Of a stretch of 64,000 nucleotides of DNA, positions 1-64,000 are shown in pieces. Numbering within the stretch: the stretch's first letter is position 1; each line of letters begins with the position of its first letter. A model generated the notes under the pieces. That model searched no databases and had not been told where the DNA came from. It saw only the letters and a list, made by a program, of their open reading frames with translations. The translations under genes and the position numbers were made by a program. Origin of the DNA: Phoenix dactylifera (taxonomy: Eukaryota > Streptophyta > Magnoliopsida > Arecales > Arecaceae); NCBI RefSeq assembly GCF_009389715.1, contig NW_024067919.1:274001-338000 (forward strand), in the 5' to 3' direction.

Positions 1-603
1 GATGATTCCTCCATACTCATCTTCATAAGCATCCAAAACCTGGAAATACAGGGGGGGCAAAATCTGGTGACTGAGACAATGTGTTAGTGGTGTCAATGTG
101 TCATCAATCATCCTAGTAAAATGAAAAAACTAGGGTTCATTAAAAACTAGACCTGCATGAAGAATAGCAAAGAAGGAGAGTGCTCAAAAAGAAACAATAT
201 TTAAAAGAGCTGACGAAGAGCTGACATAGTACAAAAAGGGAAAGCAGAAGATATTCATGTAGAAGGATGAAGCTCAAAAGTTGAACCAATTTTTCACAGA
301 ATTTTTCAAAGCAAAATTCAACCCCATATGACAATCCAAAAAGGATGCATCATAGCATCAACATCATATTCAGTGAATTTTAGAATTACATAACTAAGAA
401 CATGTATAATGAACCACAATTTTCTTCATCCATTCGACCACAGCTAAAGGATCACCCGCACGGCAGAAACAATCAAGAACATCAGTTAAGATAGATTACC
501 ACCATCCTGCATAACTCAAAGAAGCAACGTGAGATGATGCAAATTAGAGAATTCAAATGTCAACATAATAATGAAGATGATTGTTACTACTTACCAGCAT
601 AAG
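1..603. other. No gene seen; 3' side of hAT transposase gene
   Basis: AT-rich DNA downstream of the minus-strand transposase gene. I see no coding exon. A CAGGGGGGGCAAAAT string near position 50 loosely resembles an hAT terminus, but no matching target duplication was found, so the 3' end of the element is not placed. Confidence 0.4.
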
Positions 604-2850
604 CTAATCATCGGTATTAATATCAACAACAGTTTCGTAATCTTCAACCTTGTATTTTGTATGAGGAGGTGGAATATCTACAAATGAAAAAAATACGAAA
701 TTAAAAATCTCAAAGTTTCTAAGCACTAATACAGCTGGTACATGATAAAATTTATGAATGTTGTAGAAATTGAACCTGCAAGATGAGGCAAGCTATCTCG
801 AAGCCAATCTTGTGCGCATATCAATACCTCAACCGTATTCGGAGATAGACTGCTACGAAAATCATCCAAAACCCTGCCAGCAGTGCTGAAGGCAGACTCA
901 GATGCCACGGTAGAAACGGGAATTGCCAAGATATCACGTACCATCCTAGACAATATTGGATATTTAGATTCATTGAATTTCCAATACTGTAGAATGTCAA
1001 AATTTTGATCTTCTAATGGATGAACCTGCTCCAAAAAATTAAATAGCAAGTCATTTTTATTAGAATTATTGACTAATAATTTAATGTAAGCATCCAAATT
1101 AGAGATCGTAAAATACCTTCTCTTCCAAATAGGTCTCTAATTCTGACTTCGATGGTTGGGTAACTTGTACTCCGTGGATGAATTCTTTATAGCCATGCAT
1201 AAAACGATTCTCATGTCTTCCACCTTGGGATGTAGACACCCTCTCATCCACTTGAACAAGAGAGACATTTGTGCCATATAAAATTGCATAATTATCATAC
1301 AAAGTTTGAAGAACTTCACGCACTTTGTTGATCTCAAATGAAGCACGATCACCATTACCATGGATTGTCTGAAAGCAATAAATAATAAGATTCATCTTAT
1401 GTCTTGGATCAAGAACAACCCCTACAGCAAGAATGTGAGAGCATTCCTTCCAATACTTGTCAAATTTTTCTTGCATCTTTAAAGCCATCATCATCACAAC
1501 TGCATTCTGACTTCTAGATTCTTCAATCAAGAGCATATTGATTCTCCAAATTTCATAGAAATACAAATTTGCAGTTGGATTTTTTGTTTGTGAAAAAACT
1601 TCAGTTATAAGATGAAAAACCTTTAAGAAGTTACAAATAATAATGCCTTGAGACCAATCTTTCTCAGTTGGCGCATTATCAAAATTAGGATCCTGGGCCA
1701 CAAGTCGCATAAATACATCCTTGAATTCTATAGCATCATTTAACATGAGATATGTAGAATTCCAACGAGTAGGTACATCTATGCATATCCTTTTCTTACC
1801 ATTCATCTTGAACTGTTTCACAATTCCCATAAACAATTCCAACCTTCCTTGAGATGATTTTATATATTTAACAGCCTCACGGATCCTATGAATAGCACCC
1901 TCCACTACCTTCAACCCATCCTTCACAATCAAATTAAGAATATGTGCACAACAACGCACATGAAAGAATTTACCATCCAAAAGTAAATCTTTTCTAAATT
2001 GTTTTTGAAGTTCTGTTGCTACAACTGTATTTGCTGACAAATTATCAAGAGTGATTGAACCCAACCTTTTCTCAATATTCCAAGATAAAATACAGTTAGC
2101 TATAGCATCACTAATGACTAAGCCTGTGTGTGGTGAAGGAACCAACTTAAAATTGATAATATGCTTTTTCAGTTTCCAATCATTAGTGATGTAATGTGCA
2201 GTCAGACACATATATCCCAATGTTTGATTTGATGTCCACATGTCCGATGTTAAGCTGATTCTTCCACAGTTCGTCTTGAATAAATCTTCAAGTCTTCGTT
2301 TTTCCTTTTCATAAGTTTTAAAGCAATCAGAAGACAATGTTGTCCTTGAAACAATATGAAATTCTGGTCTAAGGTTCCTAATAAACATCTGAAAGGCTGG
2401 ATGTTCAACTGTTGTAAATGGCATCTCTTGTAGAATTACCATCCTTGCAAGGTCCTCACGACTTCTTTCCTGATCAAATAAATAGGGAACTAATTCGTTC
2501 AACGGAACACCATCTTTCGAAGTCACAGTGCCTATTAATATTTTCTGTTTCTTATCATGAAATTTTTTTGCCTTACAAATATTTGTATGCTTGTGAAGAT
2601 GACTTGTCCCATTTTTTGGATCAGCTGAAAAAATAAAACGACAATAATTACATTTAGCCTTGTCCTTTTGGTTTTGTACCTCACAATAGTGATTCCATAT
2701 CTCCGATCTCTTTCTTTTGTTCGTTTTAGAGCTATCTGTATTAGAAGGCTCTATAGCTTGAGAACTACCACAACGAAGTACACTTGAAACTTCAGCCATA
2801 TTTTCATTGCTATCCATCGTAGACATTAACCTATTTTGCATAGAAATCAA
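604..2850 (-). CDS. hAT transposase, RICESLEEPER-like, three exons
   Basis: Predicted hAT-superfamily (Ac/RICESLEEPER) transposase, a nuclear protein that cuts and pastes its own element. Coding exons on the minus strand are 2850-1117, 1025-776 and 677-604, with GT-AG introns of 91 and 98 bp. Exon lengths 1734, 250 and 74 sum to 2058 nt, a 685-aa protein with no internal stop. The N-terminal BED zinc finger (about residues 49-93) shows C67 and C70 followed by an H84-H88 cluster. The middle contains the hAT catalytic and DUF4413-type region (SLTSDMWTSN, then AHILNLIVKDGL, then VLDPRHKM). Exon 2 carries the C-terminal dimerisation domain (ILAIPVSTVASESAFSTAGR). Exon 3 adds a short acidic tail ending VVDINTDD. 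The start could equally be one of the internal Met codons near residues 9, 12 or 18. Intact coding suggests recent activity or domestication; a surrounding element (see 604-4254) favours a transposon gene. Confidence 0.82.
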
Positions 2851-3440
2851 TAAAAATGTATGAGCATAAAATGCAACTTTATAGATGCATATAATCTAAG
2901 CTTTATAATGTCTATCATGTTATTGCATGCATAAAAAAATCATGATCAGTTTATTTACAAAATTTAAGCTATGAACAACATTTCAGTATTCCTAAAAGCT
3001 GAAGTAAATGCTATGTCATGTAGTTAACTATTCAAAATTACTGACAAAGTGACACTACAGACTTCATATAACTAAAGCGTACTTCATATAACTAAAGCAA
3101 CTTTTAAATAGTTATAAAATGGAGGTAAATATGATTACTAAAGCACTAAGAAACTTAAAATATAGTGCACATAAAAATGAAGACCAGGTGAGAACCAAAA
3201 TGATATTCGGCCAGCCCATGCAGTAACAGACTAACAGTCATCCTGATTCTTTCAATTAAATCAATAAATCATTATCTTTCCTCAAAGATACTCGTACTGT
3301 TTTCTTGAGATAATCCCATATTCAGCGCTGCTGCACTAGTTCGGTCCCAAGTCCCAACATCAAGTCCAGCCTCGTTGCCCTGTTACAAGACAAGCCCCCC
3401 TCGCGGGAACCTCCTCCCGGCCTATGCTAAAAAAAATACA
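2851..3440. other. AT-rich leader or intron of the hAT element, no gene
   Basis: AT-rich DNA between the transposase start codon and the GC-rich block. It may hold a 5' UTR intron, but I cannot define one. No coding exon recognised. Confidence 0.3.
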
Positions 3441-3454
3441 TAGGAGGGACATAC

Positions 3455-4055
3455 CTTGGGACGACGAAGAATGGGGAGAGGGAGATCCGCGGAATGGGGA
3501 GCCGGAAGTCGGGAGATCTAGGGCACCGCCGCACCGGGCACAGAAGCTGTCTTCTCTTCTCCGCCGCCGCAGCTCAAGATCTACTTATCCATTATCATAA
3601 TAGAACAAGAATAGCATTAGCAAAATATTTTGGAAACGATTTGCAAGATATCAGGATGAAAAATATAGAGGACAAAGGCGACTAGCACCTGGTACAGGCG
3701 TACAGCAAGGTCCTTGGGACGCTGAAGAATGGGGAGAGGCCAAGGGGGAGATTCGCGGACTGGAGACTGGAGAGCCGGAAGTCGGGCACGTTCACACGGA
3801 AGCGGTCTACTCTTCTCCGCCGCCGCAGCTCAAGATCTAGGGCACGGGGCACCTGGGCACGATCGCACGGGATCGAAAAAGAGAGGAAGGCGCTCAAGAT
3901 CCAGGGCACCTGGGCTGCTGGGCAGTGGGCACGGCCGCACGGGATCGAAAAGGAGAGGAAGGCTGGAAGGAGATCGAGATCTAGGGCACGGCCGTCGGCC
4001 ACACGGAAATACGGGATCGAAAAGAGAGGAAGGCCGAAGGGATTTAGGGATTTAG
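3455..4055. repeat. Duplicated GC-rich promoter-like block in the hAT element
   Basis: A segment of about 120 bp is present twice, at about 3455-3585 and 3710-3840. Both copies share CTTGGGACG, GAATGGGGAGAGG, GCCGGAAGTCGGG and TCTTCTCCGCCGCCGCAGCT. To the right, GCACGGGATCGAAAA-type units of about 28 bp recur three times (about 3868-4035). Such duplicated GC-rich 5' regions are common near hAT transposase promoters. The short open frames here look like by-products of base composition. Confidence 0.55.
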
Positions 4056-4254
4056 CTTTAAGCCTTTATATAGTAACGGGTCGGGTCGGGTCCCGGATCA
4101 AGATTGGGTGGACCCGACCCGACCCGAAAAATAGATCGGGTCTAAATTTAGGACCCGACCCGGCTCCGCGGGTCCTAAAATTCGGGTCGGGTCGGGTCTA
4201 AAGCGGGTCGGGTCGGGTCGGGTCCCGGGTCGATCCGACCCATTTGCAGCCTTA

Positions 4255-4377
4255 GGTTCAAATTGTAATTTCTGACCTGTTTAATAAACAGGTCGGATTC
4301 AGATTTATGATTTTCTGATCCAATCTGCATGTGACCTGACCCATTTATGATCCAATCTGACCCGATTGCCACCCCTA
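4255..4377. mobile_element. Right half of an hAT MITE
   Basis: This piece ends in GATTGCCACCCCTA, the same terminus type as the complete MITE at 6718-7257 (GATTGCCAACCCTA). It also shares GACCCATTTATGATCCAA and TTTAATAAACAGGTCGG with that element. Only the right half is present. The larger hAT element abuts it at 4254, as if it had inserted into the MITE; the left half should then lie beyond the far end of that element. Confidence 0.5.
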
Positions 4378-4929
4378 CTGATACGCCCCTATTCTTTCTA
4401 ATGATTGGTGTGGGCCCCACCGATCATGCGGCGCGGAGTTGCGACTCGCTTAGCCCCCACGCTGACCGCCCATTCCACTTCACCTCCACGGCTCAGACCC
4501 CGCGCGCGTACTAAGGTCCGTTCCATCCGATCGAAAATATCCCAGTTTGATCGAGCCGTCCAAATTTAGAGATTATTCGCAACCGTAGAATAACTGTTAC
4601 ACCGCGTGACATGTACCGCACCGAGTTCCTCCTCGTCTTCCTCGAGAAGGAGCCCGAAAACTCCGAGCGCTTCCTCTTCGATTTAATTTTTCTCCCGGCC
4701 TCCGTGATCTCGGCGAGAGGGGTAGGCTGAGGGATTCCCTTGTCCTCCTCCCTCTCCTCCTTTGCGGGGTGTCGTTCATTCTTTGATCGACGAGAGGCGA
4801 AGGATTTATGCTCTTCTTCTTCTTCCCCAGTTGGATGATGGTGTGAGGATTTGAAATTTTTCTTTGGGTGGGGGGGGGGGGGGGGGGTGTTGGAGTTTGT
4901 GCGGCGGGAGCTCTGATTTTTTGGGAGGG
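4378..4929 (+). promoter_or_regulatory. Promoter and 5' UTR of the NPSN-like gene
   Basis: GC-rich, gene-like DNA upstream of the SNARE start codon. It contains a GTGGGCCCCAC core (about 4409-4420), a typical TCP-factor site of plant housekeeping promoters, and C+T/G+A-rich leader sequence. A run of 18 G lies at 4870-4887, about 40 bp before the ATG. I did not find a clear TATA box, so the transcription start is not placed. Confidence 0.5.
4870..4887 (+). repeat. G18 homopolymer in 5' leader
   Basis: Eighteen consecutive G in the presumed 5' UTR, on the sense strand. In RNA this could form a G-quadruplex. It could also be an assembly-prone homopolymer of uncertain length. Confidence 0.9.
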
Positions 4930-5005
4930 ATGGCGAGCGATCTGCCAATGAGCGCGGAGCTGGAGCAGATTGATGGCGAGATCACCGACATCTTCCGACC
5001 CTTCA

Positions 5006-8000
5006 GTAAGATCGTTCTTCAATCCTAAGCGTTTGGTTTTTATTATGTATATTATTATTATCACCCGGTTTTAGATATGTGGCGTAAGTTCTGACGATTT
5101 GTAGAGTTTTAGATGGAAAATGAAAGTTTTTTCGGGCCTAATTTCATGATAATTTATTGGTTGAGCAATAAGTTGTATTGTTTGGATACCAGGAAAACAG
5201 AAGATTTTTAATAATTTCTTTAGGAATTTATTGGTTAGATTAGCCAGTAGGCTGGTGATTCAAATTTTCTTTCCTAATAAAAATATTTACATACGGGGTT
5301 GAACAGGTTTTCCTTGTGGAACTTATGCTTACTTGCTGACACCAAGTTTAAAATTTTGTTAAATGAATGTATAGTGAGCTGAGAGAGAGAGAGAGAGAGA
5401 GAGAGGAACTAATGCGCCCTACGTACCATCGTCTCAAAAAACAAACACCATGAAGTGCCGGTAAAATTTTTGGTAGGAATAGGAAGAGTATGCATGTATG
5501 TATGTGTGTGAATTGTCGGTACATATGGGCATACTTACGTATGTACATAGGTCCATGCATGCATGCATATAATAGTTTAGTTTATCATGGGAGTTTGTAG
5601 AAGGAATGTAACAAAATGCTGGAAGGAATGGGACAACATGACACATCAAACAAGCATCTTGATACTTACCTGAAAAAAGAGGGAGCATGACAACTGCAGG
5701 AACTACTTAAAGAGTGACAGCAGGAATTTTTAGAAACAATACCGAGACTTAATAAAGTTCTTACCTTCTAGTTCTTCTATATATAAAATATCTCTCACAA
5801 AACATGTCACCGCATTTTTTCCCCTCGGCCTCACTATTGATGACAGATTTTACAAACCATATTGAGATGAAGGTGATAGACAAGTTTGTAGACAAAGCAA
5901 CTCTCGAACTGGTATAATTTTTTCAAGTTTCCTTGATTTAGACCAGGGGTGGTTAACCACCTTCAAACTTTTTTGGTGTCTTTGCCATTGGTAGACACTT
6001 TCAAGACTTGGTGCAGTGTGAGTTTCCTTCATTGGATGAACATTGCCTATTGGGAAATTAGCACAATGTAACTGCATCTGAGGAAAAAAGAGGTAAATCT
6101 ACGATATAGTAAATCAAGGCATATTAGTTGAAGTATGACTTGGGTGCTGTTGATTGATGCCATCAATTCCATATTGTCCATGCTTGTTTTAACTATATAA
6201 CTCAATCATTGCAAAATGAGTTCGATTAGTTATTCTGATCAAGTTATAGATTCTAGTTTCATTAGCCGGTTAGCTTCTTTCTTCTGCTTTGGAAGGAGAT
6301 TGGGCCTTTTTGTGTGAGCATAAACTTGACCTTAGAAGACTAATGCAATGGATTGCCGAGGATTTTCAGTACTGTAGGCTACTTTGGCAGACTTGTTCTT
6401 CATGTACCTCTGTTGATATGCACTATACCACAAGTTTGTAAGTTATTAGCGTTACTTGATATGTTATGAATGCATCAAGCTCCAAATAAAGTAGGCTGAT
6501 TTTATACGTCTCAAGAGTGGCAGCTGGTCCATCCATGAAAAAATAATTCTTGGATCATACCTTTATTGGAGTAAAGAGCAATACAAGTCATATATGAGTT
6601 GATAATGAGCAAATCAAAAAATGCTGGAGAAGAACTTGATAGGAGTGTTTAAAAAATGGTGGAGTTTGGTGTAGGATTGACTTTAGAAAACATCTGATCA
6701 AGAATCCAACTGTCATCTGGGGTGGCAATCGGGTCGGCTCGGGTCAAATACAGGTCGGGTCGGATGCGTATTGGGTCAAAAATTCATCAACGCTAACCCG
6801 ACCTGTTTATTAAACATGTCAAAATTTCAGATCTAAATCCGATTTGTTTATTAACCGGGTAATCCGACCCCAACTCACGTAACCCATTTATTAAACAGGT
6901 CAAGTCAGGTTAAACAGGTTAGACGGATTTTTAACATGTTAAATAGATTTAAACAGGTTAAACAGGTTAAGCAGATCGGGTTAAATATGTCAGAAATAGG
7001 TTAAGCATATTTCAAACAGGTTAAACAGATTTTAAACAAATTAAACCGGTCAGGTTAGGAACCAATCTAATTATTAAATGGATTAAAATAGTTTAAACGA
7101 GCCAGAGGTTTAAACCTGAACCCAAACTATTTAATAAATAGGTCTAGACAGGTTGACCCATTTATGATCCAAATCCATTTATGTTAAACCCAAACTTGCT
7201 TAAAAGAGGTCATTCACAGGTCGGGTTGACGGGTCGGGTCATAGATTGCCAACCCTACTATCATCATCCAAGGTGTACTTGGTAAGGGATTTATTTCATG
7301 GCATAAATGATAGTACATAAGTATATCTATTGATGTCTTTGTTACATGGGCGTGGTGTTTTAGGGGCCTTGGCCAAATTCTAGCAATTTAAGTATAAAAT
7401 ATTTATCAGAACTTCAGGTTTGCTTTATGGATGAAATAGATATTTACATATTTATTTTTTATATTATAATTGTAAATTAGAATAAAATTACTTAATTAGA
7501 TTTCATGTCCAGATTAAGTCTTTTAAGTCTTTGATTGCGAGAAATCTCTCTTATGTGCCAGGAGAAGGTTGCAGGCAGAATTTTGGAGACTTCTATATTA
7601 TTCAATATTGTGGTAGATACTATGGTTTTCTCATCTATTCCTTTCTTCTTTGTTAATTCTGATTTTATCTATTTTTTTTTATCTCCTCCCATATGTTCTC
7701 TGCTATATTTTGTAGTGTCGTAAGATCATGTGCTCATTTCTTTGCATATACTAGTGTTTGTGGGAATCTTGTGAATGCATTAACTGGTTGTAAAATTCTT
7801 GGATGCTATTGGGAAGGATTCTTTTATCAAATAGCTAAACTGCTGCGTCTAGGTACGTGCAGCATCCATAGTTGCCAATTAGGTGGATGTAGAAGTTTTT
7901 GGTACCTGAATTCCTCCATGCATTCCACGTATCTCAAACACAATGAGATGGTGACTTTTGATCATCAAAATTTGGCTCCTTTTGTACCCATTTGATGTTG

Positions 8001-8225
8001 AGTAGGCACATTTTTGCATATACTTATAACATAAGTCAGCTTGATGACATGAAAAATTGGTGCCCAAGGTGAAATTAAAGATGACTCACACGTGTTTATT
8101 TTTTTTCTACAAAATATCTATGACAATAGTGGGGAACTTGATTGCCTGATTTTTGGCATTTCAAAGAAACAGGAAGATGTTTATCTTGTTTTCTCTGCAG
8201 CATAAATGTTAATATGAGGCTTTGA

Positions 8226-8257
<32 letters not shown>

Positions 8258-8761
8258 TTGGAGTGGGGATGTTTGCAGGAGCTGTATGGGACACCAAATC
8301 TCTTTGTGAAAGACATGGAGCTGTTATTCTTGGACATCTGATTTCTCTTACAAAATATACTTGATGTAACTGGAGTCATGCATTGATAAATATTTTCATG
8401 CTCTCATTGGTTGCATTGCAGTTTGGTTTCTTCTTCACTTTCTCACTTTAATTATGACCTAGTTTTGTGGTTCCAGTTACATATTGGTTTTAGTAATATA
8501 ACTATATAATTTTCTGTTTTATGGATTTAAATATGAATGACTAATAGGTCCATGTGACTTGTTTTTGATTTTTCTTTATGTCATGAAACTTGCTTTGCAA
8601 GAATTCTTTGTGTGTTTACTTTGATTAAAAAGAAAATGATGTTCCATCATGATTATTGCATCCCGTTCTTTAAATTCAAGTATTAAATGTAAAACTGCAC
8701 ATAGGAAACTCCTACCATTTTCAATAATATTTAGGCTTTCCCTTTTCTTGATTCTCTGCAG
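5006..8761 (+). other. Intron 1 of the NPSN-like gene
   Basis: A 3.76-kb intron with GTAAG donor and CTGCAG acceptor. Apart from the MITE at 6718-7257, a (GA)n run near 5381-5405 and a (CT)n(TA)n run near 8227-8256, it is AT-rich sequence in which I see no exon. Confidence 0.6.
6718..7257. mobile_element. hAT MITE with 8-bp target duplication
   Basis: A 540-bp element bounded by inverted TGGGGTGGCAATC and GATTGCCAACCCTA (about 12 of 14 positions matching). It is flanked by CTGTCATC (6710-6717) and CTATCATC (7258-7265), an 8-bp target duplication with one change, as expected for hAT. The interior repeats AACAGGTTAAACAGG-type words and GGTCGGGTC motifs near both ends. It has no coding capacity. 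Confidence 0.85.
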
Positions 8762-9139
8762 AAATGGATTCCAGAAATTGGATAAGATTAAAGATTCTAA
8801 TAGACAGTCTAAGCAATTGGAGGAGCTCACTGGAAAAATGAGGGAATGTCAGCGGTAGGTCAGGTTGACTTTTCCTTCAATATGTTCCATATAACAGAAT
8901 TTATTTAGGCTATTGTAATTTTGAGTGAGCAACAAGTATGAATACGTAGCTTGCACTTTGCATGCATCGTATCAACTTATCACTTGTTTTCCAAGTGAGC
9001 AAAAAACTTTTTAATAACATGCTCTGTGGACTACACCTTCGTAACATGTGTTTTTCTAAATATTTTGTTTGTTGTCTTTTACAGGTTGATTAAAGAGTTT
9101 GATCGTGAAATCAAAGATGAAGAAAGTGGAAATACTCCT

Positions 9140-9450
9140 AGTTTAGTTTGAAATTAATTTCGAGGTTGAAACTCGAGATCAAGCTTGATACTTTTTATTA
9201 TTTCGTGCTTGATTCAAGTTTAATTTTGGACCAAGCTAAACAATCTAATTAATCAGTTTGAAAATCTTATATCGGGCTCGAAACCAATTCAAGCTTGAGC
9301 CAAGCTCAGCTCAAAAGCTCGAATTAAAACTTGATGCAAGATTAGTTTATTTTGGATTAACACACATACATACTCAAACTTGAAAGCACAAACTGGATCC
9401 AAGTTTTAGTTCGAATTTGAATTAAAACTTGATATATACGTACACACATG
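9140..9450. repeat. Dispersed repeat that cuts into the SNARE exon
   Basis: Immediately after the last SNARE codons comes sequence rich in CTCGAG, AAGCTTGA and GAGCTC words (CGAGATCAAGCTTGATAC; CAAGCTTGAGCCAAGCTCAGC). This resembles plant MITE-like repeats built from CTCGAGC units. Ends and duplication were not found, so it is only a candidate for what truncated the gene. Confidence 0.35.
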
Positions 9451-9474
9451 TTGCAATTCAGACGGGCAAGCATC

Positions 9475-9870
9475 CATCAGCTCAAAGCTAACATGGATCA
9501 ATGAATTTCAAAAAAGTAATTACTATGATATGTCAAAAATCTAAATGTAATTGCTCTGATATTTCAAAAATATAAATTGTGTCGAAGCGGTTAAGGCTGC
9601 AATACTTGAGATCATCATTGTCCCGGCAACTCTCATATTCAAAGTAAATTAATATTAGACATGACCAAACCTACTCTCAACTTAAAGGTAACATAAATCG
9701 GTGAATTTCAAAAACCTAATTATTCTGAATATTTCAAAAAGTAAATCTAATGACTCTGATATTTCAAAAATCTAAACTGCATCGAAGCCGCTAAGGTTGC
9801 ACTACTTGAGATCGCCATTGTCCCAACAACTCTCATATTCAAAGTAAATTAATACTAAACTACGTAATCC
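9475..9870. repeat. Diverged tandem duplication, period 200 bp
   Basis: Two consecutive copies, offset by 200 bp, share CTCTGATATTTCAAAAAT, TCGAAGC, ACTTGAGATC and ACTCTCATATTCAAAGTAAA. Divergence is around 15 percent by eye. No coding potential seen. Confidence 0.7.
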
Positions 9871-12225
9871 AGCTCTAAAAGAAATTAAATAAGTTAGAGA
9901 TAGAAATGAACTAAATGAAATCCATATATTATTTATAATATAATGGAGCACAAAATTTGCCAAGCTGCTGAAAACTCTGTACAGCCATCTATGTTTACAG
10001 AGTCTAAAGCAGCTTTTGTTTATTTCTAAAACTTTTGTTTATTTCTAAAACTTTTGTTTATTTCAACCCTATTTCATTCACTTGTTAGGCTCTAGCTACT
10101 TTCCTTTGGCTACTAAATCCGTATGCTCAGAAGATCTTAAAACTTCTTTCCTCTAACCACTATTTTCATGATATAATGCAAGAAGGCATTTTCAGTAGCA
10201 AAAAAATGCTGCTAAATATGATAAAGTTATCACTAAATTGTTGTCACTGCAAACTGGCAACAAAAATAAAACAATAATCTTGTTAGCCACCATTAATACA
10301 ACTTTAGCAGCAATATTTATATTTTGAATCAAAAAATGCTTATTATGGAAAAAAATCTCTATAATATAAACTTTTTAGCAGCCATATCTTTTACCATTAT
10401 AGGTCTACATATTTTTTTATAGACAATTATTTTTGCCTCTATATATGTAGGCTACTTTTATACGTACATTTTGTTTAAAACTTTGATTTCTACAAGTGCT
10501 ATATCCCCTGTTTATGTAAGTACCTTATAACTAAAAAAAATGGAAAACTTTAAAATAAGTAGTAGTGATGCAGCCAAAATGGTCTGGCTTATAGTACTCC
10601 TGCTGGGGCCAAGAAAAATGGATTGAAAAGCTTTACGAACGCATTCTAAAATTTTCACCATAAGAAAAATGTTCTGTCCCCATAATAACCAAAAATGGCT
10701 TCTTTAAAAGGCAAAATTGGCATTGGGGTCTAACCAAAATCTGGATTTATAGCCTTCTCGGGCACTCCTTTTATGTTTGTCATTGTATCCATCCTTCCAC
10801 TAAAACCACATTTTGGAAAGGAAAAAAATTAGGACGAAATCTAATAGGATGGTCGTACGTTGAAATGTTGCGCATGTATACTATATGAAATTCTATAATG
10901 ACAAATATACCGTTGATTCTTATATTGTTTATAAAGCAAATTTCAGGATGGCAAATGGGTCGAGCGGGATCAAAGATGGATCAAATACAAGTGGGACTAG
11001 AAATAATTTAATATGAACCCAGCCTATTTGTAGGACAAGCAAAATATCCATAACAGAATCCACTTATTTATTAAATAGGTAATGCATAGCAGCTTTCCTA
11101 ATCCATTTAATAAATAGATCAAATGAGGTTAAATGCATTTTAGATGAATTGTAAATGCGCCAGGTTGTAATTGTACTGACCTGAAAAAACTATTAAATGG
11201 AACGATACTTAAATGGTCCCGGACCCAAAATCTAAACCTAGCCTATTTAATAAATGGGTCATGTGAGACCAACCCGTTTACAAGCCAAATTTGTAGCTAT
11301 ATATGTGTACTTGGTAAAAACTCTAAAACAAGAAAAATATCTACTTGGCAATGGTCTAATTTAGAGCTTCTTCCTAAAAGCACTTTCTGAAGCCCATCGA
11401 AAAGCTATTTGTATGACCAAAATATTTCTAAAATTTGTAGTTATTACATTATTCACTATAATATTTAGATTTAAATATAATATGTAAATTAAATATTAAC
11501 AATACTTTGAACTATATTGTATTAACATGAAAATAGTATTTTAATATAATACTATTGTAATATTATTCTAAAATAATAATACCACATTCATATATTATAA
11601 TAATATTGTATAATATAATAATATATTAATATATAATAATAATTGTATGAAAATATTGTATTATTATTATTAACTAATTATAGATATATTATATTATATT
11701 ATATTGTATTATACTATATTAAATTATGATAATACTATATTACTATTATTATTATATTATATATCATTTATTATTATTTTTGAATATTAAAAATATTTTT
11801 TTAATTTGGTTACTAAATAGATATTAAAGTTCTATAATATTTAAGAAATATAGTTAAATTTTTTGTTCAAAGCCCTGGTACCAAAAGCTGCGGCATTAAT
11901 AATAATTTCAAACAGAGCCTGATCAATGCTTGAGTTCACCGTAATTGTGCACAATGTCAGGTTCTATGCAAGTCCATTTCGAGAGTCTAATTGTGCACCA
12001 ATTCCTACGATCAAAGGACAAACACCCCAGGCAAGAGCTTCAGAACATAGTCCCTGTGGTTTCCCAATCGCAAGCTGTCAGGCGTATTAAGCCTAGCAAA
12101 AGATCAGTACATGAAATTAAAAAAATATTCTGTTCTTATACTATCTGGGAGATGATTTGACTCTCTGAAGCTTCTCGTCTGCTGCAACGTCACAGTTTTT
12201 TTATAGATCTGGCCAATCTTTAATA
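9871..12225. other. AT-rich intergenic DNA
   Basis: No gene recognised. About 11450-11860 is dominated by TAT/ATA low-complexity sequence. A degraded MITE-like block lies at about 10944-11300. Confidence 0.5.
10944..11300. mobile_element. Degraded hAT MITE of the GGGTC type
   Basis: Starts CAGGATGGCAAATGGGTCG, the same style of terminus as the other hAT MITEs here, and contains the family words TATTTAATAAATGGGTCA and CCCATTTAATAAATAG-like blocks. The right terminus is too decayed to place and no target duplication was found. Confidence 0.4.
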
Positions 12226-12732
12226 TCAAAAGTAACGTAAAGAAGTACCGTGATCAAACAATAGTAGTTCTGGAAGTTTATCTCTAAGATTGATCGAGAA
12301 GGATCCTCTCAAACAAGCAGAAAAAACGAAAAAAGATTGATACAGAAGGAAAAATAAATAGAAAAGATGGAGAGGGTGAGAGAAATCATGATTTATTGCA
12401 AATGAATTCTTAAGATTACATTCAGGAGAATGATATAATACCATCAAAACACTAGGAAACAGAAATTACAGAGTAGATATCCAAATCTAATACAAAGTTG
12501 ACATAAGGAAAAAAAGCTTAAAAAAACTGAGCATGTCCATCCCAACTGCTAAATCCGCATGAAGTTGCATCTGGGAATAGAGAAAATTAATATACATGAG
12601 ATCAATGGCATCTATATAAGGCAGCTGGTCTAACAGTGATAAACAAATTAATGAGGGAAATGTAAATGTAATGGAAGTAGAAATCACCTTGCTCAAGAGG
12701 TGGTTGCACATACGTCGGTTTGAAAGGTAGAA
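12226..12732. other. 3' flank of the NLR pseudogene
   Basis: AT-rich DNA downstream (minus-strand sense) of the resistance-gene remnant. No other gene seen. Confidence 0.4.
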
Positions 12733-14885
12733 TTAAGGGGTTCCTTTGATATATGGTATCCATGAGGGACCATCTCTGTCTTTGATCAGGAGCTCAGGGA
12801 TCCACTGAAGGATGAGCCAGTTTGGTGGATCCTTAAGGAAGCTCTCAAACAGTGGTAAGCTGCATATCAGTGCAAATAGTCTGAGATTCTGCACCCAAGT
12901 CGGAGCATTTTCATGCTGCCCGAGAAGGTCCAATAACCACGGTAGGAGGTGCTCTCTATATTGATTAAGATTATTGGAAACGTCTGCAGAAAGATGTGCC
13001 AGGCTCAGGAATTGCAACTTATCAAGATTCTCCACCTGCTTTAACCTTGGACAATCAAGTATTGTGCAAAATTTCAGCGAGAGAAAGTTGGATACTCTTT
13101 CCAACCTCAGGTTTCTCTCGATGTAGAGCATATCAGATAAGGAGGGGAGGCTCTTGATTTCTGTCAGGTTGTGGGCGCCCACAATTTGCAAGCACTGCAA
13201 GTTGGTGGTATGCCCCAGGCCTTCCCAAAGAGCCATTAGCTCAGGACAGTCCTTTAGCTGCAGGAATTTGAGATGCGGCAGCAGCTTAGAGGCTCCTCTT
13301 ACTTCATCGCCAAACTCTTCCACCACGCTAAACGACCATCAAAAAGGGGTTCATGTTGCATGTTTTTCCATCGCTAACATAAGCGCTCTCATCTCCTATC
13401 AAAAATAGAGCAAGAGAATGTAGCAGATCGTGCATTGTGCAAAAAATCTGATCTACCCCTCCAGAATCTGGTTGTAAAAGATTCCTGTAAATCAACTCTT
13501 TATAGTAATCTTCAGCTAAATCTTCTAACAATACATCTCCTTGAGATTTTACAAAACCTTCCGCCAACCAGTACCGAACAAGATCGTCATGACACATGGG
13601 AAAGTCCTCAGGATATAACGAGCAAAAAAGGAAACATTGTTTAAGATTAGATGACAAATCTTCATAGCTTAAAAATAAGACTCCTAGGAGTTCTGTTTGA
13701 AGTTGGCTCATAGACCACACATCATTTCTGAGAACGTTACTGCTTCTCTCCCTTCGACCTTAAAACTCCTGCAATAGTCTTGATTGCAAGAGGAAGACCA
13801 TCACATTTGTCAACAATGTTCATCCCAGTTTCTTTTAAATTAATGATCTCTTCCTTCTCTCATCTCTAAAGACTTTTCTTGCATAACAATGCCCGGCCTT
13901 CATCACTACCCATTTTGTCAACATGGTGGACAAGTGCGCTCATATTGTTAGCCACATTTATGTCTCGAGTGGTGATCACAATCCTACCACCAACCATTGC
14001 ACTTTTCAAAGGATATCTGAGCAGATCCTTCCATAATTTTGCTTCCCATATATCATCTAATACAATAACGAAGCTTCTTGAAAGGACAGAGGAAAGATAG
14101 TGCATGAGTTCAGCTTTCGTTTCAGCCTGCCCATAATTTCCACCTGCGCTCCTAATTATCTCTTTCAGCAATTTTGTCTCTGAAAAATTCTTGGAAACAC
14201 ACACCCATGCTCGTATAGGAAAGTTTTCTTTTATTTTTTCATCATTGTAGATATTAGAAGCAAGAGTAGTTTTGCCGATTCCTCCCATCCCTACAAACCC
14301 TAAAATCCAAATTTTTTGTTTATCTTCTTTGACTAACGAGTCCACAAGACTCTGGGTAGCCTCTTCAATTTGTGTCCCTACGATATCAGAACTGTACTCA
14401 ATGGGAAAAGTCTGACGAGGATTCACTCCGCTCTCTTGGACATCTTGGTTGGTGTATTCTAGTTTAGGCAATACTGATCCATCCTCTGCAATCTCTTTCA
14501 GCCTCTTATTAAGATCTCTAATTTTGTCACCAATTTCGTAGCGGAACTTCATACAACTAAAGCAAGAAATTAAAGGGAAGGGATGGCATACCACAGAAAC
14601 GGACTGATGGCTTTCCAATAATTTGCTGCCTTCGATGATACAAAGGTCGATGATTTCATCCGCATCATGCATGATATCTTTTAACTCCCTCCCCCAATTG
14701 CTGATATTTGGGTCTTCATGCCTCTTCCGCTCTGCATGTTCAAGAAAACCTCTTATCCTTTCCAGTCTCCTCTGAAGCTTCTGGAGCTCATCCTTCACTT
14801 TGAGCATGGTTGAGATCTCGCCCGCTGCGAAGCCTGCGAGTGTGTTCATGAATATTTTCACGAAAGCATCTAAGATCATTGCCAT
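12733..14885 (-). pseudogene. CC-NB-ARC-LRR (RPM1/RPP13-type) resistance gene remnant
   Basis: Intracellular immune receptor remnant. The first stretch (14885-13866) encodes an Rx-N coiled-coil domain (about residues 1-130) and the NB-ARC core: P-loop GMGGIGKTT at 199-207, kinase-2 FVIVLDDIW at 272-280 and RNBS-B GGRIVITTRD at 299-308. The following GLPLA region (KCDGLPLAIKTIAGVL, about 13820-13760) lies in another frame, and the winged-helix part with the MHD motif (MHDLLHSLALFL) is at 13720-13328 in a further frame. A C-terminal LRR piece follows at 13326-12733 (LPHLKFLQLKDCPEL). At least three frame changes lie between about 13865 and 13740. Most of the LRR array, usually several hundred residues, is missing at about 13330. 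The gene cannot make a normal receptor. A conserved NB-ARC suggests the loss is fairly recent. Its single-exon layout is typical of this NLR group. Confidence 0.85.
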
Positions 14886-16489
14886 CTTTTGAGCAGGGGA
14901 GCTCTGGATACTCTTAAGAGAATTGGAAACCTATGTGTCAAGATCCAAAGCCCCTTTCTTGCATAGTAACATGAGCAAGATGGACGGCGTCGCCACAGAA
15001 AAGGGCAAAGGAAAAGGACTTTAAGGACAACTTGTTGATTAAAAAATACTTCTTCCCCCATCACCTTTTGAAAAAACAAGACGACAATTCTATAGCATCG
15101 GATTCCCCTGGGCAGCTGTATTGGTTTTATTTAATTAGTTTTTATTATGCTATGGCTGTCAGAATAATGGGCTGAGGATTTTAGCCCATGGCCCATTAAC
15201 GAGCTAGAACAGCCTGCCTTGTTAATGAGTCAGAACAGAGGACCACAATTGCAATCCTCTGCTCTGGCTTTTTCAGGCGAGACAGAAACAGAGGCGCCGC
15301 GGGCATTTTGTGGCAACCCCGCGGCCACTTGAGTAGCTGTCGATCACTCTCAACCGCTGCGGAAATCGTGGCAGTGAGCCGTTCAAAAATTTTCTATAAA
15401 TTTACATTCCTCTGCCACCGAGCCACCATCTCTGAGCTCTCTCCTCCCTCTCCGTCCTCCTCCTCCTCCGATGCCCGATGTGCCACCCCGGCTGAGCATC
15501 GCCTAAGATCCTTTCTCCCTCTTGATCTCTCATCTTTTCATCACTCTTTTTTTTTGGACCAAGAACCGTCGCCCCCCTTCCGCCAGACATCGCCACCGCT
15601 AGCCGCTGGATCAGCTACCTTCAGCCCTAACCAAGTGGATTAGGCCCGAAACTAAGTGGATCAGCTCAAAAGCTTAACTAGCTTTAAATTGTGTATATCT
15701 TTTTTTCTCTAAGCAAGCCCACATTTTAACTAAATCTATACCTTTTCCCTAACGATTGATCCGAACCATTTGAACTGAGCCCAAGATCAGGATCAGACCA
15801 AATCCAAACATGAGCTGAGATTCTCTCTCCTCTCCCTTTTTTTCCCTTTGACATGCTCGAGGATTCTAGTGTAAGCTCTATTCTTCTTGTAGTCGGGATC
15901 CAAGTTGATCTAGTTCAGAGACCTTAAATTGCCCTGATACTCTGGTGGTAGATCGACCTTTACTTCAACTCCAACTAGATTTGACCACTTTTTTGTTTGG
16001 TACAACGACTTTTGATCTTTACCTGACCCATTAAATACTCCTGGCTCCGACCAACCTGAGCAGTCGGACACTATCACCCGACCAACCTAATCTGGGGGCA
16101 TGAGACCGTAGTGTTTAATTTTGACTTCTGAAATTATGCTAAAATTAATAATATTTTAATGATATTAGTTTTTTGATGAAGATGTAGGCAAAGCCATCCA
16201 ACCTTTATTAAAAAAAGGAGTTTATAGAAACTATTTATAAAGAATTTTAAGGAAAGAAAAATATAAAAAGCAATAAAAAATTTTTATAAAAGGTAGTGGT
16301 CTGTAACTATTAAACTATTCAACAAGCTTAACAATCTCATAAGTACTTTAAAAGATCTCTGTATCTTTAATTTGCAACTATATAAACTCTGCATCCTGAT
16401 GTGGGTCAGCCTTTTTCTAAAAGATAGATCAACATCTCTCAATGTGCGGCGCCAATACTATGAGGTTATTTCCAAGTTTTAGATGAGAA
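14886..16489. other. Intergenic DNA, no supported gene
   Basis: Includes the 5' flank of the NLR remnant and a C+T-rich, promoter-like stretch at about 15290-15640 with a CTATAAATTTA box near 15392. A small open frame follows it, but its Ser/Pro/Arg-rich product matches nothing I know. Confidence 0.4.
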
Positions 16490-17790
16490 TCAAGCAGCTT
16501 TTTTGAACACAAATGCTTCCAGCTGAAGAAAGTTGATAAAATTTTTTGCAAAACACAATAGATAGAACTTGATTTCTTTAAGAAAATCCGAGGATTTCGC
16601 TCCTTCTATATTTTCCAACAGACAGTAGTAATCAACTAATCCACAACTTTTCTCATTGGTTGTTAGAATTTTCTTTTTCTCCATTTGATCCACAAATCAC
16701 TAATACTGGTAGGCCATCCTCTCAAATTTAGTTGTACTTTAATTGTTGTCCATAAACTATAGGCAAATGGGCATCTAATTAGTAGATAGGAGATTTTTTC
16801 GGTTCTTTTTTCACATAGCAGACATCCATCACTAATCTGCCATCCTTTCTTAGTAAGAATCTCTCCTGTATATAATTGATTTTTGAGCACAAGCCATATA
16901 AAAATTTTCACTTTTTCTGGTAAAGTCGCCTTCACAGGCTCTTATAAAAAGAATAATGAAGGCCGTCATTATTAATAAATTTGTAGAAAGAGTTCATTGT
17001 AAAACAACCTCTTTGTGAGAGTTCCCACAAGGGGACATCACCAATTTGAGACGGTCTTACATAAAAGAGATCTTCTTTGAGAGTATATAGTTGATCCATC
17101 TATTGGTTCTCTTACTTTAACTTTCTAAGAGAGTGTTCTTTATGACCACTGCAAGGCAACCGTACAGTCCCACCTTGCTGCATTAGCATAGAGCTCAGTA
17201 AACAAAGAGAAGAGCTTCAAGAGCCCTAGCCAACTATCCCCCCAAAAGTAGATGTTCGTGCCATTTTTCAATTTAAATGACAGACAGTTCCAAAAGGCTT
17301 TAAGTTGTTTGCTGATATCTTTCCAAATAGGGGATAGGCTTCTCAGACTTTTTCTAATCTTCATCCTAAATTTCTTCCTCTGATAGTAAACTCTTTGAAT
17401 AAGCTTTCACTAAGGGGAGTCACTGCTTTACGAGAACTTCCAAGCCTATTTTGCAAGAAATGCTAGGTTCATTTGCTCAATATTTTTTATCCCTAGCCCT
17501 CCTTGTTCCTTGGATCTACACACCAAATCCCAATTCATCAAGCAATGGAAGCCACTAACCTTATCCACTCCTTTCCAAAGGAATGCACGACACATCTAAT
17601 CAATCATATTAAAGACCCATTTTGGTAATCTAAATACCAACATATAATAAGAAGGGAGAGCTGACATCACCCTATTAATAAGGGTAAGCTTATCCTCCAA
17701 CAAGAGTAATCTTCCTTTTCAAATAGCCAATCTTCTATTGATCTTCTCTAACAGTGGAAGCTAACATTGTCTTGTAAGTCTCTTATCATA
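16490..17790 (-). mobile_element. Decayed LINE (L1-type non-LTR retrotransposon), 3' part
   Basis: Reading on the minus strand from about 17790, there is the C-terminal part of a plant LINE reverse transcriptase: LTLINRVMSALPSYYM, LPKWVF, CRAFLWKG, then EQGGLGIKN. After that comes the linker (WKDISKQLKAFWNCLSFKLK; ATNIYFWGDSWLG-like) and at 16935-16663 the zinc-binding RVT domain (KVKIFIWLVLKNQL, then GCLLCEKRTEKISYLLIRCPFA). Several stops (for example in place of the Trp before CRAF) and frame changes show it is dead. No poly(A) tail or target duplication was identified and the 5' part is missing, as is usual for LINE copies. Confidence 0.75.
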
Positions 17791-18150
17791 GAGCAGCATT
17801 ATGAGTGATGAGAATGTTTGAAACCAACATATATGGATGCATAAATAAGTTTAAAAAAAATGAGTGATGAGAAGTAAAATAGTCTTTGTGTATATGGACA
17901 GATCCACATTCTCATATATAAAATAATTATATCAATTACAATAATTATTGTTTGATACTTGGATAAATATACATGTCAGCTATATTTATTATAGTCTTGC
18001 GAATTTTATTGCAAGCAAGAGGTGAAACAAACAAAATATAGATTTAAAGTAAAGATTAATCACAATGGATCGAAGGCATTTGTGCCTACTTATTATGAAA
18101 TGGTGCAAAATTATTATTATGTGAATAAATATTAATTTTGAAGTTAAAAA
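17791..18150. other. Short AT-rich spacer
   Basis: No gene seen between the LINE remnant and the left LTR. Confidence 0.5.
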
Positions 18151-20213
18151 TGTTGCCCAGTAGATACAACCCAAGAGGGGGGGTGAATTGGGTCTTTTAA
18201 AACTTTTATGCTACTTCTAAAACTTTATGATTAACTATGCTAAGTTGTATAGATGCACAGTGAAAGTTAAACTTAGCAAGGGTTTGATGTATAGACTTCG
18301 ACTTGATTAAATATGCTTGCAACTAAAGGATGTGTGGATAAGAATTAAGCAAGCAATTTATCTAAGTAAGTAAGTGTGTTAGTTAGACAATAACTAGAGG
18401 CATTACAAACACAAAGGACATATAGTGGTTCGGTGCACCCCAGCACCTACATCCACTCCCCAAGACCTCTTGGGAATTTCACTATAATCCTACCGATTAC
18501 AGCCGGTTGTTTTACAAGCTCACAACCCAACTTGTTGTTTTACGAGCGCACAACGAACTCGGTCGGTTTTCCCAGGCTCACCGACTAGAACCAACCCCGA
18601 TTGTTTTTCCGGGCTCACAATCAAACCCTTACACGTTGGTTTTACCCTCGGCTCACCAACAAACCTAAACCCCGTTGGTTTTCCCTTTGGCTCACCAACA
18701 AACCTTTAACCCCTTGATTCAATCCCTTGATTGAATCAAGTTACAAGATATTAAAACAAAGAATAAAAACAAATCAAAGCTTCTTAAACAAGCAGATATG
18801 ACAATATAAACAAATAGAGTAAAGAGAAGCCCTCAAACGAGTTTTGAAGATGGAGGAGCTCGGCTTCTTCTTTACTTGATCCTCCTCTGATTTGGCATGA
18901 AGTAGAGGATCCCCGAGGCAGCACACGGATGGAGAGGAAGCTTTCGGATTCACTTGGATGCTCTTCTTCTCTCTATTTCGTTTTGGATGGCCCTTTTGTG
19001 CTTATGGGAGATTTCCTTTGTAATCTCTTTGAGATCTCTTTCCTAGATGATCTCTCCCACTTCCATGAGTTCTCCCCTAGCTCTCTTCTTGTTTTTATAG
19101 CTTTAGATGGCGTGGAAACAAGAATATAGCCGTTAGAGACAAGAAAAAGAGCCGTTGGACACAGTCTGCATTTCCTGACAATATTACCGTTGGGATCGGA
19201 GTCGACTCGCGCGATCAGGAGTCGGCTCGCCTGTTGCAGGAGTCGGCTCGTGTTTTACCGGAGACGACTCGGTCACTGTTCCAAATTTGAATTAATGTGC
19301 TTGCCTCGACTGGGAGTCGACTCGACTTAACCTGGAGTCGACTCGCCAACTTCTGGAGCTGACCTGGCAATTTCGGAGTCGGCTCATCCACTGAAGTCCG
19401 TGGATCCAATTTTGAATTTGATCCACTCGAGTCGACTCGACTGTCCTGGGAGTCGACTCGAATCTCAGAGCCCGAACTCCCGATCCTCTGTCTTTTGGCT
19501 CGTCCAGTCTTGGAGTCGACTCGAACTTCCTCGGAGTCGACTCGGCTCTCAGTTTCCGAAACTTGGTCTTCTGCCTTTTGATGTGAAGCTGTCTTGGAGT
19601 CGACTCGAGCTGTCTGGGAGTCGACTCGAATCTCAGAGGCAGTAACCTGGTCTTCTGTCTGTTGATGGTCGCGGAGTCTCGGAGTCGACTCGTGCAATGC
19701 GGGAGTCGACTCGAATCTCAGAGTCCCAAAAATGCTTTCTGACTTTTTCCTTGTGTTCCGCTGAGAGTCGACTCTTGCTTTCTTTGGAGTCGACCTACCA
19801 ACCATCGGAGTCGACTCGCGTGCCACTGGAGTCGACTCGAATCTCAGAGTCCGAAAATCGTTCTCTGACTTTTCTGCCTGTGACTCCTAGGAGTCGACTC
19901 ATACTTCTCCGGAGTCGACTCATACTTCTCCGGAGTCGACTCGAATTCCACTGGAGTCGACTCGAAGACTGTTCTTTTGAATTTTTCTTTTGATTTTACT
20001 CCTCCAATTTGAATCCTTTGAACTTTAAACTTGGGCCAATAAATTGTAGCTTTCTTCCAACTTGAGAGCTTTGGAGGCCTTCTTGTGTTCTTCCAACTTG
20101 CTATGTTCCTTGCAAAATAAATATCTTTCTCCTTGCAACATAAACATTAGTATCTATACTTCAAGGTTTTGTGATCATCAAAATCAATCTATGAATCAAT
20201 CTTTGGGTCATCA
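18151..20213 (-). repeat. Left LTR (3' LTR) of the Copia element
   Basis: A 2,063-bp direct repeat of 27356-29418. It begins TGTTGCCCAGTAGATAC and ends GGGTCATCA on the plus strand. It contains the palindrome array at about 19195-19965. Confidence 0.95.
19195..19965. repeat. Palindromic GGAGTCGACTCG array in the left LTR
   Basis: About 19 exact GTCGAC-centred palindromes (GAGTCGACTC and close forms) plus about five degenerate ones. They often occur in pairs 21-22 bp apart, followed by AATCTCAGAG and a spacer, which gives a higher-order unit of about 90-110 bp. The same array is in the right LTR at about 28400-29170. Confidence 0.95.
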
Positions 20214-23200
20214 ATCTCCCCTTTTTTGATGATGACAAAACTTGGAGTATATGCAATATAAAAGATATTGATTTCTAGAAGTAATACATAGCTAAGTTGC
20301 ATGAAGTGGAAAACATATATATTTAAAAACATACTTCATGATAATGCTTTAGATTTAATCAGCTTAACACAATCAACATATTTAAATTTTAAGCTGATTT
20401 GTATTCAATTCAAAGTAATAAAGCATTCTGAGTATATAGCATATACTTAGATATTTCTCCCCCTTTTTGACAACATCAAAAGGATAGTGAAACATTAAGT
20501 ACAAAGATCAGAGCAGAACTCATCGAGTGTGAATTCAAGAGTTTTTTTTTTAATTTGATACCACAGATAGTTTTCTAATCAAGTGTAGGTGGAATCTTCC
20601 TTAGGTTAATTCAAGAAGTACCACAAATGATATTCAAAGAAAAATATGAGTGGAAATCTAACCTCTCTTCACTAAGTATGAAAGCTTGTTCATTTAAGAC
20701 CTTTTGCCCAATTTATTAAGTATTTTATCAACATGAGAGCAATTTAATTAATTTTCAGAGTAAAAGATCAAAACTTATATATTTGGAAAAACATATCATC
20801 ATGTTGGATCATTAATTCTTAATGACTTCAAAGTTCTTATATGATAATAAGAGCATTGGGGCACAAATACCAAAATATGAGTTTATGCAATTTTTGATAC
20901 ATCTTTGAGCTCTTTTAAAGACTTTCTTTTATTCCTTTAGAAAATAAGCATAATTTGATACATAAAATAATGAATTGGCACACAATTTAAGTTTTAAAGA
21001 TCAAGTCAATTAGGACTCATTAGTGAATATCAAAATAGATTTTCTAAAAGATACTCAAGAAAATTTTACACGTTATTCTCCCCCTTTTTCATTAAGTTAG
21101 AGGCTCTTTAAGCTCAACTTGCAATTTGGTTCATGATTTATGCATAAGATATACTAACCAAATAACACGCCTCAAGGTGTATCATAAAGATTTTCAGATT
21201 AAATTTCAGATGATACATATTGGAGAGTATTAGGATCATTTTTCATTTTGTATTCTTCCTCTCTCCTTTAGTTATAGATATACGCGATTAAGTTCCGTGA
21301 GACCTCTCCTTCTGAAATTTTCTTTCTCCCCCTCTATTGATCATTCTATTCAAGAGTTTAGAATTTGAAGATAATGTTCAATAAAATTGTCAATCTCAAA
21401 AATATATTTTCTATAAGTTTCAGCTCATTTTCATAAGACTCAAGGTTTGAGATAAGACAGCCTTTATAGAACTCATCTCAAGGTATAAACTCATTATATA
21501 ATTAAAGCAAGTCGTGCAATATAAGGAGGTTCATTAAAAACAATCCATAAAAAAGATACTGAATATCTGAAGCTCCCCCTCAAAAGATGCATTCTTCTTT
21601 AATCATTCTTTTCTATTGTTGAATTTCAGATTTTAATGATAAACGTGAATAAGACTGAAATTCTATGATATCGAGAATGTAGAGTAATCTAGTATTATTC
21701 AAAATTTGTGGCAATTACTCTTTCTAATCCTTCAAGAACAAGTTATGCTTTCTCTTAATCTTAGAGAAAATGTATAAAAATATTAAACAGAAAATGATTC
21801 ATTTTAAGCTCAGTTTCTTTCAAAAGCATTTACATTTTCTTTCTCTTAGAATCATTTGAGTGAGCTGAAATATTTCTAGCTTTAAGATCATTCACTCTAT
21901 ATATATTCTGATGGAAGTCTTGAAGAATGTAGGAGAGAAAAACATATAGATGATCATTGAGGTATATAGATTTATAGAACTCAATTACTTAATCACAGTT
22001 TTTCAGCAATGTATACATGAAACACAATAAATCCCTTTTTAATATCAAAATAAAATTATATATTTAGAAATTTTTGTTTGCAATCAAGATCATCGAAAGA
22101 CACATCATTTGGACCAATATTGGTACACTGTAAGGATAAGAAATGATATGTTTCAGATGCGTATCGGGTCAAACAATCAAGGCATCAGAATTATTCTATT
22201 TTTCTTAAACTGTAGTTTTTATATAGGAATCATATTGAGTTTAAAAATCAGATTCTGAATTTTATAAAGATTTTCAATAGAGGCTTTTAAATCATGATTT
22301 AAGATATGTATCTTTCACATTGAAGCTCATCTTAAATCACTAAGATTGAAAACACATATTTCAATAACATTAGAGCACTTTCAGAATCTTTATATTTAAT
22401 ATTGAGTTTCGATACACAATGGAGGATAATTTAATAAGTATTAGGACATTATGTATCAAAGTTAGGCAAGTAGAAAGATAGATCAAGATTAATTCATTCT
22501 GCCTAAATAGAGATATCTTTCTCTTCTCCTTTTTACAAATTTATTTAACTTTCAGATTTTAAAGATGATTGTGAACGACAAATCTGAAATTTCTTTTCAA
22601 TAATACCCAAAAATTTATGCAGTATTTCAAACATTCAATTAAATTATCTAAGCATGGAGCATTACAAAATATTGAGAACCCATAATTCAAAACATCATTC
22701 CACATGCAACATATATTATGTGTTAAGTCATGCATTAAGAACAAGCATGTCAAGGATCAAAATCAATTCTTTTCAAATAAACTCCCCCTATTTAAATATA
22801 ATCTTGCATTGATTTCATCCTTAAGGTGTGTTTCCAAGTGACAAAGAAATTGAATTGATTCTTCTTATATATTTTCATTTACTTTGTCTTTCATTTTTAC
22901 TTTCTTATGCTCTATACTGTATTTGCTCCCTATCCGGTGGAGTTGAAAGGGGCACGAGGTACTACCACTAGCCTCCCTCTTGTGCCGTCCCTAATATGCC
23001 CTACACCGAATAGTTGGGTCAAATAGTGCCGGGTACTACCACTAGCCTCCCCATTGGCACCATCCCTATGATGAGCAATATAGAAAGGTTAAAATGTTTA
23101 CTTCAAAACCTCCCTGTTTAAGTGTAATTAATTATGGATTTTATCCCTTCCAAAAGAATGCTCACACAAGTCTCACAAATGTGTCGAATATATTAAGTTT

Positions 23201-24399
23201 GTTTTGCTTTTCCTTAAGGTTGAAGTGTTTGCCTCTACTTGGATTTTACTTCTCTTGAATAATATCCATTTTCTTTTCTTTATCTCTCTCTCTTTTTGTT
23301 ATTCTCAAGTAATTTTCATGAGAGAGCAGAATAGAGAATTAATCTTACGTATCATATATATGTATATCATGCAAACAACATCTTCATTATGCTCAAGGAT
23401 TCATAACTTCTCACAAGTTATTTTACATTAACATTTTAAGCATATACTTGTGTATTTCATGGTTATGACATAGGCAAAGATATATTTTAGTTTGGGCAAA
23501 CCATGAAATAATTTCTAAAAGTATAAGTCAGTCAATACACATATAGACATGATATCAAAAAATTAATAATTAAAGAATTTAATCATGCCATAATAAGATT
23601 TAAGTTACTGACTTTGCTCAACTAATTTGTGAGAAAGGTATCTAAATTACCTATTCATTATATGTTCTTCAAGCCAAACTAGATTTCTTATGTGTGAACT
23701 TTTGGCTGAAGAAGATCCTCTCTCTTGTTTGCATGTGAATGTTTAGTATATCTTACATGAAGATATCCTTCAAGTTGAAATTTCTCATTTTTCTTTCTTG
23801 AAGGAAGGTCATTAGTTTCTTTAAGATACAAAGCATACATCCAACATATATATTTTTTTTAACTAGATGACTCAATATAAAATATGACAATAGTTGCATG
23901 TTGAGTCACTTTACTCAAGAGATTGCCTAAATATAAGCAAGCACATATCATTTGAACTAAAGAGATAGATTCATTAACCAAGATAGTTTAAGTCAATTTA
24001 GTTTAGATTCTATTTGCTTAAGATAATTATCAATAAGATATGTTAACTATGTTTTAATCAATTTATCTTAAACATTTGTTTCTATCAAAATTCAGATTAT
24101 GATTTATTTGTTATCAATAAAATATGATTAATTAAAGTTAGATTGAAGTCTTGCACAAGGTCACATAATGAGCATACAATCTGGTCTACTAGCTGTATGA
24201 TAGAATAATTATTCTATCATGCTTCAATACGGCTTTAACACAATAGATCTACTTTGCTCATCCTTTTTAAATTCTACAAGATGGGGTCATAGATATACCT
24301 TCTTCATGCCAATCTTCTATAAGAGTTTTCTTGTGGACTAACGTTGGTCAATGAAGATCCCCTTTCCTGTTTGTCTTAATTTGGAGTTTGAGAGAAGAT
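20214..24399 (-). other. 3' interior of the Copia element
   Basis: AT-rich interior between the 3' LTR and the reverse-transcriptase trace. It is decayed, with no complete gene. It includes a pair of GC-rich hairpins at 22951-23060. Confidence 0.6.
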
Positions 24400-25170
24400 G
24401 TTAATTCATTCATCATATTTCAAACTCACTTTGCAATATAACTCTTCATTAGTAGAACCAAAAATGATGTCATCAATGCATACTTTGAGCAAATAAGATA
24501 TCACAAATTCATCTTTTTGATGCATAGATTTATCACTATTACTTTCTATCAAAAAGGTTGCTTAAGCTTTTATATATCATGCTTTTGATGCTTGTTCTAA
24601 ATCACATATTGCTTTATCATATATGTAATGTGTATTTTTAAATATGGTGGTTATTTTTCATAGATCTCCTTTTTAATGAAGTAACCACATAGGAGTGAAT
24701 TCTACACATTCATTTGACAGAATATAAAGCTCATGAAGCAAGCACATGATAATGATGATCTTTACTTCTAATCATGCAAGAATCTTTATCAAGATCTATT
24801 TCATCTTTTCTTGATTTAATCTTTTAGTAGTCATCAATTTTTCTTCATTAAGTGCATTTCTGAAAAGACTCAATTTTGTTATACTTATTAACAAGTTTTC
24901 AGATTGTTATATGTAAAAGATTAACCATATACATATATAATTTGATTTTAGTATTTTGATAACAAATCATTAGCCTCATAAAGAATAAAATGACTTGATA
25001 TTTTTGCAACTAAAATCTTTTCATTGAATATTCTATATGCATTGCTTGATGAATGATATCCAAGAATAGACATATCTCTATCAAATTTGGCATTATTTTC
25101 ATAAGAGCATATCAAGCATAACATGTACGACTGAAAAATATGAAAGATATGTAATGGTTCATTTTCCATT
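24400..25170 (-). pseudogene. Copia pol remnants (integrase and reverse transcriptase)
   Basis: Minus-strand traces of Copia pol. The integrase C-terminal region is near 25000-25170 (DMSILGYHSSSNAYR-like). The reverse-transcriptase active-site block is near 24420-24500 (CIDDIIFGSTNEE). Both are broken and form part of the fossil element. Confidence 0.65.
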
Positions 25171-26162
25171 TTTCAGAAGATCAAAATTTTCATAAAAAAT
25201 AGATCTAATAGAAATCATATGTATGACAAGCAGTGATGATAGTCTTTTAAAAATTATTTAAGTAGATGACTAACATACATAATTGTCTTTTTCATTTCTT
25301 CAAGAATTCTATTAACCCTATTTTACTTATGATGTCCTTGGAGCTGAAATAATTGAATTTAATATTATTATCTGTATAACCTTAATCAGGATTTTGGTTT
25401 TCAACACTGTGCCATGATCTTCACAGTTTGGAAACCTTTTTCATTTGAAGCGCTTTTACGAGATTTAGTAAATACAGAAAAATACTTCAGTTTTATTTTC
25501 CAAGAACAAATCCAATGTAAGCTTTTGAAAACTTAGAGATGGAAACAACATCTTTAGATTTAGAAGTGATTTTTGTTTGTTTCCTTAGTTAGCATGCATA
25601 GCAAAACTTTGACCTTTAAGTAGATAATCTAAGTAAGCCTATAGCAAGGTCTTTTGAGATTAAGTACATACTAGCATGAGTTGATTCTATGTGCCAAGGA
25701 TGGTTTCTTTAATCTTGGTATTCATAGTGCATATATTCAAAAGCATACCAAGTACACATTATCATATCTATGATCAATAAACAATGATGCCATGGATAAA
25801 AACTCTCAATCAAGCATATAGAGAATTCATAGAATTAATCTTAATAATGATTAATCATTTAGCAACTTTATCCAATAGTGAGTAAAGTATCCTATAAAAT
25901 GAAGTGATTTGATTATATTTCCAAAAGTATTTTCTATATCACAAAATTGATCAACACATGCAATTCATACTTTAATCAACTAATAAAACAATTTCAGTAT
26001 GAGAGGATGCAAGAATTACTAATTTCATTATTTCTTCCATTTTAGTCACTTTTCTTAAGTATATTTTAAGTTTCACTCTTTAATATATGTCTAGAGCACC
26101 CAATGTCCAATTTAACATCTTTTGTTGGAGCCTTGAGTGCTAGACACACCTGCAGAAAATAT

Positions 26163-27293
26163 TTAGATTTTCAACTTAGGAACCCAAGCTCTTTTGGGTC
26201 CTTGCAGGTTAGCTATTATTGTTCCTTTTGGAACCCATATTTTCTTAATAGCTATTTTGTCCATAGGCTTGCAGATTTTAGGACTACAAGAAGTGTATTT
26301 CTGCATCTTCTTATTAAATTTAACGAACATGGATTTAACATGAGTGGTAGATAACCCTTCAGTTTTCTGTTTTTGCCTTTTAGGTTTATCAAATTTGCAA
26401 TGTACAGATTTAGGAACAGAAGTGATTTTGCATAATCTTTGTTCCTGTTTATCAGCATTATAAGAATCTATTTTAAAATGATTAGAAACTGTTTTAACAA
26501 ACATATTATTGAAAGATTTTTGGGTGTACCAAGGTTGACATCCCAATCCAATATTATCAAATTCAGCTCTTTGATTATTTATCATTAGATTCAATTTTTC
26601 AGAGCTCAAAGTAAATCTTTCAACAACAGGTTTTAATTTGTCAACTTCTTTAGTTAATCTTTTGTTATCTTCTGAAAGCAATTCATTATTTTTCTTAAGT
26701 TTATCATGGCTTTCAGTGAGAAGTTGGTTTTTCTGATTTAGTTCTTTATTTTTCTTAATTAAGATTTCAGTTTCATTTACTAGGATTTTCTTTTCATTCT
26801 TCAGGTTCTTGTTTTTACAAATGAGTTTCTTATGTTCTTGATACAAATCAGAAAAGGCATCATGGAGTTCATCAAATGTAAAATTGCTTTCAGTTTCAGC
26901 ATGTACCTCTTGTGCCACCAAGCACGGATTTTCAATATGATACTGCTCTCCTTCTACACATGATGTTTCAGATTTGTTAGTGCATTCATATTTGTCTTCA
27001 AGCATATTCCATATTTCTTTAGCAGTCATGCAAGAAGATATGCAATTAAACTCATTCCTATCTAGTGCACAATATAGTAGGTTCATGGCTTTTGAATTTT
27101 GTTGAGCCATTTTCTCATTATGACTAGTGTTTGTGTGTGTTCCATTGACTATAATGCTCCATAAACTATAATCAACTGATTGTATAAAAATGCGCATGCG
27201 TATTTTCCAATGTGTATAGTTTATGCCATTAAATAGTGGAGGTGTATCAATTGATTGTCCTTCTCCTAGAAAACTATCTATTTGAGTTGTCAT
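26163..27293 (-). other. Copia gag-like region (UBN2-type)
   Basis: The gag-like part of the fossil Copia element, beginning just inside the right LTR. The N-terminal portion (PPLFNGINYTHWKIRM, MTAKEIWNMLEDKYE) is the gag-polypeptide domain of plant Copia elements. The middle is a long coiled coil rich in Lys, Asn, Glu and Leu. Its position next to the primer-binding site sets the element's orientation. Confidence 0.8.
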
Positions 27294-27355
27294 GATCTTT
27301 GGCTCTAGTCGGTTAAGACTACAAATAATATTTGAGCACCTGCTCTGATACCACT

Positions 27356-29418
27356 TGTTGCCCAGTAGATACAACCCAAGAGGGGGGGTGAATTGGGTCT
27401 TTTAAAACTTTTATGCTACTTCTAAAACTTTATGATTAACTATGCTAAGTTGTATAGATGCACAGTGAAAGTTAAACTTAGCAAGGGTTTGATGTATAGA
27501 CTTCGACTTGATTAAATATGCTTGCAACTAAAGGATGTGTGGATAAGAATTAAGCAAGCAATTTATCTAAGTAAGTAAGTGTGTTAGTTAGACAATAACT
27601 AGAGGCATTACAAACACAAAGGACATATAGTGGTTCGGTGCACCCCAGCACCTACATCCACTCCCCAAGACCTCTTGAAAATTTCACTATAATCCTACCG
27701 ATTACAGCCGGTTGTTTTACAAGCTCACAACCCAACTTGTTGTTTTACGAGCGCACAACGAACTCGGTCGGTTTTCCCAGGCTCACCGACTAGAACCAAC
27801 CCCGATTGTTTTTCCGGGCTCACAATCAAACCCTTACACGTTGGTTTTACCCTCGGCTCACCAACAAACCTAAACCCCGTTGGTTTTTCCTTTGGCTCAC
27901 CAACAAACCTTTAACCCCTTGATTCAATCCCTTGATTGAATCAAGTTACAAGATATTAAAACAAAGAATAAAAACAAATCAAAGCTTCTTAAACAAGCAG
28001 ATATGACAATATAAACAAATAGAGTAAAGAGAAGCCCTCAAACGAGTTTTGAAGATGGAGGAGCTCGGCTTCTTCTTTACTTGATCCTCCTCTGATTTGG
28101 CATGAAGTAGAGGATCCCCGAGGCAGCACACGGATGGAGAGGAAGCTTTCGGATTCACTTGGATGCTCTTCTTCTCTCTATTTCGTTTTGGATGGCCCTT
28201 TTGTGCTTATGGGAGATTTCCTTTGTAATCTCTTTGAGATCTCTTTCCTAGATGATCTCTCCCACTTTCATGATCTCTCCCCTAGCTCTCTTCTTGTTTT
28301 TATAGCTTTAGATGGCGTGGAAACAAGAATATAGCCGTTAGAGACAAGAAAAAGAGCCGTTGGACACAGTCTGCATTTCCTGACAATGTTACCGTTGGGA
28401 TCGGAGTCGACTCGCGCGATCAGGAGTCGGCTCGCCTGTTGCAGGAGTCGGCTCGTGTTTTACCGGAGACGACTCGGTCACTGTTCCAAATTTGAATTAA
28501 TGTGCTTGCCTCGACTGGGAGTCGACTCGACTTAACCTGGAGTCGACTCGCCAACTTCTGGAGCTGACCTGGCAATTTCGGAGTCGGCTCATCCACTGAA
28601 GTCCGTGGATCCAATTTTGAATTTGATCCACTCGAGTCGACTCGACTGTCCTGGGAGTCGACTCGAATCTCAGAGCCCGAACTCCCGATCCTCTGTCTTT
28701 TGGCTCGTCCAGTCTTGGAGTCGACTCGAACTTCCTCGGAGTCGACTCGGCTCTCAGTTTCCGAAACTTGGTCTTCTGCCTTTTGATGTGAAGCTGTCTT
28801 GGAGTCGACTCGAGCTGTCTGGGAGTCGACTCGAATCTCAGAGGCAGTAACCTGGTCTTCTGTCTGTTGATGGTCGCGGAGTCTCGGAGTCGACTCGTGC
28901 AATGCGGAAGTCGACTCGAATCTCAGAGTCCCAAAAATGCTTTCTGACTTTTTCCTTGTGTTCCGCTGAGAGTCGACTCTTGCTTTCTTTGGAGTCGACC
29001 TACCAACCATCGGAGTCGACTCGCGTGCCACTGGAGTCGACTCGAATCTCAGAGTCCGAAAATCGTTCTCTGACTTTTCTGCCTGTGACTCCTAGGAGTC
29101 GACTCATACTTCTCCGGAGTCGACTCATACTTCTCCGGAGTCGACTCGAATTCCACTGGAGTCGACTCGAAGACTGTTCTTTTGAATTTTTCTTTTGATT
29201 TTACTCCTCCAATTTGAATCCTTTGAACTTTAAACTTGGGCCAATAAATTGTAGCTTTCTTCCAACTTGAGAGCTTTGGAGGCCTTCTTGTGTTCTTCCA
29301 ACTTGCTATGTTCCTTGCAAAATAAATATCTTTCTCCTTGCAACATAAACATTAGTATCTATACTTCAAGGTTTTGTGATCATCAAAATCAATCTATGAA
29401 TCAATCTTTGGGTCATCA
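27356..29418 (-). repeat. Right LTR (5' LTR) of the Copia element
   Basis: A 2,063-bp partner of 18151-20213, with about eight differences by eye over the full length. It holds the second copy of the GAGTCGACTC palindrome array. Confidence 0.95.
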
Positions 29419-29423
29419 AAAAA

Positions 29424-31313
29424 ATTTCTTAATATTTTTGTAATATATGACATAATGATAAGATCCAAGAGAGCCTACTAGGATGGAATTCATTCGATGC
29501 ATTCATTATATAGAAGGAAAGGAATAGGTATCAATAAAAGCTGAGTTCAAATATGCCAGAACTTATCATTTATAATAATATTATTGCAACTTATTTTTTA
29601 CTTTTAATTTGTTATTTATTATTTTATAAATTATAAAATCAAATGATAGAGCTACAATCACAACCAATGCCAAAGGGTAAGGCCTCATTAACTCTAGATA
29701 AGATAGTTGATCATGAGCTTGATATGAGATCGGGATACATCAAAGGTCTTGGTTATTGTCCGAAGCCAAGTACTTCGAGGTCCGCTCATTAATCATTGTC
29801 CAAATATCAACAGTCAGAGGCAGAGGCTCAAAATTTAAAGATACAGTCTAAGTGATCAAAGGTAGAGTCTTAACAGTCATAAATATAAATTTAGAATTTA
29901 AAGATATAGTCTCAATAATCAAAGATAGATGATTTGAGGTCATAACTAAACTCGGCATTACCTAATCAACCTGAGAAACTTCAGGCTTTGCACAACAGCA
30001 AATCTATCTCATAGTTAGTCACCGATAATATACTTGTATTTTACTTTTTTATGATAAGATACATTTTCTTGAACATTTTTAAAAATATTTTATTTTCTTT
30101 GTCTCCATGTTTATTAAATGAAAAGCATTGTACATGACTTATACACTATTGACTAATTAAACCTTATCTTAATTTTTGTACAAATTAATGTGGATTATGG
30201 ATTGTTATATAGGGAGAGCATGGAGCATTTATTGGACTTGGGACTAGTTACTATTGGGATATTTTTATTTAGTAGGTTTCAGTTTTATTTTGGGGATATT
30301 ATGTAAGTGAACACTGATAAAGTGTATCAATGATTGATGTTATTGATTCATTTTGGAATTGATTTGTTATTTATTAGATTCCACGATTTTAGATTCAAAT
30401 GTGTTGTTGATATATGATATTTGTAAAATATATTGACATGTTTAGCAATCATATGTTACAAAGAAAACAAAAAGAAGGAAAAATTATTTTCTAGAAATAA
30501 ATTACTTCTAGCAAGTTAATAAATTTTGTTTATAAGAGTGATTCAACATAAGTTGACCAATATCAATCTTGCAGCGAAAAGAAAAATTGCTTAGCGATGA
30601 TATATGTTCCATTGATCCTAGAGGAAAATAGACAATTATAATACTTCGTTCAAAAAGGCTATATATTGGTAAAGAATAGTTTTCATTACTAATTTGTCTT
30701 TTTGCAACAAAAAACATTTACCTACTAATGGTGAGCTATAAGCAATGAAGATATCGGTCACTAGTATTTTGCAATTTGCAATAAAAATATTTCATCTTTA
30801 GTACTTGATTTGAGCGACAAAATAGTATCATCTCCAATAACCATCTTTTTATGATAAGGTCAAATTTATTACAAAAATTTAACTCCATCTAGTAGAAGTT
30901 TTATATTAGTTAGATTTTGTTTAAAAATTTAAATCTTATAATTTTATAGTTATCTTGTGTGTGAATTTTTAATGTGTTAAATATGTAATGCTAAGTAGAA
31001 ATGATTGCATCTAAAAAGATTGCATGACACTATGAAGAGAGGGAGATCACTACTAGAAGTGCCCTTAAGTGCACAGCATTTTGGACCACTGGACCATGCA
31101 TTCCACGCCCAAAAACACAATATACGAATTTTATAATTATCATATATGTGAAATTTAAAGCAATTAAATGTCTAATACTAAGTAGAAAGTGATTGCATGT
31201 AAAATTAGAGAATAATTTAATTTAGCTGCATCATTGACACTGTATAAAGAAAGATTACCATCACAAACATGTCCTCCTTCCAGTGGACTATGAATCCTAT
31301 GCCAAAATGACCT
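29424..31313. other. AT-rich intergenic DNA
   Basis: No gene seen. About 29690-29960 has repeated short blocks (ATTTAAAGATA, AGTCTCAATAATCAAAG) that look like the remains of an older repeat. Confidence 0.4.
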
Positions 31314-31399
31314 AATATGAACAGTGCCGGCTCGAGCCTTAGGCGACCGCCTAAGGCCCCCGGCCCAGGGAAGGCCCCCACCACCCACTTGTTTTTTTT

Positions 31400-32290
31400 T
31401 TTTTTTAATTCCAGCTCAGGGCTATCGCCTATGTGGGAGACTGGGAGGGGACTGGCTATGCCTATGGGCTATCACTGGCGGAGTGGGCAGCGGGTTTGGG
31501 CGGCGGCGACGCGACGTAAAATGGTGAAAGGTTGAGGCCGACTGCGGCGACTGGCGACGGGCGACGGGCGATGGCGTGGTCGGTGGTCGAGCGGTCGAGT
31601 CGTCAACACTCGACAAGCAACGGGCAAGTGGGCAACGGCTTTTTCCTCCCCGGCTCCCCCCTTCTCTCCGACAGTCCGACTCTCCCCTTCTCTGCCTTTT
31701 TAATGTCGGAACCTTCTCCGGTTCTCGGCACTCGGTCTCGGCACTCGGCAGGGCAGATCGGCTATTCGGCTTGCAAAACCCTCTCTAGCTCTCCTCGCCG
31801 ACGTCCGGTCCACTGTGCGTCCGTGCAGAGTCCCGTGACTTCCGTCCTCTCCTCGGCGTCCAGCGTCCTCGCCGACTCCGAGTCGCCGTCCTCGGCTCCT
31901 CCGACATCCGACTCCGCGGCGACCGAGGGCCGAGGCGGTGAGGCCTCAGTGACTCAGTCCCATCCTCTTCTCGCCGACGTCGCCGACTCGCCGTCCTCGG
32001 CCTCCCGTGAGGCTGTGACCGGCGCCGGCGGTGGCCCCGTCCTCTCCTCAGACCTCAGCTCCTCCGCCGCTCCGGCCGGCGGCCTCCTCGGGGTTCCCGG
32101 TTCCCAAATCCCAAGTCCCGACGGCCGACGGACCTGACACCCGACCTCCTCCCAGGCTCCCAGTCCCACGGTCCCACCGGGCCACCTCCCGAGGTTCGGC
32201 TGTTCCCAGTTCCCACTGTGGCACTGTCTACAGTCCACTGTTCCCGATTCCCCAATCCCACTGAGTTGAGTAAGTAACTGTAGTATGTAG
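31400..32290 (+). promoter_or_regulatory. CpG-rich leader of the hAT element
   Basis: Strongly GC- and CpG-rich DNA with repeated TCCGAC, CGCCGAC and CGGCACT words, lying between the left terminus and the transposase. It is probably promoter and 5' UTR. A possible UTR intron (donor GTAAGT near 32269, acceptor TTGTAG near 32382) is only a guess. Composition is unlike the AT-rich transposase that follows. Confidence 0.45.
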
Positions 32291-32616
32291 TTACTTAGTT
32301 TATTAATTATTTTTTGGTTTAATTAAATTATATTTAGTTAAGTAATTAATTTAAAATTTGTTATTTTTTGGTTCAATTGTAGATTGGTTGTGACTTCACT
32401 ACTTCAGCGGTTCGGCACTATTCGGCCTCTTCTCGCTGTCGAGTTCGGAACTATTCCACCTCTTCTCGACACAATTAAGTTCGGCACTACTTGTCGGGAC
32501 CCGAGTTTGTTTTTCTTGACACAATTAAGTTTTATCATTTTTAACTTTTTTATATTTTGATTTGTTTGTGGTAGTTTTTTAATTGCTTAGTTTGATAATA
32601 TTATTTATAGATTAAA

Positions 32617-35107
32617 ATGTCTAATAGAAAATATGACTGTGGATATGAAAAACTCAAAAAAAAAAGAAAAATCGATAAACTCATTCAATCTCAAAAAGGA
32701 GCTCTGGATAGATTTGTTGTTACAAACAAACATAACACTACATCAAATTCAACTCAAGAATTAGCAATAGAACAGGCACCCGAAATAGAGTTAAAAAATG
32801 AGATTGCCAGTGAAACAATATCTAGTGAAGAACACAATGGAGAATCAGATAGAGATAGGATAAACAAGGAAAAAGATTGTGAAACTAGTTCTATTCCTAC
32901 AAATTTATATGATCCTGGTCAATGGAAAATAATTGATACAAAATTTAGAGATCTAATAGTGGAAAGAGGTCCAATTAGGGATTATGATTTTCATTTTCCT
33001 AAGGATGAAAACAATAGACACTTTTCTACGATATATTATATTCGTAAGTTACCTAATGGTGAAAAACATGATAGAAAATGGTTAGTGTATTCGAAAGATT
33101 TGGATAGAGTATATTGTTTTTGCTGTAAATTATTTGATTCAAAGTCTAGCACGAGTCAATTAGTCAATGAAGGAAGTAGGGATTGGAAAAATCTAGGTAT
33201 CAAGCTTAAAAGTCATGAAACAACTAATGAACATATCATTAGCATGAATAGGTGGATTGAGTTAGAAGTGAGATTGCTAAAAAATAATACAATTGATAAA
33301 AATCTCCAAGAACAAATAAACCAAGAGAAGGATCATTGGAAAAAAGTTCTATTTAGAATTATTGCTGTCGTAAAAAATCTTGCAAAAAATAATTTAGCAT
33401 TTCGAGGAAAGAATGAAAAGATCTATCAAAGCAATAACGGAAATTTTCTAAGTTTTATTGAAACGATTGCAGAATTTGATCCAATAATGCAAGAACATAT
33501 TCGACGCATTCAACATGGTGAAATTTACAATCATTATTTAGGTCATAATATTCAAAATGAATTGATTCAAATGTTAGCATCTGAAATTAAAGCTATAATA
33601 CTTAAAAAGATTAAAGAAGCAAAATATTTTTCTGTAATACTTGATTGCACTCCTGATGCAAGCCATCAGGAACAAATGACCCTAGTTTTAAGATGTGTAG
33701 ATACTTCAACAAGTTCAGTAAAAGTAGAAGAATATTTTTTAGAATTTTTAGAAATAGATGATACCTCTGGAAAGAGCCTTTTTAATGAACTTATAAATAT
33801 AATAGAAAAACATAAACTTGATGTTAATGATATAAGAGGACAAGGGTATGATAATGGATCTAATATGAAAGGAAAACATCAAGGTGTACAAAGAAGATTA
33901 TTAGATATAAATCCTAGAGCATTTTACACACCATGTGGATGTCATAACTTGAATTTAGTATTATGTGATACTGCTAACTCGTGTCCTAAAGCTATATCTT
34001 TTTTTGGAGTGATACAACGGATTTATATCTTATTTTCTTCTTCTACAAAACGATGGAAAATTTTACAAGATAATATATCTACATTAACTCTTAAACCCTT
34101 GTCACAAACACGTTGGGAAAGTCGTATTGAAAGTGTCAAAGCAATTAAAAACCAAGCTCCTAAAATAAGAGATGCTTTAGTTCAATTAGCGGAAACTAGT
34201 GAAGATCCTAAAATAAAGAGTGAAGCCACATGTTTAGCTACATATGAGATTGAAAATTTTGAATTTTTATTAGGCATGAATATTTGGTATGATATATTGT
34301 TTGCTGTTAACTCAGTTAGTAAGATTTTACAATCTGAAGACATGCATATTGATGTTGCTATAGATCAATTAAAAGGTCTTCTTTCTTATTTGAAAAGTTA
34401 TAGGGAAAATGGATTCATGAATGCTTTGAATTCATCTAAAGAAATTGCAAATAAAATGGAAATAGAACCTATATTTTGTGAAAAACGTGTGATCCGTAGA
34501 AAAAAAATATTTTGATGAAAATAATGATGATGAGATAACAAGATCAGCTGAAGAATCTTTTAGAATTGATTACTTTTTATATATAGTAGATCAAGCTATT
34601 TTTTCAATTCAAAATAGGTTTGAACAATTTACCGTATATGAAAATGTTTTTGGTTTTTTGTTTAATTTTAGAAAGTTAAAATCTTTGAATGAAGATGATT
34701 TGAAAAAGTGTTGTCTTAATCTTGAAAACTTTTTAAAGCATGGTGAATATTCTGATATTGATGGTATTGATCTGTTTTCAGAGTTAAAAATTTTAAAAGA
34801 ATTTTTACAAACAGAAACTAGTACCCCTATTGATATTTTAAGTTTTATAAAAAAAACAGATTCTTTTCCAAATGCATGCATTGCATATAGGATATTATTA
34901 ACAATACCTGTAACAGTTGCTTCTGCTGAAAGAAGTTTTTCAAAATTAAAATTGATAAAATCTTATTTGCGATCAACTATGTCACAAGAAAGATTAAATG
35001 GATTAGCTATATTATCGATTGAAAATAGTATTTTAATGGATCTTGAGTATAAAAGTTTAATTAGTAATTTTGCTTCTCAAAAAGCTAGGCGAATTATTTT
35101 TAAATAA
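32617..35107 (+). pseudogene. hAT transposase (zf-TTF/DUF4371), one frameshift
   Basis: Transposase of the ZMYM/zf-TTF hAT group. Residues 1-90 are Lys/Glu-rich. A TTF-type zinc finger follows ([14 protein letters not shown] ... [10 protein letters not shown]), then the DUF4371 core ([47 protein letters not shown]) and the C-terminal hAT dimerisation domain (IPVTVASAERSFSKLKLI ... RLNGLAILSIEN). The first frame runs 32617-34515. At about 34500, in a run of eight A, one extra base moves the rest (DENNDDEITRSAEESF onward, to 35107) into the next frame. Apart from that break the protein, about 830 aa, appears complete. Length and order match this family. The single homopolymer shift could be a real recent mutation or a sequencing error. 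Confidence 0.85.
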
Positions 35108-35227
35108 AAATTTTAAAATATTTTTATACTTATTAAAAAAATTATTATTTAAATAATAATAAAAAAGGCCCCTTCTAATGAGTTCGCCTAAGGCTCCCAA
35201 ATGTATTGGGCCGCCCCTGAATATGAA

Positions 35228-35996
35228 CATCGCTGGCTAGGAATTGAAAGCTTCAGTGTCCGAATGCAGGTCAAACTTCAGCTAATATTTGATGAACCCG
35301 ACATCCAAGCAAGTAGATATCAATATATTTCGAATATTAAAAATAGTTATATATAAATACATAATACACAAGCACCATAGCATAACAAAAGAAAATTATT
35401 GCAACCAAATCCTACTATTTGTAAAAAAAATATGCGGAAAAAAGATCTCAAAATGTTGAGATGAACCTATGCCAATTCATAGGTCGTACCAGTTGATGGT
35501 TGTCCTCAATCCATCCATCTAGGAACTAGACCATTTCAAGATTAGACCATGATCCTGAATTGGTAGATGTTGAGACAATGTGGTGTTTGGTAGATCCTGA
35601 ATGCTATACCATGCTAAATGAATAAAAATGAGGCCAGAGCCCCTTCATCACAGACAAGTCATTACAGCACAAGTTGTAAGAAAATATAAAAGATATAAAT
35701 AAATCTATTTTGTCCTATCAACTTAAGCTTTTGAGATAAGTGGTGATTTCAACACAGGCTACCTTGTTTTCAAATAAACCAACTAAAAACAAAGATGAAC
35801 AAACGACTTGTTATGATACTCAGAGTCAGAGGTATTCCTCTTTTTCTGATGTAGAAAAAAATTAACATATGATTCTTGCACTAATCTACCAAGTCTGATG
35901 GCTGAGCTTCCAGCAGCATGCAAAGGGTGATGGATTATTATTATTCTTATTATTTGGTTATGAGGTGAACCGCCCGAGAAGTTTTATGAGGATTCC
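35228..35996. other. Intergenic DNA, no gene seen
   Basis: AT-rich sequence between the hAT element and the tandem repeat. Nothing recognised. Confidence 0.4.
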
Positions 35997-36605
35997 AAGT
36001 TCAAGGCACTGATACATTACTACAGCTATTACCACAAAAAATAATCAAGAAAAAAACAGATGACATCCAGCCTCTAAAACCTTTACTTCAAGACAAAGAA
36101 CAAGGAGGAGGGGTATTGTTATAAGTTTTGGATCAATGGAGCAAGGATCACTTGCATGCTTGAATCGAATCATAATGGTTAGTAATTTTGGTTGGTTTAA
36201 AGTTCAAGGCACTGATACATTATTACAGCTATTACCACAAAAAATAATCAAGAAAAAAACAGATGACATCCAGCCTCTAAAACCTTTACTTCAAGACAAA
36301 GAACAAGGAGGAGGGGTATTGTTATAAGTTTTGGATCAATGGAGCAAGGATCACTTGCATGCTTGAATCGAATCATAATGGTTAGTAATTTTGGTTGGTT
36401 TAAAGTTCAAGGCACTGATACATTATTACAGCTATTACCACAAAAAATAATCAAGAAAAAAACAGATGACATCCAGCCTCTAAAACCTTTACTTCAAGAC
36501 AAAGAACAAGGAGGAGGGGTATTGTTATAAGTTTTGGATCAATGGAACAAGGATCACTTGCATGCTTGAATCGAATCATAATGGTTAGTAATTTTGGTTG
36601 GTTTA
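35997..36605. repeat. Three tandem copies of a 203-bp unit
   Basis: Exactly 3 x 203 bp, with unit starts at 35997, 36200 and 36403. Copies are almost identical; visible differences include ATTACTACAG versus ATTATTACAG and ATGGAGCAAGG versus ATGGAACAAGG. Each unit contains the start of a short open frame (MEQGSLACLNRIIMV...). Copies 1 and 2 lead into full 63-aa versions, while the third runs out of the repeat. I see no evidence that this is a protein. Confidence 0.95.
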
Positions 36606-36925
36606 GCGTAACATTAGGCATCAATATTCACCAGCCTTGTTCCCGGAAGAAATTGTCCAGCTTCGGTGTCACCACCCCAACTCTAGCAAGAGCTCACATG
36701 GTGACCATCCGTGAGTCAAACGGTCAGAAGTCAGAGCCCTCCATCCTAAGTACCTCAAAATTCTCGGTGACCATGTGCCTCCACTGCTCCTAACGGTCTG
36801 ATCGCTCTCCTTAAATGATGTACCTTTTAATCCTCCATTTTGTACCCAAAATGCCCTTCCGTGCCAAAGCATTATTTTTGCCATTTTTTCACTCAGACGG
36901 TGCTAAACGGTTCATACGTCCAGCC
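36606..36925. other. Spacer after tandem repeat
   Basis: Slightly GC-richer sequence with no recognised gene. Confidence 0.35.
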
Positions 36926-37434
36926 AAAGGCTTCAAATGGGTCAGGTTGACTGTAATACGATTCAACCTATTTAGGAGGACTTGTGAGGTAGATTAGGTC
37001 TTAAAATTTATTTCGTTCTACTTTTCAGGTCGGATCTGATTTACTGAATTCAGATCCAACCCGACTCAACCCATTTAAAATTTGAATAATTTTGAGCTGT
37101 CAATTATACGGCCCGATCCGATCCGAAACTGTAAAATTATTTGGGCCCATGGGCCATAGCCCACGAAGGTACAAACAAGTTTTGAAGTCATTAATTGGTT
37201 GATTCGAACCGAATCTGATTCAGATCCGATTTTTTTTGGGTTGGGTCTGGGTTATAATGGATCCGATCGGACCCGAATGACCCGTTAGGTCAAAAATTGT
37301 AGTAGTGGATCCGACTCGAGCCGATCCGATCTTCTATTAAGTTAGTTCTTGGTCTAAAATTAGGATCCGAATAAGAAATCGGATTGGATCGGGTTACTTG
37401 TAATCTGGCCTGATCCGACGCATTTGCATCCCTA
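36926..37434. mobile_element. hAT MITE of the GGGTC type
   Basis: A block of about 509 bp with inverted ends AAAGGCTTCAAATGGGTC and, from the right, TAGGGATGCAAATGCGTC. The interior is rich in GATCCGATC, GACCCGAA and CAGATCCGA words. It is the same terminus style as the end of the hAT element at 4254. No matching 8-bp flanks were found, so the ends could be off by a few bases. Confidence 0.6.
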
Positions 37435-40400
37435 CTAATTTAGATGACGTGCCAAGAAAATGGGCAAAAATTTAATGCGGGGAGATGATGGCGACAGTGG
37501 CGATAATAAAAATAACAGCTTTGATAATAACAATAGTATAATATTTTTAAAATATATAAAATAAAAATAATAATATTAAATATATTTTTTATTTTATTTT
37601 TTAAAATTTTATTTCAAAAATATAAAATAGGAAATAAAAGCGACAAGAAACCGATCTGATCTCTTCTCAATCAGGTGAGGCTAAGGCCGTTTAGGTCAAA
37701 TAAAAAGACCTCCAAATGGAACCAATAAAACATGCGCTTCGTAGTTTGTACTTGGCGGTTCGCCGTGTCTCTTTACGTTGGAGCTCCTTTGTCTCTACGT
37801 GGTGTCACAAAATAAGAACTCATCATGGCTTGGCTGAGCCACTAATTCTACGGCACATAGTAACAGGAAATCTGGTATTGACACGTATAGAATTTGATAA
37901 AATGTTATCATAGGTGGCATGAAGTAGTTTGCTGACTATGGTGTTGCCGAGAGGGACGTCACTTTGACATTTTGTACGATCCTTCAAGTCCCGGAACAGC
38001 TCCACTAATAAAAGCTAGAGATCATGACCGCAGATGCATGTCCCCCATGAAAACCTTTTTTTAAGAAAAAAAATGAGGGGAAATGTCTATTTTATTTTAT
38101 TTTATTTTTTCGTGCGAAAAGAGAACCCAATTAAGCTATATTTTATACTTCTTTGCGATTTATAGTTTATTATTATGAAGCTGGGAGAAGATGTATAATG
38201 TCTATTTTAAGCAATTTTTATTAATAATGATTACCCATTATTTGTATTTTGTTGTTTTTTTATGTAGCTGGGGCTTCTCTGGAATGGCAAAAAGGAAGAT
38301 GTGTGAATACGAGAAAGGTAAGCAATTTGTGAATTGGAGAGACCAAGCAGGTTGTCTAAATTGGATAATGCTAGGTGGGGTCACTCTGTCTCATGATATC
38401 AGATGGCGCAGGTTTCAATCTTAAAATAGTATACAAATGTTTGGATAATCAAGTTGGTCACCATTCTAATTGCAATATACAATGTCCTGCATAATCTTTC
38501 AACTATATGCAATACCTTCAAGAAGGCCCTTAGTTGATAAGTGATAATATGAATTCTAATTACCTAATGAAAATAATTGCGGAAACAAGCCAACATGTAT
38601 GCTAATCCATGAGGAGTGACAAATGTTTAATATTCAAGAAAGCGGTAATAGTTATAACCCTAACTCACTTTCATCCCTTAACGACAAAATCAGGTGCAGA
38701 TTCTTATCTGGCTTCCTCCTCATCATAATTACCTTAAATTTTCTTTTTTTGCAAGATAATTATCTTAGATTTTAAGTAGTTTATCATGAGCTACTGAATT
38801 CTATTATATGGTTGACCTAATCTATGCTAACACCTATATTATTTTTGAAGTAGTAGACACAACTTTTTCTATGTCAATAGCTTTAAGTCTAAATAACATT
38901 ATACGAGAACTAGTAGTTCCTCGAACAATATAAATGCAAAGGGAAAAAAAAAGAAAGAAGGAAAGGAAAAGTTATTATCTTACAAGAGTACTCAAAGGAG
39001 AGTTAGAAGGTTAGAAGGAGAATGAGGCTTAAATATCACCTTGATGAGAACATCTTTACACTAGCCTTGATGAATTGCACACATGTTGGTTGATAAATCT
39101 TCAATTGCTTACATATTTGCGTAACTATTGAACTAATTATTTATCTTTTTCTTGTTTTAAGTAGATACGTGTTACCTGATTAAAGCTGACAAGTACAAAG
39201 TTGGTAGTAAATTAAAATGGATAGTTATATTTAGGGCTATTGCTTTAGTTGCATCTAACCCATTCCTAGAAGGAAGAATAAAAATATTGTTGTATTTTAA
39301 ATCAAACATCAAACTGAAAATGACAACACTAATGAACAAAAAATAATATAAGCTAGATCATTCATTGACTCTATGATATTTTAAATTAATGTGCAGGAGG
39401 ATTATCACTTAAAGAAGAGATGCTGATATGTTTTCCTTGGCAAGATTACTTTTGATTGCAATCTTGAGTGTTGGATATCTTTGCGAGTTTCAAAATGAAT
39501 ACATTTGATACTTGATAAGCTACTTGGTGCATAGATGTTTATTATTTTTCACTCTCTGAAGCATCTTTTCTCATGTTAATTTAACATGAGAATATAATAT
39601 AGGTATTATATCATAATGCCTAGTCTTATGCATGCCAGCATCTACACGTATGATGCTTACTCAAGTCTTGGTTAGAAAAATCAATGCTAACTAAATCATT
39701 CAATTTAAATGAGAAGTGTTTCATGTCCTAGTAGAATATCTAAGAATTTATTTTAAAAAAAGATACTTCTATGCAAAAAAAAAGGCCTTTACCTTCTTTA
39801 TAAGCCAACTATCAATTGTATAATTGGTCTTCGATCTACCGCTTTCAAGCTCAAGTCGTTCTACGATCAAAAGCCAGTCGTAAACTCTTTTTGCAAGCTC
39901 AGTCTTTTCCAAATCAAGATCTCTGTCTGTCTTCGTTCTCGCAAGCTCAGTCACCAGACAACAAACTTCGTTCTCGAAAGCGCTCAGTCTCAAGCTCAAG
40001 CTAAGCTGTGGTCTAATTTCTCTGTCCTTCTGTCTCCCCTATTAGCTAGTTGTCCCGTCCGTCGTCCAATCCCTCCCTTCGTTCCTATAGTCCATTAGAG
40101 TAATGGGTCTAAAATCCCGAAGTCCCTGAGAGCCTTATTTGATTTACCGGAATGCGGTTTAGAATCCGTCCCGTTCAGGTTATAAACCAATTATTATGAA
40201 AAATATACTTGATACAAAATACTGCTGTAAATATTAACTAAACCAACAATATGACCAAAAAGAATTCAATGAATTCAACAAGAAATTTTCTTTTTTCTTT
40301 TTTAATGTAAATCCCTCTCTCAATGCATAAAATTTCTTTTGTTAGAAAATTTTTACAAATTATGTGATTGAGCAGTATATTTAAAAAAAAAATCAGTTTT

Positions 40401-40800
40401 TTCCTAAGTAGACCAGTTTAAAAACTACAACCAACATTGTCACTAGTAATCTAATTTGAAAAATTTACATATATGATATGCATCAGTTATATAACTTTCT
40501 ATCCAAATCTTCATGGACAACAGACATCTTTTATGTTGAGAAATCAAATCCACCTCAAAAAAATCCATGATGGTTGGATTATCATGGATTTTATCAGGAT
40601 ATTTTTAGATCTTGTCTTAATCTAATGTTAGTCCAATTGGATAATCACAGCATTTGGCTCTTTCTTTGTAAGCTGTCCATTTCTCAAGCACCAGCGCCCA
40701 GGTCTCCAAGACAATATAATACCCACAGACTCCACTCATCACAAACAATTAAACAAAGGAATCCTACCTGGGAATTCCTGTCCATTTCTTTCCCAAAAAT
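37435..40800. other. Intergenic DNA, no gene seen
   Basis: Mostly AT-rich. Short open frames at 37716-37913 and 38191-38424 have no recognisable product. A C/T-rich patch near 39830-40090 repeats CAAGCTCAGTC-type words. Nothing else is supported. Confidence 0.4.
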
Positions 40801-42040
40801 ATCACACCACGTAGCAAATCAACGGCCGACACGCCGCCACGTGCACAGCGAAGTCGAAATTTGGATTTGCCGCGCTGTGAGTCAAACAAATCGAGAACCC
40901 TCCGTTCCGAGCCTCAGCCTCGGAGTACTCGAAACCACGTCGCCATAAATAACTATTCCCCTCCGACCCCGTTCCCATCTCTAGTAATTAATACCACTAG
41001 ATCGAAGAGGATTCAGAGCAAACTCTCCGCAAGAGACTCGCTTTTTGGGTCGGAAGCTCCAACCTTTTGGGTGTTTCTGCTTCGGTTCGTGTTCTCTGAA
41101 GCTTCTGGAGCCGAAGGAGCCGCATCTCGCCCGGAACGGTGGCGTGTGGGTTTCAAACCAGGAAGACGTTGAAAAGGGACGCTAGGGAACGATCGAAGGA
41201 GGGACAAATGAGGTTAAAAATGTGTTTTTCTTTTTTTTTTGAAGGATTTGACTGATTTGCATGTGTCTTTTGGGAGAAATCCACCTCTGGCAGTGGTTTG
41301 GAGGTAAGAGTAGAGCAGATTGGTTTCAGCTCAGTGAAAAGATTGGATATTAGTTGTTTATTTGATCCGGAGGGAGTAGAAAGTTTGGATTTTTAGTGAG
41401 AAATTTAAGTTTTTTGTGACGTAGATGGCTGCTGGTCAGAGTTGGGCCTAGCGGATTCCAGTTCTTTGTGGTTTTGGATCGAACTGAGAACTGGGTAAGA
41501 AACGCTCTTCTCGTGATATCTTTATGAGAGAGAGGTGTCAGCTCCTGCTCCTCTTTGCTTGGTTCAGACGTGGCTGTGCTTGGATCTTAGTTTTTCTTTT
41601 AATTTTCTAGATGGAAAATAATATTTTTCTTGAATTTCTATTAGTTTTTTCGTCACTCTTCTGGCGTTATTCAGAAAAAGATGAAGCAAAATTAGTTTTT
41701 CTATTTCATATGTTTGATTCTAAATCAATATCCATTTTTTTATTTTTTAACAGTGAGAAACAACGGTTTCTTTCAGACTTCCGAATTTAATGCAAACAGT
41801 GCTGGTTTGTGCGTGAGAGAAAAAGAAAGAGGGCTTTGACGGGACGAAGACCAGTTGTTAGGATTACGGTTTTGTAGCCAGAGGAAAATTAGTTAAAAGA
41901 ACAGGAGCATCCAGTGATATAGTGCTTTTTTTTTCTTTTTTCTTTTTCTTTGGAGCAGTTCTTGTGTATTCTAGAGAAGGCTGAGAAAAAATTGTGGCAA
42001 AGGTAGCTTCTTGCTAGTTTAGAGCCTTTTCGGATTGGTG
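40801..42040 (+). promoter_or_regulatory. Promoter and 5' UTR of the NEAP gene
   Basis: The NEAP upstream region. A G-box CACGTG lies at 40838-40843 (CCGCCACGTGCAC) and a TATA-like CATAAATAAC at 40944-40953, so transcription probably starts near 40975. The long leader (about 1 kb) may include an intron, which I cannot define. Confidence 0.5.
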
Positions 42041-43652
42041 ATGTTGGCTGGAGAGAAGACATCAACATCATCATCACCATCTTCGGAATTAGATCCGCTG
42101 CTGAGGGATCTTACAGAGAAGAAGCTGAGCTTTCAGAGAAACGTTGTTTCATTGGCAGCGGAGCTTAAGGATGTGCGAAGTAGGTTGGCTTTGCAGCAAG
42201 AGTCATTTGCCCGAGAAAGCCGAACAAGACAGGTTGGTTCCAAGTTTTTTCAGCATCTCTGAAGAGGCTAATTTTATGATTCTGGTGTATGGGAGTGGGA
42301 ATGAAGTATGTTGGGCTTTCCACAGGTAGCAGAGTCGAAGGTGACGGGCATGGAGGAGGAGATTGGTAGGCTGCAGAAATGTTTGGAAGAGAGGAACGAG
42401 CAATTGAGAGCATCTACATCTACTTCAGAGCAGGTTAGAATCTGCTTGATTCTTTTTTATTCCTTTCCTATTGAAATTTGAATGTTCACTTTCTAGAATG
42501 GACTGAATGAGGTTGTGAAAATTTTTCTTGCTTTATCTGTAGGGCTATGAAATTTCTTCTTGCTTTATATATGGATGTTGACTTTAAATATCCTGAGTAA
42601 TTTAATTAAAAGAATTTGAGAGTTGGTTGGTATGAGAACAAACACATGATTATGAGAGGGAAAAGAAAGTTCATCTAGGCTTTCAGAATCTTTTCTTATA
42701 TTGCATGTTAAAGTAGTTTCAATTAGCCCAATATATGTGTATACTAAGTTGGAAATCAACCCCAAACTTTGTTTCATGTATATGTTTTGAGGAAAAAAAA
42801 AATTCTGTAGTCTAATATCCTGTTAAAACATACTAGGTATTTCCTTTGTACCTTTCAGTGTCTAATTGAAATATATATGCCACTTCTAGCATTAGAGCAT
42901 TATTCAACCCCTCTCTTCCATTTATTTGCATGCCGATATCTTCATTACTGGGTTCTTTTATGTTACCCTTTTGTTTTAATTGTATTATTTTTCTCTTCTA
43001 TTTGATACTAGTAACGATCACCTGGATTTAGGGATATGACACTCTTCTATCTTCTAATGTTTGCAATCATTTTCAATTCGCTATTGGAAAATTGTGGAGA
43101 AACCTAGTTTCATGCGGGTACAAAACATTGCTCTTGGGAGAGCCTTTGGTAACAATTCCTCAAAAACTTTATGTATATAACTTATCTATTGCCCATGTAT
43201 ATATGTATTTATACAGCATAGACATGGGTCCCAACAATTAATGAATCTCTCTCTCTTTTTTAATTTTTGTTGTAATCTAACATGGTGTTGGGAGAGTGCT
43301 GTTTTGAGACGATGAGAATAAGGGGCGGGATAAGCTGGTTCCAACATTTAATGAAACACTTTCTTTATTCTCTGATGTAGCACTGGGAGAGTGGTCAGCA
43401 TTTAATGAAATATTTTCTTTTTTCCTTTTTAAGCTCCGACGTGGCATTGTGAGAGTAATCGTTTAAAATGATTAAACAGAGGGACAGGTGTAGGCATGGG
43501 TATTATGCCTCACTACATTAATTTCTTTTTTCTTTTTCCAAACAACTGTTGTTAACAGTAAATTGGAAAGCTGGACATGCTGGGATTCGTGCGGAACGGA
43601 CAGTTCTGGAGGCGACTGGATTTACCTCTAGATTTGGTCGAATGGAGCGTAG

Positions 43653-43688
<36 letters not shown>

Positions 43689-44144
43689 CATATGTATATA
43701 TGTGTGTGTGTGTGTACAATTATATGTGTGTTGTATATATATATATATGTATATATGTGTGTGTATATATATATAGACACATACATACGAACATACACAC
43801 ACACACATACATATGTATATATACATACATATATACAGACACACACACACACACACATATAGATAGATAGATACACATGCGCACACACCCACACCCACAC
43901 ACACATATATATACACACATATATACCTATAAGCCAGCCGACTTATATACTAATAGGTAGAAAGAATAATGCTTCCTATTTTAGATTGTTTATCCATTTT
44001 GCACCCCCCTCTTTAGATTGTGTTATCCATCCCCTCCTCCTCCCCCCCACCCCCCCTCTCTCTCTCTTCTTTTCTTGTTTGACTATTTGAAGATTTCATA
44101 AACATTTTTTTTAGAGATTTCTGTTTTAATAGAGATTGTGTTCC

Positions 44145-44229
<85 letters not shown>

Positions 44230-46989
44230 AAAAACAACAACACACACAAAAAAAGAAAAAAACATCTTTGTTCATGCACTGCTATATTTTGATTCAGGGA
44301 ACATTCGAATACTGTGTATGCTGTAGGGATTTTAGAAGAGGCAAATTATTTTTTATTTGAAATTTTCAGCAACTCTGAGTCTAAATAGTTCTTTTGATTT
44401 GTTGTCTTATTGTTTGCCAATTTGTGTATACTGCCATTTCTTTATAACATAGTTTGCTTTTGAAAAATTTCATCCGCATTTCGTATCATCATCTTGCCAT
44501 TCAAATTCTGATAGTTTGTACCAAGCAGGTTGCTGTTCATGGGAAATTATCTGTGGTCTTTGATGTTTCTTAGATGCAAGTCTGAGAAGAATAATTTGAG
44601 AATCAATAAATGTTATGTTATCCTGCAGGTTGCTATAAATCTAGATAGCTTGCAGTATTTTTTTTGGCATCCTTTTGGTTCTTAATGATTTGTTTCTTGG
44701 CATTACTCCGATACATGACTCCTATGTTGCTATCTTGCACATTTTTGTCTCCCATCTTGCTCATGTGAAAACTTTCAGTTAAATTACTTCTCCATTATCT
44801 TGTGTTTAAGTTGTCAATTAATTTTCTCAAAAGACCTCCCTTATCATTACTTATATGCAGTATCTTAAGGAGTTGGATGATTTGAGATCCCAGCTTTCAG
44901 TTACTCAAGCCACTGCAGAGGCTAGTGCGTTGTCGGCTCAATCAGCAGAAGCCCAGTGCTTGACCTTATTGAGAGAACTAGATGAGAAAAATACTTCACT
45001 AAAAGAGCATGAGATCCAAGTCAATAAGCTAGGAGAGCAGTTAGATAATCTGCAAAAGGATCTCCAAGCAAGAGAGTTTTCACAAAGGCAACTGAAAGAT
45101 GAAGTTTTGAGAATAGAGAAAGAGATCATGAATGCAGTTGCAATAGCTGGAGCTAAAAAAGATTGCGAGCTTCGGAAGATTTTGGCTGAAGTTTCCCCCA
45201 AGAATTTTGAGAATATCAGCAAGCACCTGGATGCTAAAGATGCAGAGATTGCCAGAGTAAGAGATGAGATCAGGATCTTGTCTGCACACTGGAAACATAA
45301 AACCAAAGAGTTAGAATCTCAGGTAATTCCTAATTTTTGGGCTAGTACAATGTGCTGTTCCTTTTGCAGCAAGGCAACATTTCTTATATGTATTTTGCTG
45401 GTTTGTTTGTAAAATAGTTAGAAAAACATCGAAGGGCTGATCAGGAATTGAAGAAGAGAGTATTGAAGCTTGAATTCTGTCTTCAAGAAGCACGGAGCCA
45501 AACACGAAAACTTCAAAGGGTAATTCATATTCTGATCTTTTAAATCATTACATCTTTTGGTTCCTCTCATTGTTTTCTATATTACTATGCTGAGGTTCCT
45601 TAAAACGACAAAAAAAGAAATGTGAGCTTTCTTGCTTTATCTAATTGAATTGATGTCCAACTAGCAAACAAGTGTAAACTGCTTGCTAAATTTGTATTTT
45701 CTTTGTGATATGCAATATTCAAGCATGGAGATTACGTACCTATTCTGTGTACGTTATGTGTCCTGGACATCGATGGAGATGTTCAGTCTACAAATTTGTA
45801 CAGGGTATTATATTCTCCAAGTTTTGAAAAGAAAAAAAAGATATTCTATAATTACTTGATTGTATTCATTCCTTTTCTATTAATATATCAAGTAATATTA
45901 GTTACAGATTTTTTTTTTATGAAAAGTTATTTTTTTTATTTTAAAAATAGCATGCAGCATTTGTTTTTTAAAAAATTAATCTTCTATCTACCTATAGGGG
46001 AGTCTCATGCAATATACGGAACAACTTTATGTTTAAGGGGGGAAGGATGCATTGCTAACCTATTAACTTTTGATGAAAATATGCTGTCTAGTGTGCCGTC
46101 AAGTATCCATGCAGACCATGAGTCATATGGCTATCTGTCTTAGGATGATTTCCTTATGTTTCGTCATTTTACTTAATGTTCTTTAGTGTGCTTTTATTAA
46201 TCTAGTGGGCTTTAGCTAATGAATAAAATGTGTGCAAAATCTATGGAATTTGATTTTTTTCCTTATAATATTGTTATGACAATTTATTTCAAAAATGCAT
46301 GAATAGACTGAGTAAATTTACAATTTTAGTTTTTCTTTGGTAGAAAGCCTTTGCCAATTTCATTCAACAAATCAGCTTCTTACGAGTCAAATCAGTTCCT
46401 CTCCATCTCAATAATGGACATTAAGAACGGTGTAAAGTAAAAGGGCCAAGTTACAAACTTGTATTGGTAGCATGTTTAGCCAGCAACTTCAATTAGTAAT
46501 AGGGTTTGGAAGATGAGATTTACTTGAATGTTTAGATATCAGCATTCTGAACAGTTGCAAGCACTCCTTGATGGTGCGTCACAGCATATGAGAATTCAAT
46601 TTGCCTTTGCCATTGTAAAAAAAAAAAAAATTATTTAAATTATGGTGATTGTTTGGAAATATTAGGTGCCTTTTTCTTACTACCTATTCTTGTTTAAATT
46701 TGGTGTCTTTAGCACATCATATATAAACTATGGAAAATAGTTGTATACATAAGAATCTTGTCTATTTATCAAACATTTAGACTCTTTCTCATTCCTCTTG
46801 GTGTTTTCTATTATGTGACAGATGGGAGAAAAAAGAGACAAGGCTCTAAAAGAACTAAGAGATCAATTGGCAATGAAGCAGCAGAATGGGGCTGGTTGCA
46901 ATGACAAGCAGAACTTCTGGGAGAGCTCTGGTTTCAAGATTGTTGTTTCTATGTCTATGTTGGTCTTAGCTGTTTGTGCAAAGCGATAA
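42041..46989 (+). CDS. Nuclear envelope-associated protein (NEAP-like)
   Basis: NEAPs are plant-specific coiled-coil proteins of the inner nuclear membrane that interact with SUN proteins and affect nuclear shape. Five coding exons: 42041-42232, 42326-42433, 44861-45322, 45418-45519 and 46822-46989. All junctions are phase 0 and GT-AG (192+108+462+102+168 nt = 343 aa plus stop). The N-terminus ([20 protein letters not shown]) and the long heptad-rich middle (for example [58 protein letters not shown]) match Arabidopsis NEAPs. The C-terminus, [18 protein letters not shown], is the single tail membrane helix with its short basic end. The start is the first ATG in frame; sequence upstream is non-coding. 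Length is normal for the family. It faces the haspin gene tail to tail. Confidence 0.92.
42434..44860 (+). other. NEAP intron 2 with microsatellites
   Basis: A 2.4-kb intron. It contains a (CT)n(TA)n(TG)n/(CA)n compound microsatellite at about 43650-43935 and a C74 run at 44146-44219 followed directly by about 14 A. No nested gene seen. Confidence 0.8.
44146..44219 (+). repeat. C74 homopolymer
   Basis: Seventy-four consecutive C, then an A run. Preceded by other C-rich sequence near 44020-44060. True length is uncertain for a homopolymer of this size. Confidence 0.9.
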
Positions 46990-47808
46990 AGGCTTCCTTT
47001 TCCTGTTATCTATGTGTACTAGTACTCGAACAACTTTATTTATTTAAAAATAGAGGACTCTATAAACACTCAAGTAGATTTGTTCATAATCCCTATTATC
47101 TAGGTCAGAACTTCTATTTCCCGATACCAAGCAGCCGAATTAGAATATCTAACAGTTTTCTCAAATATCATTTAATATACTATTAATTGTTGGAAAATAG
47201 GATTATAAAGTAACAAAGACTTTTCTGTTGAAAGAGAGTTGGATTTGCTGATAGTTCCTGTCGGTTCTTCTCAGCCCAATGAATACATAGATTCATTCAG
47301 CATTTATTATGTTTTAGCACTGACCAACTGGAACTAGAAGCAGTGCTGGGGCTGGAACTTGAACTGCATTAACCAAAAGAAACTGTAGGCTCCAAATTTT
47401 GAATTGAGAAACAATTGACTGTTCTGTTCATACAATCGGAAATGTTTTGGGGTTTAAAGATTTCTGCTGGTTGCATTTGCTTTGAATGCTATTACTAGTT
47501 ACCGTTTAGAGTGCAAGTGTTTTCTTGGGTTTGATGTTGTGAAAGATGGCCACAGTATAGCCTGATGCACTTTGTTCCTCTAGTAGCAGGGTGTTGATTG
47601 GGCTTGTTGGAACCGAAGATCAGGACCAGATGCTAGGCGGCCAGTCTCCGGTCGATGGCCATGGTTGAGTTGGTTCGCTTGAATTTATCGATGCATGTCC
47701 AGGTTTTTTTATCTGTCAGGTTATCTTCAGGTAGTACAAGGGTGTCGAAATTGGCATTGGGGTTTTTTTCCTGCAATGCTGGGAATGATAGATGGCAAGG
47801 AACGATGA
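46990..47808 (+). other. NEAP 3' UTR and flank
   Basis: AT-rich sequence after the NEAP stop codon. No clear poly(A) signal was fixed and no further gene is seen before the TRIM. Confidence 0.4.
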
Positions 47809-47813
47809 GTACT

Positions 47814-48252
47814 TGTGAGGACCTGTGCGGGCGTGTATTTAGTCCCACATCGATTATTCGCTGGATAGATCTTGGGTACTTATACAGGATGAAGGAACCC
47901 AAATAATACCTGCCGGCTAGCCATTTTGGGTGAGATCTTGGGTTGTTACAAATGGTATCAGAGCGGACTCGGCTCATAACTTATGTGGACTAGGGGACAC
48001 TGCAGCACAAATTTATTGGGGTTGACCACGGACCGATCGTGGTGTTTGTGATTAGATTTGAATGGATTCGAACCTTTAGCCTGATGAGGATGTCAGGGCT
48101 TGAACGGGGGGAGTACGTGAGGATCTGTGCGGGCGTGTGTTTAGTCTCACATCAGTTATTCGCTGGGTAGATCTTGAATACTTATACAGGATCAAGGAAC
48201 CTAAATAATACCTTCCAGCTAGCCATTTTGGGTGAGATCCTGGGTTGTTACA
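47814..48252 (+). mobile_element. TRIM (miniature LTR retrotransposon)
   Basis: A 439-bp non-coding LTR-type fossil. Terminal direct repeats of 137 bp lie at 47814-47950 and 48116-48252. A primer-binding site for initiator Met tRNA (TGGTATCAGAGC, 47953-47964) follows the first repeat, and a GGGGGG purine tract precedes the second. The target duplication is GTACT at 47809-47813 and 48253-48257. The two repeats differ at about one tenth of positions, so the insertion is much older than the Copia element above. The primer-binding site places its sense strand as plus. Confidence 0.92.
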
Positions 48253-48257
48253 GTACT

Positions 48258-48694
48258 ACTGAGACGAAGCATGGTATCCGAAGGCAACAAGGAGAGATAT
48301 CCAACCTAAAATCCATGGCATGTTCATGGTGCGAAGAGTGCTCAAGCTTGAGAAGGGTTCTGCGTGTAGCAAAGTAAAACAGCGTTAATGCAAAGATCCA
48401 GGAACTGCATTGGGAAAATGATAGGTAACAGATACATTTCTTGTAGCTCTCTGGACAATGGACAGCCAATTAAGCCCCTGATTGCGTCCTCAATATGCCA
48501 TGGTTATGCTCAGGAAAAAGATGGACCAGATCAAAATTAATCAAAGGATCACTGACATCTAGGCACACTAGATTTATCCATAAGTATAGATATGAAGCAG
48601 CTGTTCCATACATCTGAAATAGCATTGATGCTGAAAGATTACAGAAAGATAAACATCAAAATGAGGCACGATGAATCTCAAAGAGAGCAGTTGA
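48258..48694. other. Spacer between TRIM and CACTA element
   Basis: No gene or repeat recognised. Confidence 0.4.
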
Positions 48695-48839
48695 CACTAC
48701 AGGAAAATGGGCCTTTTTCGATGCTAGGAGAAAGCGTCGGAAAAAATTTCACCGCTCGTACATTTGCCGACGCTTTCATTTAGCGTCGGAAATTCTTAGC
48801 ATGCTGTATAGATCCCAACTAATAAGGAACCAAGCACCA

Positions 48840-49612
48840 GCCAGTCCCAGCTTGGTCATATCGAGACGGCCGGGTGGGGGCGAGGCGACGAGCGCTCTCT
48901 CTCTCTCTCTCTCTCTCTCGCTCTCTCGCTGGCTCGCCGTTCTGTGGCTTTTAAAGAAGAGAAGGCGGACGGTAAAAAAAGCTCTCGCTGGCTCTATTTC
49001 GTACCCTTGAAAGCTCGGGCTTCTTTTATCGTTGTCGCTTCATTAGAAGGATTTTGTCTTCCTCTTCCCCTCGAGCGAGCGGGTGATCTCGGAAAGGTAT
49101 GGATCTTTACCCCCATTCCTTTGGTCTTCTTGGAATTAAATCGGCGTAATCTTGCGTTTCTTCTCGGATTTTCGAACCAAATAAGGGTTCTTTTCTGGTT
49201 GTTATGCTGATTTTGGATTTCCTATTTTCTTGATCAGTTTTAAGGGTTTTCTTTCTCTTTGCCGATGGAAATAGGTGGCTTTCGGCTCGGATTATGTAAT
49301 GTGGAAGTATCTGGTGTTGATTTCAGTCGGATCTTTAAACCCAGGTTTTTCTGTACGGATCTTCCTCGTTTTCTGGGGTTTTGTTGGTCTGATTTCGTTG
49401 CACTCTGTTTTCTTGTTTTCCTATAAACTTTTTGTTCGATTTTCTGGTATGTATATACTTCAAATGATCTGAGGAACGCAGAACGTTGATCTGCGTCTGT
49501 TGATATAATTATGATGTCGGTTTTCTTTTTCCTTGATTTCTAGTCTTTGGGGTTGCTACAGGGGGCTGGTTGAGAGAGTGGTCCTAACTTTGTACATGTT
49601 TGTCGGATCAAA
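48840..49612 (+). promoter_or_regulatory. Captured 5' region of the HVA22-like gene
   Basis: The captured DNA seems to include the donor gene's 5' UTR: a (CT)n run at about 48895-48925, then GC-rich leader with a GGAAAGGTATGG donor-like site near 49097, and further leader down to the ATG at 49613. Whether a working promoter was captured cannot be read from the sequence. Confidence 0.4.
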
Positions 49613-50065
49613 ATGATGGCAAATTTTGTTACAAGATCCTTGGCGTAAGTAATCCTGTCTTGAATTAGTTTTAGTTTTCTGGCTGTAACATTACATCCGG
49701 ACAGTAGATCTTCGTTTTATCTGTTATGTTACTTGTCTTCAGAAATCCTTTTCAAGAAAGTGAATTTAGATGAGAACTCAGAGCGTTTCTGTCTATAGGT
49801 TGGTTCTTGGCTATGCTTATCCGGCATATGAATGCTTCAAAACTGTGGAGTTGAACAAGCCGGAGATTGAGCAGCTGAGATTCTGGTGTCAGTATTGGTA
49901 CGTTCTTGCTACTTGTCAGGTAAAGGATTTCATTTTTCAATTCTATCTTGCTTCTAGTAGTTACTTGTGACTAAAAAGAGAGTTTTGAATTCTTATTCAT
50001 TTTTCTAGGATCTTAGTTGCTGCGCTGACCATCTTTGAGAGGGTTGGAGAATCTTTTATTTCATG
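49613..50065 (+). pseudogene. HVA22-like (TB2/DP1) fragment inside the CACTA element
   Basis: HVA22/TB2/DP1 proteins are ER-membrane-shaping proteins. Exons 49613-49644, 49799-49897 and 50009-50065 have GT-AG introns and compatible phases. They read MMANFVTRSLA, then LVLGYAYPAYECFKTVELNK and PEIEQLRFWCQYW, then ILVAALTIFERVGESFIS. This covers only the first 62 codons of a protein normally about 130-300 aa; the hairpin membrane region is started but not finished. Retained introns show DNA-level capture, not retroposition. The next downstream exon in view belongs to another gene (50443-50592). Splicing to it would leave TG joined to A, a stop right at the junction. Confidence 0.88.
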
Positions 50066-50442
50066 GTAATGTAGATCAGTGGTTTGGAAAGTTGGGATCT
50101 ATACAGCATGCTTTCTTTACATTTATTCTCCTCTTCCTGCTACAACTTAGGGTCGGAAATTAATTTCCAGAAAGTGAGCATTTTAGTTTCACTGATAAGC
50201 AAGAAAGAGGGCATAGATTTATCTTAGCTGGGTCGAAATGCCTATACTCTGATACTGTAATTTCATAGATTTTGAGGAACAAGGTAACCTGAAATATAAA
50301 TTATCTTCAGATTAACATTATCGATGGTGTTAAATTTCAGGAATTCTTTATTTGGTTAATGTTTGGTTGAAAAGTTCAATTTTATTGCACATTTGATGAG
50401 GAACTGAGATTGATGTTTGGAATTTTGATTGGCATCCTGCAG

Positions 50443-50868
50443 ACTTATCTGGGAATTCAGATTTTTCGGTTCTACTTCAAATGCACCAGATGCTCGGCTG
50501 AAATTGCATTCAAAACAGATCCTCAGAATTCGGACTATGTTGTTGCATCGGGAGCATCCCGAAATTTTGAGCCTTGGCGGGAAGAGGACGAAGTGAGTGA
50601 TTTACATAATGCTCCGTAGCATGTTATATTGCTGGGTTTGACTAGTACATGTTCTGGGGTATTCTTGATATTTGATATTTTCGCAATAGAATTGTGGTTT
50701 CAATTCCAATATCTTATGTTGTGCTTTCACCAGGCAGTAGAAAAAGAGAAGAAGAAAAGAGCTGCTGAAGAGATGGGGGATGCGATGAAGTCACTGGAAA
50801 ACAGAGCAGTGGATTCAAAGAGAGATATGGACATACTTGCAGCACTAGAAGAAATGAGGTCTATGAAG
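50443..50868 (+). pseudogene. YJU2/CCDC94 (CWC16) fragment inside the CACTA element
   Basis: YJU2 is a splicing factor of the Prp19-associated complex that acts at the first catalytic step. Exons 50443-50592 ([50 protein letters not shown]) and 50734-50868 (AVEKEKKKRAAEEMGDAMKS, LENRAVDSKRDMDILAALEE, MRSMK) are both phase 0 with GT-AG borders. CxxC in KCTRC is part of the family's zinc-binding region. Only about 95 residues of a protein of some 300 aa are present; the N-terminal and C-terminal parts are missing. The fragment is in frame within itself but out of phase with the upstream HVA22 piece. Confidence 0.88.
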
Positions 50869-51117
50869 GTATAAAACCTTTATTAGGTATGTTAGAAGAG
50901 TGAGAAGGGTTTTCCCCCAAAAAAAGTGTAGATCAAGTGGGAAAGGGAAATAGTTTTCTTCAATCATTTTCCATATTGAGGGTTTAAATATATTCAGCGA
51001 TTTCTCCCTCCTCAGGTAAATAACTATATGTATTTGATGACTATACATAATTATTATTTTGCATGAGTTAATGATTTTCATATTCCTAACTTCTAAAGTT
51101 TCTTTTTTTTTTTTTAG

Positions 51118-51180
51118 GTTCCTGATACTTCAACAGCTCGCAGAGATGATGATGGGGCTGAATGCAGTCCCTGATATTTT
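51118..51180 (+). pseudogene. Possible third captured exon, origin unknown
   Basis: A strong poly-pyrimidine tract and TTTTAG acceptor (to 51117) precede GTTCCTGATACTTCAACAGC. In frame with the YJU2 exons it reads VPDTSTARRDDDGAECSP and a stop at 51172-51174. This does not look like the next part of YJU2. AT-rich, 3'-UTR-like sequence follows, in which a GTAATGCAGGTTCATATT block occurs twice (about 51246 and 51343). It may be the last exon of a third donor gene. Confidence 0.35.
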
Positions 51181-51419
51181 TTAGACTGTTATTTAATGAG
51201 TTTTATATGTATCTTTCTTATATTTTTCAAAATACATTGTAAATGTAATGCAGGTTCATATTTGTAATTCTAAACTTATGTAAATTTAATCTTATATGAC
51301 AATATGAATGTTTCGAATGATCTGTATATTTGTCTTGATGTAAATGTAATGCAGGTTCATATTGCTATAATATGTTTTTTAATATGCTTTTGTTTCTTTT
51401 TTTTTTAAAAAAAATCTAC

Positions 51420-51800
51420 TCCCGACGCTTTAAAGCGTCGTTAAAAACAATCTTTGGCACGGGCTGGCACGCCATCGCCGACGCTTAAAAAGCGTCGGTA
51501 AAAATATCTTTAGGCGACGCTATACAAGCGTCTTTATAGCATGGTTTTACCGACGCTTTAAAGCGTCGGCGAAAACCCAGGCTTTTTTTGGACTTTCCTG
51601 ACGCTTTAAAGCGTCGGCGAATCTCAATTTGCCGACGCTTTCATTAGCGTCGGGAAAGCCCTGTTTTTGCCGACGCTTTCTATTGGCGTCGGCAAAAATA
51701 TTTGCCACTCCGGTATCGCCAACGCTTTTACGACGCTTCTGTTTGCGTTGCGGGAACTTTAGCCGACGCTTATAAGCGTCGGTAAAGATTATAAAAAGCG
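51420..51800. repeat. Right subterminal palindrome array of the CACTA element
   Basis: Repeated inverted units of the form CCGACGCTTTAAAGCGTCGG, separated by 20-40 bp, with variants in the loop (TTTCATTA, TTAAAAA, TATACAA). They are typical of CACTA subterminal regions and much denser here than at the left end. Confidence 0.9.
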
Positions 51801-51827
51801 CCGGGAAAGATGAGATTTCTTGTAGTG

Positions 51828-52284
51828 TGAGTACTATAGATATCTAAGAAGCTTTAGATAATGTATGTTCAACAACATGATTTACAAAAAAGAAACACTT
51901 GTAGCAGTCTTAGTCACAGAATTAATTTGTTATGATATTCAGGTGAATGGACAATACATATGCTTATGGATATAACTTAATAATCTACAGGTACAAAACG
52001 GAAATACTTGTAGCTGACAATGCAATTCCAACTGCTGCATCCCTTGAAAAATCAAAGCCCTTGGGGAGATGCCCGGGGTTCAACTAAGTCTCGTCATCTT
52101 CGTACTGTAACTATCTGAGGCAAATTGCATTTGAAGAGCACATAAACCTAATTTTACTTCAGCTGCTCTTTGGAACTAGCCAAAGGATTGATCCAGTTGC
52201 CAAATTGCATCTTGAGGATAAATTCATGATTTTGTACTAACAGATTTACCATTCTAATTTTGTGCTTTATTCAAATCTGTTTGA

Positions 52285-52322
<38 letters not shown>

Positions 52323-52343
52323 CGCGCGCGCGCTTCTTTGAGC
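51828..52343. other. 3' flank of haspin
   Basis: Downstream (minus-sense) of the haspin stop codon. It contains a (CT)n(GT)n(GC)n compound microsatellite at about 52285-52333. No gene seen. Confidence 0.5.
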
Positions 52344-55300
52344 TCATAACAAGCGATCAAACAATAAATCACTGAAGAAGGGATCAGAAAGAGAATCTTT
52401 AGCAGACTCGTATGAGTTTAATCGCTTTTTGAATGATCGAAGTTCCCTCTCATCCTTTGCTGCTCGTTTCTGGCAAAGACAAAATGCATGATAACCAGTT
52501 AGAGTGTCGGCATATTGTGGGCTCCACACTGTGAAGTTAGCTCATCCACGAATCTTAAAAGTAAAAAAGTTTAGATAATTCAAACTTACAAAGGATTTCT
52601 TTGTCAATAAAAGGTCTACCAGATACACTAACCAAAGGACATTTGTCTTTGGGAAACTGCAAGATCAAATATTCATAATAAATATTATTAGACTCATTTG
52701 CAAAAGAAAACTTGGTAAAAGGCCAAAACAAGACAACCTCCTAGGTCCAGGTTGTCGTTAGATTATAATATTTTCTTCATAAATATGCAGTCGTATATCA
52801 CATATCAATTGCATTTTTCCCTTTTATTTCTATTTTAGATGTTATTGAACTGGGGTCACTATTAAACTATAATCACCACAATAAAAAAAAAAAATTATGA
52901 GCCTTGAGAAGACCGAAGGCCGTATAAGATATGGTGCTTCCTTGTAATTCAAATTGATTGTGTGCATTCTGTAAGTTATGGGTATAAAGGTGAGCATTAC
53001 CTTCCCTCCCAGAACTCTTCAGTTACTTCTTTCATTTTTCGATATGTTTCTGACTGCAAGCAGATAAGAATCAGTTAAGAGGATGGCAGACAGGGTCCAG
53101 AAATAATATAAGGTCAATATATAGTGCTAATGTCACCTGTTTATCTCCTTTCGGACCCTCAAAGAGACCAGGATCAGCAGATAAGTCAAGAAACAGTATA
53201 GCTTCCCCTGTTAAAAACATAAACAAAATTACTAATTTCCTTGACATTTATAGTGCATCAATAACCATAGTAGGAAATTCTGTGAAGGCACAGTGTTGTA
53301 CAATTGTCAATAGCACATTCCTATAGCTCCACTCACAAGTTTTGCACAGGGCATTGACAGATATTTCAGATAGAAGTGAGGTGGAAGACATACCACTAGA
53401 CCTTAAAAAGCTTTCTTTACAAAAATATATAATACATGTATACCCACAGAAAATAAATATTATGTCTAATTGATGGGCATATTGCAACAAATCTTAACAT
53501 GTCATGACATAGTAACCTTCCTTGCATAATTTGTGAAAAGGAAAGCTGTGTCTAGAGAGCATACAAGTTCTACAAGGTCCTTCAAATTCAGTATTGGGTG
53601 TCATCAATTCAATGAGGAAATTTTAACCCATTCTCGAAAATTTCATGTGATACCAAAATACGCTACCAAATGGGCTCTTACAGCTTTTAAGACTAAGTAT
53701 TCATTTCCAAAGCGTTTATTGTGCTTTGCAACAACAACTTCCAGTGTCTGAATACTCCGGATTAATGTTACTATGTGCTATGAACACCACAAGTCTTGCA
53801 AATATTCTCTGATCAAACATTTACTGGTAATATATTCACTGCAAAGAAAAATTCCTTACTGTACATTTGGTCAAGATCATGTCAACTTCTCATCGTATCA
53901 TCCTCTTCTATTCCAAGATTTACAGTATTGGCTTGTAGTGTGTGATTTTAGAAGCAAGCAGTTCTCTCGATCTGTTGCATCAAAGACTCCAACCATTCTC
54001 TTTGAGTTGTAGATCAAAATATAAGAGACATGCAAAACCTTTTTCTTTTGCTCTTTTATCTTTGTATGTAAATAGAGTTGATCATTTCCCTGAACTCATT
54101 CAGCAGGTTTTTTGGCCCTAGCATTGTATGTATGCTAGGTCCCATCATGACACCACTTCCATTGATGGTATCTATCAGCATATTTGAATCATGTACTTCA
54201 AGACAAATCCAAGTTCTTCTGTGCTTTTAGGGCCTTCCATCACTTTTGAACCCTGACAAGTTTCTCTGAATATTTTCTGTTACATGGTTTGGAGAACATA
54301 ATTTGCATGACTTCAAAAAATGTTGCCTATAGGAAAGGCAATGAACATAATTCATGAACAATTTTCATGCATCATTTTTTTTTAATGCAAACATTATGCC
54401 AAAAAAAAAAGATTGCATACAACTGAGGATAGACTATATGTTCATTTTGGTGTCTATATTGCCGTATGAGAAGTTCTGAAGAAGCCACCTAATTAGACAT
54501 GATGTTCCTCTGGCCATTTAGCTTATCTCAATATTTAAAACCCTTTCTAACTGCATTAGAGCTTCCTTCACCTTCTCCCTTGTAATATGTTCCCTTGCTC
54601 CACCCTTCTATAACTCTTTATCTTTCGTCCCTTTCTCTCTCTGCCATTTTCTTTTCTTTCCTTCTTTTTAATTCATCTTGTATCCTTCCTCTTTTAATAA
54701 ATTACTAGGCTTTTGTTGCCCAAAAAAAAGGCTAGGTCTGCTAGGATCCATCCTTTTTGCTCGAAAAAAAGTAGAACCCTTTGTGATACAAATTCAGGTA
54801 GAAGGTAGGCCTTTACATCTTATCTGGTTATATTGATCTACTTAAAGCTGAAAATATTTCTCCTTAAAGCACTTAAGGCCTAAGCAAACCTAATTTGCAC
54901 CAGGCAACATTTGATTAGATTAACTTGGCCCCAAGTCAGTCATAGTTGGCCTTAGTAATATTATTTAAGCACTTTCTCCTTAATAGTTATTTAATTTTCC
55001 ATCTTCATCTAATTAAAACAATTTTTTCCTTTTCATTTTCCTCAGCAATTTTTACATTATTTGTAAACTTATTTTCAGTCAGCTTTGCTGAGTTTCCAAT
55101 TTGCCGATTTTGGAGGTCTCAATGCTTTCAACTTGAGTTTCAAAATAAGGTTGCAAATGAAAATGCCTATAAGCTAAATGATGCAGTTTGACTCAGGCTG
55201 TTGGGCCAGGTATGTTGAAAATTTAAGGCATTTTTGGCTCAATCCTTATTTTAGATTTATGGTGTTAGTTGTCAGAATGGGAACAGGTGCAGGAGTGGGA

Positions 55301-58300
55301 GTGAGTGTGGGGAAGCGGATGTTTTCTAAAACCCTTGAAGTAAAGAAGCGCTTGGGAAGCAGATGTAAGTTCGAGTTCCTGGAAAGATTTTGAAGATTCA
55401 TTAGCCTAGGTACAAGACTTGTTACTAAGGTTTTGGCAAGGAAAATGGAAAAATAAGTATAAAAAATAAATGAAGCATATATTACATAATTTTAAATCAT
55501 ATTCATTGCTTGAACCTTTTGCTTTTGATTAATGGTAGGGGTAAAAGATCAAATGGATAAAGAATTATAAATTCTTAGAAAACCAATGAAAATTTTAAAA
55601 TCCGAAGAAGAGTGGAAAAAAATAGCTATTCTTCATAAGTTTTTGAAAGTGTTTTATGATGTGACTAATCAGTTTTCTGCTAGCAAGCATCCAACATCGA
55701 ACATTTATTCTAGGGAGGTGTGAGAGATTCATAGAAAATTGATAGAGACTACTAATGTCCCATATGATTTTATGGTTGATATGGTTAGAGAGATGCAAGT
55801 TAAATTTAACAAGTATTGGTCTGAGTATAGTTTGATCTTATCTTGTGCTACAGTTTTGGATCCCCACTGCAAGTTAGAGTTAGTTGAATATTGTTATTCT
55901 AAACAAACATTTAATAGTTTGATAAAAATATAACTATTCATAGATGTAAAATGCATAAGTATAAAACTATATACTAATGTACTAGATATTCTGATTACCA
56001 TCATATCAACTACCAAGCATGGGTGATATCTAGGTCTGGGGGCATACCGATGTGAGGTGGGTATGTTATGCACCATATGCCGAGATATGCCTGTGCCAAA
56101 GGCATCTTAGCCTCCGAAATTTGGTTTTTTATCTTTTACCTTGTTTTCTTGTCATAATTCCATGTTTTGTAAAAAATAAGGATTCAGAATTGATTTTGAA
56201 GTTAGTAGTCCTGGTTTTCTGTGTGTTTTGTAATCAATGGATCTAAAGGACCTGATTTTGAAATTTTCTGTAGTTTCCTTTTATCTAATCACATATGTAG
56301 ACTTAAAAGACAAAATTACTAAAATTGTTTGGTTGCTAATATGGAGACCATTTGATAAGGAGGGAGAGGTTGTGAACTTCAAATATTCTACTAACGAAGA
56401 AAATTCCTGTACCATATTTTTATAATTTCTTTCAGAAAAAAATCCCTTTGGTCATTATATGATAATTTGTTTTTTAGATATGCAAGCAATAGAACAGAAT
56501 TATCATGATTTAATATGACTATATGAGCCAAAATTTGTTCTATTATGACTGCATGCACCAAGAATTGTTCAACCCTGCTCTTTGCTTCCGCAGAAAAAAT
56601 GAAACATATGGGAATGCCCACTTTATTTTTGTTTCATGTTTGAATGCATTCTTCATCAACAAGCTGAGCATTGAGGGGATCCATTTGGAGCAAGTCGTCG
56701 AATAGAATTTAGTTCATTTCTGCATATCTAAACTCTGTCTCCAGTTTTTTTTATTTTATTCCAAAATTACTTAAATATAATTTAAGTAATGTATTATCAT
56801 CCCCTTTATTGTATAAAGATAAGAGATACAATACATGGATGGATGTATTTTGCTGGGAAAATGGATGAATTGAGATATTTCAGTGCATAACTCCAAGCTA
56901 GCTTAGGTTTCAAGGGAATGGATCCACCAATCTCTCTATAGTCCAAAGCCCACAATTATACACCCAAGATATCCTAAATTGCATCGTTTATATTAAGGAA
57001 TACATGATACATGGTATATCAACACATGGGGTGTGTGTACATGTGTAAGCATCATAGAGCTATTTCAATATTATAAGACTCTTAATTCTAATCCGGTTTG
57101 AAACTATATCACAACATCCTATACTTAGATTCAAATTTAACAATGCTTGTTAAAGTTAGATCTAAATTTGCTGATAAGCTAGATAGCAGATGTGATTCCA
57201 TGGGTCAACAATGTTACTTGAGCATTACTTTCTAAAATATTATTTTTTAAGGTTTTGTTGATATAATAATCATAGGAAGGTTGTGCTGCAACAAATGCCC
57301 TTGGGAATCATATTGTCATGTCTCTAGCAATGCACTTTTCTTGAATTTGGGCATGAAGATAACCATACTTGTCCCTTATATGGCACTAGTAGAGCCCTCA
57401 GACAAAGCAAAAGTGATGTTGCCAAGAAACAATGCAAACGTGAAGGATAGATGTTTGCCATTTAGTTAAGATATAAGGCATGGGTGAAATGTAGATTCGC
57501 TGCCCATATGGAAAATCTGATGTAATATAACCATAAATCCAAAGGATAACTTGATCACAAAGGGCTTACCATATACAATTTGACAAATATCTATAATGAA
57601 ACTGCATCATGGGCTAAGTAAATTGGATAATAGGCAATGTGCCTAGATGGCAGGCCCTCACATGATTAAAAATTATAAATACAGGAGCTAAGCTTATAAA
57701 TGGAGATTTCCTTTTAAGTTGTGTTGTCATTATATTGTTTTTTGATGTTGTGATAGGAAGACAGACTCCAATAATCTATTTAACCTATTAAAATGGGTAA
57801 GGCACAGGGTTGAGATGAATTGGATCTATAATTTATTGTAACATGAATGTTATTACTGAAAAATATAAAGACATTGGAATGAGAACAAAAGAATCAAGAG
57901 CTATTTGATTTTTCTTTGCTTCTGATTTTGGAATATAAGAATCTTCATCCATGAGATATGAAATAAAGCATGATTGATTGCAATAATGAATAGTCATTTT
58001 TTTGCCCTATAAAATAAAGTGCATTTTCAATTTTTTCATTATATGTTCTTTTGCGTGTATGCTATATTTGAGTCAGTCAATGTAGGAATTGTAGATTGGA
58101 CAAAGAAAAGACTGCCTTATGCTTGAACTGGATTTAACTCCAGTTAAATGCTCCTGGGACTAAGCCACTATAACTTCATCCTGGCCCCATGCAAAACGTG
58201 CACTTCTATGAGTGCTTACGGATTGGGCCAACCCACTTTGCACTCCTATTTAATAATTGACTTGATTCTGTCTAGAAGGAAGAAACTTCTTCCCCAAGAA

Positions 58301-61300
58301 CTGTTCCATCCACCCACATGAAATAACAACAAGAAGAATAATGACAAAAGGAAGTAAATGTTAGGAAAATGTCGTGGACTTTTGTGAAAGAAGGTGACCA
58401 TTATTGGATATACGAGAGAAAGGAATAATGATCAATGAATTTACAAAAGGAACTACCCCTCCTCTTCTACAATTTCTGAGAATAGAAGTGTTGATTCATA
58501 ATGTATACCAATATGGAATATCTACAATAACTCATAAATGAGGCATGATATGGGTGGATATCATAAAGTGACCCACTTCATCATAGTGAATGTGACATGA
58601 TACAGGTCATTAAAAGTTAACATGTGGCCAGACTACAAGGGAATGTTTGTCAATCCCAATCATGAAATTAAAGTTATAAATGGTGTGACATAGTTTTCAA
58701 TGTAACTTAAGCTTCATATATTTTCCCTTTGTTTACTTCAATACATTGTTAGTTGATGGCAATTTTGGTTTAGATTTCTTTTGAATATATAATGCAGGTG
58801 CCAGTAATGATATAACTTTTTGCACTAACATGTGTTTTTATTTTTTAAGTGCAAATTTGTTTAAAATCTTGATTATTTGTGTTACCTCTAGTTGTGTATT
58901 GATGCATGCAGGTACTCAAAAAAAATATATTCTACCATTTCAGCTTCTTGTTGGCTTGACCATGATACATGATGTTTCAACATGATACATATGCTTAGCT
59001 ACTTTGGGACGGACTATTGAATATTTTAACCCCCCACAGTTTCATACTACTAGTGGAGATTTAAAATATTTTCATATTCCAGATATGAGGAAAAAAAGAA
59101 AAGAAAATGGTGTTACCAGGAATTTTTGGTTTTCTGAAACTACAGCGAGAGCTCAATATGCTTATTCTTTTTTCCATGTTTACATGAGAATTTGAGGACC
59201 ACCAAATGTCCTACACTTGCATCTCCGTGCACACATCAGAGATTGATTATCACTTTTATTCAATAAAATATAGATTACATTGAGACAAGCTAGTTCCTAA
59301 TATCTTCACCTAATAGCTACCATGAATCAGTTGTAACCGTACACATGACAAGTTTTTATCTTAATCCAAACTTATCAAGCTTGAATTTCTGTATGAAGCC
59401 CACTTTGGTTTGCCTAAGCATGGTTGTCAAAAACAAATGGTGCCCTTAAGGCAACATGAGTCCTATGCTGCCTAAGGCACTAGGCACTGAAAAAAGTGTT
59501 CACCTAAAATAAATCAACATGCTAATTTAAAAACAAAGTTCAATAAGTGTATTAAAAATAAATAATAAGTATTTGAAAAAAAATAATACAAAAAAGCATC
59601 ATCCAAATAGTAATTCAAGTTTCAGTATTAAAAACCATAATTTTATTGTACACTAGATATGGCATTTCACATCTTTCAGAATATCATAGAAAAATACCAC
59701 TTTCCAAAAGATGTTTGACATTTCTAAACAAAACATAATGCAAAAAAGAAAATCGTTTAACACCCTAGAGTAACCCTTTATTTATAAGGACTCCAATAGA
59801 ACAAAAAAACCTCAAACCAAAACTAATGAAGGTCTAAAAGAATGGGCAAAAAAGGGATAGGAAGAATATTGTTGGACACTAGGGAGGTGCTTGCCCAAAT
59901 GCCATTCGCTTTCTCCTAGGTGTCACCTCAGTTAACTCGCCTCACCTTGGGACTGTTGAGGTGCTTAGGGGCTTCCTCACATTGCCTGAGGGACTAGGTG
60001 AGCACCCGGTGTGCCTTTGGCAACACTGAGACTAAAAACAAATTATTGCTACTATTGAAAAATTCCAATAATAAGCAGTCATTTCATATTATTTCAGTCA
60101 ACATTTTAGCTGCATCTTTGCTCTCAGCTAAACCTAATGCTTTATGGACAAAACAAATAGAATGGGTTTGCAACACAGTTCTATTATATTCCACTTAGAT
60201 TCGTCTAATAAAAATTTGCATCTTTTCATTTCAGATCTTCTTTTAATGATGGACTTACATAGATTGAGGGGGAGGGGGAAGAATAAAAAATTTCAGAAAT
60301 TGGCTTGTAATTATACGAAAATCAACTCTTAAACACATGCACAATCACACATAAGATATGATATGTTGTTTGAGAGATAAAAGGGCAACATTCTTCAATA
60401 GGCATACTTTTCCTACTCTATCTAAATAGATGTGCTTAACTAAAATGGAATGAACTTCCTCATTGGAAGATTGAATTCTTTCGCCAACGGCGACTAACTC
60501 GGTTGGCACCCTTCTCCTAAAGATTTTCTTTTGGGAGAGGTCCAGGTCCAGACCTTGGTGGTGGCACATTACCACTATATTATTGCTCAAAATAAGATTG
60601 ACTTCCTTTTCCTTGTTCTTGTACTTATTATCTCTTCTAATAGGTAGACTTGTCTCCAGAGTTTCACATGCTAATTAGGTTGCAAGGAACATGGTAAACC
60701 CCATAACTACATATCCTCTACCCCATGTAATAGACAGAATTATTTTGACTATACAAGCAAACAGCGTAGCTGGTATTCTACCAAAATTTTAGAAACATTA
60801 CCTCCCAATTGTTGTAAAAAATCTGATAAATTCATGAAAGTTAAGCTTATCTCCAGATATTATTTTATGGTCCATTGTTGTGCAAAGTTTAATACATCTA
60901 CTAATTCCTGCAAATTTAAATAAAGACCAGCAGGCTCAATTATAAAACATCTAATTGAAGGTTACTCATTAATTTTACCCCTTCTCCCCCCTCTTTCCTT
61001 CTTTTCTCTGGGGTTATTGCAAGTAGATGACTGCTTAGTGCTTATAGTGTACTCTTCAGAACCTAAATCAGTGGCGTTACACAGTCTAGAAACTAGATCA
61101 TGTAAGGAATGATGGTTGCATTTATGGAAGTCGGACCTCCGATAGTAGGAACTTAGTCTAATTAGAAACGGACATGGAATGATTTCATGAAACCATACAT
61201 GGTGCAACACTGTAGCTACTAAGCTCAAAAATACAATATTCTTGCATGCAACAGTTAAAGGAGAAAATTCACCAGTGTTGATCCGAGAAAGTGTAAAATC

Positions 61301-64000
61301 AATAATCGATGCTGTTAATCCAAATGTCTTAGCACTCATTTTCTTCCCTTGAAGAGTGAAATTCATGGTTGCAACTTCATTGCGAGTTAAAAGAATGTTG
61401 CCCCTGCAAAAATATTTTAAATTTATCATGAGCAAACAATAAAAAGAAAATTGATAATTGAAACACAAATTTTAAACTAAATAAATTGGAGCCACAACTA
61501 GACCAGTGCAAGTCTCGATGTTCAAATTCGCATGCAGTTTCTGCCACAGCCAATGCAGCTGTTACCTGCAACAAGCAAAATGAAACCAGTAAACCCAGAT
61601 AGGTCAACAGTTACAAGATACCCCGATGAGGAAAATCTTTAGCAACTTACTTGCACCAATAAACCTCGAGCCTCATCAAAATTTAACAGCACAAAACTTT
61701 CAAGATCCTTACCACCATCAGCAAGTACAAAAACAATATAACACTGAAACAGATTTTAATCTTGTTAATTAAGCAGCAAATATATAAATACAGGCACGCA
61801 TACATAAAAACAAAAAGGGAATCAACTATGATATCTACTGTTACATTGAGCCACTAATGTTTGCTACAATCTTTATTACTCAGAAAATGAAAACCTGTTC
61901 CTCTGAAAATTCCTTGGGATGATCATTTTCAGAACCATGCTTTGCATCCCAGTTTTCCCATGCACTAACTAAGCCAGCATCATAGGCACCTTGGCAAACA
62001 CGAAAGCTGAAGAGAAAAAATAATGCTATCACTGCCATTATTACTATCACCAAAAACAAGAATATGAACTGATAAATACAATTGCAAAACATAGTTCTGA
62101 TGAATAAAATGATGTCAGTTATTTGTAATTGTCAGTCAATTCTATTACCTATAAAGGAATGTAAAATAACAGAGCGAAAATCCCATTTTTTTGACCCAAG
62201 AATGCACAAATCAACTAATTGCATACTAGCAGTTCTTGAAAAAATATATGCTAGAAACATACTCTTTTGATTCTATGAAGCTTGTGCATGCATTCTCACT
62301 GTTAGCTTCTCCTTGTCGTCCCCTTAAACTATTCAGAGTAAGTGAAAGCATGACTTCTTCTAGAACTTCTTCAGATTTCTATTATGACAACATAAAATTA
62401 GTAAACAGTGGAAATATTGATGGGCATATAGTAATCAGGGGATGTACTCTACAAACCTTCTGAACTTCTCCATTCACCAGTAAATCTCCATCAATGGGAA
62501 CTATTTTGCATACAGTGTCACCAGCTTTAAAGGCCTCTCCATATGTACCTTCACCAATCTTGACAATACTACTTGGGTCACTGTTTTCAAACAATTTCAG
62601 AATTTACAGTAGATCATGGTTGAGATGATCTATTTACAGAAAGAATAAACTCAACTCAACTCAACTAAGCCTTAACCCCAAACTAGTTGGGTCGAGTTAC
62701 ATGAATCCCTTTCCTCTATTCTGCTCTATTTATAGAAAGAATAAAATGATAAAAAAAGTCCACATCAATATGATAATAGTTCCAGCAACAAATATTAAAT
62801 CTTGTAGTGACTGCCACCAATGAAAATATCAGATTGAAACTTCCATCTTATACAAAGATAATATGCTTGCAGTTGTGCAAAATAAATGTCCAATATTCAG
62901 TTTGTTTTCATTGTCATATAGCAAACTCATTGCATCAGTCTATGAACACACAGTTATTATCAGGGTAGTGATGTATGACTTCAGAATTTCATTGCACTAA
63001 GCAAGAAACATCTCTAAATACTGATGATGGTGATTTAGAATGCAGTCTAGGCAGTTTCATGTATTCCCATATATGCAGATGCAGTCTGGTGGCCACACCA
63101 AATTGGCATGGTGCTGCATTACGAGACACTGAGAGTTTACATAGGCCTGAGCAACTCATATGTGCAGCCTGAGTTCATAGGATCTGATGATAATTGCTTT
63201 TGTCTCGTAAGCAACTTTCTGAAGAAGCTTGAATTTTGAGTGTGTTTTTAAAGACCAGTAGTTTACTTACTATATATCTGTGTAAAAGATGGTTACTATA
63301 TAGTTAATTATAGGTAATGAATGCATGTTGCTTGTTTTTTGATTGCACATTATTTGGTAATCCTAGATTTTCTTTGCTGCATTAGCATATCTGAAATTTG
63401 AGCATGATTTTTACAAGAATGCCTTCTTTTTTGATTAATACCAATCGATATGTTGATATTTTAAAAAACATGATTTGAAATATATTAATTCTATACGAAG
63501 AAATACCAACATGTTTTGAAACAGAATAAGATATTTGTAACTAAAAATAAGACAGTAGAACCAACCAATATGTTGAGAAGACATCTGATAGCCTTACTGG
63601 AGCAGACTGCTGGCAAACCATTAGAAGTTGGGTGAATGCACTCAAACATTCACCACCCAATGACGTCAAGCGTGAAGCAGCTTGATGCTTCTTTATTGGT
63701 CCTTCTAGCTCTTCGCCTACATCACCTTCCCTCCTAGTTTCCACATCTTCACCAATATCACTCAAATTTCCTTCATCTTTTATGTGAAGCGCATCAAAAG
63801 ATGTGAGGACACCATTCTCATTTAAGTCTGTGCTCAAACTGTCATCTGCAGGCTGTGCAGTATTGCTCCTCTGAGAAGAAGTAAAATTCAAAGTGACCCT
63901 TGACCATGAAGCCCTTTCCGGGGTTTTTTCGATCAAAGCATTGGAACTTTGCCCAGAGGGAATTAATGGTGTTTCCATAATCTTAAACAGTGGCTTAGAG
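52344..64000 (-). CDS. Serine/threonine-protein kinase haspin (5' part outside window)
   Basis: Haspin phosphorylates histone H3 at Thr3 in mitosis. Minus-strand coding exons: 64000(partial)-63566, 62580-62457, 62378-62263, 62006-61895, 61743-61651, 61565-61504, 61403-61273, 53207-53137, 53053-53001, 52656-52590 and 52469-52344. Every junction is GT-AG and phases agree throughout. The frame is open to the window edge, so the N-terminus continues outside. Visible kinase features: P-loop IGEGTYGEAF, the ATP-binding lysine in VCKIVPIDGD, catalytic loop EHRDLHWGNILL, and IIDFTLSRIN in place of the DFG motif, as in plant haspins. The C-terminus ends SDPFFSDLLFDRLL. The kinase domain is complete with no break. 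An intron of about 8.1 kb separates the exon ending RINT from the one starting GEAILFLDL. The upstream exon is Ser/Glu-rich and poorly conserved, as is usual for haspin. Confidence 0.93.
55560..55915 (+). pseudogene. hAT transposase fragment in haspin intron
   Basis: The plus strand reads KILKSEEEWKKIAILHKFLK, VFYDVTNQFSASKHPTSNIY, then after a stop KLIETTNVPYDFMVDMVREM, KFNKYWSEYSLILSCATVLD and PHCKLELVEYCYSK. This is the middle (DUF4413) part of a RICESLEEPER-type hAT transposase, related to but clearly diverged from the one at 604-2850. N- and C-terminal parts are absent and at least one stop is present. Confidence 0.8.
59415..60027. mobile_element. MITE-like repeat in haspin intron
   Basis: A block of about 610 bp whose ends are loosely inverted: GGTTGTCAAAAACAAATGGT on the left and, from the right, GTGTTGCCAAAGGCACACCG. 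The ends also contain GCCTAAGGCACTAGGC and GAGGTGCTTAGGGG words typical of plant MITEs of this kind. No target duplication was found. Confidence 0.5.
62640..62730. repeat. Short dispersed plant repeat in haspin intron
   Basis: CTCAACTCAACTCAACT, AAGCCTTAACCCCAAACTAG and TTGGGTCGAGTTACATGAAT resemble a short motif that recurs widely in angiosperm non-coding DNA (AAGCCTTATCCCAACTA... form). I cannot assign it to a SINE or MITE family with certainty. Confidence 0.4.

Follow-up and report, generated by a model that had tools for sequence, protein, structure and literature searches.

RESULTS

Genes and repeats of the window

The 64-kb window analyzed here (the whole stretch of Phoenix dactylifera, or date palm, DNA) holds a transposable element whose parts are listed in Table 1, together with genes and other repeats. 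A coiled-coil gene resembling NEAP2 (a nuclear-envelope-associated protein) lies upstream of the element on the plus strand (42062 to 46986). Its coding matches fall at 42062 to 42433, 44849 to 45325, 45418 to 45522, and 46819 to 46986, the last of which is ~1.7 kb before the element. Two candidate readings of this gene were rejected: its coiled-coil open reading frame (ORF) at 44822 to 45412 was considered as HUB2/BRE1-like, but the database match is NEAP2-like, and a location of the element within an intron of the gene is out for the coding part, given the position of the last coding match.

Several other features of the window were noted. Positions 47815 to 48252 look like a TRIM-type mini-retrotransposon, with two 136-bp direct repeats that are 90% alike and start 302 bp apart; just past the first of these is tggtatcagagc, which we take to be a primer-binding-like motif. 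The stretch from 19215 to 29091 is probably an LTR retrotransposon whose long repeats are young: the same repetitive 223-amino-acid (aa) frame occurs at 19215 to 19886 and at 28420 to 29091, one letter apart and with starts ~9.2 kb apart, and a copia-type gag ORF (26163 to 27401) lies between the two. Two different hAT-type transposase genes of two ORFs each are found at 726 to 2895 (minus strand) and 32611 to 35107 (plus strand). A disease-resistance-like gene on the minus strand (13328 to 14930) has Rx_N and NB-ARC domains at 13866 to 14930 and a resistance-protein winged helix at 13328 to 13759; since these domains are in separate ORFs, the gene is either intron interrupted or broken. The ORF at 12733 to 13338 had no Pfam match at an E value of 0.001.

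Table 1. Parts of the date palm element and its borders, with positions counted in the 64-kb window
Feature	Positions	Strand	Remark
TGA target-site duplication, left copy	48692..48694		
Nonautonomous CACTA element (Pack-CACTA)	48695..51827	+	3133 bp
Left terminal inverted repeat	48695..48706	+	CACTACAGGAAA
Left subterminal repeats	48728..48792	+	AGCGTCGG / CCGACGCTT units
TTCTT, left flank of 23-bp inverted repeat	48793..48797		
Perfect 23-bp inverted repeat, left arm	48798..48820	+	AGCATGCTGTATAGATCCCAACT
Upstream part of HVA22 with 5' leader and its intron, probably captured	48821..49612	+	Inferred from position
HVA22 coding exon	49613..49644	+	MMANFVTRSLA
First coding exon of P0001	49770..49919	+	End of HVA22 intron 1, HVA22 exon, and 22 bp to cryptic donor GTAAAG
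HVA22 coding exon	49799..49897	+	Regular donor after 49897
HVA22 coding exon	50009..50065	+	Skipped in P0001
23-bp inverted repeat, right arm	50090..50112	-	24 bp past donor of HVA22 exon 3
TTCTT, right flank of 23-bp inverted repeat	50113..50117		
YJU2 exon	50443..50592	+	TYLGIQIF...REEDE
YJU2 exon	50734..50868	+	AVEKEKKK...RSMK
Terminal exon, used in P0001	51118..51174	+	VPDTSTARRDDDGAECSP, then stop
Right subterminal palindromic repeats	51422..51782	+	10 CCGACGCTT motifs (12 in the window)
Right terminal inverted repeat	51816..51827	-	CACTACAAGAAA
TGA target-site duplication, right copy	51828..51830		

CACTA-type ends and subterminal repeats

Both ends of the element read CACTACA(A/G)GAAA, and its two terminal inverted repeats, compared on opposite strands, are identical at 11 of their first 12 positions. 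Only two zero-mismatch CACTACANGAAA sites occur in the window, and these are the element ends. When up to one mismatch was allowed, 5 sites were found versus 1.46 expected, a number reached in 3 of 100 shuffles, so the terminal motif taken alone is weak evidence for a CACTA element. Every exact CCGACGCTT motif of the window (12 of 12, with 0.05 expected) falls within the element, 2 at the left end and 10 at the right. The flanking TGA copies are in direct orientation and make up a duplication of 3 bases, the usual length of a CACTA target-site duplication; a 5-nucleotide (nt) duplication is absent. Taken together, the ends, the duplication, and the subterminal repeats identify a CACTA element, as inverted CACTA/G ends, a 3-bp duplication, and subterminal motifs near both ends are features of the CACTA (En/Spm) type. 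All three had been claimed in a first-pass annotation of this DNA (CACTA termini, TGA duplication, and subterminal palindromes), and each was recovered here. One copy of the element is present in the window. A literature text search for the string CACTACAAGAAA matched three works, one of which deals with a radish CACTA. The element also contains a perfect 25-bp direct repeat, TGTAAATGTAATGCAGGTTCATATT, at 51238 to 51262 and 51339 to 51363 (starts 101 bp apart).

Coding content was surveyed by scanning each of the 33 stop-to-stop ORFs of at least 45 aa in the element against Pfam. Three had matches above the cutoff (two to YJU2 and one to HVA22), a STEEP1 match stayed below it (15 of 27 bits), and no transposase domain was detected in any of the 33. 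The absence of a transposase domain from ORFs of this size is as for a nonautonomous element, which would have moved with transposase supplied by a related element.

Pieces of two host genes in the element

Three exons with GT-AG borders throughout encode 63 residues, MMANFVTRSLA...VGESFISW, the final W being completed by the base past the donor. These residues matched the Pfam domain TB2_DP1_HVA22 (E = 1.2e-9) and were identical at 63 of 63 positions to the date palm "putative HVA22-like protein g" (P0121, 289 aa). The region upstream of the first of these exons (48821 to 49612) probably derives from HVA22 as well, to judge from its position. Two further exons encode 95 residues with a match to Saf4_Yju2 (E = 4.5e-43), and 93 of the 94 aligned residues were identical to date palm YJU2 (P0003, 307 aa). 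The sole aligned difference from P0003 is an A in place of an E that is common to the other four aligned proteins, so this change probably arose within the element. At the exon end, residue 95 is K in the element and in the other three proteins but E in P0003. The YJU2 piece lacks the N-terminal segment carrying the first CxxC pair and keeps the second pair. With three HVA22 and two YJU2 exons, all on the plus strand, the earlier claim of intron-containing exons from two unrelated genes is borne out.

Intact-gene date palm proteins for both sources, YJU2 (P0003) and HVA22 (P0121), were present in the database. P0003 is encoded on a contig of 131,988 bp and P0121 on one of 29,301,675 bp, while the chimera described below (P0001) is on one of 369,157 bp. 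The YJU2 and HVA22 genes were likewise on contigs of different sizes in coconut (119,963,539 and 57,291,198 bp), in Ensete (57,115,473 and 58,102,257 bp), and in Canna (87,737,480 bp versus 77,102,761 and 83,288,178 bp). An ancestral neighborhood of HVA22 and YJU2 is therefore unlikely; contig sizes could differ through differing assemblies, which makes this good rather than final evidence. At the protein level, the element thus has a host-gene interior for which longer source proteins exist on other date palm contigs, in agreement with its first-pass description as a chimeric Pack-CACTA of two unrelated host genes. The HVA22 residues are 98% identical to oil palm HVA22 and the YJU2 residues 96% identical to coconut YJU2. 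Since the matches within date palm are closer (63 of 63 and 93 of 94), the captures probably took place after date palm had diverged from oil palm and coconut, a sequence-based claim with few residues behind it.

A predicted date palm protein spans both pieces

The best match of the YJU2 search was an NCBI entry, predicted "splicing factor YJU2-like isoform X2 [Phoenix dactylifera]" (P0001, 163 aa). Isoform labels such as X2 denote computed models. P0001 reads MRTQSVSVYR-LVLGYAYPAYECF...RSMK-VPDTSTARRDDDGAECSP and is matched letter for letter by four exons of the element (its first coding exon, the two YJU2 exons, and the terminal exon in Table 1) joined at GT-AG junctions. The protein starts within HVA22 intron 1, uses a cryptic donor after 49919 that lies 22 bp into HVA22 intron 2, and skips HVA22 exon 3, with a chimeric intron at 49920 to 50442; the peptide of the joint lies around WYVLATCQTYLGIQ. 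Removal of intron 1 combined with the same joint gives a 164-aa product beginning MMANFV. Among the best 120 of 807 matches, P0001 alone is aligned along 56% of the query, which takes in the terminal exon, and the others cover 47 to 51%, so no other protein among these 120 shows the P0001 ending. The peptide encoded at 51118 to 51174 had no Pfam match in two frames at E values up to 10.

The first-pass annotation had placed the chimeric intron at 50066 to 50442. This position did not hold for a coding product: the regular HVA22 donors (after 49897 and 50065) both leave TG and the YJU2 exon begins with ACT, so that joining either donor to 50443 creates an immediate in-frame TGA. Both 49897/50443 and 50065/50443 were accordingly rejected as coding joints, their products ending after 43 and 62 residues, respectively. 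Splicing at 50065/50443 may still produce a chimeric RNA, one that would encode no fusion. The accompanying proposal of a potential new transcription unit is supported as a possibility, and the predicted P0001 is exactly this chimera. In such a unit, the captured HVA22 leader would drive transcription, and a fusion of 163 to 164 aa would result when the cryptic donor after 49919 is spliced to the YJU2 exon that starts at 50443.

A 23-bp inverted repeat brackets the HVA22 piece

The HVA22 piece is bracketed by the arms of a perfect 23-bp inverted repeat, the left of which begins 8 bp past the left subterminal repeats. When the internal region was shuffled 200 times, no inverted repeat exceeded 17 bp, versus the 23 bp observed, and no other perfect inverted repeat of at least 20 bp with arms within 5 kb occurs in the window. 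TTCTT is found outward of both arms in direct orientation; agreement of a random pair of 5-mers in this region has a probability of ~0.002. The 23-mer has no further exact copy in the window. This arrangement of a 23-bp inverted repeat and TTCTT around the HVA22 piece is a new observation here. The first-pass annotation had put forward either two independent captures or a single capture of a locus rearranged beforehand; the repeat suggests a separate history for the HVA22 piece.

Three accounts of how the pieces were joined were weighed. The first, to which we give about an even chance, is template switching or inversion at capture: 23 bp from HVA22 intron 3 would have been placed in inverted copy at the other border by gap repair or by inversion of the segment between staggered cuts. 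The arms are at or close to both HVA22 borders, as this account would have it, and the excerpted text of PMC8277862 describes template switches and microhomology in the gap filling of animal Pack-TIRs. It explains the arms but not the TTCTT direct repeat, and it does not predict that the same donor base ends both arms.

All of these features would be explained by a nested insertion, in which a YJU2-bearing CACTA element was invaded by an HVA22-carrying inverted-repeat element of 1315 bp (48798 to 50112) that duplicated TTCTT. The perfection of the arms, their length beyond that reached in shuffles, their being the sole such repeat in the window, and the low chance of TTCTT directly beside both of them all speak for this reading, which we nevertheless consider doubtful. 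The window holds no second exact copy of the 23-mer, and the position of the left arm, 8 bp from the last left subterminal unit, is not required of a random insertion. In addition, we know of no plant transposon superfamily that combines 5-bp duplications with AGCATGCTG ends.

An unlikely third account is the fusion of an HVA22-bearing Pack-CACTA with an adjacent YJU2-bearing one, the two being comobilized by their outer ends. This follows a model that the excerpted text of PMC8903248 ascribes to Catoni et al. (2019) and for which it presents compatible examples among Pack-TYPE elements; the model predicts that end remnants persist at the joint. A left subterminal 10-mer, GTCGGAAATT, recurs once, at 50152, at the HVA22/YJU2 joint. 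However, comparison of the joint with the element ends gave no significant likeness (a top score of 25 among 4 orientations, equaled in 1 of 60 single-base shuffles, with 16 tests over 4 regions), and an internal terminal inverted repeat is absent, the one-mismatch CACTACANGAAA site at 50843 falling in a YJU2 exon. A CACTA remnant at the joint was therefore rejected as a feature, the shared 10-mer at 50152 being the only likeness.

The most far-reaching composite that could be drawn from these observations is that the HVA22 piece arrived inside an undescribed inverted-repeat element, one that makes 5-bp duplications and landed within a CACTA element bearing YJU2, and that the composite makes a spliced HVA22-YJU2 protein. 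We regard this combination as highly improbable; if true, it would mean that two different transposons together built a new gene in date palm.

DISCUSSION

The locus is very probably a date palm Pack-CACTA that acquired pieces of an HVA22-like g gene and of YJU2 in the same orientation and inserted, with a TGA duplication, near a NEAP-like gene. A CACTA-ended transposon without recognizable transposase would have taken up the probable upstream region and the first three coding exons of the HVA22-like g gene, as well as two middle exons of YJU2 oriented as the HVA22 piece, and would then have inserted past the NEAP-like gene, ~1.7 kb from the end of its coding part. The element is not of a new kind but shows a known process in well-preserved form. 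It offers a clean and apparently young case of exon shuffling by a palm CACTA element, with near-identical source proteins still present, and it lends itself to testing: how the pieces were joined should be legible base by base at the donor loci, the 23-bp repeat being a readable trace.

The first-pass annotation had held that CACTA elements capture host genes mostly from one source at a time, which runs against what is in print: the soybean CACTA element Tgm-Express1 (Zabala and Vodkin) carries five genes (PMC1947982), and maize Pack-CACTAs held the most distinct loci (PMC8903248), both according to excerpts of these reports. As excerpted from PMC1947982, Tgm-Express1 resembles the date palm element in bearing fragments of several unrelated host genes with exons and introns retained, and its transcripts, which are chimeric, undergo alternative splicing, and in many cases carry premature stops, can be likened to those envisaged here. 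It differs in its five sources and 5.7 kb, compared with two identified sources and 3.1 kb in date palm, and in its location in intron 2 of F3H with an effect on flower color, whereas the date palm element is outside the coding part of its neighbor. The isolated Tgm-Express1 transcripts start at the F3H promoter, while in date palm the captured leader may drive transcription.

Excerpts of PMC8903248 provide further likenesses: CACTACAA ends in Arabidopsis Pack-CACTAs; host coding DNA inside the Pack-CACTAs of all three plants (Arabidopsis, maize, and rice), with several loci often contributing in maize; and copy numbers that are mostly low in rice and in maize. Unlike the TGA of the date palm element, with its 3 bases, the duplications stated there for rice and maize CACTA elements are of 5 nt. 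In the same excerpts, three Pack-TYPE cases among four RNA-checked genes had merged with host exons, but the expressed Pack-CACTA Zm-CACTA-181 had not. The animal Pack-TIRs of PMC8277862 share captured filler with traces of repair at its borders; they are animal elements, and the excerpted text makes no mention of a 23-bp inverted copy bracketing the filler. Among the literature matches listed on CACTA gene capture, Pack-CACTA, and date palm there was no published account of the present element. The matches listed for Phoenix dactylifera, CACTA, and gene capture included no title on gene capture in palms, those for HVA22 and CACTA no title on capture, and those for Pack-CACTA no palm title.

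The fusion most likely has no selected function, because it retains no more than the beginning of the HVA22 domain together with the second CxxC pair of YJU2; its HVA22 match reaches 21.6 bits, below the Pfam cutoff of 27.2. A functional young gene, i.e., an expressed chimera whose protein is maintained by selection, would fit the open frame of 163 to 164 aa over four or five exons and the protein isoform listed by NCBI. We judge it very unlikely: the frame depends on a cryptic donor, the YJU2 piece is without its N-terminal part including the first CxxC pair, the HVA22 match falls short of the cutoff, and, should the element be young, its open frame says little. If the element is transcribed, many of its products may be truncated, and a putative dominant-negative or small-RNA effect on the donor genes is possible. 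For annotation, the locus means that the predicted product of a transposon is filed publicly as a YJU2-like splicing factor.
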